Assembly (NCBI GenBank): GCA_029862125.1
Contig: JAOTXY010000005.1
Location: 1 to 64,000, forward strand
Length of the DNA: 64,000 nucleotides
DNA from: Gammaproteobacteria bacterium
GTDB taxonomy: Bacteria; Pseudomonadota; Gammaproteobacteria; GCA-001735895
Direction of reading: 5' to 3'
Shown here: one piece after another, positions 1 to 64,000 of the stretch
How the letters are laid out: each line of letters opens with the position of its first letter
Position numbering within the stretch: the first letter of the stretch is position 1
Made by a program: the position numbers and the translations under genes
Notes under the pieces: generated by a model
What the model saw: only the letters and a program-made list of their open reading frames with translations
Database searches by the model: none
What the model was told of the DNA's origin: nothing

Positions 1-1131
1 CAGTCGAATACGAAAGTAGGTATCGCGCTCACAATTGCTAATTGTTTCCAGCGATGGCGTGGCCGAACCCAGGATGATCGGGATATCGAGCATCTGCGCG
101 CGCTTGATCGCAACATCCCGCGCGTGATAACGCACCCCGTCTTCCTGGCGATACGAGTGATCGTGCTCTTCATCGATAATAATCAGGCCCAGTTTCTCAG
201 ATTGGGAAAACAGGCTGGAGCGCGTGCCTAGCATGATACTGACTTCACCGCGTCGGAAACGATCCCAGGCCTGGTAGCGCTGAAACTCGGTCAGTCCCGA
301 GTGCGAAATGACGAAACAATCACCAAAACGGTTTTCGACGCGCTCGATCAACTGGTTGGTCAGACCAATTTCAGGCACCAGGTAAATGACCTGCAATCCG
401 TCATCGAGGCGTTGCTTGATCAAACGCAGGTAGATTTCCGTTTTACCGCTGCCAGTTATGCCATCCAGCACATGCACTGCGAATCGATGCAGCCGCGGTT
501 CGATCTCGGTAAGGGATCGTTCCTGCTCGCTACTTAACTCGGGTAAATCATCTGCTGGTGCCCTGCCGGCAGGCATTTGCGCCCATTCCCAGCGTACGAT
601 CTGTTTGGCCTCCAATGCTTTTACAACCGGATGCCAGTTGGGATTAACCTGCTTGAGTTCGATTGCGGTCAACCCAGGCAACTGATGCAGCAACGCCTGG
701 CAAACCTCAAACTGCCGCGGGGAGCGTCGTTCAAGTTCTGCGATCAGCGTCGAGTCAGGATTTACCAGACACCAGCGTTTGACTCTTACCGGCTTGTGTG
801 GGCGTGCACCTCGCAGATATCCGGGTAAGCACTGAAAGGCAACTTCTCCGATTGGTTGCAAATAATATTCGGACATCCAGCGGGTTAGCGCCAGCATATG
901 CTCGCCCAGCACTGCCTCCTGGTCGAGTCGCTCCTGCACCGGCTTGATGCGGGCAGGATCTAGTTCGCTGGCATCATTCGTGCCCAGCAATACCCCGGTC
1001 TTAACGCCGCTACTAAACGGCAATCGATAACGAGTTCCAATCAGGGCGGGGTCATCAGCCTCGATCCTGTAGTCGAACACACGGTATAAAGGCAGTGCGA
1101 TGGCGAAACAGGCGAAACGGGATTGCGGCAC
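1..1131 (-). CDS. priA: Primosomal protein N' (PriA helicase), partial at the left window edge; GTG start at 1131
   Basis: Minus-strand translation reads VPQSRFACFAIALPLYRVFDYR...VLDGITGSGKTEIYLRLI...IIIDEEHDHSYRQEDGVRYHARDVAIKRA...LGSATPSLET: Walker A GSGKTE, DEEH box and GSATPS motif. Absent from the supplied ORF track, probably because of the GTG start and open end. Confidence 0.93.
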   Translation of the reverse strand, partial: MPQSRFACFAIALPLYRVFDYRIEADDPALIGTRYRLPFSSGVKTGVLLGTNDASELDPARIKPVQERLDQEAVLGEHMLALTRWMSEYYLQPIGEVAFQCLPGYLRGARPHKPVRVKRWCLVNPDSTLIAELERRSPRQFEVCQALLHQLPGLTAIELKQVNPNWHPVVKALEAKQIVRWEWAQMPAGRAPADDLPELSSEQERSLTEIEPRLHRFAVHVLDGITGSGKTEIYLRLIKQRLDDGLQVIYLVPEIGLTNQLIERVENRFGDCFVISHSGLTEFQRYQAWDRFRRGEVSIMLGTRSSLFSQSEKLGLIIIDEEHDHSYRQEDGVRYHARDVAIKRAQMLDIPIILGSATPSLETISNCERDTYFRIRL

Positions 1132-1285
1132 GTGGATTACTCAAATGGAAAGTTGAATCATACTCGAATTACGAGTCGCGCTCAGCGGGACAAATGCACT
1201 TATTTGAGGACTTACTTAACGGCTAAAGTTAAAGTCGTTTCTAGCAATTAAAAGCTAAATTGTTAAGAAATGGCAACAAATGGAT

Positions 1286-1308
1286 TTATCCACAATTTCT
1301 GTGGATAA
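1286..1308. promoter_or_regulatory. Two perfect DnaA-box consensus 9-mers in inverted orientation (TTATCCACA-N5-TGTGGATAA)
   Basis: Direct read: ttatccacaatttctgtggataa in the AT-rich priA/hemH intergenic region. Confidence 0.6.
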
Positions 1309-1674
1309 GTCTGTGTATGAAATGCACATAAACCGCTGCGAGCCGCATTCCTGTTGATCATCTATTAGATTGTTCAATTTTGCAGCGATTTTATTTTTCT
1401 TTATATATCAACGGGTTATAGCACCTGATCAATTTTTAACCGATATCGGTGCAACTAATCAGGGACAGACTCCTTACAAATTAATTCATGTGCATATCTT
1501 GGCCTTGTCAATAGCGCCAGGGTAATTTTTCAAGTAAATTTAAATATTAAAAATTACTATTTAATAGTGATATGTTAATTCCATCAAACGCAAAAATCGC
1601 CCGGCCGGATTCCCAGTGACATTGCCATGCCCGCCGATTAAACTAGCGAAGTTCTACGACTCGAGCCACGCGCT

Positions 1675-2658
1675 ATGCCCGCCAAAACCGCGGTATTATT
1701 GACCAATCTGGGCACTCCGGACCAGCTCGAACGTGCCTCGGTTAAGCGATTCCTGAAAGAGTTTCTATCTGACCCGCTGGTGGTGCGGCTGCCCCGTATA
1801 TTCTGGTTGCCATTACTTCACGGCTTTATCCTGCCGCTGCGCAGCGGCAAGACCCTGCAGTCTTATAGCCGGGTCTGGAGCGAGGCAGGTTCTCCGCTGA
1901 TGGCTTATTCGAACAAGCAGAGAGAAGCGTTACAGAAAAAACTGTTTGAGCAGGCCCATGTCGAGCTCGCCATGCGCTACGGTAACCCGTCGTACCAATC
2001 GGTGTTGCGCCTGCTGCGCGATGCCGGGGTCGAAAAACTGGTGGTGCTGCCGCTTTATCCCCAGTACTCGGTAACGACCACCGCCACCAGCTACAAGCAC
2101 TTGAAGAACACCCTCAACCAACTCGAGTATGCACCGGCGCTCGAATTCATCGGTTACTACCCCAACCACCCCGCCTATATCGAGGCCCTGGCCGAATCGA
2201 TCCGTGAGCACTGGCAACAGGGGCAACGGCACCTGTTGATGTCATTCCACGGCCTGCCGCAGGCCAACGTCGACCGGGGCGATCCTTACCAGGTGCAGTG
2301 TGAAAAGACCGCTAAACTGCTGGCGGCCGAACTCGAGCTCGGGGAATCCGACTGGTCAATCGGTTACCAGTCACGATTCGGCAAGCAGACCTGGATTCAG
2401 CCCTATACCGCGGACGTACTGCATCGACTGGTCGAACGCGGCATCAAGGCAGTCGACGTCGTCTGTCCCGGATTCTCGTCCGACTGCCTCGAAACCCTGG
2501 ATGAAATCGAGGTCGAGTATCGCAGCGAATTTCTCGAGCTTGGCGGTGAGGATTTCAGCTATATCCCGGCGCTTAACGATCGCGATGCGCATATAGAGAT
2601 GATGCGCAGCCTGGTTCAACCTTATATATCCGACGAAGTATCGGCCGATTCAGGTTGA
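1675..2658 (+). CDS. hemH: Ferrochelatase
   Basis: MPAKTAVLLTNLGTPDQ...KRFLKEFLSDPLVV...SFHGLP...CPGFSSDCLETLDEI motifs typical of HemH. Confidence 0.95.
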   Translation: MPAKTAVLLTNLGTPDQLERASVKRFLKEFLSDPLVVRLPRIFWLPLLHGFILPLRSGKTLQSYSRVWSEAGSPLMAYSNKQREALQKKLFEQAHVELAMRYGNPSYQSVLRLLRDAGVEKLVVLPLYPQYSVTTTATSYKHLKNTLNQLEYAPALEFIGYYPNHPAYIEALAESIREHWQQGQRHLLMSFHGLPQANVDRGDPYQVQCEKTAKLLAAELELGESDWSIGYQSRFGKQTWIQPYTADVLHRLVERGIKAVDVVCPGFSSDCLETLDEIEVEYRSEFLELGGEDFSYIPALNDRDAHIEMMRSLVQPYISDEVSADSG

Positions 2659-2732
2659 ATCATAAGCATAATCCAATGTCTATAAACACTTCCGCATTAA
2701 AACCGCCCACAGCAAATCAAGGGTTCTAAATC

Positions 2733-4007
2733 ATGTTTAAATCTTTTTTCCCGAATCCCCGGATATTCTTCATTTCTGTCGTCGCCTATGCAGCCGTTTG
2801 CAGCTTTATCTGGTACGGTTTCAACGAACAAATCGGTGAAGTCCTTGGCTTCGACCTTTCGCCATCAGCACCTGTTATCGGGTTGGGTCATTTTACAACA
2901 GACTCCTTTTTGCTATTTTATATTTTCTACTTTGCCTGCACTTTTCTATTCGCGGCATTCTGGTTCACGGTTGCAAATCACCGATGGCAATGGTGGTCAA
3001 TCGTCGGCTCGATATTTATTTTGTTTTCCACCTATTTTTCGGTACAGGTATCGGTTGCCATCAATAACTGGCGTCGGCCATTTTTCGACCTGGTGCAAAA
3101 CGCCCTGGGTAGTTCCGCATCACAAGGAACCGATGAGATTGAAATCGTAGCGTCAGAAGAAACTATCTCGTCGGTTACAACTGAACTATACGATCTGATA
3201 CTTATTTTTGCCGAAATTGCTTTTCTTGCCATTTTCATGTTCGTCGTTACCCGGTTTTTCGTCAGCCACTTTATTTTTCGCTGGCGTACCGCGATGAATG
3301 ACTATTACACTGCTCAGTGGGAAACGGTACGGAACATAGAGGGGGCATCCCAGCGCATCCAGGAAGACACAATGCGCTTCGCTGAAATTATGGAAAGCCT
3401 GGGGGTTTCGATTATCGACTCAGTCATGACGCTATTTGCTTTTTTACCAGTACTTTGGGCACTGTCAGAGTACGTAAGCGAGCTTCCCGTGGTTGGAGTC
3501 ATTGCCCATCCCCTGTTTGTTGCTTCACTGGTATGGTCAATTTTTGGCACCGGCCTGTTAGCAATAGTCGGTATTAAATTACCAGGATTGTTTTTTAAGA
3601 ACCAACGCGTTGAAGCCGCCTTTCGTAAAGAACTGGTATACGGCGAGGACGATGAACAGCGCGCGCAACCCCCGACGCTCAAGGAACTGTTTGCCAACGT
3701 ACGCAAGAACTACTTCAGAATTTACTTTCACTACATGTATTTTAATGTTGCGCGCATGCTGTATCTGCAGGCCGACAACATATTCGTATATATTCTTTTG
3801 ATACCGACGATTGCCGCTGGTGCCATTACCTTTGGCATATTGCAACAGATTCTGACCGCGTTCAGCCAGGTCAGCGATTCGTTTCAATACCTGGTTAAAT
3901 CGTGGACGACAATTGTTGAGTTATTGTCGGTTCACAAGCGCCTGGCATCCTTCGAGGCGGCGATAAAACATGAGCCGCTGCCGGCCATTGATCAATTAGC
4001 CACGTGA
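2733..4007 (+). CDS. sbmA: SbmA/BacA-like inner-membrane peptide transporter
   Basis: MFKSFFPNPRIFF N-terminus, multiple TM helices, conserved ...VANHRWQWWS... and ...QVSDSFQYLVKSWTTIVELLSVHKRL... regions of the SbmA_BacA family. Confidence 0.88.
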   Translation: MFKSFFPNPRIFFISVVAYAAVCSFIWYGFNEQIGEVLGFDLSPSAPVIGLGHFTTDSFLLFYIFYFACTFLFAAFWFTVANHRWQWWSIVGSIFILFSTYFSVQVSVAINNWRRPFFDLVQNALGSSASQGTDEIEIVASEETISSVTTELYDLILIFAEIAFLAIFMFVVTRFFVSHFIFRWRTAMNDYYTAQWETVRNIEGASQRIQEDTMRFAEIMESLGVSIIDSVMTLFAFLPVLWALSEYVSELPVVGVIAHPLFVASLVWSIFGTGLLAIVGIKLPGLFFKNQRVEAAFRKELVYGEDDEQRAQPPTLKELFANVRKNYFRIYFHYMYFNVARMLYLQADNIFVYILLIPTIAAGAITFGILQQILTAFSQVSDSFQYLVKSWTTIVELLSVHKRLASFEAAIKHEPLPAIDQLAT

Positions 4008-4048
4008 TTATGAAAAGCTTCTCGATGTTGGCTGACAACTAGACATCC

Positions 4049-4810
4049 ATGTGCCTGATCCTGTTTGCCTGGCGCCAGCACCCGGATTACCCGCTGATAC
4101 TGATCGCCAACCGTGACGAATATTACGCACGCCCGACGCGCGATGCGCACTGGTGGGAAGAGACACCGGTATTTGCGGGGCGCGATCTCGAGGCCGGAGG
4201 TACCTGGCTCGGGGTCAATAGTCGGGGTCGCCTCGCCGCGGTCACCAATGTACGCGAACCGGGTGCAATGAAACCCGGTAAAAAATCACGCGGCGCGCTG
4301 ACGCAAAACTTCCTCTCGGGTGATGCGACACCCAAGGCCTTCCTGCAGGAACTAGCCCCTGATGACCGGAACTACGCCGGATTCAACCTGCTGCTAGGCG
4401 ACGCCCAGGGCTTATGGTTTTACTCCAACCGTGATCACGGTATTCGCAGCGTTGATCCCGGGGTTTACGGCATTAGCAATGGCACTTTTGATGAGCCCTG
4501 GCCCAAGCTCAGTTCCGGCAAGCAGGAACTCAAAGCGATGCTGGATGGCAAGATTATCGCCGCTAACCTGATGGAAATCCTGACCGACCACCAGGTAGCG
4601 CAGGACCACGAATTACCGCAAACCGGGGTTTCGCTCGACATCGAGCGAATGCTCTCGAGCCGCTTCATCCGTTCACCTGAATATGGCACCCGCGCCTGCA
4701 GCGTGGTCACAATAGGTGCCGACAAGCAGATTAGTTTCAATGAACAAAACTATCTCGATGCCGAGCATAGCGGTAACCTGGTACAGGAAACCTTTGAAAT
4801 AGCCATGTAA
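4049..4810 (+). CDS. NRDE (TANGO2-like) family protein
   Basis: MCLILFAWRQHPDYPLILIANRDEYYARPT: diagnostic N-terminal Cys and NRDE motif. Confidence 0.9.
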   Translation: MCLILFAWRQHPDYPLILIANRDEYYARPTRDAHWWEETPVFAGRDLEAGGTWLGVNSRGRLAAVTNVREPGAMKPGKKSRGALTQNFLSGDATPKAFLQELAPDDRNYAGFNLLLGDAQGLWFYSNRDHGIRSVDPGVYGISNGTFDEPWPKLSSGKQELKAMLDGKIIAANLMEILTDHQVAQDHELPQTGVSLDIERMLSSRFIRSPEYGTRACSVVTIGADKQISFNEQNYLDAEHSGNLVQETFEIAM

Positions 4811-4895
4811 AGAGTGATGACGCACGTCGACTGGATTAGCCTCTGACTCCCTCCCTTTCTAGAAGGCAGGCCTACTAGAAACCCTCCGAACCGGC

Positions 4896-5084
4896 AACCG
4901 AAGGCATTCCTTGCGACTGACTGGGTGGCCTTCGGCTTCCCGAAAAAGGATTGATTTTAAAGGGCAAGGCGAGACTCGACGTCCATGTCTCGACTCGCCA
5001 CAGGCCGCGTCCCTGCGGCCTGACCCTTTAAAATCAATCCTTTTTCGGCACCCAGCCTTTACCTCGCAAGGAATGCCTTCGGTT
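4896..5084. repeat. Nested imperfect inverted-repeat element 1 (outer arms aaccgaaggcattccttgcga / tcgcaaggaatgccttcggtt; inner arms cgaaaaaggattgattttaaaggg / ccctttaaaatcaatcctttttcg)
   Basis: Arms read directly at 4896-4915/5064-5084, 4921-4927/5049-5055 and 4941-4964/5024-5047, plus internal hairpin caggccgc-gtccct-gcggcctg at 5001-5022. Confidence 0.85.
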
Positions 5085-5192
5085 ACCTCTTAAAGTATCC
5101 AGATACAAACAACACTTCTGAATCCAAACAATAAGACGCCTCAAGTGCTAAGTGAATCCATGGATAGGTCAACCGGAGCTGGGACTTTAAGG

Positions 5193-5318
5193 GGTGTGGC
5201 CATCGGGATATCTTTGAGGAACGCTGCGCAACAGGGATGTTGCGCGCGAGCTTACATGGATGTATCGGTCCGACGCTTCGGCACGGCGATTCCGCAAAGA
5301 TATCCCGATGGCCACACC
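5193..5318. repeat. Nested inverted-repeat element 2 (24-bp perfect arms ggtgtggccatcgggatatctttg / caaagatatcccgatggccacacc)
   Basis: Arms read directly at 5193-5216 and 5295-5318; internal hairpins gcgcaaca-ggga-tgttgcgc (5226-5245) and taca-tgga-tgta (5253-5264). Confidence 0.88.
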
Positions 5319-5347
5319 GTCACTGGTCCACCATTAAACATGAATAA

Positions 5348-6109
5348 TTAAATATTAAAGAGGGTTTCGGCGTTTTGGTTTAGGGTGGCGGCGAGATCTT
5401 CGGTCGTGGTGTTGCGTAATTCGGCCATGGTTTGCAGGTGTTCGACGATGAAGCCAGGTTCATTGAGTTGGCCACGGTGATTGGCGCCAGGCTGATCGGG
5501 CGCATCCGACTCAATTAATAACGCATCATCCGGCATCGCGGCAACGACTTTACGCAGCTTTTGCGCCCGCTCGAAACTCAAGGTTGCGGCGATACCCAAT
5601 TTGAAACCGATGTCGTGCAATTGCTGCGCCTGCTGCTGGCTGCCCGAAAAACTATGCACCACACCGCCAAATTGGGCCTGCTTGCGCAGCAGGCTGATGA
5701 CTTCATCCATCGCCTTGCGCACGTGCACAATGAGTGGCAGGTGATGATTATTGGCAAGCTGTAGCTGTTCCCTGAACAACTGCAGCTGCCATTTTTCATC
5801 GACTCGCGAATCAAAGAAGTCGATACCACACTCACCAACGGCGATGGGTTGCTCTCGCTCAAGCCATTCGTCGAGCTCGCGCAAATGGTTGACCTGGTGC
5901 TGCTCGATAAACATCGGATGTAAGCCGTAAGCCGGATATAAACCGTCATGGCCTTCGCAAACCTGTTTCACTTTTTCCCAACGATTGGCGGTAGTCGCGG
6001 GAATTACCATGCGTGTCACGTTAGCTGCAGCGGCTTGTGCAATCACTTGCTGCCGTCGTTCATCAAAGCGGTCATCATCGAGATGACAATGGCTGTCAAT
6101 CAATTTCAT
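5348..6109 (-). CDS. tatD: TatD-family hydrolase / DNase
   Basis: MKLIDSHCHLDDDRF...GECGIDFF...IVHVRKA...LIESDAP metal-binding motifs. Confidence 0.93.
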   Translation of the reverse strand: MKLIDSHCHLDDDRFDERRQQVIAQAAAANVTRMVIPATTANRWEKVKQVCEGHDGLYPAYGLHPMFIEQHQVNHLRELDEWLEREQPIAVGECGIDFFDSRVDEKWQLQLFREQLQLANNHHLPLIVHVRKAMDEVISLLRKQAQFGGVVHSFSGSQQQAQQLHDIGFKLGIAATLSFERAQKLRKVVAAMPDDALLIESDAPDQPGANHRGQLNEPGFIVEHLQTMAELRNTTTEDLAATLNQNAETLFNI

Positions 6110-6999
6110 GCTTCGTGTCGGCGCTTGATTAAATCACTGATAATCGGGGTAAGAATGATTTCCATTGCCATTCCCATTTTGCCACCGGGCACTACGATGG
6201 TATTGCGTCTCGACATGAAGGCACCGCTAATCATCGATAGCAGGTTGGTAAAATCGGTATTGCGTATATCCGGCTTCCTGAAACGGATCACGACAAAACT
6301 CTCATCGAGCGTTGGAATATCACGGGCAATGAACGGATTCGATGTATCCACCGTGGCAACGCGCTGAAAGTTGATATCCGTTTCCGAAAACTGCGGGGTA
6401 ATATGTTTCACGTAGTCCGGCATGCGGCGTAAAATATTATCGACGACCTCGTCCTGGCTATACCCACGTTCGGCACTGTCGCGGTGAATTTTCTGGATCC
6501 ACTCCAGGTTGACGACGGGAACCACACCAACCTTGAGATCAACATAGCGCGTCATGTCCACGCTGGTGGTCTTGACGAGACCATGCAGTCCTTCGTAGAA
6601 CAATAAATCGGTATCGGGTTCGATATCTTCCCAGGGTGTGAACTGGCCGGAATCGAGTGCTACTCCCAGGCGCTCGGCATGCTGCCGCGCCTCTTCTTCA
6701 TTATGTAGATAAAATCGCTTTTGCCCGCCGCCGGTTTCACCGTAGGTTCGAAATAACTGTTCCAGCTCTTGGAAATGGTTTGCGGCTTCCCCGAAATGAC
6801 TGAAGTTAACACCGGACTGGTTGGCTTCAATCACTTTTCGTTGCATCCCTTCGCGATCATAACGATGAAAGCTGTCGCCCTCGACCACCACGGGATTTAT
6901 CTTCTGTCGGTAAAAGATCGCTTCCAGCGCTTTTTTTACCGTCGAGGTTCCGGCGCCGGAAGAGCCGGTTATGACGACGACGGGGTGTTTTCTCGACAT
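6106..6999 (-). CDS. prkB: Phosphoribulokinase-family protein (PrkB type); overlaps tatD by 4 bp
   Basis: MSRKHPVVVITGSSGAGTSTVKKALE (P-loop)...EGDSFHRYDREGM...LFYEGLHGLV. Confidence 0.87.
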   Translation of the reverse strand: MSRKHPVVVITGSSGAGTSTVKKALEAIFYRQKINPVVVEGDSFHRYDREGMQRKVIEANQSGVNFSHFGEAANHFQELEQLFRTYGETGGGQKRFYLHNEEEARQHAERLGVALDSGQFTPWEDIEPDTDLLFYEGLHGLVKTTSVDMTRYVDLKVGVVPVVNLEWIQKIHRDSAERGYSQDEVVDNILRRMPDYVKHITPQFSETDINFQRVATVDTSNPFIARDIPTLDESFVVIRFRKPDIRNTDFTNLLSMISGAFMSRRNTIVVPGGKMGMAMEIILTPIISDLIKRRHEA

Positions 7000-7251
7000 G
7001 ACTTAAACCCTGGTTTAGCGATACACAAATTCCAAACCCCATTATACCCCGTGACGGTGCCGGGAAAACCGGGTTTGGCTTTGTAGCAATTGGTAATATT
7101 GTGTACACTCAATTGGGTATTCCTGTCTCATCTTGTCAGCGCTAAAATTCTTTAGCACTACTGGATTCAAACAGATAAGCAGCAAAGATTTAGGAACCAG
7201 CAGGTACGGTAACCCTGACTGGTAGCGATTAATTGAGGATTCGACCAACAC

Positions 7252-9246
7252 TTGAGCAAATTAAAAAGAATACTCAGGGCCAGACTTAGAAAAGTCAAAT
7301 TCAGAAAGCTGCGCAGCACAAAATGGATTGCTGGAATAATTTTTGTTGAATTTGGCTGGTTCGTCACCGGGGTTGCACCCAGCACCGACATCGCCTGGGT
7401 TACGGGCATACTGCTTTTTACCATTTACCTGTTTGTATTTGAAATCGTCAATGTCGACGAGACCGCAATTACGATCATGGTGTTACTCGGAATGACTTCA
7501 CTGCTGGCGCCATTCATGGGGCTGGAACAGGGATTAGTCGACACGCAACACCTGTTTGATGGCTTTGCCAGTAACGCGGTGATATCCATTATCGCGGTTA
7601 TGATTATCGGTGCGGGCCTCGACAAGACCGGGATGATGAGTTCAGTCGCGGGATTTATTCTAAAGATCGGTGGAACCTCCGAGAACCGCATAATACCGAT
7701 TGTCTCGGGAACGGTCGGAATCATTTCTTCGTTCATGCAGAATGTCGGTGCTGCAGCCCTGTTCCTGCCCGTAGTCAGCCGGATTTCAGCACGCTCGAAC
7801 CTGCCGATGTCGCGCCTGCTGATGCCAATGGGTTTTACCGCGATTCTCGGCGGTACCGTAACCATGGTGGGGTCATCTCCATTAATCCTGTTAAACGATC
7901 TGATCCTGACCTCGAACACGGCCTTGCCGTTGTATCAGCAAATGCATACCTGGGACTTGTTTTCGGTTACCCCGGTGGGCCTGGCACTGGTGGCGACCGG
8001 CATTATTTACTTCATGCTGGCCGGCAAGTATGTATTACCCACGATCTCGCACGAATCTTCTACCGCCGTTGCCGGCAGCACCAAGTATCTCGAAGAAGTC
8101 TACGGAGTTGATTACCTGACCTTCGAGGTTAACGTTCCCGAGGACAGCCCACTGGTTGGCGAGACACTCAATGATATCGAATCGGTCAACAAGATCCGAA
8201 TCGTTGCGATCAAGGCAGCTGGTGCTGGTATGCGCGCGGGTCAAGGCGATTTATCGCGTGATGTCGAGTTTGCTCCCAACTCCACACTCGGAATACTTTG
8301 CTCCCCGGCCCATTTAAAGGATTTCGTCGACGCCTACGGTCTGGACATCCAGAAAGGTTTAAAAGTTTTCTCCGAAGTGTTGGCATCAACCCAGGCCGGT
8401 GTCGCCGAAATTGTAATTCCACCCGGCTCGAACCTGATCGGCAAATCGGCACTCGATGTCTGGATGCGCAAGACCTACGGGATTGCCATGGTAGCCTTGT
8501 ATCGTGATGGCGAAACCATGGTCGAAGGTGAAAACATTCGCGACATGCCACTCGAAGCGGGCGATACCATTCTGGCGCACACCACCTGGAGATCCCTGGC
8601 GCATCTCGAACGTGATCGTAATTTTGTTATCGTCACGTCCGAGTATCCGCGCGAACAAACGCGCCCCAACAAGGTCGGTTGGGCCACGTTTTTTTTCTCG
8701 CTGGCATTGTTCATGGTGTTGTTCACCGATTTAAGGCTTTCCATCGCACTGATGACCGGTGCGATCGGGATGGTCATTTCCGGGGTACTGAAGATGGAGG
8801 AAGCCTATGAATCGGTTTCCTGGAGCACCGTATTCCTGCTGGCCAGCCTGATTCCACTGGGCCTCGCGGTGGAAACCAGCGGCACAGCAAAATGGATCGC
8901 CGAACAAACCCTGCTGGTGGTAGGCGGCATGCCGATCTGGGTAATCCAGGCGGCAGTGGCCGTGCTGGCGACTTTTTTCACGCTGGTGATGTCCAACGTA
9001 GGGGCCACGGTACTGCTGGTACCACTGGCGGTCAATATTGCCATCGGCGCCGGTGCCAATCCCGCGGTATTTGCCCTGACCGTGGCGCTCGCCACATCCA
9101 ATTCCTTTCTGATACCCACCCACCAGGTGAATGCGCTGATCAAGGGGCCGGGGGGCTACCGGGTGCCCGACTTTATGCGTGCGGGATTCTTTATGACTAT
9201 TTTGTTCATCGTCGTCATGCTGGTGATGATGAATATTATTTTTTAG
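7252..9246 (+). CDS. SLC13/ArsB-superfamily permease with internal TrkA-C (RCK_C) domains; TTG start
   Basis: N- and C-terminal polytopic TM blocks around a soluble segment with ...VPEDSPLVGETLNDIES... and ...IPPGSNLIGKSALDVWMRKTYGIAMVALYR... repeats. Confidence 0.82.
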   Translation: MSKLKRILRARLRKVKFRKLRSTKWIAGIIFVEFGWFVTGVAPSTDIAWVTGILLFTIYLFVFEIVNVDETAITIMVLLGMTSLLAPFMGLEQGLVDTQHLFDGFASNAVISIIAVMIIGAGLDKTGMMSSVAGFILKIGGTSENRIIPIVSGTVGIISSFMQNVGAAALFLPVVSRISARSNLPMSRLLMPMGFTAILGGTVTMVGSSPLILLNDLILTSNTALPLYQQMHTWDLFSVTPVGLALVATGIIYFMLAGKYVLPTISHESSTAVAGSTKYLEEVYGVDYLTFEVNVPEDSPLVGETLNDIESVNKIRIVAIKAAGAGMRAGQGDLSRDVEFAPNSTLGILCSPAHLKDFVDAYGLDIQKGLKVFSEVLASTQAGVAEIVIPPGSNLIGKSALDVWMRKTYGIAMVALYRDGETMVEGENIRDMPLEAGDTILAHTTWRSLAHLERDRNFVIVTSEYPREQTRPNKVGWATFFFSLALFMVLFTDLRLSIALMTGAIGMVISGVLKMEEAYESVSWSTVFLLASLIPLGLAVETSGTAKWIAEQTLLVVGGMPIWVIQAAVAVLATFFTLVMSNVGATVLLVPLAVNIAIGAGANPAVFALTVALATSNSFLIPTHQVNALIKGPGGYRVPDFMRAGFFMTILFIVVMLVMMNIIF

Positions 9247-9916
9247 TAAACACCAGGTCCCAAACCCCGTGCCCCAGCTTGCGGCCACGTTGTTCGAACC
9301 GCGTCAGCGGTCGATAAGCTGGAACTTCGGCGTATCCACTGGCATCCCCTTCATTCATAAAGCGCGCATCAGCAAGAAACTGGGCCGCGATGAATTCGGC
9401 ATAGTTCTGCCAGTCGGTAGCCACGTGGATCGATGCCCCCGGTTTAAGGGCCCGACAGACCAGGTCGCGGAAATGTTGATTGACGATGCGACGCTTATGA
9501 TGGCGCTTCTTGTGCCAGGGATCAGGAAAGAACAGCAGGATCCGATCGAGCGAACCCGGCACTATCATATTTTCCAGTACCTCAACCGCGTCGTGCTTTA
9601 TCAGCCGGATGTTACCCAATTCCTGTTGATGAATAATATTCAGGCAGCGCCCGATTCCAGGCTCATGCACTTCGATGCCAAGATACAGGCTACCGGGGTC
9701 CGTGGTAGCCATATCGATTATTGCATCGCCGTTACCGATACCGATTTCGAGCTTCAACGCCGCGAAATCAGACGGGAAATCCGGCTGACTTTGACTAAAC
9801 TCAATACCGTAAATGGGCCAGTAGATTTTTAGCGCATTTTTCTGCGCTGGCGTCATGCGCCCGCTACGGCGCACAAAGCTTTTGATAGAACCTGCAATCT
9901 GATCGTGACCGGACAT
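9236..9916 (-). CDS. trmB: tRNA (guanine-N7-)-methyltransferase
   Basis: LEIGIGNGDAI SAM motif, ILLFFPDPWHKKRHHKRRIV TrmB signature; convergent 3' overlap of 11 bp with the upstream permease. Confidence 0.92.
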   Translation of the reverse strand: MSGHDQIAGSIKSFVRRSGRMTPAQKNALKIYWPIYGIEFSQSQPDFPSDFAALKLEIGIGNGDAIIDMATTDPGSLYLGIEVHEPGIGRCLNIIHQQELGNIRLIKHDAVEVLENMIVPGSLDRILLFFPDPWHKKRHHKRRIVNQHFRDLVCRALKPGASIHVATDWQNYAEFIAAQFLADARFMNEGDASGYAEVPAYRPLTRFEQRGRKLGHGVWDLVFTKK

Positions 9917-10048
9917 TATGTGACGCGTTTCTCAACTCGTAGGTTGTTGATTTCAGCGGTTTTTAGCGCTGAGTACCGTTTATCGGTGCTTTTTAATATC
10001 CTATCTTGTTTAAGCAGACTTTTCTCCCATTTGAATTAGGATACAAGC

Positions 10049-10567
10049 ATGAAAAAGAAATCAGGTTTTACATTGCTGGAGTTAATAATCACGATAGCGT
10101 TGATAGGCATCGTTACGGCACTCGCGTTACCTGGCATGAGGGCTTTCAGCCAAAACGACAGGCTGACCACAAACATCAATACGATGATCGGTCACCTGGC
10201 TTACGCTCGCAGTGAGGCAGTCAAAAACAGTACGCAGGTCTCTATCTGCATCAGCAGCAATTCCATTAATTGCATCGGTGCTAGCTGGGAAGACGGCTGG
10301 ATAGTGTACGTCGACGCCGATAGTAATGGCAGTTTTGTCGAAGATACCACTACTGGTGAAGTAATCCTGCGCGCGAACCAGGCATTGGACCACGGCAACA
10401 ACTTTACCAGCAGTTATGGAAACCAGGTTACCTACGACAATCGAGGTTTTGTAACTGCAACCGGCAGCTTTTTGTTGTGCGATGCCCGTACCGGTGATTT
10501 CGGTAAAACCATCAACATTTCCAATACCGGCCGCGTCAGATTCGAGGATGATTCAACATGCCCATAA
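10049..10567 (+). CDS. fimT: GspH/FimT-family type IV minor pilin
   Basis: MKKKSGFTLLELIITIALIGIVTALALPG prepilin leader; C-terminal GspH-like region; first gene of a pilVWXY1 cluster. Confidence 0.85.
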   Translation: MKKKSGFTLLELIITIALIGIVTALALPGMRAFSQNDRLTTNINTMIGHLAYARSEAVKNSTQVSICISSNSINCIGASWEDGWIVYVDADSNGSFVEDTTTGEVILRANQALDHGNNFTSSYGNQVTYDNRGFVTATGSFLLCDARTGDFGKTINISNTGRVRFEDDSTCP

Positions 10568-11058
10568 AGAATAAAATTGAGCGAGGCGTTACCCTGATCG
10601 AAGCCATGATTGCGCTACTCGTAATCTCGGTTGGCTTGCTGGGCATCGCATCATTGCAAATTACCGCGATGAGTCAGAATACCAGCGCCCTCAATCACAA
10701 CAAGGCGGTCTGGATTGCTTACACCGTTTCCGATCGTATCCGCGCCAACCTGCCCGCATTTGCGGCTTATGACGGGATTGACACCAACAATACCTATATC
10801 CAGGATTGCGAAATAGCGCCATGCAACAACGCCGATATGGTGACAGCAGATGCAGCCGACTGGCAAGCCATGCTTACTGACCTGCCAGGCGGGCGCGGTA
10901 TTATCCGCTTTAACGCCGCCAACGACGGCTTGCTGATAGACGTAATGTGGGACGACGAAGGCACCGGTGCCAGCGGCACTAACTGCGATCCGACCGACAC
11001 CAACGACTTAACCTGTTATACGCTGGCAGTTGCCCTGCCGCTGGCGGTGGGCCCATGA
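10558..11058 (+). CDS. pilV: Type IV pilus modification/minor pilin PilV
   Basis: ERGVTLIEAMIALLVISVGLLGIASLQ: PilV-type N-terminus; overlaps upstream gene. Confidence 0.88.
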   Translation: MPIKNKIERGVTLIEAMIALLVISVGLLGIASLQITAMSQNTSALNHNKAVWIAYTVSDRIRANLPAFAAYDGIDTNNTYIQDCEIAPCNNADMVTADAADWQAMLTDLPGGRGIIRFNAANDGLLIDVMWDDEGTGASGTNCDPTDTNDLTCYTLAVALPLAVGP

Positions 11059-12080
11059 AAAACATACATAATCAAACTAAGCAACTCGGCATTTCAATGG
11101 TCGAGGTCCTGGTAGCGCTGATCATCAGCCTGTTCCTGCTGGGTGGTATCGTTCAAGTCTATGTCGGCAACAAGACCACCTTCGCGTTTACCAGCGCACT
11201 CGCAGAAATCCAGGAAAACGGCCGCTTCGCTGTCGACATGATGAGCCAGGATTTACGCCTGGCCGGTGAATGGGGCTGTATCAACTTCGATCCGTCAGAT
11301 ACTTCGAACGTTAACAATACTCTTAGCGCAGCAACCATGATCAGTCCTTACAATCCCATCTTGCACGACTTCGAAAGCAGGGATGGCATCGAAGGCACTG
11401 AAAACGACGGGCTTAACGGCTCCGATTCGATAACCATACGTGGCGGTAAAACCGTTCAGGCCAATATCGTAAGTCCGTTTAGTGCGGCTGCTACCCCAGG
11501 CATTGTTAGCACCCGGGCAACAAGTCTTGATGTCAATGATATCTTGTTAATCCAACGCTGCGGCGCCAACGACCTGCTGATCGATGAAGAAGCCGATATC
11601 CTGCAGGTTACCGGTGTCGACCACTCGCTCGCAGGAAGCACCAAAACCGGGATAACATTATCGGCGCCGAAAAGCCAGCAATACCAAAACGATGCCAGTT
11701 TGATCGAACTGCAAACTGTCACCTACACGATCGCGGCTGGCGCCAGCGGCCAACCCGCTCTGTGGCGCGCCGATTTCGCTACTAACCAGGAACTCGTGGA
11801 AGGCGTCCAAGAAATGCAGATTCTGTATGGCATCGACACCGACATCCCCGGCGATCAGTTTCCGAACCGATACGTGGACAGCACCCTGGTCGGCGCCAAC
11901 TTTCAGAATGTCGTCGCGATAAGAGTCATGTTACTGGTACGTTCAATCGACGATTTTGTCACTGAAGCGCCACAGACCTACACCTGGATCGGTGGTGCTC
12001 CAATCACGGCGCCCGATCGCAGGTTATACCAGGTTTTCTCAAACACGATAGCGCTGCGTAACCGCATAGGTTCATTATGA
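11055..12080 (+). CDS. pilW: Type IV pilus minor pilin PilW
   Basis: QLGISMVEVLVALIISLFLLGGIVQVYVGNKTTF...RFAVDMMSQDLRLAG; ATGA overlap with pilV. Confidence 0.9.
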   Translation: MKNIHNQTKQLGISMVEVLVALIISLFLLGGIVQVYVGNKTTFAFTSALAEIQENGRFAVDMMSQDLRLAGEWGCINFDPSDTSNVNNTLSAATMISPYNPILHDFESRDGIEGTENDGLNGSDSITIRGGKTVQANIVSPFSAAATPGIVSTRATSLDVNDILLIQRCGANDLLIDEEADILQVTGVDHSLAGSTKTGITLSAPKSQQYQNDASLIELQTVTYTIAAGASGQPALWRADFATNQELVEGVQEMQILYGIDTDIPGDQFPNRYVDSTLVGANFQNVVAIRVMLLVRSIDDFVTEAPQTYTWIGGAPITAPDRRLYQVFSNTIALRNRIGSL

Positions 12081-12640
12081 AAACTTTAACCCATAACAAT
12101 TTAACCCATAACAAACAGCAGGGCGTTGCACTGGTCATAAGCCTGATTATCCTGGTCAGCCTGACAATGCTCGGCCTGACCTCGATGCAACGCACCACCA
12201 CCGACCTGGCGATCGCGGGTAACCAACGCGAATCCGGGCTGATGTTTCAGGCGGCCGAAGCAGGCCTGGTTACGTCCGAAAACTTTATTGTCAATTCGAC
12301 CTCAAATGGTGATTTTAATGACCCGACAGAAGGATTGTATACCGTACCGTCCAATGATCCGGCTTATACCAGTATAAATTATTTATCAAATACCTCCTGG
12401 GCAGATCCTGTGTCCGGGACGGCCGGAACGACGCTGCAAGCTTACGAGCAGCCACGCTACCTGGCCGAATATCTGGGGGACCGTTCGCAAAACGCGCTAG
12501 CCGCGATCAACATCGGCGGTTACGGCAACCAACAAACCGGCAAAACTGTGTCGATTTTTCGCGCTACCGCGCGCGGCGTTGGTTTGACCGGCAATTCGTT
12601 TCGTTTCGTTCAATCATATTTTGGCAAAGACGCCCCATAG
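12077..12640 (+). CDS. pilX: Type IV pilus minor pilin PilX
   Basis: QQGVALVISLIILVSLTMLGLTSMQRTTTDLAIAGNQRESGLMFQAAEAGL: PilX N-terminal domain. Confidence 0.88.
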   Translation: MKTLTHNNLTHNKQQGVALVISLIILVSLTMLGLTSMQRTTTDLAIAGNQRESGLMFQAAEAGLVTSENFIVNSTSNGDFNDPTEGLYTVPSNDPAYTSINYLSNTSWADPVSGTAGTTLQAYEQPRYLAEYLGDRSQNALAAINIGGYGNQQTGKTVSIFRATARGVGLTGNSFRFVQSYFGKDAP

Positions 12641-12670
12641 AAGATTAAATATTTATTTAGGATGTGTATC

Positions 12671-15600
12671 ATGAAGAGCAACAAATTTATCAAGAAATTC
12701 GCCATTTTCGCAACCAGTGCGATATTCTGCTTGCCGACGATGCAAACAGCCCAGGCTGCACCCGGGACACTCGCTCCGGCACCGTTGTTTCTGTCCAATA
12801 TTGTCGAACCCAATGTATTTTTGACCTACGATAATTCAGGCAGTATGGCCTGGGTGCCCATGATCTCTGCTGATTTAGGTTTTGGTTTCTCAAGTGGAAG
12901 GCCTGTGATAACTAACTTTGATGCTGATACCAACGGAGCTACCACCCGTGAATTATACAATCCCGATTGGGATGGCAACGCTAGCAATAGAAACACAATA
13001 CCGACGGAAGCCAGTTATACTGGTGCCTGGGTACTCAAGAATCACAATGGCAACAAGAGTTACTATAACCCGAACATCAACTATAGGCCCTGGGCAGGCA
13101 CCGATACCCTGGGTAACCCGCTGTATCCACCTGCTAGTGTAACCGCTGCGCGCCGGCATCCTCATCCCGGTCATGCGCAATATGGTACAACGACGAATCT
13201 GCTTACCAATAAAACTTTCCGTATAGCCAATGACGTCTACCTACCGAGCTACTATATATGGAACGATGATGGCGACGGCATTATCGAACCCACGGATGGA
13301 AACACGCTAGTAACGATCAGTAGCACTGACGCCGAAATGCAGAACTTCGCCAACTGGTTCGTCTATTACCGCACGCGTGAACTCGCAGCCAAGGCCGCAA
13401 TCGGCCAGGTTATCTACAACTCCGATGCGACGCGCACGGGTTTAGCCCTTTTACATCAAAGGTCGGCACCCAGTCGGATTGTAGTCGGGGTAGAATCGAT
13501 GAGCGATGCGGATAGAAAACGCGACCTGCTACTCAGGTTTTACAGCGAAAGATCAGCCAATGGTACGCCCTTGAGAAGAACGCTAGAGGATGTCGGTGAT
13601 TATTTTATGACATCCGGTGGCAGCGCTCCTATTCTAGACGCCTCAGATGGCGGTGAGTGTCAGCAAAATTTCAATATCCTGATGACTGACGGATTCTGGA
13701 ACGGTTCTAATCCCTCGGTCAATAATGCAGACATTGACGGAGGTGCTGGGAATACTATATTCGACGGCCATTCTGCGTTCCTCCCGACACCCGCGGAATC
13801 GAACGATGGCGGCAATTACGCGGATAACTTCAGTAATACGCTGGCTGACGTTGCGATGCATTATTACGAAAACGATCTGCGCCCCGGCTTGACAGACCTA
13901 GTTCCAACCCAGGTCGGCGTCGACGAAGCCGACCACCAGCATCTTGTTAATTACACGATCGCTTTCGGCGTAAAGGGTACTTTGGACCCGTTATCCGCCG
14001 ATCCGTTATTATCCGATCCGTTGAGTAGGGTCGACTTTTGGCCTCAGCCGACCTCCAATAATTCAACCACCATAGATGATCTGTGGCACGCCGCTTATAA
14101 TTCACGCGGTAAATTTCTGGACGCGCAAAATCCCGCGCAATTGGAATCTTCGCTGAGTCAAGCCATCAGTGATATCGCCGAACGCACGGCAACGGCCGCC
14201 GCGGTATCGATCAACTCGTCCAAGTTAACCGAAGACGCGGTGGTTTACCTCTCAGAATTCAACACTAACGGTTGGACCGGAGACATCATCGCGAAACAAA
14301 TCATCGACCTCGATACCGGTGCGCTGGAACCTGGAGAACGCTGGAAGGCTTCTGACGAGCTTGAAGCGCGTCCCTTCGACACCAGTCCACTGAGTCGAGT
14401 GGTATTAACCCACGACGGTACTGATGCCGTTTCCTTTCAGTGGAACCAGCTGACCAATGCACAACAGAACGACCTCAGGACTAACCCGGCCGGTGGTACC
14501 GACGCCGATGACGTCGCTCAAGACCGCCTGCTTTATTTGCGTGGAAAGCGCGATTTCAGCACTCGCAATTTTCGTGTGCGTAACAAGCGCCTCGGCGACA
14601 TAGTCAATTCGGGTCCTGTCTACGTCGGCAAACCGGATTTGAACTGGCCTGATACCTTCCCGTTTCCTGATACTTCGCCAAACCGTTATACCGACTTTAA
14701 AAACGGTCCGGACGCGGCACGCATGGGCATGGTATACGCCGGCGCCAACGACGGTATGTTGCACGGCTTCAGGGCAGACAACGGTAGTGAAGAATTGGCC
14801 TATATTCCGAGCAATTTGTTCTCCACCGCCCCCAGCGCCGGTTTGCACTACCTGACCGATCCCGACTACATCCACCGCTACTATAACGATCTGACACCGA
14901 CCGTGTCTGATATCTATGCAGACCTGAATGACGGTAGCGGGGAAACCTGGCGGACGATATTGATCGGAGGCCAGCGTGGTGGCGGGCGCGGTATATACGC
15001 GCTGAATGTCACCGACCCGCTCTTGTTCAGCAATGACGCTGTTGATGCCGCAAAAGTCGGGGTCTGGGAATTTTCCAACAGCGACGACGCGGACCTGGGA
15101 TTTACCTATAGCAAGCCTCAAATCGGCATGATGAACGACGGCAGCTGGGTGGCTATTTTCGGTAACGGCTATAACGATACCGGCGATGGCGAGGCCAAGC
15201 TGTTTATTCTCAAGATCAAGGAGGGAATCGATGGCTGGGACTTCGCTTCTGGAGATTACATTAAAATCTCCACTGGTGAAGGAGACCCAAGCAATCGTAA
15301 CGGCCTTGCCACACCGGCACTGGCCGACCTCGACGGCAACGGTACTATCGACCGCGCCTATGCAGGCGATCTAGAGGGCAATATGTGGGCCTTCGATCTG
15401 AGCAGCAATATCGACACCGGATGGAATATCCCGAATAACGAACCGTTATTCACAACTGTCGGGAATCTGCCGATCACCGCGCAGCCAACCTTGTCGAAAC
15501 ATCCGTCTGAGGTAGATATTCCGGTGCCTCAACCCGGGGCCAATGAACCCAATGTTATGGTATTTTTCGGTTCCGGACAGTACCTGGTCAACGGCGACAA

Positions 15601-16162
15601 AACTACCTCCAATGACGAATACTTTTACGGTGTTTGGGATAGAGGTGATCAGGAACGCGATGCGCCCAACCATTTAGTCGAGCAGACTTTCCTCGGCGGT
15701 TTCAACAATATCGGTACTGGAGCCACGGCACGGGTGTTGTCGGATAACAACGTCGACTACTCAATAAAATACGGTTGGTACTTCGAACTGCCCGACAGCG
15801 GCGAACGCTCGATCACCAGACCGGTGGTACGCGGCAACGTGGTATTCTTCAATACCTTCGTGCCCGAAGACGATGCCTGTCAGGCGGGTGGTTACGGTTA
15901 CCGCATGGTGGTCGACCTGGCTACCGGCGGTCCGCCCAAGGAAGCGACCATCGATGTCAATGGCGACGGCGTGATCGACGCAAACGATAACGCGGAAAAC
16001 GGTTCGATTGTGGAAACGATTTCCGGTATCAGGCAAGAAGGTTACCTGCCTGAACCGGTGTTTATCGAAGATATCGCCTATACCGCGGATACGCCTACAA
16101 AGGTTATTAAACTTAAAGAAATAGCAACGGGCCGCTTTTCGTGGCAGGAGTTACTCCAATGA
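12671..16162 (+). CDS. pilY1: Type IV pilus tip/biogenesis protein PilY1
   Basis: N-terminal VFLTYDNSGSMAW (MIDAS-like) and C-terminal beta-propeller segments (GMVYAGANDGMLHGF, ILIGGQRGGGRGIYALNV, DLDGNGTIDRAYAGDLEGNMWAFDL). Confidence 0.93.
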   Translation: MKSNKFIKKFAIFATSAIFCLPTMQTAQAAPGTLAPAPLFLSNIVEPNVFLTYDNSGSMAWVPMISADLGFGFSSGRPVITNFDADTNGATTRELYNPDWDGNASNRNTIPTEASYTGAWVLKNHNGNKSYYNPNINYRPWAGTDTLGNPLYPPASVTAARRHPHPGHAQYGTTTNLLTNKTFRIANDVYLPSYYIWNDDGDGIIEPTDGNTLVTISSTDAEMQNFANWFVYYRTRELAAKAAIGQVIYNSDATRTGLALLHQRSAPSRIVVGVESMSDADRKRDLLLRFYSERSANGTPLRRTLEDVGDYFMTSGGSAPILDASDGGECQQNFNILMTDGFWNGSNPSVNNADIDGGAGNTIFDGHSAFLPTPAESNDGGNYADNFSNTLADVAMHYYENDLRPGLTDLVPTQVGVDEADHQHLVNYTIAFGVKGTLDPLSADPLLSDPLSRVDFWPQPTSNNSTTIDDLWHAAYNSRGKFLDAQNPAQLESSLSQAISDIAERTATAAAVSINSSKLTEDAVVYLSEFNTNGWTGDIIAKQIIDLDTGALEPGERWKASDELEARPFDTSPLSRVVLTHDGTDAVSFQWNQLTNAQQNDLRTNPAGGTDADDVAQDRLLYLRGKRDFSTRNFRVRNKRLGDIVNSGPVYVGKPDLNWPDTFPFPDTSPNRYTDFKNGPDAARMGMVYAGANDGMLHGFRADNGSEELAYIPSNLFSTAPSAGLHYLTDPDYIHRYYNDLTPTVSDIYADLNDGSGETWRTILIGGQRGGGRGIYALNVTDPLLFSNDAVDAAKVGVWEFSNSDDADLGFTYSKPQIGMMNDGSWVAIFGNGYNDTGDGEAKLFILKIKEGIDGWDFASGDYIKISTGEGDPSNRNGLATPALADLDGNGTIDRAYAGDLEGNMWAFDLSSNIDTGWNIPNNEPLFTTVGNLPITAQPTLSKHPSEVDIPVPQPGANEPNVMVFFGSGQYLVNGDKTTSNDEYFYGVWDRGDQERDAPNHLVEQTFLGGFNNIGTGATARVLSDNNVDYSIKYGWYFELPDSGERSITRPVVRGNVVFFNTFVPEDDACQAGGYGYRMVVDLATGGPPKEATIDVNGDGVIDANDNAENGSIVETISGIRQEGYLPEPVFIEDIAYTADTPTKVIKLKEIATGRFSWQELLQ

Positions 16163-16476
16163 GAACTATTAAAATGAACTTGATCCGCATTGTTACATTG
16201 ATCGCGCTGCTGGCTCCGATGGCGGCAGCGCAATCAACCTCAATCTATATCGAGGAAGGACCGATAGATTCAATTGATCACAGAATGATTAACGTGGGTG
16301 ATTCGGCTATCAAACTGGGCCCGAATGTAAAAGTGAAATATCCAGGCAAAAAGAAAGCTTCGCTTTCGGATTTGAAGGTTGGTAACTATGTTAGAGCCCA
16401 TATCATTATCTACCGCGGTGGGGATTTCGTTGACAAGATAGAATATATTAGCGCTAAACCTCCCTCCAACTATTGA
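16159..16476 (+). CDS. Small secreted PilY2-like protein
   Basis: Signal peptide MRTIKMNLIRIVTLIALLAPMAAAQ; position between pilY1 and pilE; overlaps the pilY1 stop. Confidence 0.6.
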   Translation: MRTIKMNLIRIVTLIALLAPMAAAQSTSIYIEEGPIDSIDHRMINVGDSAIKLGPNVKVKYPGKKKASLSDLKVGNYVRAHIIIYRGGDFVDKIEYISAKPPSNY

Positions 16477-16489
16477 ATAGCGAGCAATT

Positions 16490-16897
16490 ATGATGAGGCA
16501 AAAGTACAGTAAAGGTTTTTCGTTAATAGAGCTGATGGTCGTGGTTGCAATAGTCGGCATTCTCTCGGCTATCGCCTACAACTCGTATATTAACAATGTG
16601 ATAGCATCGAAACGCTCCGAGGGTCGTGCCGGGTTAACCGCAACCGCGGCATCGCTGGAAAAATGCAAGAGCCTGTATGGGGCTTTCGACGCCCTCAATT
16701 GTAACGTACCCGCGACAGTAACAACCGAGACAAACCTATATTCGATCGACACAGCCACCACCAGAAACGCAACTACGTTTACCCTGGTGGCAACCGCGAT
16801 TGGGTCCCAGGTGAGAGATCTCGACTGCGTCACCTTGTCGCTGGACAATACCGGGGTAAAAACCGCGACCGGCGCCGACACCACTGATTGCTGGTAA
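16490..16897 (+). CDS. pilE: Type IV pilin PilE
   Basis: KYSKGFSLIELMVVVAIVGILSAIAYNSYINNVIASKRSEG prepilin with C-terminal Cys pair. Confidence 0.87.
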   Translation: MMRQKYSKGFSLIELMVVVAIVGILSAIAYNSYINNVIASKRSEGRAGLTATAASLEKCKSLYGAFDALNCNVPATVTTETNLYSIDTATTRNATTFTLVATAIGSQVRDLDCVTLSLDNTGVKTATGADTTDCW

Positions 16898-16915
16898 ACA
16901 CGAAGTTGTCTGATT

Positions 16916-16949
16916 AACCAACGGAGTCGGCTTATCGACTCCGTTGGTT
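16916..16949 (+). terminator. Strong hairpin after pilE (14-bp stem)
   Basis: aaccaacggagtcg-gcttat-cgactccgttggtt read directly. Confidence 0.75.
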
Positions 16950-16987
16950 ATTGCTATACTCCCCGTTTTAAAACCTGACCCATCCGC

Positions 16988-18031
16988 ATGACCAGAAAAG
17001 CAGTCGCGCTGATCTCCGGCGGCCTCGATTCATTGCTGGCCGCTAAATTGATCCAGCAACAGGGTATCGAGGTAGAAGGCATCAATTTCTTTACCGGCTT
17101 TTGCGTCGAAGGGCATACTCACGCCATTCGCAAACACGACCGTAACCGGGTTAAACGCAACAACGCGCTCTGGGTTGCCGAGCAACTCGGAATCAAGCTG
17201 CACATCATCGACATCGTCGATGAGTACAAGGACGTCGTGATCAATCCAAAGCATGGCTATGGCGCCAACTTGAACCCTTGCCTGGATTGCAAGATATTCA
17301 TGGTGCACAAGGCACAGGAATGGTTAAAGCAACACGATTTCGATTTCATTATCACTGGTGAAGTGATCGGGCAACGCCCGAAATCGCAGCGTAAAAAGTT
17401 AATGCCGGTGGTCGCCGACGAATCGGGCGCCGATGACTTGCTGTTGCGCCCGCTATGCGCCAGGAGCCTGCCGGCAACACGGCCCGAAACCGAGGGCTGG
17501 GTCGATCGTGAACAACTGAAAGACTTCAGCGGACGTTCGCGCAAACCACAGATGGCACTGGCCGCGGAATTTGGATTCGAAGACTATGCCCAGCCAGCCG
17601 GGGGTTGTTGTTTCCTGACCGATCAGAGTTACTCAGTTAAACTGCAGGATCTCTGGGACAACCGCGGTAGTCGGGATTACGAACTAGACGACATCATGTT
17701 GCTCAAGGTCGGGCGCCACATTCGTCCGAGCAAGGCGTTTAAATTGATTATCGCGCGCGAAGAAGGCGAGAACCGGTTCCTGAGCGGCTATAAACGACAA
17801 TTCCAGACAATCAGTACCGTGAGCCATGGGGGACCGTTGGCGTTGATTGAAGGCGAGCTACTCGACCCGCAGCAACTCGAACTCGCCTGCGCCATCACCG
17901 CGCGCTACAGCAAGGGGCGCAACGCCGACTCGGTCGAGTTGCGTTTCAGTGACCGCGAACAGGGATCGCGCAGGATTCATGTCAAACCTCTACCCGCGGC
18001 ACAGATCAACCCGGACTGGGTTATTGTATGA
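16988..18031 (+). CDS. PP-loop ATPase (MnmA/ThiI-like) with C-terminal NFACT-R-like RNA-binding domain
   Basis: AVALISGGLDSLLAAKLI PP-loop, NPCLDCK CxxC, PAGGCCFLTD; C-terminal LLKVGRHIRPSKAFKLIIAREEGENRFL. Confidence 0.8.
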   Translation: MTRKAVALISGGLDSLLAAKLIQQQGIEVEGINFFTGFCVEGHTHAIRKHDRNRVKRNNALWVAEQLGIKLHIIDIVDEYKDVVINPKHGYGANLNPCLDCKIFMVHKAQEWLKQHDFDFIITGEVIGQRPKSQRKKLMPVVADESGADDLLLRPLCARSLPATRPETEGWVDREQLKDFSGRSRKPQMALAAEFGFEDYAQPAGGCCFLTDQSYSVKLQDLWDNRGSRDYELDDIMLLKVGRHIRPSKAFKLIIAREEGENRFLSGYKRQFQTISTVSHGGPLALIEGELLDPQQLELACAITARYSKGRNADSVELRFSDREQGSRRIHVKPLPAAQINPDWVIV

Positions 18032-18267
18032 ACCCTGTTATCGAGCTCGACGCGCGTCGTCTGCTGTGCCCGATGCCGGTGATTCGCTTGCAGGACTGTG
18101 TCGAAAAACAGGAAAGCGGCGTCAAAGTCAGGATAACCTGCACCGATCCGGGTACCATGAGCGATATCCCGGCCTGGTGTCGAATCAATGGACACCGGGT
18201 ACTTGCGACCGAACAACTGGAACACGAGTATATTTTCCTGGTACAAAAAGACCCAGATGGAAATTGA
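18028..18267 (+). CDS. TusA/SirA-family sulfurtransferase
   Basis: LDARRLLCPMPVIRLQD: CPxP motif; ATGA overlap with the upstream PP-loop gene. Confidence 0.85.
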   Translation: MNPVIELDARRLLCPMPVIRLQDCVEKQESGVKVRITCTDPGTMSDIPAWCRINGHRVLATEQLEHEYIFLVQKDPDGN

Positions 18268-19390
18268 ACAGCGCCACAAGATCACGCAACGGGTAACGCT
18301 AACCGGTGCGGCGGTAAACTGCGCTCTCGCGTCCCTGCAAATAACCTTCGGCCTGCTGGGCAAGTCGCAGGCTTTGCTGGCCGACGGCTTCCATACCCTT
18401 TCTGATCTCAGCACCGACTTTATCGTGCTCTACGCATCCAGGCGCGCCGCCAAGGCAGCGGACGAGGATCATCCCTATGGACATGGACGCATCGAAACCC
18501 TGGCATCGATGTTGCTGGGTGGCATCCTGATCACGGTCGGGGTCGGCATCGGCCTGCGCGGTGTCGACAGTATTCTGGATCCGCTGCGGATCAATCCCGA
18601 GGCAATAACCGTTGTTTTCGCTCTGCTTGCCGTCGCCGCGAAGGAAGGCCTGTATCGTTACACTCTGCGCGCGGCGCGCAAAACGCACTCCAGCCTGCTC
18701 GAATCCAACGCCTGGCATCACCGCTCGGATGCGCTTTCTTCGATCGTCGTGGTGATTGGCATATCGGCACAGTTGCTGGGCGTTCCCTACATGGATGCGC
18801 TGGCCGTGATCGTGGTCGCGGTGATGATATCGCTGATGGGACTCCGCCTCGGCCAGAAAGCGCTGTATGAACTGATCGATACCGGGCTTGACATCGACCT
18901 GGTTCAGGATGTACGTCAGGCGATGCTGGGCAACGCGAGCGTTGTCGGCATCCATAACCTGCGCACCCGTTCGATGGGCGGCCTGGGTTACATTGACGCC
19001 CATATCGAGGTCGATTCCGACCTGACTGTTTCCGAGGCGCATTTCATCGCACATAACATAGAACACCTGGTGAAAAAGCAATTTCCGAAGATAATCGACG
19101 TGCAGATCCATATCGATCCCCTCGATGATGCGGTCAAGGAGTCGGTACTGGCGAGGCTACCGGAACGGGAGGCGATCGAGCAGGACCTGCACCAGGCATG
19201 GGACGGCCTGTCCGAAAGCACACAAATTATCCAGACCAAGCTGCATTACCTCGATCGACTGATCGAAGTCGACCTGGTACTACCCGCATCGATGTGTACG
19301 CCCGAACACGCAGATGGGATCGGCAGGCTGCAGGAGGCGACAAATAACCTCGACTATATCGGTAAGGTTAATATCTACTACGTCGCCTAG
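18257..19390 (+). CDS. Cation diffusion facilitator family transporter
   Basis: MEIEQRHKITQRVTLTGAAVN...LLADGFHTLSDLSTDF...DEDHPYGHGRIETLAS...ESNAWHHRSDALSS CDF signature. ATG at 18257 chosen over the ORF-track start at 18188. Confidence 0.9.
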   Translation: MEIEQRHKITQRVTLTGAAVNCALASLQITFGLLGKSQALLADGFHTLSDLSTDFIVLYASRRAAKAADEDHPYGHGRIETLASMLLGGILITVGVGIGLRGVDSILDPLRINPEAITVVFALLAVAAKEGLYRYTLRAARKTHSSLLESNAWHHRSDALSSIVVVIGISAQLLGVPYMDALAVIVVAVMISLMGLRLGQKALYELIDTGLDIDLVQDVRQAMLGNASVVGIHNLRTRSMGGLGYIDAHIEVDSDLTVSEAHFIAHNIEHLVKKQFPKIIDVQIHIDPLDDAVKESVLARLPEREAIEQDLHQAWDGLSESTQIIQTKLHYLDRLIEVDLVLPASMCTPEHADGIGRLQEATNNLDYIGKVNIYYVA

Positions 19391-19392
19391 TT

Positions 19393-19409
19393 TGCACTAA
19401 TTTGGTGCA
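19393..19409 (+). promoter_or_regulatory. NtrC-type binding site upstream of glnA
   Basis: TGCACTAATTTGGTGCA, matching both half sites of the NtrC consensus TGCACYNNNNTGGTGCA; a weaker second copy TGCACGATAAATTGGCA lies at 19444-19460. Confidence 0.7.
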
Positions 19410-19521
19410 GATATATTGAAATCGCCATATAATCGTTCAATTTTGCACGATAAATTGGCATCGAGATATTAATCGGTACAATTCCACCTGTTTTTGACCC
19501 CCGATTTTGGAGATTTAAGTC

Positions 19522-20931
19522 ATGTCTGCGTCTGATGTATTGAACAAGATTAACGAGTACGGCGTGAAATTCGTCGATTTCCGCTTTACCGATACCAAGG
19601 GAAAGGAGCAGCATGTCTCGGTCCCGGCCAGTACCCTCGAAGAAGATACCTTTACTGAGGGAAAAATGTTTGACGGCTCTTCAGTCGCCGGCTGGAAAGG
19701 CATTAACGAATCGGACATGATCCTGATGCCTGACCCGGCGACCGCGGTGCTCGATCCGTTTACCGACGAACCCACCATTAACATCACCTGTAACGTGGTT
19801 GAGCCGGCTACTGGCGAAGGCTACGAGCGTGATCCACGCTCCATCGCCGAACGCGCCGAGGCTTACCTGAAGTCATCCGGAATCGCCGACGTTGCCTACT
19901 TCGGTCCGGAAAACGAATTCTTCGTTTTTGACGACGTCAAGTGGTCGACCGAAATGGGTCATTGTTCCTACCAGATCGAGTCTGAAGAAGCGGCGTGGAG
20001 TTCAATCAAAATGTACGAAGACGGCAACATCGGTCACCGTCCCGGCGTCAAGGGTGGGTATTTCCCGGTACCACCAGTTGACTCCTTGCATGACATCCGT
20101 TCGGCGATGTGCCTGGCGATGGAAGAAATGAACCTCAAGGTCGAGGTTCACCACCACGAGGTCGCAACCGCGGGGCAGTGTGAAATCGGGGTTGAATTCA
20201 ATACCCTGGTGCGCAAGGCCGACGAGGTCCAGGTGCTGAAGTACTGCGTGCATAACGTGGCGCACAGCTATGGCAAAACAGCGACTTTCATGCCGAAGCC
20301 ACTGGTAGGTGACAATGGTAACGGTATGCACGTGCACATGTCGCTCGTCAAAGACGGCGACAACCTTTTTTCCGGAGAAGGCTACGGTGGCCTGTCTGAT
20401 ACAGCACTGTATTATATCGGCGGGGTGATCAAGCACGCACGTGCCATCAATGCCTTTGCTAACGGTGCTACCAATAGCTACAAACGCCTGGTGCCGGGCT
20501 TCGAAGCCCCGGTCATGCTCGCCTACTCGTCGCGCAACCGTTCCGCTTCGATTCGTATCCCTTACGTCAGCAATCCGAAAGCCCGCCGCATCGAGGTGCG
20601 CTTCCCCGATTCGACCGCCAATCCTTACCTCGCGTTTGCCGCATTGATGATGGCTGGCCTCGATGGCATCAACAACCAGATTCACCCGGGTGAGGCAATG
20701 GACAAGGATCTCTACGATTTACCGCCTGAAGAAGAGGCCGAAATACCACAGGTTGCGTTTTCTCTCGACCAGGCCCTCGAAGCGCTCGACCAGGATCGTG
20801 AGTTTTTGAAAGCTGGTGGCGTGTTCACCGACGATGTTATCGACGGTTATATCGATCTCAAAAACGAGGAAGTTGACCGCCTGCGCCTGGCGACCAACCC
20901 GATCGAGTTCGACCTTTACTACAGCTGCTAG
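19522..20931 (+). CDS. glnA: Glutamine synthetase type I
   Basis: [20 protein letters not shown]...[13 protein letters not shown]...[11 protein letters not shown]...[10 protein letters not shown]...LYDLPPEE. Confidence 0.97.
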
Positions 20932-20950
20932 GCAATCGCTTGCACGATCG

Positions 20951-20980
20951 ACAAAAGGCCCCTCACGGGGCCTTTTTTGT
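20951..20980 (+). terminator. Rho-independent terminator after glnA
   Basis: acaaaaggcccc-tcac-ggggccttttttgt. Confidence 0.9.
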
Positions 20981-21020
20981 CTGCAACAGCGCAAGCATGA
21001 TTCGAACCAACATAGATTAA

Positions 21021-22100
21021 ATGTCGCAGCCAAACCTGAAACTGGCCCCGCCCACCGACACCGGTCTTCGTATCCTGGATACGCTTAATTCGTCGATCCT
21101 GTGCCTAGATAGCGAACAATGCATCACCTATGTCAACGCGGCCGGCGAGGCACTGTTCGAAAGCAGCGCGTCGAACCTGGTCGGGCGCCGTTTCGACAGC
21201 TTGCTGAGCCAGGTTGAGCCTTCCAGCATACTCTCGAAACTGGCCCTCGATTCGATCGCATTTACCGAACACGAAGCGGTAATCACGCTTGCCGATGGCA
21301 GGGAAATTATTGCCAACTACAGCATTTATCCACTCGACGGGCGGACAACAAGTGACGAAATCGTGCTGGAGATCCGGCAGTCTGAACACCAGGCGCAATT
21401 TGCGCAGGATGAACTCAATCAACTGCAACAGCAGGCCACCCAGCAGCTCGCGCGTGGACTCGCGCATGAAATCAACAATCCGTTAGGCGGTATTCGAGGC
21501 GCGGCGCAACTGTTGCAACGCGCGCTCGACCGTCCCGAGTGGACCGAGTATACCGAGGTCATCCTCAGCGAAGTTGACCGCCTGCAATCCCTGACCAGCA
21601 AGATGCTCGTGCCCGGAAGCAAAATGCAGCTCACGGAAATCAACATACTCGAGGTGCTGGAACATATCCGCAAGATAATCCTGGCAGCCGAGCCCGATCG
21701 CATCAAGATAAGACGTGACTATGACCCCAGTATTCCGGGGATCATGGCGGATCGCGATATGCTGATCCAGGCGTTCCTGAATATTGCTCGTAATGCCGTA
21801 CAGGCGATCGAGGGCAACGGTGAAATTACCTTCAAGACCCGCGTGGGTCGACAGTTCACCATCGGCCAGATTACCCATCCGCTGGTAGTACAGGTCGACA
21901 TTACCGACAGCGGCCGGGGTATTCCAAATGATCTCGGAGAAACTATTTTTCTGCCGATGATAACTGATAAACCTGAGGGCAGCGGCCTCGGCCTGCCGAT
22001 TGCACAGGAAATAATCTCCCGCCACGGGGGCACTATCCACCTGCACAGTTCTGACTGCGGAACCACTTTTAGCACCATTTTGCCCATGGAAAAGACATGA
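21021..22100 (+). CDS. ntrB: Nitrogen regulation histidine kinase NtrB (GlnL)
   Basis: PAS-type N-terminus, GLAHEINNPLGGIRGAAQLLQRAL H-box, N- and G-boxes (DSGRGIPNDLG, GSGLGLPIAQEIISRHGG). Confidence 0.92.
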   Translation: MSQPNLKLAPPTDTGLRILDTLNSSILCLDSEQCITYVNAAGEALFESSASNLVGRRFDSLLSQVEPSSILSKLALDSIAFTEHEAVITLADGREIIANYSIYPLDGRTTSDEIVLEIRQSEHQAQFAQDELNQLQQQATQQLARGLAHEINNPLGGIRGAAQLLQRALDRPEWTEYTEVILSEVDRLQSLTSKMLVPGSKMQLTEINILEVLEHIRKIILAAEPDRIKIRRDYDPSIPGIMADRDMLIQAFLNIARNAVQAIEGNGEITFKTRVGRQFTIGQITHPLVVQVDITDSGRGIPNDLGETIFLPMITDKPEGSGLGLPIAQEIISRHGGTIHLHSSDCGTTFSTILPMEKT

Positions 22101-22741
22101 ATCTAGCAACTAACATTCCACCCCTTAAAATCTGGATAATCGATGACGATCAATCAATGCGCTGGGTACTGGAAAAGACCCTGTCCAATAATGGCTACCA
22201 GGTATCCGCTTTTGAATCCGGCTCGGTGGCACTCGCCACTTTCAAACGCACCGAACCCGAAGCACGTCCCCACCTGATCATCACCGATGTACGCATGCCC
22301 GGGATTAACGGTTTCGAATTGCTCAAACAGGTAAAGAACATATCACCGCAAACCCCGATCATCGTGATGACGGCCTATACCGACCTCGATACCACGGTGC
22401 AGGCATTCCAGGAGGGCGCTTTTGAATACCTGCCCAAACCTTTCGATATCGATGACGCACTTGAACTGGTTGCCCGAGCCTGTGAACCCGTGGTTGAAGC
22501 CGGTACCAATCTGCCGCGCTTTGCGGACGAAATCGGTGACTGGCAGGCGCAACTGCGCCTGTGGGCAAAGCAGCAACTGTCACAGGGCGAAACCGACATT
22601 CTTAAGAACGCCGCCAGGACCTTCGAAAAAACACTGCTGGATTGCGCGCTCGAAGCCACGCGCGGGCGTAAACAAGACGCGGCGCGACTGCTCGGCTGGG
22701 GCAGGAATACGCTGACCCGCAAATTGAAGGAGTTAAGTTAA
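22097..22741 (+). CDS. NtrC-like response regulator lacking the AAA+/sigma54 interaction domain (receiver + Fis-type HTH only)
   Basis: Receiver IWIIDDDQSMRWVLEKTLSNNGYQV...LIITDVRMPGINGFELLKQVK...MTAYTDLDTTVQAFQEGAFEYLPKPFDIDDA continues directly to TFEKTLLDCALEATRGRKQDAARLLGWGRNTLTRKLKEL; no Walker A/B, no GAFTGA; total 214 aa. Confidence 0.9.
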   Translation: MNLATNIPPLKIWIIDDDQSMRWVLEKTLSNNGYQVSAFESGSVALATFKRTEPEARPHLIITDVRMPGINGFELLKQVKNISPQTPIIVMTAYTDLDTTVQAFQEGAFEYLPKPFDIDDALELVARACEPVVEAGTNLPRFADEIGDWQAQLRLWAKQQLSQGETDILKNAARTFEKTLLDCALEATRGRKQDAARLLGWGRNTLTRKLKELS

Positions 22742-22847
22742 TTCCGGCCTTCGCCCCTGAATCGATTCGCGCCACACCCCGTTGCCAGAATAAGGATAGT
22801 CGTCGTGAACATCCGGGATGATCTTAATAAAGTCATACGCACAATTA

Positions 22848-22998
22848 AGTCATCCCCGCGAAAGCGGGGATCTTGCAATGGTGGCGCTGTTACGAGATCC
22901 CCGCTTTCGCGGGGATGACTCTAAAGTAGCGGGGATGACTCTAAAGTAGCGGGGATGACTCTAAAGTAGTGGGGATTACTCGAAGTAGTGAGGATGAC
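22848..22998. repeat. 26-bp perfect inverted repeat (agtcatccccgcgaaagcggggatct ... agatccccgctttcgcggggatgact) followed by a decaying 20-bp tandem repeat (ggggatgactctaaagtagc, about 4.4 copies)
   Basis: Direct read; arms 22848-22873 and 22895-22920; tandem units from 22911 to 22998. Confidence 0.9.
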
Positions 22999-23051
22999 AG
23001 CAAACCCTTGCGCAGAAATGGCGACAGGGTTCTAAGATGACCGCCTGGTGA

Positions 23052-23771
23052 TCAGCCAGAAATACAGTTCATGTAGGCTTTTTCCAGGGTGTCTGCCTGG
23101 TACTGTTCGAGACAGCTTGCGGGAGTGCCGATAAACCTGATTTCACCATCGTGCAGTATCCCGAACTGGTCACAAATTTCCTCCGCGTCGGAGAGCATAT
23201 GCGTACTGTAAAACAGCGTTCGATCATCCGTTTTTGTATTCTTTAAATATTCCTTGAAGTGGTATCGCGCCTTGGGATCGAGTCCGCTCAGCGGTTCATC
23301 GAGGATCAACAGCTTTCGATCCAGCATGAAGCAGCTGATCAATCCAAGTTTCTGGATCATCCCCTTGGAGTATTCCGACACTCTCGATTGCAAACGGTCG
23401 GGCCCAAAATCAAATTGACTCGACAGTTCAGCGATCGATTCCCGGTCGATACTGACACCGTAAACCGACGCCACAAACTGCAGGTACTGCCAGCCGCTAA
23501 CCAGTTTCTTCAGATCAAATTTTTCCGGCAAGTACGAAATTTGCATGCGACATTTAGGGTCCCGGTTTGATTTGCCGAAGAGTTCGATGCTCGACTCTTC
23601 AGGCGGTCGAATCAAATCGAGCATCAGCTTGATCAGGGTCGATTTGCCGGCGCCGTTGACCCCGGCAATCGCAAAATAGCGCCCCTGGTCAAGTTGAAAC
23701 GCCAGGGAGTTCAGAACTTCGACCTGTCCAAAAGAATACGACAGATTATGTATCGAGATGACCGGGGGCAT
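23052..23771 (-). CDS. ABC transporter ATP-binding protein
   Basis: Walker A GVNGAGKSTLIKL, signature VSEYSKGMIQKLGL, Walker B KLLILDEPLSGLDP. Confidence 0.92.
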   Translation of the reverse strand: MPPVISIHNLSYSFGQVEVLNSLAFQLDQGRYFAIAGVNGAGKSTLIKLMLDLIRPPEESSIELFGKSNRDPKCRMQISYLPEKFDLKKLVSGWQYLQFVASVYGVSIDRESIAELSSQFDFGPDRLQSRVSEYSKGMIQKLGLISCFMLDRKLLILDEPLSGLDPKARYHFKEYLKNTKTDDRTLFYSTHMLSDAEEICDQFGILHDGEIRFIGTPASCLEQYQADTLEKAYMNCISG

Positions 23772-23774
23772 GAT

Positions 23775-23806
23775 AAAAAAAGCCTGCTCGTTAAAGCAGG
23801 CTTTTT
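23775..23806 (-). terminator. Intrinsic terminator between the prepilin gene and the ABC ATPase gene
   Basis: Minus strand AAAAAGCCTGCT-TTAACG-AGCAGGCTTTTTTT. Confidence 0.85.
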
Positions 23807-23836
23807 ATGCTCAGGTTCTACACCAAGGGAAAACGC

Positions 23837-24511
23837 TTATAACCTGAACGCCATGTCGTAGCGCGCGACATCCGTGTACGCAGCGTCCCCGGTACCCGCG
23901 ACATCGACATCAGTGGAGCTGCCCGAGGCTTCACAGGGTCCTGCGCCACTTATACAAGCACTTTGCACACGGCCACCGTTGGGAACACCGTCATCGAGTC
24001 GCCCCTCAAGGATTTTTGCGATCGGCCCTTCAATTTGGCCGAAAACAGTTACGTGGCCCGTAATACCGAGGGCACCGTCGCGAATGCCCATCAATCCGCC
24101 GTAGGCATTGGAGGGTTGCGTGGGATCTGTTGCGGCACCCGCGATCAAGCCGGAGGCACGCAAATGCTTCCAGAATAATGCGGTTTCATAGTCCGGGGCC
24201 GCCGCCGCATCATTACCCACCCAGAGTCCTTCAATGGTACCATCCCCGTTACCTTCGAGGTTAGCACTTCCGCCAGCAAAAATATCAAATCGGCCAATTG
24301 CTGCCGAATCGTCACCCGGCAGCTGGGTGTAACGGTCCTGGTAAGAAAACATCGCCGCGGCAACACCGGCGTTATCGCTTTCGATGCGTTTCAGCTTGGC
24401 ATTGGTGATCATTTCCTGGCCCTTCAGCACACCACCGATCAGCAACCCGACGATTACCAGTACGATCGCGATTTCAACCAGCGTGAAGCCTTTTTGTTTA
24501 GTTAACTGCAT
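23837..24511 (-). CDS. Type IV prepilin / pseudopilin-like protein
   Basis: MQLTKQKGFTLVEIAIVLVIVGLLIGGVLKGQEMITNAKLKRIESD: prepilin leader with G/F cleavage site and E5. Confidence 0.88.
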   Translation of the reverse strand: MQLTKQKGFTLVEIAIVLVIVGLLIGGVLKGQEMITNAKLKRIESDNAGVAAAMFSYQDRYTQLPGDDSAAIGRFDIFAGGSANLEGNGDGTIEGLWVGNDAAAAPDYETALFWKHLRASGLIAGAATDPTQPSNAYGGLMGIRDGALGITGHVTVFGQIEGPIAKILEGRLDDGVPNGGRVQSACISGAGPCEASGSSTDVDVAGTGDAAYTDVARYDMAFRL

Positions 24512-24555
24512 TTAATTCTCCTGTCATGTCTTAGGATTCTACCTGAAGAATCTAA

Positions 24556-24571
24556 TGCACCAAGCGTGCCA
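24556..24571 (-). promoter_or_regulatory. Candidate sigma54 (-24/-12) promoter for the prepilin gene
   Basis: Minus strand TGGCACGCTTGGTGCA versus consensus TGGCACN5TTGCA (one mismatch; GG/GC spacing correct), 45 bp upstream of the ATG at 24511. Confidence 0.65.
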
Positions 24572-24612
24572 ACTCACAAAAAGCCTTGTAAATCTATGTA
24601 TTTTGCCCAAAT

Positions 24613-25356
24613 TTATAGTTGATTCTTACCCGATTGTTGGGATTCAAACAGTTTCTGTTGAAAATCCAACAGTTTTGATTCTAGAAACCGCTTCTCGTCC
24701 GGGTCGCTGATCGAACCCGATTGTATTAACGCCTGGATTATCGCGATGGCAGATTCAAATTCGTTCATGTCCGCGAGCAGCAGAAAATGGATGTCCCGTG
24801 CCCAATTCGGCATAACCACGCTGGCAGGTTGCAATGCGAGCTTCTCTGCTATGCGCAACGCCAGCTTTAAATCCCCGAGTCGGTGCTTGGCCAGCACGCT
24901 TGCTTCTGCGAGGCGGCGCCAGTGCAACTGTGGGTTATGGTCAAAGGTTCGCTCGATAAAACTCAGTATTAACCTTAATCGCGCCTTGTCATGCGTCTGG
25001 CTGTAGACTCGCGAAGCCAGAAGCATTGGGTACTCCGAGCGGGGATTGATTTCACTGATCTGTTCCAACCAGTCTACGAGTCGATCATAATCGATTCTGC
25101 TATAGCTGAAATGCCGCCCCATCTGGTTGTCATGTAACTGCAGGCGGATCGCGAGCAAATAACCCAGTAGTTGATCCGATCCCATCGAAATACCCCGGTA
25201 GGTCGACGCCTGCAAGGGATTAGTAAGCGGCTGATAGCTGGCCTCGAGTTGTGCCTGGCTGGAGTAGTGAAACAGCAGCTGGCAAAACAGCATCAGCGCG
25301 AATCCCCACAGCAAGGGCCACGGTAATTGCGTAATGGAACGCGCCGCTCGCCGCAT
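24613..25356 (-). CDS. Membrane-anchored TPR-like protein of unknown function
   Basis: N-terminal TM LLWGFALMLFCQLLF then helical repeats (YPMLLASRVYSQTHDKARLRLILSFIERTF; LADMNEFESAIAIIQALI). Confidence 0.6.
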   Translation of the reverse strand: MRRAARSITQLPWPLLWGFALMLFCQLLFHYSSQAQLEASYQPLTNPLQASTYRGISMGSDQLLGYLLAIRLQLHDNQMGRHFSYSRIDYDRLVDWLEQISEINPRSEYPMLLASRVYSQTHDKARLRLILSFIERTFDHNPQLHWRRLAEASVLAKHRLGDLKLALRIAEKLALQPASVVMPNWARDIHFLLLADMNEFESAIAIIQALIQSGSISDPDEKRFLESKLLDFQQKLFESQQSGKNQL

Positions 25357-26136
25357 CTAAAGACTGAACTCCTTGCGATAAAAATCAACCAGGCAAACGG
25401 CTATCAGAAACAGTGCGTAGATTACGGTGGAATAAAATTGAACTGAAAGCGACTGCAGTAGATCGACATTGCCAAAAAAAACATTATTGTTGGCAAAACT
25501 GTCCAGATCCGGCAGCAGGTATAAAATTGCGCTAAAAATTAAATCCACGAACCGGCTGGTCAGGCTACCGTCCGATAACCTGACCGATTCTTCCAGCATT
25601 TGGGATATCAGGCCTGACAGCCTGGCGAGCAGGTATGTCGCCATCGAAAAGCAAACCGCCAGGGGAATTTTTTCAAGACTTATTATCGTCAGCATGCCCA
25701 ATAGGCCGAGCAGGAAGATTTCAAGCCACAGCGCGCTCGCCCAGTAGAGACCAACCAGCCAGTCACTGTAGAGCGAGATGACCAACAGGACCGGCAGCAC
25801 CAGCCACAGGCACAGGCTGGCGATGACCAACACCTGCGCAGCGACATACTGCCAGCGCGCCAGCGGCATCGTCAGCAGGCGCTCGAACTGTCTGAATTCA
25901 TAGTCCTGGGAGACACTGGTGGTGATTACCAGCAAGGCAAATAATCCAAGCGCGTAGCGCAGAAAATCCGCCACCAGTGCAACCACGATCTGGTTGCTGT
26001 CGATAATCGCAAGCTCGCTAAAAAAACCGCCGACCAGCATCGCCAGTACCGCGAGCACTAATGTCAATAACAGCAGGCGCCGGCTCAGAATTCCCAGCAT
26101 CAGGTATTTAAACAGTGCTATAGTTTGAGCGAACAT
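25357..26136 (-). CDS. ABC-2 type transporter permease
   Basis: Six-TM hydrophobic protein with YEFRQFERLLTMPLARWQYVAAQVLVI typical of ABC-2 permeases; ATG at 26136 is likelier than the upstream GTG at 26151. Confidence 0.72.
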   Translation of the reverse strand: MFAQTIALFKYLMLGILSRRLLLLTLVLAVLAMLVGGFFSELAIIDSNQIVVALVADFLRYALGLFALLVITTSVSQDYEFRQFERLLTMPLARWQYVAAQVLVIASLCLWLVLPVLLVISLYSDWLVGLYWASALWLEIFLLGLLGMLTIISLEKIPLAVCFSMATYLLARLSGLISQMLEESVRLSDGSLTSRFVDLIFSAILYLLPDLDSFANNNVFFGNVDLLQSLSVQFYSTVIYALFLIAVCLVDFYRKEFSL

Positions 26137-26152
26137 TCGAGTTTTTGGCACC

Positions 26153-27832
26153 TTGATTAGAATAAATTCCCTACTGCAATTCGGTCAGCAAATCCTGGCA
26201 TCGACGTTGCTCACCTACCATATTTTGATCTGGGTGGTCGACGATAGCCAGTTGGAATTTGCGTTATCGTTCATATTGTATGGCCTATTCCTGCTCTGGC
26301 AACCTCTGTGGAATAAAGAAACTGTAGTCGATAAAAAGCGAATTGCATTCCTCGCGCTCGTATTTATCAGCATCACCTATGCCTTCCCAAATGAATCGCT
26401 GGTTTTCTTCGGCTTGATACTGTCTGGGCTAATCGGCAGTCGCCTGCTCGGCCAGACCGCATTCCGCTCTTTCGACCTGCTGGCACTGCTGATCATTATT
26501 CTCGAAATGGCGATCGGGGTTGTGCCAGCAACGTTCGAGCAGATCAAATTACCCGCGCTATTTGCCGATTACATGCAGACCATTATATTGATCCCGGTGT
26601 TGTTGTTTTACTTTGCGCCCAATCCCGATCATCAGAAGCAGGGACGCAGCCAGGTCGACTTGATGCACGGATTGCTTGCAGCAACCCTGCTGTTTATCGT
26701 GTTGCTCGGCGGCATCGTCATCAACCTGCTTTACGGCGTGGATTATATCGACGGCCTGTTATTGACCGTGTTCATCGTTTCTACCCTGACCATCGGCATC
26801 AGCTGGTTCTGGAACCCCGGGGTGGGTTATTCCGGTATCGGCGTGTTATGGAATCGTTACGCGATGACCATCGGCGGGCCATTTGAAAGCTGGATTAACA
26901 AGCTGACCACGCTAATCGAGGAACGTTACCTGACGCCTGGCGAGTATCTCGAGGCCGCCTGTGAAAACCTGGTCGAGAACGAGTGGTTGAACGCTATCGA
27001 ATGGCATTTCGAAAATTTCAAAGTCAGCGCCGGGGAAAAAACCGGTACCCGTCTCGAGCACCCACTGACGAAAAACCTGAACGTGGTGCTGTATTTCAAG
27101 GCTGACCCCGGGACCGCGCTGGAACAGCATACGATCCTGTTGATACGCATGGCTTACCAGTTTTACCTGGCCAAGCTGAACCAGGAAAAAATACGCGCAC
27201 AGGAACATTTTGCAACCATTCATCACACCGGCGCCCGGCTCACCCACGATATCAAGAATATTCTACAATCCATCAAGACGTCGATCGATATTCTCGCCAT
27301 GGACAAGGATTCTCAGAATTCGCAGCAATTATTGCAAGCCAACCTGAAACAGATCGGGACGCGCCTGGAAAACACGCTGAATAAGCTAAAGGCGCCAAAA
27401 CTCGACACCCAGGTCAGCCTGGTCGATTGCCACAAGTGGATTAAGCGCATCGGCAAGCAACATAACGCGAATGAACGTATGCACTTTCACAGCGACATCG
27501 ACAACAACGTGACTTTACCGATCGATTTGTTTGACAGTGTCGCTGAAAACCTGATCAATAATGCGCTCAAGAAAACATCGGCGAAACGAATCGATGTGCG
27601 CCTGTTATCGAACAGTGATGTCATTATATTGTCAGTTTGCGACGACGGCGATGCGATTTCAGCGGAGATTGAAAAGAACCTGTTTGCACAACCGGTTTCG
27701 TCCGGCAGCGGCATGGGTATCGGCCTGTACCAGTCGGCAATCATGGCGCTTGCGTTTAACTACGAACTCGAACTAAGCCAGAACGAACGCGGCCGCGTCT
27801 GCTTTAACCTGTTCCAGAACCTGGCGGAATAA
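26153..27832 (+). CDS. PrsK-like membrane histidine kinase (N-terminal TM block, GAF-like region, HATPase); TTG start
   Basis: HHTGARLTHDIKNILQSIKTSIDIL H-box, ENLINNALKK N-box, VCDDGDAIS and GSGMGIGLYQSAIMA G-boxes; multi-TM N-terminus. Confidence 0.75.
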   Translation: MIRINSLLQFGQQILASTLLTYHILIWVVDDSQLEFALSFILYGLFLLWQPLWNKETVVDKKRIAFLALVFISITYAFPNESLVFFGLILSGLIGSRLLGQTAFRSFDLLALLIIILEMAIGVVPATFEQIKLPALFADYMQTIILIPVLLFYFAPNPDHQKQGRSQVDLMHGLLAATLLFIVLLGGIVINLLYGVDYIDGLLLTVFIVSTLTIGISWFWNPGVGYSGIGVLWNRYAMTIGGPFESWINKLTTLIEERYLTPGEYLEAACENLVENEWLNAIEWHFENFKVSAGEKTGTRLEHPLTKNLNVVLYFKADPGTALEQHTILLIRMAYQFYLAKLNQEKIRAQEHFATIHHTGARLTHDIKNILQSIKTSIDILAMDKDSQNSQQLLQANLKQIGTRLENTLNKLKAPKLDTQVSLVDCHKWIKRIGKQHNANERMHFHSDIDNNVTLPIDLFDSVAENLINNALKKTSAKRIDVRLLSNSDVIILSVCDDGDAISAEIEKNLFAQPVSSGSGMGIGLYQSAIMALAFNYELELSQNERGRVCFNLFQNLAE

Positions 27833-27834
27833 AC

Positions 27835-28695
27835 TTAAGGGAGTTGTCCTGCTTCGATCATCTTCGAGTAGAGCACGTTGGTTGAAATCCATCTGACTCG
27901 GTCATCATATTCAGCGCCTGACACGTCGCTGTTGGTCGAAAAAGTATAGACGAAGTCGTTGGTTCCATCGTTAAAATCATCCTGGTTTTCAGACTGGATA
28001 TTGGAAGCGACTAGACCGATGTCTTTACCGGTGGAAATCACCACGACGGCGACATTGGTGACTACATTGTTTGCGCTAACACCGGCACAGTTGGTATCGG
28101 TCGCAGACGAATTATCGCTGTCATCACAAACAACAAGATTTGGAGTCACATTAGACAAGCCTTCCTCGCCGATTCCGTCCGGTGAAACCAGGTCGTCTGC
28201 TTCTCCGGTCAAGGGATCAGCGTCGACACCTCCACCTGTGTCGTTCCGATTGATGTTAGACACATGGTAACGGTAGGGCTCACCCCAGGGGTCTAGCAGG
28301 CGACCGAGGGAATCGAAATCCCCGTTTATGCCAAGCGTTCCCGCCGGCACAAAACCCGAGAAACCCTTGCAACTATCAGGCAAAGTGTCATTCCCAGCAA
28401 CACTGGTTGCATTAATAATCTCGTCATCGAAATCCTCCTCGCCATTGAGAGTGCCCGGGGTACCCGTGCCGTTGACATCACCCGAGCTATCGGGGCAGGG
28501 CAGCCGTCTGTTGACCTGGGCAAAACCAATCAGGTGCTCGATGATCTGGTCCATTTCGATTTGAAGCTGGCGATACTGTTTCAATTCCTGCTGCACAGGG
28601 TACAAAGCCACCGTGTAACCAAGCAGTATCGCGACAATCAGCAACACGATCGCAACTTCAATCAGGGTGAATCCATGTTGGTCAGCAGTTTTCAT
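27835..28695 (-). CDS. Large prepilin-like protein
   Basis: MKTADQHGFTLIEVAIVLLIVAILLGYTVALYPVQQELKQYRQ; LPCPDSSGD and DPWGEPYRY segments. Confidence 0.82.
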   Translation of the reverse strand: MKTADQHGFTLIEVAIVLLIVAILLGYTVALYPVQQELKQYRQLQIEMDQIIEHLIGFAQVNRRLPCPDSSGDVNGTGTPGTLNGEEDFDDEIINATSVAGNDTLPDSCKGFSGFVPAGTLGINGDFDSLGRLLDPWGEPYRYHVSNINRNDTGGGVDADPLTGEADDLVSPDGIGEEGLSNVTPNLVVCDDSDNSSATDTNCAGVSANNVVTNVAVVVISTGKDIGLVASNIQSENQDDFNDGTNDFVYTFSTNSDVSGAEYDDRVRWISTNVLYSKMIEAGQLP

Positions 28696-28700
28696 GAATC

Positions 28701-31034
28701 TTAGGTATCGTCCAGTATCAACATGGCATCATCCCCATCATTGGGATGCGCAGCAAAAACATCATCTAACGGCGTCAAATTCTCGCCTTCAAAGATGGTC
28801 AATAGATCGCCGACATTTGCTGGAATCCTGCCCGCGCCCACCAGCAATGAAGCCTTGTTGTTGGTTTCCCCGGTGTAATCGTCGGTTACCGTTAGGCATG
28901 GAGGGGTAGTGCCGCAGTCTGGCGGAGAAGATAGTGATCCAGGCTGGTAATCGGCCGCGTATGCCATCAGCAGGGAATCGTTCCAGTTGTTCAGCCTTAC
29001 CCACAAGGGTAGTTCAGGATAATAATCGGCCGTGATATCCAACTGGTTCAAGGTTGCCGTAAAATTCAGGGTTGGCGTACAGTAGAAGCTGCCGGCATCC
29101 GGGTTAGAATTCCAGAAAGTATTAAATGTAGTTCCAACATTCCTATCCTCCTCACAAAACACCGTAATATTGAAAAAGTTGATGGGATCGGCAAAACTCG
29201 AAGCGACATCGACTGCCAGATCGGTAACCGGTTCAAGCCCAGGTGTCAGCAAACTACCGGTTACCGGATCAATCTGGGATGCGGGATTGAGCAAAGCCTG
29301 AAATCGTGCATTGGCACCAACTGTTGGGGCGACTGGTGGATTGATAGTCGGCGGATTGTTCAAATAGGTCAGGCCAACCTGGAACCGGGCATCCATATGA
29401 TGCAGGAGTACAACCATTCTTATCTGGATATCAGCATGAACGGCCCAGTCGGTATAGGGTTCAAAAAAAGTATTGGTCGGGTCTCTGGCGCAATCTGTTT
29501 CAGCCGTCGCCGGTGCATTGCACAATTGCCAGCCATTCGCTGCAAGTTCATCCCAGAAATATCGAAACTCCATGTAACCTATCCTGATTTTAATATTTTC
29601 ATGATTGGTCCAGGCGGTAAAGGGTTCAAAAGCGAAAGTTCCAGGGTTTTTGGCACAATCGGTTATATTCGTCGCCGGGAGTTCACACAATTGCCAGCCA
29701 TCTTCCGGTTCAGGACAGGAAGCACAACCGTCCCATAAATACACCTGTTGACTAAATCCGCTAGTGCCATCGGCAATATCTCCAATGTTAGCCCCATCGG
29801 TAACAATGACGTCGCTATCGCTGATTAAGGTGCCGAGATCGTCCGTGGACAGATTGGCTGACGTATCGAAGGTTTCCTGCTTGAAAGACAGGTTAGATCT
29901 CGGAATAGTGAGATTTTGCGCGCCGACAAATAATCCATCGAAAGCGCTAATGTAAGTTGGGTCAAAAGGATCTGCAGTGTCAGAAAGACCGGTGAAATCG
30001 AGCAGATAGTCAACCGACAGATCGGTAATCACTGTATGCGAATCATGGTCGGTAAAATAATTTAGAAAGGGTACCCGCCCCACCGTATTGCCAGGCAATA
30101 CATCATAAACGTTCAGATCCGTGATATCGGCATAGGCGTTCATCCATGGATAGCGATAATCATTGACTACCGCGAGCCAGATAGTTTGCTGGTAATCATC
30201 GATCGCGGCGCGGTAAGCCTCCAGCACAGCCCTTTCCGCTATCGCACTGACTTCCTCGGCGGTCACCAGGATAAACTGGTCGTTGACATTATCACTAACC
30301 TGGTAACCGTTACCCCCCAGCACAAATCCATCCACGGCGCCCCCCTGGGTCACCGTCGCGTTGTCCTCCGTGCCGGCAACCAGGTCGAGATAGTTGACCG
30401 GATTGATAATGCCTGGTTCGGTATCCGCAGTGGTATCGAACGGGTCTTCGATGCCGGTACTGCGGTCCTGCGCGGTTCCATTGCGATCGATGGCGGCGCC
30501 AGGGGCGATAATTACCGCGGCGATGCCATAATTGATCAGGCTATCGGGATTGGAACCGTCATACATAACATTTCCCCCGGGGGCTCTGACCGTCAAGGTT
30601 CCCGAGGTATCGCTGTTGACAATGGTGCTGGTGTTGGTGGCAAAAGTGCTTGATACCGTGTACCAGAGACGCTGGCCATCGGCATCCCGGAGATCGTTGA
30701 GACCCAGCGCGGGTTCAGCCCACGGAAACCGGCCAACGTCGTCACAATCACCAAAGGTTGTATTAGAGCTCCCGTCGTTATCCGTATCCGCGCAGGGCAA
30801 ACGCCCTGGTCCCCCGGTGCCGCCACTGATTACCGGGTAGTTGTAGGCATATTGCAGCAAAGCTCGCTTGGCTTCCACGAGCACACGCTTGTTATGCAGG
30901 TATCGCTCTTGCTCCGCATCCTGCCTGGCTTGCTGGGTAAATCCGACAACCACGACCCCGCTGAGCCCCATGAACGCCAGCACCGCTAGCAATAGTGCAT
31001 AGCCGGACTGATTCCTGAGACGGCACGTTTTCAT
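28701..31034 (-). CDS. Very large (777 aa) PilX-like prepilin with an internal 55-aa duplication
   Basis: MKTCRLRNQSGYALLLAVLAFMGLSGVVVVGFTQQARQDAEQERYLHNKRVLVEAKRALLQYAYNYP N-terminus; two GWQLCxxPAT...TDCAxxP...FEPxTxW units. Confidence 0.72.
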   Translation of the reverse strand: MKTCRLRNQSGYALLLAVLAFMGLSGVVVVGFTQQARQDAEQERYLHNKRVLVEAKRALLQYAYNYPVISGGTGGPGRLPCADTDNDGSSNTTFGDCDDVGRFPWAEPALGLNDLRDADGQRLWYTVSSTFATNTSTIVNSDTSGTLTVRAPGGNVMYDGSNPDSLINYGIAAVIIAPGAAIDRNGTAQDRSTGIEDPFDTTADTEPGIINPVNYLDLVAGTEDNATVTQGGAVDGFVLGGNGYQVSDNVNDQFILVTAEEVSAIAERAVLEAYRAAIDDYQQTIWLAVVNDYRYPWMNAYADITDLNVYDVLPGNTVGRVPFLNYFTDHDSHTVITDLSVDYLLDFTGLSDTADPFDPTYISAFDGLFVGAQNLTIPRSNLSFKQETFDTSANLSTDDLGTLISDSDVIVTDGANIGDIADGTSGFSQQVYLWDGCASCPEPEDGWQLCELPATNITDCAKNPGTFAFEPFTAWTNHENIKIRIGYMEFRYFWDELAANGWQLCNAPATAETDCARDPTNTFFEPYTDWAVHADIQIRMVVLLHHMDARFQVGLTYLNNPPTINPPVAPTVGANARFQALLNPASQIDPVTGSLLTPGLEPVTDLAVDVASSFADPINFFNITVFCEEDRNVGTTFNTFWNSNPDAGSFYCTPTLNFTATLNQLDITADYYPELPLWVRLNNWNDSLLMAYAADYQPGSLSSPPDCGTTPPCLTVTDDYTGETNNKASLLVGAGRIPANVGDLLTIFEGENLTPLDDVFAAHPNDGDDAMLILDDT

Positions 31035-31036
31035 AA

Positions 31037-31483
31037 CTAGCCTCCAACAGCTGCCAGGTAACTGACCTCGAGAGTCTCGCCGCTGGTAGCATAGTAATTT
31101 TTACCGTCCGGCGCGGTAATCCTGACCCTGATTTCGTCGCCGACCATGACCTTGATCTTGCTCCTGTCTTCGAGTTCTGCGCCATCTTCGTAAGCAGTCG
31201 AGTTGATCCAGACGGTATGTGGCCCGTCTCGTGAAATGGTGATACCGGAAACCTTGTATTGGCGGGTTACTGCCTCCTGATACAATTGCTGTACTGGAAC
31301 CTCGATCGTGTCTTCGACCACAACCTTTGGCTTGGTGTTCCCGTAACGGTTCGAATCGATAAGTTCACGTTCTTGCGGGGTCGTGAACAGTGTCGATAAC
31401 TCGGCTGCGGCCGCATGACTCCCGGTTAATAGTAAAACCTGGAATCCGATAACTACCTTGATTGTTACACGACTACTTGGCAT
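31037..31483 (-). CDS. Small exported PilP/MshK-like protein
   Basis: Signal peptide IKVVIGFQVLLLTGSHAAAAEL; SGITISRDGPHTVWINSTAYEDGAELEDRSKIKVMVGDEIRV resembles the MshK/PilP/GspC homology region; position after the PilO-like gene. Confidence 0.6.
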   Translation of the reverse strand: MPSSRVTIKVVIGFQVLLLTGSHAAAAELSTLFTTPQERELIDSNRYGNTKPKVVVEDTIEVPVQQLYQEAVTRQYKVSGITISRDGPHTVWINSTAYEDGAELEDRSKIKVMVGDEIRVRITAPDGKNYYATSGETLEVSYLAAVGG

Positions 31484-32069
31484 CGATTGTCACCCAACGG
31501 ATAGTGCATCTTGTGCGCAGATTCGGTTTTTGGGTGTCCAGCGAGCGACCGATAGGGGTACTACGGGTCATCGAACAACTATCCACCGTGAACAGGCTTC
31601 TTATCGACTGACGCAAAACTTCCAGCAATGCAAATAAGTCTTCTTCGTGCAGCATACCGATCGACAATTCCATGGGTGAACTCTTCACCACCACATCGCG
31701 CTTGACTTTGAAGTCCGGACGCTTGAAATTTTCCTGCGGTTGCAGATTATAGGTCAGGGTCGGCAGACGCAGCTCCCGGTTGGCGGACTGGAGGCTTTCA
31801 ATCCAGCTTAGTCGGCGCTCCTTGCCTACCAGTCCGGAAGCCTTGTATTCGTTGTAGAGGTTACGGAACTGCTCAATCAATTCGAGATCTCTGACTAAAT
31901 TACTGTAGCGCTTATGGGTTGCACGTAGCTCGCCAACTGCCTTGTTATAGTCTTTCTGTTGCGCGGACTCATATTGGTAGCCAGCGACTATCAGGGCCGC
32001 AGACACCAGAATCGCCACGCCAAGCATAATCAGTGGCCGTATCAGGTAGCGCCAATCAATCTTACTCAC
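31473..32069 (-). CDS. PilO/GspM-like protein (GTG start)
   Basis: Single N-terminal TM (LIMLGVAILVSAALIVAGYQY) followed by coiled coil and periplasmic domain; preceded by GGGAGGTG and overlapping the upstream stop. Confidence 0.62.
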   Translation of the reverse strand: MSKIDWRYLIRPLIMLGVAILVSAALIVAGYQYESAQQKDYNKAVGELRATHKRYSNLVRDLELIEQFRNLYNEYKASGLVGKERRLSWIESLQSANRELRLPTLTYNLQPQENFKRPDFKVKRDVVVKSSPMELSIGMLHEEDLFALLEVLRQSIRSLFTVDSCSMTRSTPIGRSLDTQKPNLRTRCTIRWVTIDAK

Positions 32070-33657
32070 TCTTAGGCACCTCCCTGACGACACGAAAACC
32101 AAGCTGGGCCACTAAGTTTCGGTTTTTACTCGCGGTACCTGCATCGCCAGTCAGACGATTGGTGGACTCAATGTTTAGCGGGCGCTTGGTAATTTGCACC
32201 GAATAATACTTACCCGATTCAGCCATCGTCTTTTCGAGATCGTCAACGGCACTGAGCACATAGCGATAATTGCCGTCAAAGTTGAGGAATTCGCCCTCAA
32301 CCTGGGCAATTTCAAAATACCCTTTCTTGGGCTTGGGAGCGTTCTTGTCCTGGTTCCTGTTGCGCTTAGGCCTCTTGGGCTTGACCCAGTCAACATCGTT
32401 AATACCGGTACTGCTCGAGTAGTTGGAAACAAACCAGTCGACCTTCTTGATGCGGATATCAGGAAAAATACTGACATCGTTACTGATCAAAGCCAGTAGT
32501 TCCTCCGGGTCACGCAGGTATCGTTTCTCGAGGGAATCCACGGTTTGCACAATATTCTGCATGCCAAGGGTCGAGGTAGCAGCGTCGACGCGATTCTCGC
32601 TAAGCTGATTAAACTTGGCCTTGTATTTCTGTTCAATCAGCGTGGTATCAGCGATGGTATCCCGGTAGAGAAATCCCTTGATCCCACTGGTCAATGCTAT
32701 CCCCAGGCCAAGCGCAATCAACGCGATACTGGCAGCGCGCAACCCCAGGCCAGCCTGGTGATGTCGAAAGATGCGACGCTCACTCGGCCTGGCATAATGG
32801 TTGAGCACCATTTTCTTGCTCGCCAGGTAGCAATAGAGTCCCGAGCTGAAGTCCTGCTCGTCCTCAACGTCAATTTTTTCACGTTCCAGTAGCTGGTTGA
32901 TTTCATAGATCTTGAAATCGAAATAACTTTCCTGTTCACAGCGCGCCGTCAGTTTATCGAAATGTCGCTTGTCGGTCAGGATGTGGACCGCCACGGTTTG
33001 CGAGCGTTCGACAATACGCTGGCTAATCAGGTAACGTTGTGTCGATTCGACATCGCGTAACACGTCGGAGGCATAATCACCCTGGTAAAAGCTCGCAATC
33101 GGCACCAGGCGACTCAGCACCAGTTTGCCATCGACGAAGACCGATTGGCGCAGGTTGCTGGGTACCTGCTGGCTTACCAGTATGACCGCCCTGTGTTCAG
33201 ACTTCAGTTCCTTGATATAATTTTCGGATAATAACGGTAAGCTGATGATGCCCGACAACGGCGTTCGAGTTTCTTCAACAATGTTCAACCAGGGCTCAAG
33301 TAACGATTGATTGGTAAGACCAATCATTAGTAACTTTTCTTCCTTGCGATCTTTCTTTTCCACCGACTGTGAAATCGCAAACCGGTACTCTGAAGTTCGG
33401 AAATACTTGGCAAAGTTACGCTTGAGGATAGCCTGCCTGTCGGAACCGCGTAACAAGGGAACTTTTATCTGGCGGAATTCTTCTTCAATCAAGTCTACCA
33501 AAAGGCGCACCGGCTCATTGTCGAACGAGCGTAAGTAAGAACTGAACAAGTCCAGTCCCTGGTCATCGGGTTCGAAGTAAACACTACTCATTAATTGATG
33601 GCCGGACCACTCCTGCGCGACCATTCTGTAACCCGTAAAATATAGAACTCTTCTCAT
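32062..33657 (-). CDS. GspL-like (PilM-PilN fusion-like) assembly protein
   Basis: About 320-aa cytoplasmic N-terminal part, single TM AASIALIALGLGIALTSGI, about 200-aa periplasmic part with PilN-like region; start at MRRVLYFTGYRMV. Confidence 0.6.
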   Translation of the reverse strand: MRRVLYFTGYRMVAQEWSGHQLMSSVYFEPDDQGLDLFSSYLRSFDNEPVRLLVDLIEEEFRQIKVPLLRGSDRQAILKRNFAKYFRTSEYRFAISQSVEKKDRKEEKLLMIGLTNQSLLEPWLNIVEETRTPLSGIISLPLLSENYIKELKSEHRAVILVSQQVPSNLRQSVFVDGKLVLSRLVPIASFYQGDYASDVLRDVESTQRYLISQRIVERSQTVAVHILTDKRHFDKLTARCEQESYFDFKIYEINQLLEREKIDVEDEQDFSSGLYCYLASKKMVLNHYARPSERRIFRHHQAGLGLRAASIALIALGLGIALTSGIKGFLYRDTIADTTLIEQKYKAKFNQLSENRVDAATSTLGMQNIVQTVDSLEKRYLRDPEELLALISNDVSIFPDIRIKKVDWFVSNYSSSTGINDVDWVKPKRPKRNRNQDKNAPKPKKGYFEIAQVEGEFLNFDGNYRYVLSAVDDLEKTMAESGKYYSVQITKRPLNIESTNRLTGDAGTASKNRNLVAQLGFRVVREVPKSE

Positions 33658-33667
33658 ATCAATTCCG

Positions 33668-34873
33668 TTAAAAATCGATCGTGGCGATGGTATCGTAAAT
33701 CGGGCCAAGCACTGAAAGTGCCAGCCAAAGAACGATGATGCCGATGGTCGCCATCAACGCAGTCTGCAAAACCGGCTCCATTGCCTCGATACTGTCGTTG
33801 ATGTCGCGATCAAAAAAGTAACTCACGTTGTTCAAAGATTTGTCCATTTGGCCACTGGCTTCGCCAACTCGCAGCATGCGTACGACCAGCGGTGGGAAAA
33901 TCCCGATATTCTTAAACGCCTCGCTAATGCTGCTACCCTCCGAAATCTGCTGCCAGGCACGATCGATCCCGTCTTCTAGAACGGCATTACTGACCACGGC
34001 TTTGCTCAGGTCGATGGCATCCAGTACGGTTATACCGGAGGCAAACATCAGCGCGAAATAACGCGTAAAGCGCGAAATCTTGATCTTTTCACTAACCGGG
34101 CCGATCACCCATAGCTTCAGCATCACTCCGTCCAGGTTGAACCGCGCCTTGCTACTCGAGTTGTAGAAATACTTGAGGGTGAAGAAAATCACGAACGGTG
34201 CGGCAATTACCGCGTACCAGTAATTGATCAAGAAATCCGATGTCGCCATCAACAATCGCGTTTCCAGTGGAATCTTACCGCCCAGCGAAACGATAGCGTC
34301 CATGATATCCGGCACCACGAAAATCATCATGAACAGGATTACCGACATTACCAGGGTGCCGATAACCGCGGGGTAGGTCATTATTTTTTTGGCCTTTGCG
34401 AGCAATTCATCCTGCCATTTCAGGGTTTCGGTGATGTCGACCAGTACCTCGCTCATCTTACCGCTGCGCTCACCTACGCGAATCAGGCTGACAAAAACAT
34501 CATCGAATACTTTTGGGTATAGCTCGAGCGCCTGCGAGAATGTGTTACCACCTTCAATCGCTTCAATCAGGCCGGTCACAATATCTCGAAAGGTCGGATT
34601 TTCCTCGCCATCGCGCAGATCGGCAAGGCCCTCCAGGATTGGCACCCCGGCTCGGGTCAGTTGTTCCAGGTAAAACGAGAAGTTGATTAAGTCCCGGCGC
34701 CCAATCTTGTTGCGGCCGAACATGTCGGAACCCGGGGTCTTTTGCTTGAACGTGACCAGGTCCAGGTCCATTTTTTCGAGGCGCACCTCAAGATCATTGC
34801 TATTGCCGGCATCGAGACTACCCGAGATGAATTTACCGGCGGGGTCTATGGCCTTGTACTGGAAAAGTGGCAT
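33668..34873 (-). CDS. GspF/PilC/MshG-like inner-membrane platform protein (second copy)
   Basis: MPLFQYKAIDPAGKFISGSLDAGN...LEQLTRAGVPILEGLADL...RVGERSGKMSEVL...ASGITVLDAIDLSKAVV. Confidence 0.92.
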   Translation of the reverse strand: MPLFQYKAIDPAGKFISGSLDAGNSNDLEVRLEKMDLDLVTFKQKTPGSDMFGRNKIGRRDLINFSFYLEQLTRAGVPILEGLADLRDGEENPTFRDIVTGLIEAIEGGNTFSQALELYPKVFDDVFVSLIRVGERSGKMSEVLVDITETLKWQDELLAKAKKIMTYPAVIGTLVMSVILFMMIFVVPDIMDAIVSLGGKIPLETRLLMATSDFLINYWYAVIAAPFVIFFTLKYFYNSSSKARFNLDGVMLKLWVIGPVSEKIKISRFTRYFALMFASGITVLDAIDLSKAVVSNAVLEDGIDRAWQQISEGSSISEAFKNIGIFPPLVVRMLRVGEASGQMDKSLNNVSYFFDRDINDSIEAMEPVLQTALMATIGIIVLWLALSVLGPIYDTIATIDF

Positions 34874-34875
34874 GC

Positions 34876-36582
34876 CTAATCCATCCGCTCGGTCATGTCG
34901 GCGACCCGAGCGACCTCTTTAATCGAGGTGATACCCTCTATGATGTGACGAATCCCGTCATCAGCGAGGGTAAAGAATCCCTGCTTATAGGCTGCATCCC
35001 TGATTTCCTTGGTGGTTGCTCCATGCGCGAGCAAGTCGTCGAGATCCGAATTCATTTTCAGTATTTCGAGCAAAGCCATGCGCCCCTTGTAACCGGTATT
35101 ATCACAGGTGGTACAACCCTTGGCCCGGTAAATCTTGGTTGGTATTTCTCCCCGATTATTACTCAGCATGCGCAGCTCTTCCTCGCTCGGTGTGTGAGCA
35201 ACCTTGCAGTACTTGCAAAGTTTGCGAATTAAGCGCTGGGCGATAACGCCGATAATATTACCCGCCATGATTTCCGGGATAATGCCGATATCCCGAAGCC
35301 TCGGGAGCGCGCCGATGGCGGAATTGGTGTGCAGTGTCGAATAGACCTGGTGACCGGTCATGGCTGCGCGAAAAGCCATTTCAGCAGTTTCCTCGTCACG
35401 CACCTCACCCACGAGGATAACGTCCGGGTCCTGGCGCATCAGCGATTTAATGCCATTTGAAAAATCCATCCCGGCAGCATCATTAACCGAGGTTTGTCGG
35501 ATCAACGGGAAAGGATATTCGACCGGATCTTCCAGTGTCATGATATTAATCTGTTCGCTACTGAGAAAGTTCAACAGCGAGTAAAGTGTGGTGGTTTTAC
35601 CGCTACCGGTCGGACCGGTAACCAGAATGATACCCTCGGGGCGTGACATCATGATCTTGAGGGTGCGCAATGATTCCGCAGGCAGCTCGAGTTTTTCTAG
35701 CGGAATAACGCCTTTTTCACGGTCAAGCACCCTGAGCACTATATTTTCGCCGTGAATCGTCGGTTGCGAGGCAACGCGAAAGTCTATCTGCCGGCCCACG
35801 ATGGTACGCGAGATACGACCATCCTGTGGCGCACGAGTTTCGGCGATGTTCATGTCTGCCATAACCTTGAGACGCACTGCGATCGCCGCCCAGTAAGTCT
35901 TGTGCAGGCTTCGAATCTGGCGCAGCACCCCGTCGATCCGGTAGCGGATGCGCAGGAAGCTTTCTTCAGGTTCGAAGTGCAAATCCGAGGCGCCGCGCTT
36001 GACCGCATCGGAAAGCATGACATCCACCAGGCGCACCAGCGGTTGACTGTACTCTTCGATATCACCCTGGTAGTTGGTATAGTCGGCTTCACCGGTTTCG
36101 ATTTCGCGCAGAATTCCATCGATCGATAACTCGTAACCGTAGAACTGGTCGATCGCATTGGATATTTCGGCTTCACCGGCGAGCACCGGTATTAGTTCGA
36201 TATGCTGACCTATCTGGATTCGAATTCGGTCCAGCGTAAACAGGTTGAAGGTATCCGACATCGCGATCGTCAAAGTGCTGCGGATCGGGTCGTAATTGAG
36301 CGGGATGATTTTGTGCTTGCGTGCGGTGTCAGAATTGATCATTTTGATCGCATCCGGGTCAGGCACCACGCGCGACAGGTCAACACTTTCCTGCTCCAGC
36401 GCTTCTCCGAGCGCCGAGCGCATTATGGCTTCAGTAGCAAAACCAAGATTCACCAGCAACTTACCTAGCGGCTCGTGAACCTTTTTCTGTTCGGTTAAGG
36501 CGATATTCAACTGATCTTCGGTGATAACACCTTCATCCATCAGGATCTCGCCCAAACGCTTGGGCTTGTTTTCTGCGTTCAT
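34876..36582 (-). CDS. GspE/PilB/MshE-like assembly ATPase (second copy)
   Basis: GPTGSGKTTTLYSLLNFL, Asp box, DPDVILVGEVRDEETAEMAFRAAMTGHQVYSTLHTN, RLIRKLCKYCK zinc motif. Confidence 0.95.
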   Translation of the reverse strand: MNAENKPKRLGEILMDEGVITEDQLNIALTEQKKVHEPLGKLLVNLGFATEAIMRSALGEALEQESVDLSRVVPDPDAIKMINSDTARKHKIIPLNYDPIRSTLTIAMSDTFNLFTLDRIRIQIGQHIELIPVLAGEAEISNAIDQFYGYELSIDGILREIETGEADYTNYQGDIEEYSQPLVRLVDVMLSDAVKRGASDLHFEPEESFLRIRYRIDGVLRQIRSLHKTYWAAIAVRLKVMADMNIAETRAPQDGRISRTIVGRQIDFRVASQPTIHGENIVLRVLDREKGVIPLEKLELPAESLRTLKIMMSRPEGIILVTGPTGSGKTTTLYSLLNFLSSEQINIMTLEDPVEYPFPLIRQTSVNDAAGMDFSNGIKSLMRQDPDVILVGEVRDEETAEMAFRAAMTGHQVYSTLHTNSAIGALPRLRDIGIIPEIMAGNIIGVIAQRLIRKLCKYCKVAHTPSEEELRMLSNNRGEIPTKIYRAKGCTTCDNTGYKGRMALLEILKMNSDLDDLLAHGATTKEIRDAAYKQGFFTLADDGIRHIIEGITSIKEVARVADMTERMD

Positions 36583-38627
36583 TTTATTGCTAGCAACTCC
36601 AGTCGCTGATCAACGACGTCCCTGTTGAACGTCGCGGGTCCATTCCCTAAATTATCCAACGCACGCCGGTAGTAAGTAATCGCACTTCCAGGCTGGGAGA
36701 TATGCTCCAGGCTAACGGCCAGGTTATAGGCATAGTTTGGATCTCCCGGATTGCTCTGTAGAGCCCTGAAGTAATGTCCCTGTGCTTCCTGCCAACGATT
36801 TTGCGCGCCATATACATTCGCCAGTGCAAAATTCAAATGCGGTGAACTGGGCTCTTCACGAATCATCAGTTTCAACTGCGACTCGGTTTCCCAAGGCGAG
36901 TAATTAGCAACCGTTATCAACGAGGCCATCGCCAACGAATCCTTGGGATTGGCCAGCAACAAGGCCTGGTAGTCCTTGATCGCGGCGGCGCCGTCACCAT
37001 TTTGAACATTGATAGCGGCACGCGCCAGTAGTGCATTGCGGTTACCTGGATCTTGTTCAAGCACCTGGTTATAGCGAGCCAATGCGAGGCTAACATTTCC
37101 CGCTTTATAGGCATCATAGGCTTCACGCAGCAAGACATCTCTTTGCCCAATCTGGCTGCTCGATGAAATCTGGAGGTTTGAAGAACTGCTTTCAGGCTCC
37201 GACGCCTCAACTTCGATCTGCGTGATACTCGTGACTTCGGTATTTGTTATTTGCGCGCTTTGAGTTTGCTGCTGGCCTACAACAGCGACTTCGATCTCAG
37301 GCTCCCTCGCTGTCACTTCGGAGTCAACTGTTTCGACAGCCTCCTCGATTTCGGTTGATCCGGTGGCAACTTCCTCGATGCCGGCGGCAGTACTCTCGGC
37401 ATTTTCAATTATTTCAATCGTGCGCACATCTGCGGCAGGTTCGGCCTCGGCAAATAAATTCGTATCCTGCTCCTGATTACCGGGTTTAATCAGGCCGGGC
37501 ATTGGATCACGCTTGAGCGGTCGTAAACCGGTATCAATTTTATGTGCTTGATCCTGAAACTCGAAGGCACCAAAGATGCCAATTCCAAGAAATATCACTA
37601 CCATGATTCCTGCGTAAATCTTGAAGTTATGCAGGCGCTGCGCCGACGACTTGCTGCGAAAAACTTTCTTCGCATAGTCTGGCGTCATCACGGCATCGGA
37701 TTCATTTTTCATGCCTGCGAATAACCTCGACGCATCTTCACTCGGAAGTTTCATCAAGGTGCGATCATAGTTATCCGGGGCGTAGGTGTATGTCCCGGTG
37801 GAATCTGTTCGCGTGGCAGTGGATTGGGTATCGACATTAGTACCGGTAGGGCTGGTTTGCGTTGCCGACCGGGTTTGAGTTACATCATCGGGAAGCTTGT
37901 GCCGCGTCGTGTCCTGCAACGCAAGACCGTCGCTTCCGGCGTCGTCACCTTTTAGGGTTTCGGTCTGATCCTGCGGTAATTTTGGATCAGTCAGCGACGT
38001 ACGCGCGGTAAAATCTGTATTATCCCGCTCAACCAGCAATAGCGACATATCTTCTTGCGACTCGGTCAGGTCAAGCTCGGTCTTGCTGTGGGTGGGTTCT
38101 GAATCTTGCTGCGGGACATTTGTCTGGTGATAAGTTTGATCGACCTCGGTTTCATCTTCCGCCGGCGATTCATCGTGTGGCTCGATATGCGTCTGAACTT
38201 CAGTCTGATCATCACCAGGCCGGTCTTGCGGCTGACGGTTGACCAGCTCCGGCTCACCCATAAAATCTGAAACATCTCCGTCGGCAAAAATGATGGTTTC
38301 ATCCTCACCAGTTTGCATCTGCGTGCTTAAATCTGTGTGCTGCGTCTCGGTTTGGTCGGGGATTTCAGTTCTGGTTTCATCAGTACCGCGTTCAAGGTGG
38401 GTATCCTCATGTTGGGTCTGCAACCTGGAATCGTCTATTTGAGTCTCATCCTCTAGTTCGCGCCGGGAACTTTGTAGCACATTATCTGCATCTTCCAGCT
38501 CGGAAATATCTTCCGGTGCCGAAACCACGATGGTTTCATCAGACGTTTCCGCTTGCGGAATATCTTCCCTGCTCTTTTCCGCCTTTTGCTCGGCGGCTTT
38601 CTTGAGCGCGTCTAGCAGTAAACTCAT
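36579..38627 (-). CDS. TPR protein with acidic low-complexity N-terminal region (MshN-position analogue)
   Basis: MSLLLDALKKAAEQKAEKS N-terminus, D/E/T/Q-rich region, TM IYAGIMVVIFLGIGIFGAF, C-terminal TPRs (DVLLREAYDAYKAGNVSLALARYNQVLEQDPGNRNALLARAAI). Confidence 0.78.
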   Translation of the reverse strand: MSLLLDALKKAAEQKAEKSREDIPQAETSDETIVVSAPEDISELEDADNVLQSSRRELEDETQIDDSRLQTQHEDTHLERGTDETRTEIPDQTETQHTDLSTQMQTGEDETIIFADGDVSDFMGEPELVNRQPQDRPGDDQTEVQTHIEPHDESPAEDETEVDQTYHQTNVPQQDSEPTHSKTELDLTESQEDMSLLLVERDNTDFTARTSLTDPKLPQDQTETLKGDDAGSDGLALQDTTRHKLPDDVTQTRSATQTSPTGTNVDTQSTATRTDSTGTYTYAPDNYDRTLMKLPSEDASRLFAGMKNESDAVMTPDYAKKVFRSKSSAQRLHNFKIYAGIMVVIFLGIGIFGAFEFQDQAHKIDTGLRPLKRDPMPGLIKPGNQEQDTNLFAEAEPAADVRTIEIIENAESTAAGIEEVATGSTEIEEAVETVDSEVTAREPEIEVAVVGQQQTQSAQITNTEVTSITQIEVEASEPESSSSNLQISSSSQIGQRDVLLREAYDAYKAGNVSLALARYNQVLEQDPGNRNALLARAAINVQNGDGAAAIKDYQALLLANPKDSLAMASLITVANYSPWETESQLKLMIREEPSSPHLNFALANVYGAQNRWQEAQGHYFRALQSNPGDPNYAYNLAVSLEHISQPGSAITYYRRALDNLGNGPATFNRDVVDQRLELLAIK

Positions 38628-38636
38628 GCGTCTTCT

Positions 38637-40205
38637 CTATTGCCCGGAGAAAATTTCAGGTTTCAGGTATTGTTTGAAATCCCGTAAATTTGTTTCAAGG
38701 CTGGCACTATCGATGACGCGTGGGCGCAGAAATATTACCAGTTCGGTTTTATCAAACTCGCGCTCCTTGGTGCCAAACAAAATGCCGAATCCCTTGGCAT
38801 CATGGAGCCCTGGTAATCCTCTATCATCTTTACTGGCGGTATCCTGCATCAATCCACCGATAACGGCGGTATTACCACTTGCGACCCGAAGCACCGACTC
38901 CATTTCACGGACCTGGATTTCAGGTATCTCGGATACGACACCGGCAGCCGCAAGCGCGGGATTGGGATCCTCGACGAATCTCAGTATGCGCGTGATGGTA
39001 GGACGTATATTAAGTATTACCTCGTTGCCGGCGGTTATGAACGGTGTTACGTTCATAACAAATCCAACCGGAACCGTTTTCGCGGTGGTATTAAAAGTTT
39101 GCGTTATTATGGGCGTGGTGCCGCCGGAGGTATTACTAGTTGCATCTATCTCGAAATAGACCGTGTTATCGGCAACTTTCAGTATCGAGGTCTGATTATT
39201 CAGGGCCATGATTTTCGGGCTCGACATAACCGACACTTCACCAAAGGAGTCCAGCGCCTTGATGGCGCCCGAGATATCCCGATCACTGTTGCTATTGGCG
39301 TAGGTGGCAGACGTAAACGGGGTTGTACCCAGTGTGCCGCCGAGCGTACTCTGTTCCAGGCTCCAACCATCACCCACGGCAATTCGCGACCAGTCGACGC
39401 CAGCCTGGAACTCATCATTGAGCGTAACTTCAACCACGGTGGCCTCGATTAGCACCTGCCGGCGCGCGCTTCCCATCACGGAGTCAACGAAACGCTGAAT
39501 ATTTTCGTGCGCCGCGGCGGTAGCCATTACCGAAATGGTTCCGGATTCTCGATTGGAGATTACCGTACCCTGGGTCCCACCGGTACTGGCCAGTAATCCA
39601 ATATTAGCTTCCAGCGATTGCCAGAATTCGTTGCTCGATTCGTTAGTTACCGAGGTCGACGAATCGCCACTGCTGCCGCCATCTTCGCCACCTCCTGCCA
39701 AAGCGGTTTCGATACCAACGCTGGAAGTAGTTGTTCTTGACATATTGAGATAGTCAATATGATATTGACGGACGAAAGGTCGATCTTGTTCGATTACAAG
39801 GTTGGGACCGTCGAGATAATAATGTAGCTGCACCTGGCGCGAGACACGCTTTAATATCTGGGGCAGGGTCTGGTCAATCGCATTGATACTGACACGACCA
39901 TCGATCGCAGGATCGATATCCAGGTTCAGTCTGGCATCGCGCGCCAGCGCGAACAGCAATTCATTTGCCGGCAAATCTGTCGCAACCACAGTGAATGTTT
40001 GCATTGGTTCTGCGGGTTCGGGTGCCGAAATAATTGGCACCTGCTCGACAACCGGGGGTATCCCGGGGTCGGCTTGCTCAACTGCCGGCGACGGTGTATC
40101 AACATGACCTTCTACAACGGTCATCCGTTCATCCCTGTCTTCCATAAAACTTGCACAGGCTGACAGGTTGATAAGGGCAATTAACAAAACTATTTTTTTC
40201 ATCAC
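38637..40205 (-). CDS. MshL-like outer-membrane secretin (second copy)
   Basis: Lipobox LINLSACAS; STN/N1 region; EATVVEVTLNDEFQAGVDWSRIA...VMSSPKIMALNNQTSILKV...VGFVMNVTPFITAGNEVILNIRPTIT...TELVIFLRPRVI. Confidence 0.92.
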   Translation of the reverse strand: MMKKIVLLIALINLSACASFMEDRDERMTVVEGHVDTPSPAVEQADPGIPPVVEQVPIISAPEPAEPMQTFTVVATDLPANELLFALARDARLNLDIDPAIDGRVSINAIDQTLPQILKRVSRQVQLHYYLDGPNLVIEQDRPFVRQYHIDYLNMSRTTTSSVGIETALAGGGEDGGSSGDSSTSVTNESSNEFWQSLEANIGLLASTGGTQGTVISNRESGTISVMATAAAHENIQRFVDSVMGSARRQVLIEATVVEVTLNDEFQAGVDWSRIAVGDGWSLEQSTLGGTLGTTPFTSATYANSNSDRDISGAIKALDSFGEVSVMSSPKIMALNNQTSILKVADNTVYFEIDATSNTSGGTTPIITQTFNTTAKTVPVGFVMNVTPFITAGNEVILNIRPTITRILRFVEDPNPALAAAGVVSEIPEIQVREMESVLRVASGNTAVIGGLMQDTASKDDRGLPGLHDAKGFGILFGTKEREFDKTELVIFLRPRVIDSASLETNLRDFKQYLKPEIFSGQ

Positions 40206-40229
40206 GTTATTCCAGTTAATATCCGACTG

Positions 40230-41993
40230 CTATAGCAAAGCTTTCTGCATTCGATATACCGAATGCAGGTAAGGTGAATTTTTCTTTACCGACTCGGGCA
40301 GGCGCTGCAGTTGATTCCTGCCATTCGATAAAGAATTAAATTCACTGTAGAAAACCCGGTAAATACTCCTTGTATCAGTATTTACTTCATATAAATAAGT
40401 TTCCGATAAATCCAACGGCCATTCATTACGTAAATAATAGACCAGTTCTCGCGCAGCGGATTTACTACGCATCAAAACCTGGATCGACACATTGTCCCGG
40501 TTTGCATTACTGAGCCAGTTACGGCTCTCTCTCAATTTTGCATTTAGCCACTGATTGTAATCCTCGGTCAAGCCCAGATCATTGCTATTCCCGGTCTCTA
40601 GCGCGTCAGTTGAAGCGGCCTGGTCGAGCGCACTCTGCAGGACTTCGTCTTCAGCCAGCTGCGCTGGCGCAGATTCAAGCGGTGTCTTCTCTGTTAACTG
40701 ATTTAAGGTTACATTGACAGGTACTACCACTTCTTCAACCTGCTTCTCTAAAGCTTCGGATTCCTGCTTTTCTGAGGTTACATTGGCAGAAACTAAAACT
40801 TCTTCAACCTGCTTTTCCAAAGCTTCTGATTCCTGCTCCCCTAAGGCCGTTAATTCCTGCTTCAGTGAAGCCGGAATTTGTATCTCCTCTACTACCGTTT
40901 CAGACTGCACCGGGGCCGGGCTCATTTCCGGTTCCGTATTCGCCATAACCGGGACCTTATTCTCGTCAGTTTCCAATGCCTGCGGCGTAATATCTGTGAT
41001 CGGATTGACGTTTTTCACAGCATTTTCATGTTTTGGTGTCAAATCCGAGGCCTGGATAGAGCTCCAAATGTCCGCGATCTTTACCGAGATCCATTGTGAT
41101 CGAGTTTCGTATAGTGCAAATGCCAGGGCTATTATGAGTAATATGCCAAGCCACCACAGAGCGCGTGATTTGCGCGGTGCTTTCTGGTTAAAGGCGCTAT
41201 CGTTTACGGCGGCGGTTACGTGCTTGGCGCTGAGGTTGTGAGTACCTTCTGCAAACGCGGAGAGCAGAATTTTATCGGCGATGATATTGATGCGGCGCAG
41301 CAGCCCATCCGAATGCAGTTCCACTTTCTTCGCGACCGTGGGGTTGATTAATTCAGGCCCGGTGTAACCCACTTCACGCATTCGAAAGTTCAGATATGTA
41401 TGAATTTCGTCCTGGGTCAAAGGTTCAAGATCAAAATTGTGGGTAATGCGTTCGCGCAACTGGCGGATAGACTGTTGTGACAGGTTCTGATCCAGCTCGG
41501 GCTGGCCAAATAGGATAATTTGTAACAATTTATTCTGGTCTGTCTCAAGATTTGATAGTAATCGGATTTCCTCAAGGGTATCGAGCGGCATGCCCTGCGC
41601 TTCTTCGATGAATAAAACGACCTGCTTGTTTTCCATATGTCGCTGCAACAGGTAGTCCTGCAACAGATGCATGACTTCATGCTTGGAAGAATCCCTGGTA
41701 ACCGGCAGCGACAACTCGTGCGCGATCACGAACAGGATGTCTTCCGATGAAACACTCGGATTGGCGATGTAGACGATTTCGACCGTGTCCGGCAGTTTGA
41801 TCTGTAGCATACGGCACAACATGGTCTTGCCGCTGCCCACTTCTCCAACTACCTTGATGATGCCTTCGCCACGGTGGATGGCGTAAACCAACGCAGCGAG
41901 AATATCGCCGCGCTTGCCACCTTCGTAAAAAAGACTGGTGTCCGGAGTGATTTTGAACGGGGGACGCTTGAGGCCGAAATAATCTTCGTACAT
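40230..41993 (-). CDS. ExeA/MshM-like AAA ATPase with C-terminal TM and SPOR-like domain (second copy)
   Basis: MYEDYFGLKRPPFKITPDTSLFYEGGKRGD; GEVGSGKTMLCRML; VVLFIEEAQGMPLDTLEEIRLLSNLET; TM ALWWLGILLIIALAFALYE. Confidence 0.88.
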   Translation of the reverse strand: MYEDYFGLKRPPFKITPDTSLFYEGGKRGDILAALVYAIHRGEGIIKVVGEVGSGKTMLCRMLQIKLPDTVEIVYIANPSVSSEDILFVIAHELSLPVTRDSSKHEVMHLLQDYLLQRHMENKQVVLFIEEAQGMPLDTLEEIRLLSNLETDQNKLLQIILFGQPELDQNLSQQSIRQLRERITHNFDLEPLTQDEIHTYLNFRMREVGYTGPELINPTVAKKVELHSDGLLRRINIIADKILLSAFAEGTHNLSAKHVTAAVNDSAFNQKAPRKSRALWWLGILLIIALAFALYETRSQWISVKIADIWSSIQASDLTPKHENAVKNVNPITDITPQALETDENKVPVMANTEPEMSPAPVQSETVVEEIQIPASLKQELTALGEQESEALEKQVEEVLVSANVTSEKQESEALEKQVEEVVVPVNVTLNQLTEKTPLESAPAQLAEDEVLQSALDQAASTDALETGNSNDLGLTEDYNQWLNAKLRESRNWLSNANRDNVSIQVLMRSKSAARELVYYLRNEWPLDLSETYLYEVNTDTRSIYRVFYSEFNSLSNGRNQLQRLPESVKKNSPYLHSVYRMQKALL

Positions 41994-41996
41994 GTC

Positions 41997-43391
41997 TTAG
42001 TCCTTGACCTCTAGCCGATCCATGCGGCCATACAAAGTAGTACGATTGATGCCAAGCATTTCAGCCGCCTTGCTGACATTGCCATCGTGCTCACGCATCG
42101 CCAGGTCGATAACTTCTTTTTCGACAGCCTTAAGCAATTGATCAAGCTGAAAACCGCTATCTTGCAATGCACTATGCAGCCAGTCTTCGCTGCTTGACGC
42201 GCCGTTGTGTCGTTGTAGCCCTGACATTTCCCTCTTCAACACCTCGGGCTTTATTGTTTGTCCCGGATACTTCGCTGAAAGCCTGATTATTATATTGCGT
42301 AATTCTCGCACATTTCCCGGAAAAGTATAATCATTCCAAAGCCTTAGTGCATCCTCATCAAGCTGGAAAGTTGCGACTTCATCCGCGACCTGCTGCATGA
42401 AATAAAACAGTAATTCATTCTTGTCACCATTGCGTTCCTTGAGCGAGGGCACACGCAAGGTCAAAACGCTGAGACGATGGTATAAATCTTCGCGGAACTG
42501 GTTGGTTTTTATGGCTTCAAATATATCCTTGTTGGTTGCAGCGAGAACCCGCGCCGAAGAGTGGCGTGGCTGGGTTTCACCAAGTCGATAATATTCACCA
42601 TTTTCGAGTACGCGCAGTAACTTGGCCTGCAGGTCCAGGGGCAGATCCGCGACTTCATCAAGCAATAAGGTCCCCGAGCCGGCTTCTTCGAAAAATCCGT
42701 TCTTGGTGTCCGTGGCACCGGTAAAAGCGCCCTTGACGTGCCCGAACAATTGCGACTCGAGCAACTCGCCGTTGAAAGCGGCGCAGTTCAAGGTCATGAA
42801 GGGTTCCTGTTTGCGCGAACTGCAGCGATGCAGATTGCGCGCGGCGACTTCCTTGCCACTGCCTGATTCGCCTTCGATCAATACCGGGTAGGGCGAATCA
42901 GCTAACTGGCGTATTTGCATACGCAACAGTTCAATTTCTTCGCTGGAGCCGACGATGCCTTCAATGTCATCGTGTCCCGCGTCAGCGCCGCCGCCGGCAA
43001 TTATCTGTCGTTTCAGACGTACCTTGATTTCAGCGATATCGCAGGGCTTGGAGATGAAATCGACAGCCCCGTCTTCCTTGGCCTGAAACAGGTGCTTCTT
43101 GTTATCCTGGCCGGATAATACCAGCACACGGGTCGAGGGGTGCATTTGGGATATCTTTCGAATCACCGCGAGCCCTTCGTCGGGACGATGCGTATTGGGA
43201 GGGAGACCCAGGTCGACCAATGCCAATGTCGGAGAATCCGACATATCACTCATCAACTTGAAGCTGGTAGCCCGATCCGAGGCGCGCTCTATCTCGTATT
43301 CTTCACTGAGCACATACTCGAGACTGTCGGCGATAATTGCATCATCGTCGACCAACAACAGTGTCGGTTTCTTTTCACTGTCCAAAGGCAT
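41997..43391 (-). CDS. PrsR-like sigma54-dependent response regulator
   Basis: Receiver LLLVDDDAIIADSLEYVL...LALVDLGLP; AAA+ GESGSGKEVAARNLH and GHVKGAFTGATDTKNGFFEEA; Fis HTH GNVSKAAEMLGINRTTLYGRMDRL. Confidence 0.9.
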   Translation of the reverse strand: MPLDSEKKPTLLLVDDDAIIADSLEYVLSEEYEIERASDRATSFKLMSDMSDSPTLALVDLGLPPNTHRPDEGLAVIRKISQMHPSTRVLVLSGQDNKKHLFQAKEDGAVDFISKPCDIAEIKVRLKRQIIAGGGADAGHDDIEGIVGSSEEIELLRMQIRQLADSPYPVLIEGESGSGKEVAARNLHRCSSRKQEPFMTLNCAAFNGELLESQLFGHVKGAFTGATDTKNGFFEEAGSGTLLLDEVADLPLDLQAKLLRVLENGEYYRLGETQPRHSSARVLAATNKDIFEAIKTNQFREDLYHRLSVLTLRVPSLKERNGDKNELLFYFMQQVADEVATFQLDEDALRLWNDYTFPGNVRELRNIIIRLSAKYPGQTIKPEVLKREMSGLQRHNGASSSEDWLHSALQDSGFQLDQLLKAVEKEVIDLAMREHDGNVSKAAEMLGINRTTLYGRMDRLEVKD

Positions 43392-43420
43392 TCTTGAGTA
43401 ACCCGGCGTTTAATCAATCA

Positions 43421-43449
43421 AGTATAGTGTCTAAATTTCAACAACTCAA
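43421..43449 (-). promoter_or_regulatory. Candidate sigma70 promoter for the PrsR-like gene and second assembly cluster
   Basis: Minus strand TTGAGT-N17-TATACT. Confidence 0.45.
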
Positions 43450-43602
43450 ATCATACTTTAAAATTGATTTAAAAGTATTTGAAATATATAAGGAAAATTA
43501 TCTGAAGCTTTGAATCAAAGTCGAGTTTATCGACAAAAATTTTGCATCGCTGTTAACTGCTTCAAAGTTTGTGCATCAGGCCTGCTCGACAGGCAAATAT
43601 GC

Positions 43603-44004
43603 CTAGGGCGGATCCTGTGAAACTGTCGCCTGGATACGGCGTTGGACATAATCGAGCGAACCATAAGAACCAGTGCTCGCAATTGCGGTTAGCTGGAAGG
43701 TATCGATCGGCGTGATACCTTCGATATGAGTCGTCTGGCCACATTGAACTTCGATGTTAAAGCCTGAAAACGCCGGATCGGTAAAGTTGGTCGATCCCAC
43801 GCAACTACCATTGACTATCGACTGGAAAATTCCCCATTCAATGCCACTGCGAGCTGCCAGGGTCGCACGCGCGCCCTGCACCCCATATAACAGGGTGGTT
43901 TGCTGCACGACACGGATATTGGTGACGTAACCCACCAGTGCAGCAACCACAACCAGTAGGAATATCGCAGTAATCAATGAGAAACCGTCCTGCACCCGCT
44001 TCAT
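43603..44004 (-). CDS. mshP: MSHA biogenesis protein MshP
   Basis: MKRVQDGFSLITAIFLLVVVAALVGYVTNIRVVQQTTLLYGVQGARATLAARSGIEWG: MshP/PilX-type N-terminus; ATGA overlap with mshO. Confidence 0.8.
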   Translation of the reverse strand: MKRVQDGFSLITAIFLLVVVAALVGYVTNIRVVQQTTLLYGVQGARATLAARSGIEWGIFQSIVNGSCVGSTNFTDPAFSGFNIEVQCGQTTHIEGITPIDTFQLTAIASTGSYGSLDYVQRRIQATVSQDPP

Positions 44005-44867
44005 GGCACATTCACCACGTGCACCTGGTGCAGCAGGCTGATCGACTCGCCACTGTCGGTAATGGTGATTTCGACCGTGAGAATACCGCCGCGCTGTGAA
44101 GTTCCGGCGGTATAGGTCATATTGCAACCGCTCAACTGTGAAATTACCACCCCACTGCTGCCACCAACCGGCGGTGTTGGCTGTGCGGCACTAAAAGCGT
44201 AGTTGCTGTAACGCACAATCTGGCTGGTGGCAGGATTGCAGATGTAGCTGGTGGGCCCATCGATCACGAACACACGCTGGCCTGGCGATTGTTGCGCAAA
44301 CTGAAATGCCGGGTTCATATTGACGCGGTGTTCGGGGTCATCGGTCGCCGGCGTAACTGTGGACAGGCTCACTGTCGTGCCGGCGGTAGTGACGATACCC
44401 GGATTATTGTTTAACGCCGCATCGGTATAAATGCCGGTGGCCGAAGTATTGTAAATCACCAGGCGCCGACCCGCAGCTAGCGGGTTAGAGGTATTGAAAA
44501 ATCCGAGCAGGTTGAAATCGGAATCGCTCGCGGAAAATTCCAGGGTATCGTTGGTGGTGGTAAATTCACCGCCGAATTCATCGCGATAGCGGGCGCCATC
44601 AACGGTATTTACCATTTCCACCGCAAATCCTGCGCCGACAGGTGTGACACGAACGCTGTTCGGTAAAGCCTGGCGCACGTCGCGCGCGATCTGGCGCAAA
44701 GCCATTTCCCCCTGATCGACCAGTTGTTGGCGACGTACCTGATCGTCGTAAGCTTCAATCGGTTGGAGAATCAACAGCCCACCAGCACTTGCTAGTATTC
44801 CAAGTAATACGACCACAACGATCAGTTCGAGCAGCGAGAATCCAGATTGTAATCCGCACCGGTCCAT
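44001..44867 (-). CDS. mshO: MSHA minor pilin MshO
   Basis: QSGFSLLELIVVVVLLGILASAGGLLILQPIEAYDDQVRRQQLVDQGEMALRQIARDVRQALPNSVRV. Confidence 0.85.
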   Translation of the reverse strand: MDRCGLQSGFSLLELIVVVVLLGILASAGGLLILQPIEAYDDQVRRQQLVDQGEMALRQIARDVRQALPNSVRVTPVGAGFAVEMVNTVDGARYRDEFGGEFTTTNDTLEFSASDSDFNLLGFFNTSNPLAAGRRLVIYNTSATGIYTDAALNNNPGIVTTAGTTVSLSTVTPATDDPEHRVNMNPAFQFAQQSPGQRVFVIDGPTSYICNPATSQIVRYSNYAFSAAQPTPPVGGSSGVVISQLSGCNMTYTAGTSQRGGILTVEITITDSGESISLLHQVHVVNVP

Positions 44868-45319
44868 CAGTAGTCGGTTCGGAAGGCACTTAACAGGATA
44901 GCGCCAGTTACTGGATGGCTGACGCTGACGTCGATCTGCATCGCGCTAACCGTATTGAGCACAGCTCCGCTGACGCTGACAGTAACCTGGTAATCGCTGA
45001 GCGCCGCGATCGGATTGTTATTCTGGTCACGTACCTGCGTGGTGCCGAGACTATTGTAATCCTGGACATCGTCATAGGTCGGACGTGTTTCACCAGCCTC
45101 GGCCCCACCCGATTCAGCGACCTGCGGATCATCGTATGCACGCAGCATGATCTCTTCCAGGTAGGCTTCGGCAATAGTGGTAGCCTGTTGCTGAATCATC
45201 GGATCGGCACTACCTCGTACCATACTGGAAAACACGCTCAACAAAGCGGTTGCGGCGATACCGATCACGATGATGGTGACGATTATTTCGATCAGCGTGA
45301 AAGCGGATTGCCGACGCAT
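44867..45319 (-). CDS. mshD: MSHA minor pilin MshD
   Basis: QSAFTLIEIIVTIIVIGIAATALLSVFSSMVRGSADPMIQQQATTIAEAYLEEIMLRAYDDP. Confidence 0.82.
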   Translation of the reverse strand: MRRQSAFTLIEIIVTIIVIGIAATALLSVFSSMVRGSADPMIQQQATTIAEAYLEEIMLRAYDDPQVAESGGAEAGETRPTYDDVQDYNSLGTTQVRDQNNNPIAALSDYQVTVSVSGAVLNTVSAMQIDVSVSHPVTGAILLSAFRTDY

Positions 45320-45795
45320 CAGAGCACCTCGACCAGGCCGGTGCTGGCATGTACGCGAAAGCTGTAAGTCGTGGAACCATCACTAATGTTGAAATTCGAG
45401 GTGGCTCCTTCGCGTTGGCCACGCGCATCGAAGGTGATACTACCGGCGGTCAGCGAAAATCCAGCGGGTATATCGAGGTTCTGATAGTTATTGTTGCGAT
45501 TCGCAGGATTGACGACCGGGTTGGTGAAATCATCGGCAATACAGGTCGAAGATTGTCGCAGTTGATAGCTGCTGGCGGTGGTGATGACGCGTACATCGCA
45601 ACCGCTGCTAATCGCGAGTTTCTGTGCAAAACGCACCGCGCTCACGGTATCGTCGAAGAATCCGCGCGCGGCAATTAGATCCTGATCGCCAAAGCGTCCC
45701 AACGCGACGATACCGAGTATTCCGAGTAGTAGCATCACGGTTAGCACCTCGATCAGAGAAAATCCTGAACTATGATATTTATTTACTACACTCAT
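45319..45795 (-). CDS. mshC: MSHA minor pilin MshC (GspH-like)
   Basis: SSGFSLIEVLTVMLLLGILGIVALGRFGDQDLIAARGFFDDTVSAVRFAQKLAISSGCDV. Confidence 0.8.
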   Translation of the reverse strand: MSVVNKYHSSGFSLIEVLTVMLLLGILGIVALGRFGDQDLIAARGFFDDTVSAVRFAQKLAISSGCDVRVITTASSYQLRQSSTCIADDFTNPVVNPANRNNNYQNLDIPAGFSLTAGSITFDARGQREGATSNFNISDGSTTYSFRVHASTGLVEVL

Positions 45796-45912
45796 GAGAT
45801 TCGAACCGTTATCCAGGATATATTCCGATTACTCTAACAAAGTAAAAACACTAGGAATCATTTACTTATAGAACAAATTACGTATCTTACTTTAACTTTC
45901 TAAATCCTGGTC

Positions 45913-45918
45913 TATACT
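45913..45918 (+). promoter_or_regulatory. Candidate -10 (TATACT) for the mshA-like gene
   Basis: TATACT at 45913-45918, 47 bp before the ATG; the upstream -35 (TTTAAC, 16-bp spacing) is weak. Confidence 0.35.
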
Positions 45919-45964
45919 CAAAAAATCGATCAATATTATTGCTCTAGTGTAGGGAGTATAAAAC

Positions 45965-46387
45965 ATGTATAAAGCACAAAAAGGTTTCACGCTGATAGAA
46001 CTGGTAGTTGTCATCGTTCTGCTGGGGATACTTGGGGTTACCGCGCTGGGCAAGTTTCAGGATTTATCCGCGGACGCACAGGAAGCAGCGAATTCGGGCG
46101 TCGCGAGCGAATTGTCGTCGGCATCCAGTATCAACTATGCAGCACGGGTTCTGGACCCCACTGTTGCAGTAGATCTTTCTGCCGACGGCATAACCTGCGC
46201 GAGTCTTGTCGATGGATCTGCGACATCATTGCTTGCGGTGGCGCTTCCGGTTACTAAATATACGGTCACCGGTACTGGTAATTGTGCAACTGGCGGGCCT
46301 GGCTCCACCTTCACCTGTGACATAGAGGAAATTCCCGCCGTCGCAGGCATAGTAAACGGCACTGCTGCCGTAATTTGTACCCCGTAA
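45965..46387 (+). CDS. mshA: MshA-like major pilin, inverted relative to the msh operon
   Basis: MYKAQKGFTLIELVVVIVLLGILGVTALGKFQDLSADAQEAANSGVASELSSASSINYAAR; good RBS-like gtagggag. Confidence 0.82.
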   Translation: MYKAQKGFTLIELVVVIVLLGILGVTALGKFQDLSADAQEAANSGVASELSSASSINYAARVLDPTVAVDLSADGITCASLVDGSATSLLAVALPVTKYTVTGTGNCATGGPGSTFTCDIEEIPAVAGIVNGTAAVICTP

Positions 46388-46432
46388 CCCGGGTAACCGA
46401 GTCAGTTTCATCTGATTTAATTGTGCTTTGGA

Positions 46433-46467
46433 AAACAGCCACGATTATCGTGGCTGTTTATTTTTTA
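46433..46467 (+). terminator. Rho-independent terminator for the mshA-like gene
   Basis: aaacagccacga-tta-tcgtggctgttt followed by attttttac. Confidence 0.88.
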
Positions 46468-46945
46468 CCAGCCTTAAAGCTTTAAATTGATCCTGGCCCG
46501 GTTCGAAACGTCCATTTCGATCGATATCATCGTAGTCGAGTACTACCCTGAAATATACCGGTTCAGATAATTGAAACGGCGCATACATCAAATCGCCACT
46601 GCCTGACAGGTAATACCAACCGCTTTCCGGCATGCTTGAGCCAGCTACTTCAATTTCACCCTGGTAAGTTACCGGAAGTACCTGGTATTCCTTTAGAAAC
46701 TCAAACGGATTAGCACCCTCGAGATCCGCCAGTTCAACAAGCCTGCCCTGGCTTGCATAGGTTGCAAAAACGATAACCAGCCCGCTGTTGATAATTCGTT
46801 GAGCCTGCTGTATCGATTGAAGCTCGATCGCTTGCTCGGCCTTTTCCGCATAGTGAAGGAACACATATATAAACAGCAGGATCAGGATAACCATCACGGA
46901 GAGACGAAAATTGATCGCCCCCGGGTGGGAACCGATAGTGCTCAT
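46445..46945 (-). CDS. mshF: MshF-like protein
   Basis: MSTIGSHPGAINFRLSVMVILILLFIYVFLHYAEKAEQAIELQSIQQAQRIINSGLVIVFATYASQGRL; position between mshG and the pilin genes. Confidence 0.6.
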   Translation of the reverse strand: MSTIGSHPGAINFRLSVMVILILLFIYVFLHYAEKAEQAIELQSIQQAQRIINSGLVIVFATYASQGRLVELADLEGANPFEFLKEYQVLPVTYQGEIEVAGSSMPESGWYYLSGSGDLMYAPFQLSEPVYFRVVLDYDDIDRNGRFEPGQDQFKALRLVKNKQPR

Positions 46946-48165
46946 CGTCCCGCGAGTTGCGCCACATCCCACATCGGCACGAAGATACCAAGCGCGAGCA
47001 CCAGCACCATGCCGCCTAATGCGACGTAGATCAATGGCTCAATTTTATCGGAAAGAGTTTTGACGTCGTAGTCGACCTCCTCTTCGTAGAAGTCTGCTAT
47101 GAAGGTCATCATTTCATCGAGGTTTCCAGCCTCTTCACCGACCGCGAACATTTGCATGACTACCGGCGTGAACATTCCGGTCTGATTCGCGGTGCGCGTC
47201 AGCGCCTCACCACGTTCGATACCCTCGCGCATGCCGTTAACATGGCCCGAGATATAATCATTTCCAATCGAGCGTGAAATCACGCCCATCGCCTGCACAA
47301 TCGGCACCCCGGCACTGTAGGCCATTGAGAAGGAGCGCGCGAAACGGGCCATGAAAGACCGATGTAGAATTTCTCCAACCAGTGGTGCCTTGACGATAAA
47401 CCTGTGCCACTTGTAACGCCCGTTTACGGTGCCAATGTATCGCTTAAAGGCTATAAAGGCCGTTATTATCCCACCGAACACCAGCATCCAGTACTCAACC
47501 AAAAAATTGGAGGTGTTGAGAAGCAGTACCGTCTGCCAGGGTAACTCCAGTGCATTGGCTTCAAAGAAGCTCGCAAACTTTGGAATTACAAACAGATTGA
47601 CAATCCCCATGGCAACGACCATCGCAATGATAACCGTGGTGGGATACCGCAGCGCGGTCTTGATGTTCTGCGTGATCCTACGATTACGATCGATATAATC
47701 CGCCATCAATGCAAACGACTCTTCCAGGCGCCCGGTATTTTCACCAACCTGGATCATGCTGATATAGAGGTTGGAAAAAACCCTGGGATGGCGCGCGCAG
47801 GAAACCGACAGGCTACGTCCGGATTCGAGCTGTTCGAGAATATCACGCAGAGATTTTACCAGCAGTGGATTTTCAACCGATTCCAGGATGCCGGTAATCG
47901 CTCTTGTAATCGGGATGCCCGCCCTGATCAACGCAGCCATTTGCCGCGTAAACATCAGTAATTCTTCGATGCTGATCTTGTGCAGATCGAAGCGATCCTT
48001 GATGACGTCGATAACGTCGACCTGCACTTTTTTTTCGACGATGGAAATCGGGATAACCCCGCGATCCATGAGTACACCGGCAACCGCGTTGGTACTGGAA
48101 CCTTCGATCTCGCCATCGACCAGTTGCCCGTTGCCACCTCTACCCTTGAATTCGTAAAACGGCAT
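46942..48165 (-). CDS. mshG: MSHA inner-membrane platform protein MshG
   Basis: MPFYEFKGRGGNGQLVDGEIEG...TRQMAALIRAGIPITRAITGILE...MAYSAGVPIVQAMGVIS...VGEEAGNLDEMM. Confidence 0.92.
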   Translation of the reverse strand: MPFYEFKGRGGNGQLVDGEIEGSSTNAVAGVLMDRGVIPISIVEKKVQVDVIDVIKDRFDLHKISIEELLMFTRQMAALIRAGIPITRAITGILESVENPLLVKSLRDILEQLESGRSLSVSCARHPRVFSNLYISMIQVGENTGRLEESFALMADYIDRNRRITQNIKTALRYPTTVIIAMVVAMGIVNLFVIPKFASFFEANALELPWQTVLLLNTSNFLVEYWMLVFGGIITAFIAFKRYIGTVNGRYKWHRFIVKAPLVGEILHRSFMARFARSFSMAYSAGVPIVQAMGVISRSIGNDYISGHVNGMREGIERGEALTRTANQTGMFTPVVMQMFAVGEEAGNLDEMMTFIADFYEEEVDYDVKTLSDKIEPLIYVALGGMVLVLALGIFVPMWDVAQLAGR

Positions 48166-49904
48166 CAGTCATCGATCTCCAGCACCGGTGGATGATCGAG
48201 TACATCGTCTGGCACTTCACCGGCCAGGCGCAGCATTTCTTCGATCGTCGTCAATCCGTTGGCCGCATGGATATGCGCAACCATGACCAGTGGCTGGTAG
48301 CCAGGCGCGCGCTCGGCGGCCTCGACAAAGCCCTGCGAATCATCATGGCGCAGTTTTTCCGCCAGTTCCGCATTCATGTCGAGTAACTCGTAAACACCCA
48401 TGCGCCCCTGGTACCCGGTTTCTCCGCATTGCTTGCAGCCGCGGCCTTTCTGGTACTGGTACTGATTGATATCGATCAACAGATCGTCGCGCAGCCAGCC
48501 GGCTTCGAATTCGGTCGGTGTATAGGCTTCGCTGCAGCTCGCGCACACCTTGCGTACCAGGCGTTGGGCGATAATGGTACGCAGCGTGGATGCGAGCAGG
48601 TATCCCTGAACACCCATATCCATGAGCCGGGTTGCCGTCGAAATAGTGTCATTGGTGTGCAGTGTCGACAGCACCAGGTGGCCGGTCATGGCCGCACTGA
48701 CGCCGATTTCGACCGTTTCCGCATCGCGCATCTCACCCACCATGATGATATCCGGGTCCTGGCGCAGGGCAGAACGCAACACGCTCGCGAAGGTAAGCCC
48801 GATGCGCGGATTAACCTGTACCTGGTTGATGCGATCAAGACGATATTCCACCGGGTCCTCGACTGTGACGATCTTGGATTCCTTGACGTTTAATTCCGAA
48901 AGCGCAGCATAGAGCGTGGTGGTCTTACCGCTACCGGTAGGTCCGGTAACGAGAATCATACCGTTGGGTAAGTGAAAATTCTTGCGAAACCGATGTAACA
49001 GTTCGGGTGGCATGCCGAGTTGCTCCAGGTCGAGTGCACCCTTGGTCTGGTCAAGCAGGCGCATGACCACCGACTCACCGTACTGCACCGGCATGGTCGA
49101 CAGACGCACATCGATATCGCGGTTATTGACCAGCACGTGAAAACGTCCATCCTGTGGCAGACGTTTCTCGGAGATATTCAGTCCGCACATCAGCTTCAAG
49201 CGCACTACCACCGCGGGTGCAATCTGGGTTTCCTGCATGACTTGTTCGTAGAGGACACCATCGATACGCTGGCGAATTCGAATCACGTGCTGGTCGGGCT
49301 CGATATGAATATCGGAAGCGCCTACCTGAACCGCATCCTCGAAAATTGACCGCAGTAACTTTGCCACCGGCGCATCGGTCATTTCGGTCTGCAGCAATTC
49401 ACTCAGGTCAGTTGCGGTGTCGGTAAGATCCTGACCGAGCTCGGACGCGAGCGCGCTGATTTCCTCAGTGCGTCGATAAACCAGGTCGAAATTTTCAAGC
49501 AGCGCGGATTCGCGCACGATTGCCTGGCTTACCGGTTTGTTTAGTTTCGACTGGATTTCATCGAGCGCGTAGATGTCGGTGGGATCGGCCATCGCCACCA
49601 GGTAATCCCGCTCACGGTCTTCGAGCACGAGCGCACGGTAACGCCTGGCTATCGACTCCGGTAACAGCTTGGCAACTTCGTTGCTGTAGTTGTAATTGTT
49701 GATGTCAATCAACGGGATATTCAACTGGCTGGCAAGCAAATTGAGCAGGCTATCCTCATCGATCATACCCAGTTCTACCAGGGTACCGCCAAGTTTTCGA
49801 CCGAGTTTTTTCTGTTCGCTGAGCGCGTGCTGTAACTGGTCTTCGGTGATCAGGCCTTTTTCAACCAGTAAATCACCCAGTCTTATTTTCTTGGTGAACG
49901 CCAT
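48165..49904 (-). CDS. mshE: MSHA assembly ATPase MshE
   Basis: RLGDLLVEKGLITEDQLQHALSEQKKLGRKLGGTLVELG; GPTGSGKTTTLYAALSEL; IMVGEMRDAETVEIGVSAAMTGHLVLSTLHTND; VCASCSE...CKQCGETGYQGR. Confidence 0.95.
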   Translation of the reverse strand: MAFTKKIRLGDLLVEKGLITEDQLQHALSEQKKLGRKLGGTLVELGMIDEDSLLNLLASQLNIPLIDINNYNYSNEVAKLLPESIARRYRALVLEDRERDYLVAMADPTDIYALDEIQSKLNKPVSQAIVRESALLENFDLVYRRTEEISALASELGQDLTDTATDLSELLQTEMTDAPVAKLLRSIFEDAVQVGASDIHIEPDQHVIRIRQRIDGVLYEQVMQETQIAPAVVVRLKLMCGLNISEKRLPQDGRFHVLVNNRDIDVRLSTMPVQYGESVVMRLLDQTKGALDLEQLGMPPELLHRFRKNFHLPNGMILVTGPTGSGKTTTLYAALSELNVKESKIVTVEDPVEYRLDRINQVQVNPRIGLTFASVLRSALRQDPDIIMVGEMRDAETVEIGVSAAMTGHLVLSTLHTNDTISTATRLMDMGVQGYLLASTLRTIIAQRLVRKVCASCSEAYTPTEFEAGWLRDDLLIDINQYQYQKGRGCKQCGETGYQGRMGVYELLDMNAELAEKLRHDDSQGFVEAAERAPGYQPLVMVAHIHAANGLTTIEEMLRLAGEVPDDVLDHPPVLEIDD

Positions 49905-51283
49905 TAATTCAACACCTGCCCCAGCGTCCGAGTTTTGTTGTCGACAAATGCCTGCAGGCGATTATTTAAGTTACCCAGTTTAGCGGCCTGCTGGTAAGAG
50001 AAGAGCGCGCCTTCAAGCGCAGCGGTCTGCTCCTGGGAAATTCCGAGCCCGATCCAGTTCTTGGCATTGGTCGCATCCTGCTCGAGTGCGAGGTGATAAT
50101 GCCTGATTGCGCCTTCATGTTCGTCGAGTCGCTGGTAACTGGCCGCCACCAGCGCCTGCAGACTAGTATTCACTGAAACCTCACTTGCAAACAAATCGAT
50201 AACAGCTCGATAGGCTGCCGTCTGGAATAACGATCGCGCATACTCGGTTTTGAACAGCAGATCGTCGGGATAAGTCGCCATCGAATCGCGCACCAGGCGA
50301 AGAAATCGACCGCGCTGATTCTGGCTGCCGTAAAGCGCGAGCAGATGTTTACGTGCATCGTAGTCTTCGCTACCCCCCAGCAGGTTCTGCAGTGTCGTCC
50401 GGGCCTCTGCAAACCGACGGGAATTCATCAATGCAACCGCGTATTCGAGTTGATTGATCGTCTTCGCATTTGGATTGGTAGATTTTATATCGAGTTTAAC
50501 AACCGCGTCTGACGATGCGGAAGCCGAGGCCTGTTGCGACTCCAGCTCGACCTCGTCTGCCGCTGCATTGGTCGATGCAAGTTCCATCGTTTCCGGGGCT
50601 TGCTGCGCCTTGATCGCACTTGGCTCGCCGGCGGCCATACTATCGACTACGGTATCCACAACCACCGGTGCAGCCTTTTTGCGTAAATTGATCACCCAGA
50701 CGGGTTCCCCATTTACCAGGCTCTGTCGGGTTTCGACCAGGATATCCTCTGCCGTTTGAAAACTGACATCCACCCCGCTATTCGAGGGAGCGATAGCAAG
50801 CTCCCTGATCCAGCGGTTGTCGCTTATCACCGGCGCAAATATCTGACTTTCTATATCGCGCAAATGATAACCAAAACTATTTTCACCACGTTCCTTCAGA
50901 AACGCGACTACCTTGTCCCGCAATGCAAACTCCATGCGCATATCGTCTTCGGATTCACGAATCTGCAGGCCGATAATCTGGTTACCGATCATTCGATCCG
51001 TGACTACGACATGATCGACTTCCGCTTCGGCCACCGGCAATGCAGTTATTGCGGGCGAGGTGCTTGCTATCGATGGTGCCGCAGAAGTACTACTGCTAAT
51101 GAGCTGGTCCTGCAGATAAATCCATGCTCCCGCCATCAATAACAATAACAACAGCGCTATCAATAAAAGTGGTTTCAGGTCGCGCGTAGGAGTAGATCTG
51201 ACCCCGATCGTATCAATTTCGATCGGGGTGAATTGACTTTCCCTGCTTTCGAGATCCTTGAGAACGTTATTGATAACACTCAT
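49904..51283 (-). CDS. mshN: MSHA TPR protein MshN
   Basis: MSVINNVLKDLESRESQ N-terminus, TM LLLIALLLLLLMAGAWIYL, TPRs; position between mshM and mshE. Confidence 0.85.
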   Translation of the reverse strand: MSVINNVLKDLESRESQFTPIEIDTIGVRSTPTRDLKPLLLIALLLLLLMAGAWIYLQDQLISSSTSAAPSIASTSPAITALPVAEAEVDHVVVTDRMIGNQIIGLQIRESEDDMRMEFALRDKVVAFLKERGENSFGYHLRDIESQIFAPVISDNRWIRELAIAPSNSGVDVSFQTAEDILVETRQSLVNGEPVWVINLRKKAAPVVVDTVVDSMAAGEPSAIKAQQAPETMELASTNAAADEVELESQQASASASSDAVVKLDIKSTNPNAKTINQLEYAVALMNSRRFAEARTTLQNLLGGSEDYDARKHLLALYGSQNQRGRFLRLVRDSMATYPDDLLFKTEYARSLFQTAAYRAVIDLFASEVSVNTSLQALVAASYQRLDEHEGAIRHYHLALEQDATNAKNWIGLGISQEQTAALEGALFSYQQAAKLGNLNNRLQAFVDNKTRTLGQVLN

Positions 51284-52083
51284 TGCATCTGGCTGTCAGC
51301 AGCTGCCGCCTCTATGTGCTTACCCTTGACATAGAACTCGCCGCTGGCGTAGGAAAGCATCAACGCCTTGTTGCATAGCAGATTGATAATCCTGGGTATA
51401 CCCTGGCTAAGCTTATACAGCCGGCGTAGTGCGCTGTCATCGAATAACTCGGGCCCACGGTAGCCTGCTAAACTGACCCGATGCTGCAGATACGATCGAA
51501 TTGAGACCTGGTTTAACGGCTTCAACTGATAGGCATGCCCGATTCTTTGCTTTAACTGCCTCGCGTTACTTTTTGCTAGTATGGCATCAAGTTCGGGCTG
51601 CCCAAACAGGACTATCTGTACCAATTTTCGCTTACCGGTTTCCAGGTTACTGAGGAGACGAATCGCTTCGAGACTCTCCTCGGGTATTGATTGCGCCTCG
51701 TCAAGAATGATGACCGTACCGCGATTTCGACGCGCGTTTTCGATTAAATACTCGTTGATACAGGTGAGATAATTTGCCTTGTTGAGCCTGTCCGCTATGC
51801 CCATTTCGACTAAAATTGCATGGAACAAGGCGTTGCAACCCATGTATGGATTGGGGATGTATACTGTATCAAAATTCAACTCCAGTGCCTGAAGCAGTTT
51901 TCGGCACAACAAGGTCTTGCCTGTGCCCACCTCACCGGTCACCTTGATGAAACCTTCACCAGAGCCAATGGCCACGCGTAATACGTTGAGTGCTTCCTTA
52001 TGAGTAAAAGACTGGTAAAAAAACCCGGTATCCGGGGTCAGACTGAACGGTTTTTCCGAAAGTCCGTAGTATCGTTCGTACAT
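51280..52083 (-). CDS. mshM: MSHA ExeA-like ATPase MshM
   Basis: MYERYYGLSEKPFSLTPDTGFFYQSFTHKEALNVLRVAI; GEVGTGKTLLCRKLL; VIILDEAQSIPEESLEAIRLLSNLETGKRKLVQIVLFGQPELD. Confidence 0.92.
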   Translation of the reverse strand: MYERYYGLSEKPFSLTPDTGFFYQSFTHKEALNVLRVAIGSGEGFIKVTGEVGTGKTLLCRKLLQALELNFDTVYIPNPYMGCNALFHAILVEMGIADRLNKANYLTCINEYLIENARRNRGTVIILDEAQSIPEESLEAIRLLSNLETGKRKLVQIVLFGQPELDAILAKSNARQLKQRIGHAYQLKPLNQVSIRSYLQHRVSLAGYRGPELFDDSALRRLYKLSQGIPRIINLLCNKALMLSYASGEFYVKGKHIEAAAADSQMQ

Positions 52084-53783
52084 TATTCACCCTCCACGGA
52101 AGAAGCGTTTAATTGTTTGACTCGATCAACACTCTGCTGAATATAATTAGACCAGACGCGGTTCTTGTCGACGACGATAGGTCGCAACAGGATAACCAGT
52201 TCACTGCGCCGGTTAACTTTCCTTTTTTGCTTGAAGGCTTCGCCAACAAATGGAACATCGCTAACTCCTGGCACACCACTAACTTCATCGCTGGTGATAT
52301 TCTTCATCAATCCGCCGATCACGACGACCTGGCCGTTTTGTGCTTTTACAACCGAGTCGGACTCTCGCACCGTACTAAGTGCCAGCGGCAATTCGAAGCT
52401 TTCGCCACCCAGGGTGATTACCTTCGTTTGATCATCGACTTCACTGATACTGGGGTGTATATGCAGTATGACATCGCCCTCCTTGCTGATTTGTGGTGTT
52501 ACATCGAGTGCAATGCCGGAAAAAAACGGGGTCAAGGTCAACTCCGGTGTCGTGGTCGTGCCGCTGGCGGTGCTGGTATTGTCGGACGACACCTCGGTGA
52601 CAAAAAATTCATCCGTACCCACCTTGATTACAGCTTTCTGGTTGTTAACGGTGGAAACCCGAGGGCTCGACAGCACGTGTACGTTACCCTGGGTGCTGAG
52701 CAGCGTGATCAGCGAGGCAAATGTGCTCGACGAGCTACCCACGGCAAACAGGTTGGCGTAGGGAATATTGCCGAGATCGAGGTTGGAAGAAAGCACCGCG
52801 TTACCTGCCGCGTCAAGCAAGGGTGTGCCGGCCTCGTCCGCAAGCACACGGCCAACACCTCTGACCACGCCGGCGTTACCGATCGCCAGGTCGCGGCTGG
52901 ACGATATCGCGGCCCAGTCGATACCTGACTGGAAGCCATCGTTAAGATCCACCTCGATAACCTTGGCTTCGAGGATTACCTGGCGCTGCAGGTTATCCTG
53001 GGCGTTTTCGAGATAGTCTTCAACATCGCGCAGTTCTCCCGGCATTGCACGCACGATAACCAGTCCGGCGTGGCGGTCAACCACCACCGAACGCCCCTGG
53101 CCATCGCCCACAATCGAAACCAGCGTAGCCCGCAGCTCTGACCAGAAGTCTGCCACGCTACTGGTGCTTATACTGCTGGATTTTAGCGAACTGTTCCCAG
53201 ACGAGTTGTCACTCTCGTTACTGTCCCGGTTACCCGATCCTTCGATCTGACCAGAACTGACGGTCATCAAGGATTCTCCGGCACGACTGACATTGAGATA
53301 ATTAACCGGGAATATTTTTGACTGGATACGCGCAGGCAGTACGATATAGCCAGTGTCGTTTTGCTTGAATTCGAAACCATAGACTTCACGGGTAAGCTGC
53401 ATGACCTCAGCCACGGTCACGTTCTTTAAATCGAGCGAGATTTCGCCTTCAACGCTCGGGTGTACTACCATGTTGATATTAGTTTCCCTTACCAGGCTCA
53501 TGAAAAACAGCCGTGCAGGTGCTTTCGAGACTGAAATATCGAACGCGTTTTCGAACTTTAGATCCTGTTCCAGTCCGGGTACAGCGATGCTGCTACCGGG
53601 AACCAGTTGATCGAGGATTTCGTCAGGAGGCGATTTCGCATCGGGGATCACTACCGCAGCGGCTTCAATCAGCGCATCGTCGATGCTTTGCCTATTTTGC
53701 TGCGCAACCTCCCGATTCTGTGACGAAGCGCAGGCGCTTAGAAGTCCGGCCAACATGATGATACACAGGCGTTGCTTAATCAT
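52083..53783 (-). CDS. mshL: MSHA secretin MshL
   Basis: Lipobox LAGLLSACAS; EAKVIEVDLNDGFQSGIDWAAIS; VLSSPRVSTVNNQKAVIKVGTDEFFVT; SELVILLRPIVV. Confidence 0.94.
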   Translation of the reverse strand: MIKQRLCIIMLAGLLSACASSQNREVAQQNRQSIDDALIEAAAVVIPDAKSPPDEILDQLVPGSSIAVPGLEQDLKFENAFDISVSKAPARLFFMSLVRETNINMVVHPSVEGEISLDLKNVTVAEVMQLTREVYGFEFKQNDTGYIVLPARIQSKIFPVNYLNVSRAGESLMTVSSGQIEGSGNRDSNESDNSSGNSSLKSSSISTSSVADFWSELRATLVSIVGDGQGRSVVVDRHAGLVIVRAMPGELRDVEDYLENAQDNLQRQVILEAKVIEVDLNDGFQSGIDWAAISSSRDLAIGNAGVVRGVGRVLADEAGTPLLDAAGNAVLSSNLDLGNIPYANLFAVGSSSSTFASLITLLSTQGNVHVLSSPRVSTVNNQKAVIKVGTDEFFVTEVSSDNTSTASGTTTTPELTLTPFFSGIALDVTPQISKEGDVILHIHPSISEVDDQTKVITLGGESFELPLALSTVRESDSVVKAQNGQVVVIGGLMKNITSDEVSGVPGVSDVPFVGEAFKQKRKVNRRSELVILLRPIVVDKNRVWSNYIQQSVDRVKQLNASSVEGE

Positions 53784-54196
53784 AAGTCACTCTCGACAGC
53801 TTCTTTTCTGACAGTTGTTAAATTGTTGTCCAGGCTCAAATTGATAACCTTTCCCTTACGTATCAGGCGGGCTGTTGCACGCGTCAACTTGACCAGTTCG
53901 GCGCCCCTGATACGATCACCAACCACAAGCATCTGATCGTTAATGATCGCGACTTTACGCTCCCTTGCATAAAGGATTGATGTGAGTTGCAGCGGCTTCT
54001 GTTGTGGCTTTATCGCCTTTGTTGATGTGGTTGTGCGCTTACCAGTCCATTTGGCCTGACGAAATTTCTGCAATGCATACGGCGGGGGTTGCATCGGGTT
54101 GCGCAATTCCGCTGCTTTCGCCATCGTACCAACGCCAAGAAACCCCAGTGATAGCAGGACTACCACCGCGATATAAGTTGAAATGATGCGCAGCAT
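53780..54196 (-). CDS. mshK: MSHA biogenesis protein MshK
   Basis: LRNPMQPPPY...LQLTSILYARERKVAIINDQMLVVGDRIRGAELVKL. Confidence 0.85.
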   Translation of the reverse strand: MLRIISTYIAVVVLLSLGFLGVGTMAKAAELRNPMQPPPYALQKFRQAKWTGKRTTTSTKAIKPQQKPLQLTSILYARERKVAIINDQMLVVGDRIRGAELVKLTRATARLIRKGKVINLSLDNNLTTVRKEAVESDL

Positions 54197-54853
54197 TTAG
54201 ACCCCAACCCATTCCTTGCGCGTCGACAGAGTCGAAATCACGACTTTGACAGTAACCTTCGGATATTCGTCGCTTACCATTTCAATCTCGTCCCAGAGCA
54301 GTTTCCAGTCCAGCGCTTCCAACGTCTGCATGTACCTCAGAATATCGAGGTAACTTCCAGCAAACTCGATTTCAAGCACGTGCCGATAGATGCCCGCTTC
54401 GTTGGGCTCATCTTCGTTATCCGAGGGGATGGCCGGTTTTACTTCACGGCGCTTGAGGCTCAACAACTTTAGACGCGAATCCTGATAAATCAGTTGATTC
54501 ATTAACTGAAACATCTTTTCCGGATCAATCAACTCGATCGTGGTTACCCGGAGCCGATCCTCCAGTGCGGCTAAATCTTTGGCAAGCTTAACCAGCTGAA
54601 CTTCTTTTTCCTGCTGTACGCCGGATGCCATGGTCTGGCGTATATCGCGCAAAATAGCATGCGTATTTTCAACATCACGAGCGATACGCTGATTTTCTGT
54701 TTGCAGAGCTTCTATTTTCGTCATCCTTGGCGTCGCATAATTAATCCACCACACGAAGCCGATTACGACAATTAACGAAATTGCGATCAATCCACGCTCA
54801 CGCAAAGACTGGTTGTTAAACCACTGTGCGTATTGTTTCAGCTTGCTATTCAT
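54197..54853 (-). CDS. mshJ: MSHA biogenesis protein MshJ (PilO-like)
   Basis: MNSKLKQYAQWFNNQSLRERGLIAISLIVVIGFVWWINYATPRM... followed by a periplasmic PilO-like domain. Confidence 0.83.
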   Translation of the reverse strand: MNSKLKQYAQWFNNQSLRERGLIAISLIVVIGFVWWINYATPRMTKIEALQTENQRIARDVENTHAILRDIRQTMASGVQQEKEVQLVKLAKDLAALEDRLRVTTIELIDPEKMFQLMNQLIYQDSRLKLLSLKRREVKPAIPSDNEDEPNEAGIYRHVLEIEFAGSYLDILRYMQTLEALDWKLLWDEIEMVSDEYPKVTVKVVISTLSTRKEWVGV

Positions 54854-55448
54854 TGAAGTCACCACTGGTAGCAATTTCAAAATCAACTTTCCAGTCGCTG
54901 TCTTTGGCTCTGCTCAGCCGGAACAAATCGAAGCGGTTACCCTGAAATATCGGCTCGGCGCTAAAACTGTCGAAGTAGCCAGGAACTTCCGTGGCGTTGA
55001 GGGCGCTACCCTTGATCTGAACAAAGTTCTCGGTGAGACGAATTTGGTTAAGCCAGATATCATCGACATGAAGGTTGGACAACGCGACCAGGAAATCGGA
55101 AAAACCCTGGCCCGATCCAAACCGGTTGGCGTCGACAAAATCTAGTACCCTCTTGCGCGCAGAAATCTGGCGCGCGGTGTTTTCAATCTTGAGATCTAGT
55201 CGGTTATCTTCAAGCAGTTTGGCAAGCTCGGCATTGGCGGTTGTAAATTCCGCCGTTAACTGGTCCCGTTCCGCCTTGACTAGCCGATTGCGTTGCTCGG
55301 CCTGTTCGAACTCGTGGTACAACAGGAAGCTCCATATTGCAGCCGCAGCGATCACTAGCAACAGGGCCGCCGCAACCTGGATTGCGGAGATCCAGAGCTT
55401 TTTCTCCTTGAATCGCTCCTGGTAAAGATTGATTTGTTGAACGATCAC
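54846..55448 (-). CDS. PilN-domain protein (MshI2-like)
   Basis: MIVQQINLYQERFKEKKLWISAIQVAAALLLVIAAAAIWSFLLYHEF: PilN N-terminal motif QQINLY and TM. Confidence 0.83.
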   Translation of the reverse strand: MIVQQINLYQERFKEKKLWISAIQVAAALLLVIAAAAIWSFLLYHEFEQAEQRNRLVKAERDQLTAEFTTANAELAKLLEDNRLDLKIENTARQISARKRVLDFVDANRFGSGQGFSDFLVALSNLHVDDIWLNQIRLTENFVQIKGSALNATEVPGYFDSFSAEPIFQGNRFDLFRLSRAKDSDWKVDFEIATSGDFNE

Positions 55449-56344
55449 GAAGTTATACCCCGCAATGCCGCACAGTACGCATGAAAGCAGTGCGGTTCGA
55501 GTCCGGGACTGCCAAAGGTGATGAAATCGATATCGAAATTGGATAAATTCTGCAGGTACATCGCCATCTTTTCGGTCGCATTTAACTGCGGAAATATTTG
55601 TAAATTGGTAACTGTACCGATACCGTAAAAACTCTCGAAATAATCCAGCGAACGCTGTATCTCGAGCAGCAATGCATCAAAGGCGCTTTCATCGTCACTG
55701 GAAGCCAGTTCGAGCTGATCGATACCAATCGGGAACTCGCGTGACACGTAGAGGTCGGTGTCGTGATAAACGCTTAGTAAGCCGTTGCTGGTGGTCAGTG
55801 TCAGCAGCGCCAGGCTTTGCTCCGCGCTATCTTGCACGACCTCGAGATTAGAACGGACCAGTTCGTGAACGTCGAGTACATTCAGTTCCAGGGCCGTAGC
55901 CTTGATACTCTCGACATAGCTGCTGACGACAGCTTCCCGGGCTGCAACCACTCCGACCTGTTGCTGTTTGTTCTTGCTCGAACCCGGCATCGGATAACTA
56001 TCGACCACCGCATGGGCAACGTCGTAGTTGATCAAGTCCTTGATTTTCCAGGTCACCGCCTGAATCATCTCGGAATCTTCGACTTCAGGTCTCTCAACCT
56101 GATAAATATCACAGTCGTCGTTCGCAACCAGGCAATTACAGAGGGTCTTCTGTAAGTTGTTATCACGCACCCAGCCTTTCAGAGCCTCGGCCTGAGCCTC
56201 CTGACCGGCAGCAGCGACGAATTCGCTACGGATAATGTCACCTGGATTATTTTTTCCAGTCCGCACCTGCGCTACTGCGATCCCATCACGCAGAAAATCA
56301 ATGCCGATTTGAGACTCTTTTTTCACTGTGGAAAACAGGCCCAC
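55445..56344 (-). CDS. mshI: MSHA biogenesis protein MshI (PilM-like)
   Basis: IGIDFLRDGIAVAQV...EVEDSEMIQAVTWKIKDLINYDVAHAVVDSYPMP; adjacent PilN-like gene. Confidence 0.85.
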   Translation of the reverse strand: MGLFSTVKKESQIGIDFLRDGIAVAQVRTGKNNPGDIIRSEFVAAAGQEAQAEALKGWVRDNNLQKTLCNCLVANDDCDIYQVERPEVEDSEMIQAVTWKIKDLINYDVAHAVVDSYPMPGSSKNKQQQVGVVAAREAVVSSYVESIKATALELNVLDVHELVRSNLEVVQDSAEQSLALLTLTTSNGLLSVYHDTDLYVSREFPIGIDQLELASSDDESAFDALLLEIQRSLDYFESFYGIGTVTNLQIFPQLNATEKMAMYLQNLSNFDIDFITFGSPGLEPHCFHAYCAALRGITS

Positions 56345-56375
56345 GTTTTACTCCGAGTGTTATCCCTAATATCTA

Positions 56376-56391
56376 TGCAAGTTATGCGCCA
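56376..56391 (-). promoter_or_regulatory. Candidate sigma54 (-24/-12) promoter for the msh operon
   Basis: Minus strand TGGCGCATAACTTGCA versus TGGCACN5TTGCA (one mismatch, exact GG/GC spacing), 32 bp upstream of the mshI ATG. Confidence 0.65.
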
Positions 56392-56583
56392 AGGGCGCAG
56401 GTATCTGCTCCCCCCATAAATGAAAAACTTTCGCATCAACGCGCGAAAGGTACAGACTCCATTCTGATCGAATTCTATCCTAGAGTTTCCTTAAGAAAAT
56501 TGTTATAACTTATTGTCACTGCTGAAAATATTAGCCCATAGCAGGGTTATTTCAAGTTATTAGCTAAAATTTATTTCAACCTG

Positions 56584-57039
56584 ATGCACATCGTCCTTTT
56601 CGAGCCTGAGATCCCGCCTAATACCGGCAATATTATGCGCCTGGCGGCAAATACGGGATTCCAGCTACATTTGATCGAACCGCTGGGATTTGAACTAGAC
56701 GATAAGCAATTGAGGCGCGCCGGCCTCGACTATCGCGAATGGGCTGAAACGAGCCTTCATGGCAGTTACCAGGAATTCATAAATTCGCTCAAATTCAATG
56801 ATTTATATGCATTTAGTACCAAAGCGAGTAAAACCTATAGCGAGGCATCCTTCGATCCAGAAGATGCGCTTTTATTTGGTCCCGAAAGCCGTGGTTTGCC
56901 AATGGAAATTCTGGAGTCACTAGATGGAGACCATAAACTGCGTATCCCCATGACGACAACCTCGCGTAGTTTGAACCTGTCAAATACGGTTGCAATTGCC
57001 GTCTATGAAGCCTGGAGGCAACAGGGATTCAGGCAATAG
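56584..57039 (+). CDS. trmL: tRNA (cytidine(34)-2'-O)-methyltransferase
   Basis: [50 protein letters not shown]...[11 protein letters not shown]...[13 protein letters not shown]. Confidence 0.95.
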
Positions 57040-57045
57040 GTCAGT

Positions 57046-58038
57046 TTATTCGTGGCCCTGGGGACGATTTTCGAGGTCGCGCACCGCGTCGTGGGGATCT
57101 TTGCCCTCGTAAAGTACGCGGTAGACTTCCTGAATGATCGGCAAGTCGAGGCCTAGCTGCTGCGCCTTGTTATAGATCGCTTTTGCCGCACGCAGCCCTT
57201 CGACGGTTTGACCGACTTCGATCTCGGCCTGCGACACCGTTTTACCCTTACCCAACGCTAAACCGAAGCGTCGATTGCGGCTCTGATCATCGGTACAGGT
57301 CAGGATGATATCGCCGAGCCCGGCCAATCCCATCATGGTCTCCTGGTGGGCGCCGAGACTGGTTCCGAGACGCATGATTTCCGAGAGGCCACGCGTCATC
57401 AGGGCAGCTCGCGTATTGGCACCGAAACCCAGCCCGTCGGCAACTCCAACCGCTATCGCAAGCACGTTTTTCAAGGCACCACCCAGCTCGACACCAACGA
57501 TATCCTCGGTCGTATAAGCACGAAAATGGTGGCCTCGAAGGCGCTCGGCAAAAGCCGCCGTGGTCTCGGCATCGTTACCCGCGCAAGCGATTGCCGCAGG
57601 CAACCCGCGCGCCACCTCGGTGGCGAAGGTCGGACCCGAGATCACGCCATAGCGATGCCGCGGCAATTCCTGATCGATGACTTCATGCAAAAGCATGCCG
57701 GTTTCAATCTCAAATCCTTTGCTGGCCCAGAACAGGGCCTGGTTTTCACTTAGCAACGGTTTTATTTCTTTCAGCAAGCTACGAAATCCCTTGCTCGGGA
57801 TTGCAATTAGCAAAAAAGGGGCATTGGTAACAGCGAGTTCGAGCTTTGCGACCGGATCAATATTGTCAGCCAGCCTGAATCCGGGGAGATAGTCCGTATT
57901 TTCGCGCAGCGCTCGCAAACGTTCGATATGAGCGGGCTCGTGGCCCCAGAGCCTGATCTGCAATGCGTTACGTGCTAATTGAATCGCGAGCGCAGTCCCC
58001 CAGGAACCTGCACCAAGCACGGCAACGTTTTCAGTCAT
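57046..58038 (-). CDS. gpsA: Glycerol-3-phosphate dehydrogenase [NAD(P)+]
   Basis: VAVLGAGSWGTALAIQLARN...VISGPTFATEVARGLP...GALKNVLAIAVGVADGLGFG. Confidence 0.96.
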   Translation of the reverse strand: MTENVAVLGAGSWGTALAIQLARNALQIRLWGHEPAHIERLRALRENTDYLPGFRLADNIDPVAKLELAVTNAPFLLIAIPSKGFRSLLKEIKPLLSENQALFWASKGFEIETGMLLHEVIDQELPRHRYGVISGPTFATEVARGLPAAIACAGNDAETTAAFAERLRGHHFRAYTTEDIVGVELGGALKNVLAIAVGVADGLGFGANTRAALMTRGLSEIMRLGTSLGAHQETMMGLAGLGDIILTCTDDQSRNRRFGLALGKGKTVSQAEIEVGQTVEGLRAAKAIYNKAQQLGLDLPIIQEVYRVLYEGKDPHDAVRDLENRPQGHE

Positions 58039-58043
58039 CGGGC

Positions 58044-58514
58044 TTAATGCGGCGCACCGGTTTCGTCCTGCTCCGCCTGCTTTTGCTGCAGGTGTTGTTG
58101 ATACACCGCATCAAAGTTAACCGGGGACATGGTGAGAGGAGGAAAGCCTCCGCGTACTGATAAATCCGAAACCGCTTCACGGGCGTAGGGAAACAGGATA
58201 GTCATACACTGGCTGCCGAGCAGAAAGTTTTTTTGCTCATCGTCAAATCCAGCAATTTCGAACAAGCCGGCCTGGTGAACTTCGACCAGGAACGCGGTAG
58301 TTTCCTCATGCGATACGGTCAAGGTAACGCTTAGCACGACTTCGTAAACATCGCCATCGATATGCGTCTGGTCGTTGGTCAGATTCAATTCTATTTTCGG
58401 ATTCCATTTTTTAAAGCTGAACGACTGTGGAGACGTCGGGGATTCAAAGGATGCATCCTTGACGTAGAGTTTCTGGATGCCAAACTTCTTATTGGGTTCT
58501 GATGTCTCGTTCAT
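58044..58514 (-). CDS. secB: Protein-export chaperone SecB
   Basis: FGIQKLYVKDASFESP...FEIAGFDDEQKNFLLGSQCMTILFPYAREAVSDLSVRGGFPPLTMSPVNFDAVY. Confidence 0.96.
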   Translation of the reverse strand: MNETSEPNKKFGIQKLYVKDASFESPTSPQSFSFKKWNPKIELNLTNDQTHIDGDVYEVVLSVTLTVSHEETTAFLVEVHQAGLFEIAGFDDEQKNFLLGSQCMTILFPYAREAVSDLSVRGGFPPLTMSPVNFDAVYQQHLQQKQAEQDETGAPH

Positions 58515-58517
58515 GGG

Positions 58518-58946
58518 TTATTTTTTACTCAATGGTAAGTGGGCATCCTGCCAGGCCAACAAGCCGCCATTCAAGCTGTAAACCTTGTCAAATCCATTCT
58601 TGCTAAGTTCCTTGCAGGCAATTCCGGCACGCGCACCCGATTTACAATAAACCAGCAGGGTCTTGTCTTTAAATTTCTCCAGTTCATCGACGCGTTTTGC
58701 TACCGCGCCAACCGGAATCTGGATCGCCCTGGCGATTTTCCCGCCGACTGTTTCCGAGGGTTCGCGTACATCAAGCACGACAACATCCTCTTTATTCATC
58801 AACTGTACCGCGGCGGCCGGGGTAAGGCTGGCAAAACGCTGGGTTGCTATTTTCATTTCATTGAAAAAAACCAGCGCCAGCAAAACCGCAAAGGCCATCA
58901 CCAGATACGGATGATTGACCGCAAATTCAGAAATTTGAGTTAACAT
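58518..58946 (-). CDS. Rhodanese-like domain membrane protein (YibN-like)
   Basis: N-terminal TM, VVLDVREPSETVGGKI, active-site loop VYCKSGARAGIA. Confidence 0.9.
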   Translation of the reverse strand: MLTQISEFAVNHPYLVMAFAVLLALVFFNEMKIATQRFASLTPAAAVQLMNKEDVVVLDVREPSETVGGKIARAIQIPVGAVAKRVDELEKFKDKTLLVYCKSGARAGIACKELSKNGFDKVYSLNGGLLAWQDAHLPLSKK

Positions 58947-58981
58947 AAGAGCAGGAAAAACAGGCCGTTAAAGATAAATAT

Positions 58982-59314
58982 TCAGTCGGCGGTACAAAAC
59001 ACTTCCTGCATCATTCCAATGAGTCGCAGCGTGCGTTCATCACCGACACGGTAAAAAACCTTGTTCGCATCCTTGCGCGACGACAGTATACCTTTATCGC
59101 GTAAAATGGCGAGATGTTGCGAAATATTACTTTGTGAAGTACCGACATTTTCGACGATTCCCTGTACGCAGACTTCACGATTTCCAAGCGTACACAGGAT
59201 TTTCAGTCGCAACGGGTGTGACATGGCCTTGAGCGAGCGCGAAGCAATTTCAATGTCAGCGGCGCGCGCGAGCAGTTGTTCGCCATCAATTGCCGCCAGG
59301 GATTCAGTTTTCAT
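58982..59314 (-). CDS. ArsR/SmtB-family transcriptional regulator with two cysteines
   Basis: KAMSHPLRLKILCTLGNREVCVQGIVENVGTSQSNISQHLAILRDKGILSSRKDANKVFYRVGDERTLRLIGMMQEVFC; start trimmed to MKTESLAAIDGEQ. Confidence 0.85.
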   Translation of the reverse strand: MKTESLAAIDGEQLLARAADIEIASRSLKAMSHPLRLKILCTLGNREVCVQGIVENVGTSQSNISQHLAILRDKGILSSRKDANKVFYRVGDERTLRLIGMMQEVFCTAD

Positions 59315-59375
59315 TTGCTTAAGCGTATTACCAAACGTTAATATTAGCGAATGATTATGAATAAACATCGAGTCA

Positions 59376-60554
59376 ATGTCTAGATCGTTGCCGGGTAAAC
59401 TGTTGTTGTTGCTAATGCTTGCGTTGCTGGTGTTTAACACGGCATCGATGGCAGATGACAAGTCAGACAAGGAAAAGCAGCTCAAAACCCTGCTGCGTAA
59501 AATTGACAAGCTAAAGAAGTCCATCGATGTCAAGGAAGACAACAAGTCGAGCTATACCAAACAACTTAAATCAGTTGAACGCAAGATTGGCAAGGTCAAT
59601 CAACAAATCAGCGCAACGGATAAAAAAATCACCGCTAAAAAGTCCGAACTCAAAACATTGCGGGCTACGCGTTTGAAGCATCAACAAAAGCTTAGCCAGG
59701 AGAATGATTACCTCGCCGAGCAGGTATACGCGGCGTTTACCCTCGGTCGCCAGGAAAGAGCTAAGCTATTGTTTTCTCAGCAGAATCCGCAAGCGTTACA
59801 ACGCAACCTGGTTTATTACCAGTATTTTTCGAATGCTCGCGTTGCTTTAATCAATGACGTGCAGCGAAATATCGACAAGATCATCGCTACGGAAGAACTG
59901 ATTGGTCAGGCACAACTCGAGCTGGAGCAGAATCAAATGTCACTGGAGACACAGATAAAGGAGCTGAAAGTAGATCTCGGTAAACGCAAAACGATCATTA
60001 GTTCACTCAGCAAAGAATTAAAGCAGCAGGGCGGGAGCCTTTCCCGTCTTCAGGATGAGGCCACGCAGTTACAAAACCTGATCAAATCGATCGAGGAAAT
60101 TTTTGTCGACGCCCCTGAATCGGAAATTTCACAAAAGGCCTTTGCAGAGTTAAAAGGTAAACTCGCATGGCCCGTCAAAGGCAAGCTCAAAAAACTTTTT
60201 GGTCGCAACAAACCGCAATCGGAACTGCGCTGGCAGGGCGTCGTGATTGAGGCGCCCAATGGTCGTCAGGTCAAGGCGGTATCGCATGGTAGGATTGCTT
60301 TTGCTGACTGGCTTCGTGGCCTCGGCAACCTGGTCATAATTGACCATGGTAATTCGTACTTATCACTTTATGGTCACAACGAGTCACTCTACAAGTCCGC
60401 CGGTGAATGGGTTGAAGCCGGCGATGTCATCAGTACTATCGGTAATAGTGGCGGACAGAACAAGTCGGGGCTGTATTTCGAGATTCGCAAAAAAGGCAGG
60501 CCGCAGAATCCCACGGGCTGGTGTAAAGCGAAAAATAAGTTTGCCTCGGGTTGA
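59376..60554 (+). CDS. envC: Murein hydrolase activator EnvC
   Basis: Signal/TM, long coiled coil, C-terminal LytM (peptidase M23-like) domain lacking the catalytic residues. Confidence 0.88.
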   Translation: MSRSLPGKLLLLLMLALLVFNTASMADDKSDKEKQLKTLLRKIDKLKKSIDVKEDNKSSYTKQLKSVERKIGKVNQQISATDKKITAKKSELKTLRATRLKHQQKLSQENDYLAEQVYAAFTLGRQERAKLLFSQQNPQALQRNLVYYQYFSNARVALINDVQRNIDKIIATEELIGQAQLELEQNQMSLETQIKELKVDLGKRKTIISSLSKELKQQGGSLSRLQDEATQLQNLIKSIEEIFVDAPESEISQKAFAELKGKLAWPVKGKLKKLFGRNKPQSELRWQGVVIEAPNGRQVKAVSHGRIAFADWLRGLGNLVIIDHGNSYLSLYGHNESLYKSAGEWVEAGDVISTIGNSGGQNKSGLYFEIRKKGRPQNPTGWCKAKNKFASG

Positions 60555-60719
60555 TCCTGATTCGACTAACGCTACGTATAAATCTGAAAATTCCAATATT
60601 TTACCGTAGAATTAGGCTTTGCAGGCCCCAACTTTTGAACTGTTTACAACTTATACGACCTTATCTGGTCTACAATACTTAATCACGACTTCGGCCAGCG
60701 CGCCCTATCGGAGAATCGA

Positions 60720-62015
60720 ATGTTACAAAATCTGCGAACATCCACCTGGTTTTTGAGTGGAACCTTACTGGGGCTGTCACTGGCGGTGGGCCATAGTGTT
60801 TACGCGCTCAAGGACAATGATCAAATCCCGTTTGAGGATTTGCAGGCTTTTACCGAAGTGTTTTCCAAGGTCAAATCGGATTACGTTGAGCCGGTAGACG
60901 ACCAGAAACTCATTGAGGACGCCATTCGCGGCATGCTCAACGGGCTCGATCCACATTCGGCGTTTCTCAACACCAGCGAATTCAGTGACTTGAAAATCGG
61001 CACTACCGGCCAGTTCGGTGGCCTCGGCATTGAAGTTGGTATGGAAAATGGTTTCGTCAAGGTTATTTCTCCCATTGACGACACCCCGGCATCACGCGCC
61101 GGCGTCAAGGCCAGCGACCTGATTATCAAACTCGATGACAAATCGGTTAAGGGCATGACGCTTAACGAAGCCGTTAAAGTTATGCGCGGCAAGCCCAATA
61201 CTGCGATCGATCTGACCATTGTGCGCGAAGGCGAACCCAAACCACTAGTGATTACAATAACACGCGAAATTATTCGCGTGAAAAGTGTCAAGAATCGCAT
61301 GCTCGAACCGGGTTATGGCTATGTCCGGATTACCAATTTCCAGTCACGTACCACAACGGACTTGCTAAAAGCCATTTCCGACCTGCAAAAAGAGGAGCGC
61401 CTCAAGGGCATGGTGCTCGACCTGCGTAATAATCCAGGTGGTGTTCTCAACGGCGCTGTCGGTGTCTCTGATGCCTTTATCGACAACGGACTGATCGTCT
61501 ATACGGAAGGTCGCCTCGATGATTCCAGCCATCGTTACCTGGCAACCCCCGGCGACAGTCTAAACGGCGCACCCCTGGTAGTGCTGGTCAACGGCGGTTC
61601 CGCTTCAGCCTCTGAAATCGTGGCCGGCGCAATACAGGATCACAAACGCGGCATCATTCTGGGCACCAAATCTTTCGGTAAGGGCTCGGTGCAGACTATA
61701 CAGGAATTGCGCAATGGTTCGGCGGTCAAACTGACCACCGCACGTTACTTCACTCCTAACGGACGTTCAATCCAGGCCACGGGTATCGAGCCTGATATCA
61801 AATTAAGCACCCTGAGATTGTCCGCAGAGGATGAGAAGTCCCGCGAAACCTATTCCGAGAGCGATCTCGAAGGGCGTTTGAGCAATCCAAACGGCGAAAG
61901 TGATGCCGGCGACAAAGACGACAGCGAAGCCCTGGCAGAAACCGACTTTCAGCTATACGAAGCACTCAACCTGCTGAAAGGCCTGATAATTCTGAACCAA
62001 ATCAGTAGCGGCTAA
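60720..62015 (+). CDS. ctpA: S41-family C-terminal processing peptidase CtpA/Prc
   Basis: PDZ domain (FGGLGIEVGMENGFVKVISPIDDTPASRAGVKASDLIIKLD), catalytic VNGGSASASEIVAGAIQDHKRGIILGTKSFGKGSVQ. Confidence 0.95.
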   Translation: MLQNLRTSTWFLSGTLLGLSLAVGHSVYALKDNDQIPFEDLQAFTEVFSKVKSDYVEPVDDQKLIEDAIRGMLNGLDPHSAFLNTSEFSDLKIGTTGQFGGLGIEVGMENGFVKVISPIDDTPASRAGVKASDLIIKLDDKSVKGMTLNEAVKVMRGKPNTAIDLTIVREGEPKPLVITITREIIRVKSVKNRMLEPGYGYVRITNFQSRTTTDLLKAISDLQKEERLKGMVLDLRNNPGGVLNGAVGVSDAFIDNGLIVYTEGRLDDSSHRYLATPGDSLNGAPLVVLVNGGSASASEIVAGAIQDHKRGIILGTKSFGKGSVQTIQELRNGSAVKLTTARYFTPNGRSIQATGIEPDIKLSTLRLSAEDEKSRETYSESDLEGRLSNPNGESDAGDKDDSEALAETDFQLYEALNLLKGLIILNQISSG

Positions 62016-62023
62016 ACCACGCA

Positions 62024-62815
62024 ATGGCTCGAGCCTGCCTGATTCTATTTCTCGCCTTTGCTACCGGTGCCCAGGCTGATCAACGACCGGTACTGTCGTT
62101 GGTGATCGATGACCTCGGCTACTCGATGGAAAATGGCAGGGCTGTTATCAATCTCGACGGAGATCATACCTACGCCATACTGCCCGGTGCGGTTTATAGC
62201 CAGAAACTGGCCCACCACGCGCACAGCCTCAACAAGGAAGTCATCTTGCATTTACCGATGCAATCGATCCATTCAACGGCCGCGCATGAAACCAATGCCC
62301 TTAACGAGGCGATGGATGAGGACGAAATATCCGCCAACGTGCATTCGCTACTGGCGCAAATTCCATTCATCCGCGGGGTCAACAACCATATGGGCAGCCA
62401 CCTGACCGAGTTCGATTTTTTCATGCGCCCGGTAATGGCCAGCATCCGTGGTTATAACCCCGGATTGTATTTTCTCGACAGCCGCACTTCACCCCGCAGT
62501 GTCGCCTATGCACAGGCGCTTGATGCCGGCCTGAATTCGATTACGCGAGATGTCTTCCTCGACGATGAACCCAATCCCGAGTCGATCCGGCTGCAGTTTA
62601 ATATCTGGCTGACCCGTGCGCGCGAAAGGGGCTCGGCGATCGCGATTGGCCACCCGTACTCGCATACGATCGAGATTTTGCGCCGCAACCTGCCTCAAGC
62701 AGACCGTGAATTCGAGTTTATGCGGATATCGAGGTTAATCGAGGAGCGCAAGGTCCGGGGATTTTCGGCTGGCTGGCGTGACCAGCTCTCCAGGCTGGAA
62801 CCCATCATTCAATAA
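62024..62815 (+). CDS. yibQ: Divergent polysaccharide deacetylase family protein (YibQ)
   Basis: LSLVIDDLGYSMENGRAVINLDGDHTYAILP...EVILHLPMQ...GVNNHMGSHLTE...FLDSRTSPRSVAYAQA; envC-ctpA-yibQ synteny. Confidence 0.9.
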   Translation: MARACLILFLAFATGAQADQRPVLSLVIDDLGYSMENGRAVINLDGDHTYAILPGAVYSQKLAHHAHSLNKEVILHLPMQSIHSTAAHETNALNEAMDEDEISANVHSLLAQIPFIRGVNNHMGSHLTEFDFFMRPVMASIRGYNPGLYFLDSRTSPRSVAYAQALDAGLNSITRDVFLDDEPNPESIRLQFNIWLTRARERGSAIAIGHPYSHTIEILRRNLPQADREFEFMRISRLIEERKVRGFSAGWRDQLSRLEPIIQ

Positions 62816-64000
62816 TTACAGCGGCGGCGGCTCAAAACCCCCCATAAGCTTTTCGATTTCCTGTGCCAGTGCTAGTGCGATATCTTCGCGCCAGGGCGCA
62901 GCAACCAATTGCACGCCAACCGGCAAACCTTCGGTACTGGTTCCGGCACGCACCGACACCCCCGGCCAGCCAAGCAGGTTATGAATCTGGACATATCCCC
63001 ATTGTTCGAAACTGTCATCGTGTGATGCCTGGTGAGGCCTGGCGATGGCAAAGGAGGGTGGGCACAGGATGGCGTCATAGTCGCTAAAAAAACCGAGTGC
63101 ACGGCTGCGCGCCTGGTCGACCGCTTCGAGCAGCGCCGGATCAAGACGATTGGCATTGGCGACGCCTTCCTCGGTCAGGTAGCCATCAAGCTCACGACCA
63201 TGTTCACGGGTGCCATAAAGTTCCAGCAGGCGCAGAATGAAACCGGCATTAGTGGCTTCACGCAGCTGTGTGATGAGATTTACCAGGTGGCGGGTTTCAG
63301 GTAGTAATTGTGCCCTGAGATTTAATCCTCGCTGTTGTAGTGCCTGTGCGGTTTCGACGACCACCCGCTGAATATCGTCGTGCGGCGACACAATACCATT
63401 GTCGGCATACCAGGCGATACGTAATGCCATCAGATCAACATCCCGTGGGTTACGCATGGCAACCGGTACCACCGCAGGATCCTCTCCGTCGGGGCCACAG
63501 ATTAGTGGCAGTGACAAGGAAAGATCCTCAACATAACGCGCCATGGGCCCAATTTGGGTTAACGAGTCCAGAACTCCACCACCGTAGGGGACGATGTGTC
63601 CACTTCGAGGGGTGCGCCCGGAAGTCGGTTTGATTCCGGCAATACCGCAAAGGTGCGCTGGCTCGCGAATACTGCCGCCGGTATCTGATCCCAGCTCCAG
63701 CGCCGAACCACCGCAGGCGATAATAGCGGCCGAACCGCCACTACTGCCCCCCGGGCTGCGCTCAAGATCATAAGGATTATTAGTTCTTCCGTAGATCAGG
63801 TTACTGGTTTCACCGCTAAAGGTAAGCTCAGGCGTATTGGTTTTACCGAGCAATACCGCGCCCGCATCACGTAGCCGTGCGACCACCGGTGCATCCTGCG
63901 ACGGAATAAACCCCTTACGTCCCATGGTGCCACCGGTCGAGACAATACCCTCGGTATCGAGCGAATCCTTGAGCGTGATTGGTACGCCATGTAACGCACC
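62816..64000 (-). CDS. Amidase (amidase-signature family), N-terminus beyond the right window edge
   Basis: GALHGVPITLKDSLDTEGIVSTGGTMGRKG...GKTNTPELTFSGETSNLIYGRTNNPYDLERSPGGSSGGSAA...SDTGGSIREPAHLCGIAGIKPTSGRT: Ser-cisSer-Lys signature; the ORF track shows only the part after an internal Met. Confidence 0.95.
   Translation of the reverse strand, partial: GALHGVPITLKDSLDTEGIVSTGGTMGRKGFIPSQDAPVVARLRDAGAVLLGKTNTPELTFSGETSNLIYGRTNNPYDLERSPGGSSGGSAAIIACGGSALELGSDTGGSIREPAHLCGIAGIKPTSGRTPRSGHIVPYGGGVLDSLTQIGPMARYVEDLSLSLPLICGPDGEDPAVVPVAMRNPRDVDLMALRIAWYADNGIVSPHDDIQRVVVETAQALQQRGLNLRAQLLPETRHLVNLITQLREATNAGFILRLLELYGTREHGRELDGYLTEEGVANANRLDPALLEAVDQARSRALGFFSDYDAILCPPSFAIARPHQASHDDSFEQWGYVQIHNLLGWPGVSVRAGTSTEGLPVGVQLVAAPWREDIALALAQEIEKLMGGFEPPPL

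Follow-up and report, generated by a model that had tools for sequence, protein, structure and literature searches.

An NtrC ortholog without the AAA+ domain in marine sediment Gammaproteobacteria, a probable DNA-binding regulator of sigma-70 promoters

NtrC is the model of ATP-driven, enhancer-dependent transcription. The canonical protein requires its AAA+ domain to open the sigma-54 holoenzyme, and this domain is held to be indispensable. For the NtrC of Caulobacter and that of Rhodobacter capsulatus, which have no GAFTGA motif, activity at sigma-70 promoters has been reported, and the Caulobacter protein activates glnBA (PMC10274813). VspR of Vibrio cholerae, as cited in the same paper, is another relative of the bacterial enhancer-binding proteins (bEBPs) that works at sigma-70 promoters without ATP; in that citation it is described as a bEBP lacking GAFTGA, not as one lacking the AAA+ domain, and it belongs to a system other than NtrB-NtrC (PMC10274813). 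The response regulators RegA, PrrA and ActR consist of a receiver followed by a Fis-type helix-turn-helix in about 180-215 aa. In the open-access literature that we searched, no published AAA+-less NtrC was found.

In this study, we analyzed a stretch of 64,000 nucleotides (hereafter the window) in which the genes glnA, ntrB and ntrC follow one another in the order typical of canonical NtrC. The original prediction described an intact ORF of 214 aa directly after ntrB, with overlapping start and stop codons (ATGA), and this was borne out: the start ATG of the short ntrC overlaps the stop codon of ntrB. The genes of the locus and the parts of the short NtrC are as follows.

19522..20931, + strand: glnA, type I glutamine synthetase
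21021..22100, + strand: ntrB, NR(II) sensor kinase (HisKA, HATPase_c) that exceeds the PRK11073 equivalog cut-off
22097..22741, + strand: short ntrC, 214 aa, receiver and NtrC-type DNA-binding domain without AAA+ (ORF, Pfam, 1NTC alignment, AlphaFold, alignment with the NtrC of G016)
22127..22489, + strand: receiver domain, residues 11-131 (Pfam and ortholog alignment)
22490..22537, + strand: variable linker, residues 132-147, predicted to be disordered, at the position of AAA+ in full-length NtrC
22538..22738, + strand: NtrC dimerisation and Fis-type DNA-binding domain, residues 148-214, with GWGRNTLTRK intact

Shortly downstream of ntrC, at 22909-22998 of the window, lies a tandem array of a 20-bp unit (GCGGGGATGACTCTAAAGTA, 4.6 copies), adjoined at about 22850-22925 by an inverted repeat of the start of the array.

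Pfam found only two domains in the short NtrC, Response_reg at residues 12-124 (E=2.4e-29) and HTH_8/Fis at residues 174-213 (E=6.3e-14). The receiver carries the phosphoacceptor Asp and the acidic pocket, and D16, D17, D64, T92 and K114 are invariant in 17 short orthologs, so the signalling part that had been read from its DD, D and K positions is intact. The Fis-type C-terminus proved to be more than a helix-turn-helix: an alignment of the last 66 residues with the NtrC DNA-binding structure 1NTC (E=6e-15) runs from end to end and takes in the dimerisation helices. The recognition helix GWGRNT.TRK is common to the 17 short orthologs. When aligned to the NtrC of congener G016, which is full length, the protein lacks the AAA+ stretch, and both flanks, the receiver and the DNA-binding domain, align cleanly. 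Consistent with the original prediction, the 214 residues contain no Walker A, Walker B or GAFTGA. AlphaFold predicted two confident domains joined by the disordered linker, with four helices in the DNA-binding part, and the linker is the sole fast-evolving part of the protein among the orthologs. The AAA+ domain is thus absent as a whole, which places the protein outside the sigma-54 bEBPs, and therefore the short NtrC cannot remodel sigma-54 polymerase.

The best NCBIfam model for the short NtrC is TIGR01818 (NtrC), with a match split into two stretches and a score of 221.6 bits, below the equivalog cut-off of 558.6. An identity as RegA, PrrA or ActR was rejected, since the score was 67.5 bits against the NF033791 cut-off of 250 and the match ran mainly through the receiver; the layout is the same, whereas the DNA-binding domain is that of NtrC. 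Compared with canonical NtrC, or NR(I) (TIGR01818, E. coli GlnG), the protein agrees in operon position, receiver, DNA-binding domain and palindromes at glnA and glnK, and differs in that AAA+ is gone, the TIGR01818 score is below the cut-off and no sigma-54 promoter is seen at its targets. With the proteins of Caulobacter and R. capsulatus it shares the absence of the sigma-54 contact loop, and these two have the reported sigma-70 activity; unlike the short NtrC, which has lost the whole domain, they keep AAA+, and ATP binding or hydrolysis is reported to be needed (PMC10274813). Operon position, receiver, complete DNA-binding domain and palindromes confirm that the window protein is an NtrC ortholog from which AAA+ is cleanly absent.

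An assembly deletion, a chimera or a decaying pseudogene could produce such an ORF, and the draft of the window genome is fragmented, with 188 contigs and a completeness of 91%. We searched related genomes, as had been proposed, and the receiver plus DNA-binding architecture was found in 22 independently assembled genomes of the genus (60-100% identity), nearly all genomes compared being metagenome-assembled (MAGs). One carrier is the Olavius algarvensis Gamma 3 endosymbiont, represented by a scaffold, and several others are independent MAGs from sediment. The pairwise dN/dS of the short NtrC was 0.03-0.16 for pairs with unsaturated synonymous change, and that of the short-form DNA-binding domain was 0-0.16; full-length NtrC pairs gave close values (0.10-0.15) in the same columns. 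The short NtrC is under selection. The short ntrC is no assembly error or pseudogene, given its presence in 22 congeners and on an independent scaffold of a symbiont, a dN/dS well below 1 and invariant phosphorylation residues. The coordinated promoter changes described below also argue against an artefact, to which we assign a practically negligible probability. A motorless NtrC is carried by an entire group of marine sediment bacteria, with some congeners keeping the full-length form.

A full-length NtrC elsewhere in the genome could have made the short protein a mere paralog. The window genome has rpoN, so sigma-54 is retained as predicted, and it has five sigma-54 activators, which appear to be FleQ-like and FleR-like (C26), PilR/AtoC-like (two, C71 and C120) and PrsR-like (one), the FleQ, FleR and PilR labels coming partly from reading the sequences. 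None of the five is a full-length NtrC, and none has the NtrC C-terminus. The one within the window, the GAFTGA protein foreseen at 41997-43391, has a PEP-CTERM response regulator model as its best match; it is therefore PrsR-like and not a nitrogen regulator. TIGR01818 was searched in 17 genomes, ten short-form genomes among them. Only G007, G016, G031 and G035 have a protein above the cut-off, and no full-length NtrC by this cut-off was found in the ten short-form genomes; the two short-form genomes outside the genus likewise have no protein above it. rpoN was found in most of the genus members searched.

With rpoN and five AAA+ activators remaining in the window genome, the short NtrC might act in trans and supply DNA specificity to the AAA+ ring of another sigma-54 activator, PilR/AtoC-like or FleR-like. 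We regard this as highly improbable, as sigma-54 boxes are absent at the NtrC targets and the genome G041 has a short NtrC without rpoN.

Full-length NtrC with GAFTGA is retained in the sister genera and in congeners G007 and G016. The NtrC of another congener, G014 (L034 / L124), has 451 aa; the AAA+ region is present with Walker A kept, an 18-residue deletion takes out the GAFTGA loop, and Walker B is changed from LFLDEIGD to VLLKNIDT. This protein resembles the state described in Caulobacter and R. capsulatus, and its motifs suggest a transitional, apparently ATPase-dead form on the way to losing sigma-54 activity. The best tree groups the short forms of G010, G024 and G027 with the full-length G007 and G016, apart from the main short clade, which suggests two AAA+ losses within the genus. 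Two losses were preferred to one and the single-loss tree was not rejected (AU p=0.08); therefore, we do not claim two losses.

Outside the genus, two distant short NtrCs were found, L060 (genome G401, titled Acidiferrobacteraceae) and that of G041, a genome of 1.7 Mb. The L060 gene is located downstream of glnA and ntrB, and the only rpoN match in its genome has two in-frame stop codons. No rpoN match was found in the genome of G041, a second lineage with a short NtrC (L123, contig C14), and upstream of glnA there, two NtrC palindromes with TATAAT and TATTAT inside them stand about 30 bp from each other. Among the matches listed from 369 class-wide genomes, the other NtrCs are full length or cut by contig ends, and further short forms beyond those listed may exist. 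Four congeners with an estimated completeness of 87-96% (G011, G017, G018 and G025) yielded no ntrC. G011 and G017 have glnK promoters of the short clades and G018 has one of the sigma-54 type; because these three keep clade-typical promoters, missing contigs are the likely cause, and true loss is possible.

In the window genome, five exact TGCAC-N7-GTGCA sites were found. Two of them precede glnA and glnK-amtB, respectively; we set aside the remaining three, which lie within coding ORFs. The elements upstream of glnA are as follows.

19393..19409, + strand: site I, NtrC palindrome TGCACTAATTTGGTGCA, conserved in the family, one of the five exact sites
19444..19460, + strand: second, half-degenerate NtrC-like site TGCACGATAAATTGGCA, overlapping the glnA -35, present only in the main short-NtrC clade
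19455..19482, + strand: sigma-70-type glnA promoter TTGGCA-N16-TACAAT, 10/12 consensus matches, conserved in the genus

At glnA, a TTGGYA-type -35 and TACAAT stand 16 nt apart in each of the 18 genus members measured, those with full-length NtrC included, with the -10 variants TAAAAT in G013 and TACACT in one genome; the sister genera retain the -10 and have a looser -35. Shuffled regions of equal size yield about 0.8 such matches by chance, and therefore it is conservation, not score, that supports the promoter. A hidden sigma-54 promoter in the conserved block was considered and rejected, because no GG-N10-GC match exceeded shuffles at glnA in any family member examined. The distance from site I to the -10 is 83-85 or 73-74 nt in all 18 congeners, that is, one helical turn apart, and 71 (G035) and 69 (Bse_11) in sister genus genomes. 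These length changes cluster on one helical turn with P of about 0.0007 against random indels of up to 12 bp, in a coarse test based on six changes assigned by hand and taken as independent. Since congeners with full-length NtrC share the promoter and have no sigma-54 box there, sigma-70 control of glnA probably preceded the AAA+ loss, and the change at glnK probably accompanied it.

At glnK, a GG-N10-GC sigma-54 box was found in 8/9 genomes with a verified full-length NtrC; in the ninth, G034, it is imperfect. It lies 102-111 nt downstream of an NtrC site in seven genomes and 78 nt downstream in G045. The box is present as well in G018, a genome whose assembly yielded no ntrC. Taken individually, six of the eight boxes reached p <=0.03 against shuffles and those of G031 and G032 did not; therefore, the case for a sigma-54 promoter rests on the shared position. 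At that position, the box was found in none of the 15 genomes with a verified short NtrC, nor in G011 and G017, which belong to short clades and have no ntrC contig. One GG-N10-GC match in G003 falls inside its NtrC sites, and G014 has neither NtrC sites nor the box. The promoter comparisons are phylogenetically non-independent, as they go back to one or two losses within the genus. The glnK sigma-54 promoter appears to have been lost together with the AAA+ domain.

The operators themselves are kept at glnK, with the pair of NtrC sites 31 bp apart in nearly all genomes. The proximal site keeps an indel-free distance to each of two conserved blocks across 15 genomes of the main clade (clade A), and the intervening sequence varies. 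The block xATxxTAACS would put NtrC at about -41 and the block TTGCNN-N16-CAAAAT at about -78, giving two possible promoter positions. Together, the NtrC sites kept at glnA and glnK, the lost glnK sigma-54 box and the conserved sigma-70-type glnA promoter lend strong, though indirect, support to the prediction of a plain DNA-binding regulator of sigma-70 promoters.

We believe it fairly likely that NtrB-NtrC signalling here drives such a regulator, probably an activator, a reading drawn from promoter and protein sequence. NtrB would phosphorylate D64 of the short NtrC, and phosphorylation would alter the occupancy of the ancestral palindromes at glnA and glnK-amtB by the dimer. Bound dimers would contact sigma-70 polymerase, probably activating it under nitrogen limitation, at glnA through a sigma-70-type promoter already there in the full-length-NtrC relatives and at glnK through paired sites now at fixed distances from conserved sigma-70-like elements. 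The promoter anatomy is compatible with a sigma-70-dependent response-regulator activator; the phosphorylation dependence, the sigma-70 usage and the sign of control are inferred. One point against this reading is that a Caulobacter NtrC engineered to lack AAA+ did not function on ammonium (PMC10274813); that is a different protein at different promoters.

Another concerns the sign of control. In the main short clade, the half-site TTTGCAC has been gained next to the glnA -35, and a second site over a near-consensus -35 would suit repression. E. coli NtrC represses the sigma-70 promoter glnAp1 (PMC3870243), which makes repression the main rival, and the glnA operators of G041 themselves contain TATAAT. 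The short NtrC might thus be chiefly a repressor that blocks polymerase at or near the glnA and glnK sigma-70 promoters, with nitrogen control reversed or exerted by derepression. We consider this unlikely: a simple repressor has no need of a site I that lies well upstream, in helical phase and at a conserved distance, and the candidate upstream glnK promoter lacks a good -35. It would also run against physiology for NtrC-P to repress glnA in nitrogen starvation, unless phosphorylation weakens DNA binding.

We therefore keep activation as the preferred reading of the sign. As for the wider history, we lean slightly toward the view that NtrC, originally an ATP-driven enhancer-binding protein of the sigma-54 system, became a motorless sigma-70 regulator on more than one occasion, with the same kinase, sites and core targets, a rewired glnK and an apparently ATPase-dead intermediate in a congener. 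For annotation, an NtrC ortholog that falls below the NtrC cut-off is a warning. The lineage offers a series from full-length NtrC, through AAA+ without GAFTGA and Walker B, to no AAA+ at all, with matched promoter changes at the protein's own targets. Such a series allows tests of how a circuit is rewired from sigma-54 to sigma-70, and of what a receiver and a DNA-binding domain do without the motor.

Follow-up and report, generated by a model that had tools for sequence, protein, structure and literature searches.

Which machine does the gene cluster beside the msh operon of this gammaproteobacterium encode: an MSHA pilus, a secretion system or something of its own? The main survey of type IV filament systems distinguishes the MSHA, T2SS, T4aP, T4bP, Com, Tad and archaeal types and puts the remaining 884 systems under 'generic' (PMC6668835). 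We addressed the question in a window of 64,000 nucleotides (contig JAOTXY010000005.1, positions 1 to 64,000), where a preliminary description had listed ten minus-strand genes at 27835–41993. Sequences and structural models are best explained by a complete type IV filament machine, which would form its own subfamily akin to MSHA.

Extent and gene order of the locus

The sequence and its translations bear out all ten genes and the order first described, with open, intact frames and nearly gapless or overlapping spacing. The locus exceeds that interval, covering about 23.05–43.39 kb and 16 genes. The additions are a PrsR-like sigma-54 activator, a PrsK-like kinase, an ABC-2 permease and an ABC ATPase, a 247-aa protein and a 224-aa prepilin. 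The features, in window coordinates, are:

41997..43391, minus strand: PrsR-like response regulator and sigma-54 activator, first gene (REC, Sigma54_activat and Fis HTH)
40230..41993, minus strand: A, ExeA/MshM-like AAA ATPase with TM and SPOR-like C-terminus (AAA_22; alignment)
38637..40205, minus strand: D, lipoprotein secretin with an MSHA-type domain plan (Secretin Pfam)
36579..38627, minus strand: TPR protein in the MshN position (TPR Pfam matches at residues 507–663; conserved in order)
34876..36582, minus strand: E, assembly ATPase (MshEN and T2SSE; MshEN c-di-GMP domain half-degenerate)
33668..34873, minus strand: F, inner-membrane platform (T2SSF; own clade in tree)
32062..33708, minus strand: MN, GspL-like fusion of a PilM-like actin domain, TM and PilN-like periplasmic part (AF2 and Foldseek)
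31473..32102, minus strand: O, PilO/MshJ-like (position; weak match to the MshJ family, hhalign P 35%, E 4e-4)
31037..31483, minus strand: P, PilP/MshK-like (position; weak match to MshK, hhalign P 24%, E 8e-4)
28701..31034, minus strand: X, large prepilin-like protein with no Glu5, GspK/PilX-like candidate tip subunit (sequence)
27835..28695, minus strand: prepilin 286, minor pilin candidate (N_methyl; LPCPD motif in common with X)
26153..27832, plus strand: PrsK-like sensor histidine kinase, on the opposite strand (HATPase_c; reverse orientation conserved)
25357..26151, minus strand: ABC-2 type permease (family members match ABC2_membrane below cut-off; conserved)
24613..25356, minus strand: small conserved protein of 247 aa with one apparent N-terminal TM (conserved alignment)
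24556..24571, minus strand: predicted sigma-54 (−24/−12) promoter, TGGCACGCTTGGTGCA, 45 nt from the ATG of the 224-aa prepilin
23837..24511, minus strand: 224-aa prepilin, likely major subunit (N_methyl)
23052..23771, minus strand: ABC transporter ATPase, conserved last gene (DrrA/NodI-like matches)

When loci from the genomes searched and from named contigs were compared, the order PrsR-A-D-TPR-E-F-MN-O-P-X-286-(PrsK reversed)-permease-247aa-prepilin-ABC ATPase proved conserved with few exceptions. Most loci with good coverage, which come from many Gammaproteobacteria families made up mostly of uncultured bacteria, show the full order, and Magnetococcales show part of it; E, F, MN, O, P, D and TPR were each present in 50–52 of the 52 loci with enough flank. 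Several seeming gene gaps were simply the ends of a sequence stretch and were filled in longer stretches, and a shorter form without the kinase and ABC genes occurs as well (for example L047, L053, L062 and L065). Since the order is kept in dozens of loci from many families, the synteny check first proposed for this cluster indicates that the arrangement is not chance. The PilM-N-O-P-like module is indeed placed differently than in the msh operon, following F. Following the direction of transcription, that operon comes before the cluster in the window and after it in genome G077, so the two are not adjacent simply because a tandem duplication was preserved.

Of 369 Gammaproteobacteria genomes, 75 have the MN gene, as do 32 of the 40 genomes of the window's family; it also occurs in other classes of the phylum, among them Magnetococcales, as named contigs show. 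Named carriers are mostly MAGs and include Thiotrichaceae, Chromatiales, Thiohalobacter and a gutless-worm symbiont; no plasmid-borne MN relatives were found. Genomes of another class (G388, G391, G455, G458 and others) hold two to four MN copies each, some being the N-terminal part of proteins of about 920 aa; in places these are a few kb away from an MN of normal size. Much of the locus is also held by a contig titled Klebsiella pneumoniae (L109, CAMCBY010000025.1), probably a mislabelled metagenome bin.

Regulatory genes, prepilins and ABC module

The PrsR-like gene lies 3 nt upstream of gene A and is the first gene in conserved loci. Kinase and activator match the PrsK and PrsR models of the PEP-CTERM/exosortase system best, with scores that fall far below the cut-offs: 345 bits for the activator against TIGR02915 (cut-off 502.6) and 59 bits for the kinase against TIGR02916 (cut-off 300). 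Unlike their Prs counterparts, the two genes flank a filament locus. A PEP-CTERM regulon was rejected on these scores and on the lack of an exosortase (PF09721), which was not found in the MAG (91% complete); for the latter reason, likeness to Prs proteins does not mean membership of such a regulon.

By a criterion of at least 9 of 11 matched positions, a sigma-54 site precedes the prepilin gene in 28 of 38 kinase-bearing loci, compared with 0 of 11 kinase-less loci (Fisher p 1.2e-5, uncorrected for kinship, the kinase-less loci being concentrated in few lineages). A clear site was not seen in 10 of the 38 kinase-bearing loci. Shuffled sequences yielded a site in 1.3%. The sites mostly lie 53–96 nt before the prepilin motif; they are not enriched upstream of PrsR, A or most core genes, and low-grade matches occur upstream of MN in 21 of 120 cases. 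RpoN is present in the genome. Control of a prepilin gene through sigma-54 by a kinase and an activator is the PilSR–RpoN–PilA logic, and the two-component sigma-54 control predicted here resembles that of T4aP with PilSR. Because it has its own −24/−12 promoter, as in that logic, the 224-aa prepilin is probably the regulated main subunit.

The N-terminus and a PGD motif of this prepilin are strongly conserved. The cluster had been thought to lack a small major pilin and to hold only large prepilins; this is correct inside 27835–41993 only, and fails for the whole locus once the 224-aa prepilin at 23837–24511 is counted. X and prepilin 286 share homology along about 225 columns (hhalign 99.6%), and X ranges from 250 to 1159 aa in relatives, a variation in length that would suit a lineage-specific tip. 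Its structural model is moderate (pLDDT 73.6), and no PDB match was found at E <= 0.001. In the neighbouring msh operon, the gene for an MshA-like 140-aa pilin (window 45965–46387, plus strand) runs against all the others, which are on the minus strand; the same inversion is seen in genome G344 (L171), and is not present in other families (L190, L200).

Neither PilT nor an A24 prepilin peptidase is encoded in the locus. The sole A24 peptidase of the genome (PilD) lies beside PilB in the T4aP locus, so prepilin processing must be shared. The 247-aa protein encoded between permease and prepilin has no Pfam match. An ABC module, PilGHI, is listed with the T4aP genes of myxobacteria, where the reason that it accompanies a filament is not experimentally settled (PMC6060248); by gene content, the cluster is analogous to the Myxococcus T4aP with PilGHI in encoding an ABC transporter together with pilus genes.

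Assembly core and its phylogeny

The preliminary description gave five of the core proteins a counterpart in the msh operon. By BLASTP this stands for E (39% identity), F (22.5%), D (27%) and A (42%, A against MshM); no BLASTP match was detectable between the two TPR proteins, whose pairing rests on architecture. In E, the Walker A motif is invariant in 106/106 cluster ATPases. Its MshEN domain keeps Gln32 in 106/106 and has lost Gln61, the second c-di-GMP glutamine, in 106/106, whereas Gln61 is kept in 11/11 aligned MshE proteins. Each glutamine contacts c-di-GMP in its own half of the site (Wang et al., PMC5013675), so control of E by c-di-GMP appears doubtful. Secretin D follows a short, MshL-like plan and matches MshL (TIGR02519) best, scoring 246.7 bits where the cut-off is 250.2. 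Cluster secretins showed none of GspD's three Secretin_N domains, while E. coli GspD, as positive control, gave N0 and all three. Among relatives of A, a SPOR domain scored over the cut-off in one (21.4 against 21) and just under it in another.

The AF2 model of MN (pLDDT 84.7) comprises an actin-like domain, a TM helix and a periplasmic domain. Its top Foldseek matches were PilM (E 1e-10) and EpsL/GspL (EpsL 1yf5, TMt 0.61); the modelled fold is of the PilM/GspL type. No useful Pfam family was found for MN. Compared with small MSH and T2SS alignments, the O, P and MN profiles gave weak matches only, and none of the profile comparisons matched GspC or GspM.

Trees were built from 106 ATPase, 93 platform and 58 secretin rows; a tree of A was left out owing to one very long row (L056). 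The cluster ATPases, platforms and secretins each form one clade with support of 99–100. T4aP and MSH are likewise each one clade in the ATPase and platform trees, the MSH and cluster groups each at 100 in E. These trees show that the cluster group lies outside the MSHA, T2SS and T4aP clades and is not a recent copy of msh. As had been proposed, it is a distinct machine and not a simple MSHA duplicate, with E, F and D in deep clades of their own; nor is it a T2SS. Its nearest named group in a quick ATPase tree is MSH (89). In a careful ATPase tree, the grouping of cluster with MSH has support of 52/24, and a grouping with T2SS is not rejected (p-AU 0.37); a sister relationship to MSH is only likely. 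A recent msh duplication is ruled out by identities of 22–42% and the separate clades, and an ordinary T2SS by the trees and the secretin domains.

Further related sequences were also noticed. An E-F-secretin cluster at G240:C52:10300-23400 (L187) forms a long branch at the base of the cluster group in the ATPase tree (97/93) and is possibly a bridging form. Another filament-type cluster, found at G000:C164:46000-58000 (L153), L167 and L183, comprises a MshE-like ATPase of about 693 aa, a platform and two prepilins, and its ATPases form their own clade in that tree. Lastly, orphan assembly-type ATPases of about 590 aa, with no other filament genes detected nearby, form a conserved clade in many genomes examined (G000:C99:347-1498 (L154), L169, L172, L175, L180, L191, L194, L199, L202, L203 and L208).

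Nature of the machine

Searches of the literature and of family libraries gave no name for a system with this gene set and order, in line with what had first been noted. The parts are all of known kinds, and MSHA is the nearest named kin. With the Vibrio/Aeromonas type of MSHA the cluster shares an MshEN ATPase, a platform, an MshL-type secretin, an MshM-type AAA protein, a TPR protein and a PilMNOP-like set, as well as a locus without prepilin peptidase. Of the genes that Denise et al. treat as mandatory for MSH, namely mshA, E, G, L and M (PMC6668835), the mshE, mshG, mshL and mshM classes are all found in the locus, at 22–42% identity; its prepilin is of a different, 224-aa family, and the MshA-like pilin sits in the neighbouring msh operon. 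T4aP differs in its parts: the cluster proteins lie outside the PilB and PilC clades, and the locus lacks PilT, PilD and a PilA-type gene.

We consider it rather likely that the locus encodes a type IV filament on the cell surface, with a large protein at its tip. The preliminary description had wavered between a pseudopilus or secretion machine and a non-canonical fibre; a regulated pilus is now favoured over a pilin-poor pseudopilus, because the 224-aa prepilin with its sigma-54 promoter, the two-component system and the ABC transporter belong to the locus. Against the filament reading, both the large X and the GspL-type fusion also recall a T2SS. In a secretion machine, a T2SS-like pseudopilus with X at its tip might drive a lipoprotein or a small number of specific exoproteins out via the secretin, with the ABC transporter exporting or folding a partner. 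The cluster has GspE-, GspF- and GspL-like parts, and its X is large, variable and, like GspK, without Glu5. There is no retraction ATPase in the locus, and a canonical GspE-gsp locus was not recovered in the MAG. We give this reading a modest chance. The actin-like protein with its TM helix would be expected of any PilMN fusion; E, F and D fall outside the T2SS clades; and the locus has no GspC, no multi-N-domain GspD and no GspG-H-I-J-K array. Moreover, genomes G344 and G148, two relatives, carry a T2SS and the cluster together, and the prepilin is predicted to be under separate sigma-54 control, like pilA genes.

A plain MSHA locus, rearranged and doing the same job as MSHA, would fit the common E, G, L and M classes and the quick ATPase tree. 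The secretins of 13/20 relatives pass the MshL equivalog cut-off (TIGR02519), and standard annotation would often file the locus as MSHA. This nonetheless seems distinctly improbable, given that the two groups are each monophyletic at full support in E, that MSHA and the cluster coexist in several genomes, and that the careful tree joins them so loosely. The loss of the second c-di-GMP glutamine, the fusion of PilM with PilN, the SPOR-like end of A, the different prepilin set, the predicted sigma-54 promoter of the prepilin, the placing of PilM-N after F, and the dedicated two-component system and ABC-2 transporter also set the cluster apart. A decayed or silent duplicate kept by chance could be suspected from the related operon next door and the degenerate second c-di-GMP half-site. 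We regard it as having next to no chance of being right, since frames are intact over most of >100 loci, catalytic motifs are invariant, the order is kept across families and the identities to msh are low. The locus is, in our reading, one coherent, widespread and unnamed group in the MSHA-like part of type IV filament space.

For the filament favoured here, we infer that the PrsK-like kinase would sense an envelope or surface cue and phosphorylate the PrsR-like activator, which would turn on the 224-aa prepilin from its −24/−12 promoter. The genome's one PilD, from the T4aP locus, would process the cluster prepilins. ATPase E would then drive polymerisation on F, under the MN-O-P complex, while prepilin 286 and the Glu5-less X may form a tip complex that primes and caps the fibre. 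The fibre would exit via secretin D, whose assembly may be aided by the predicted cell-wall-binding protein A and the TPR protein. As the locus lacks a retraction ATPase, the product is probably an adhesive filament on the cell surface, non-retracting or slowly turning. The ABC module may be needed for assembly or for export of a partner, as proposed for Myxococcus PilGHI. A more far-reaching version, in our view unlikely, is a separate type of filament machine as old as MSHA and T2SS, with ABC-2 transporter and two-component system integral to it and growth coupled to ABC export. With one kinase, one sigma-54 activator and one prepilin promoter, the locus offers a specific, testable circuit, and it lends itself well to asking why an ABC transporter accompanies some filament machines.
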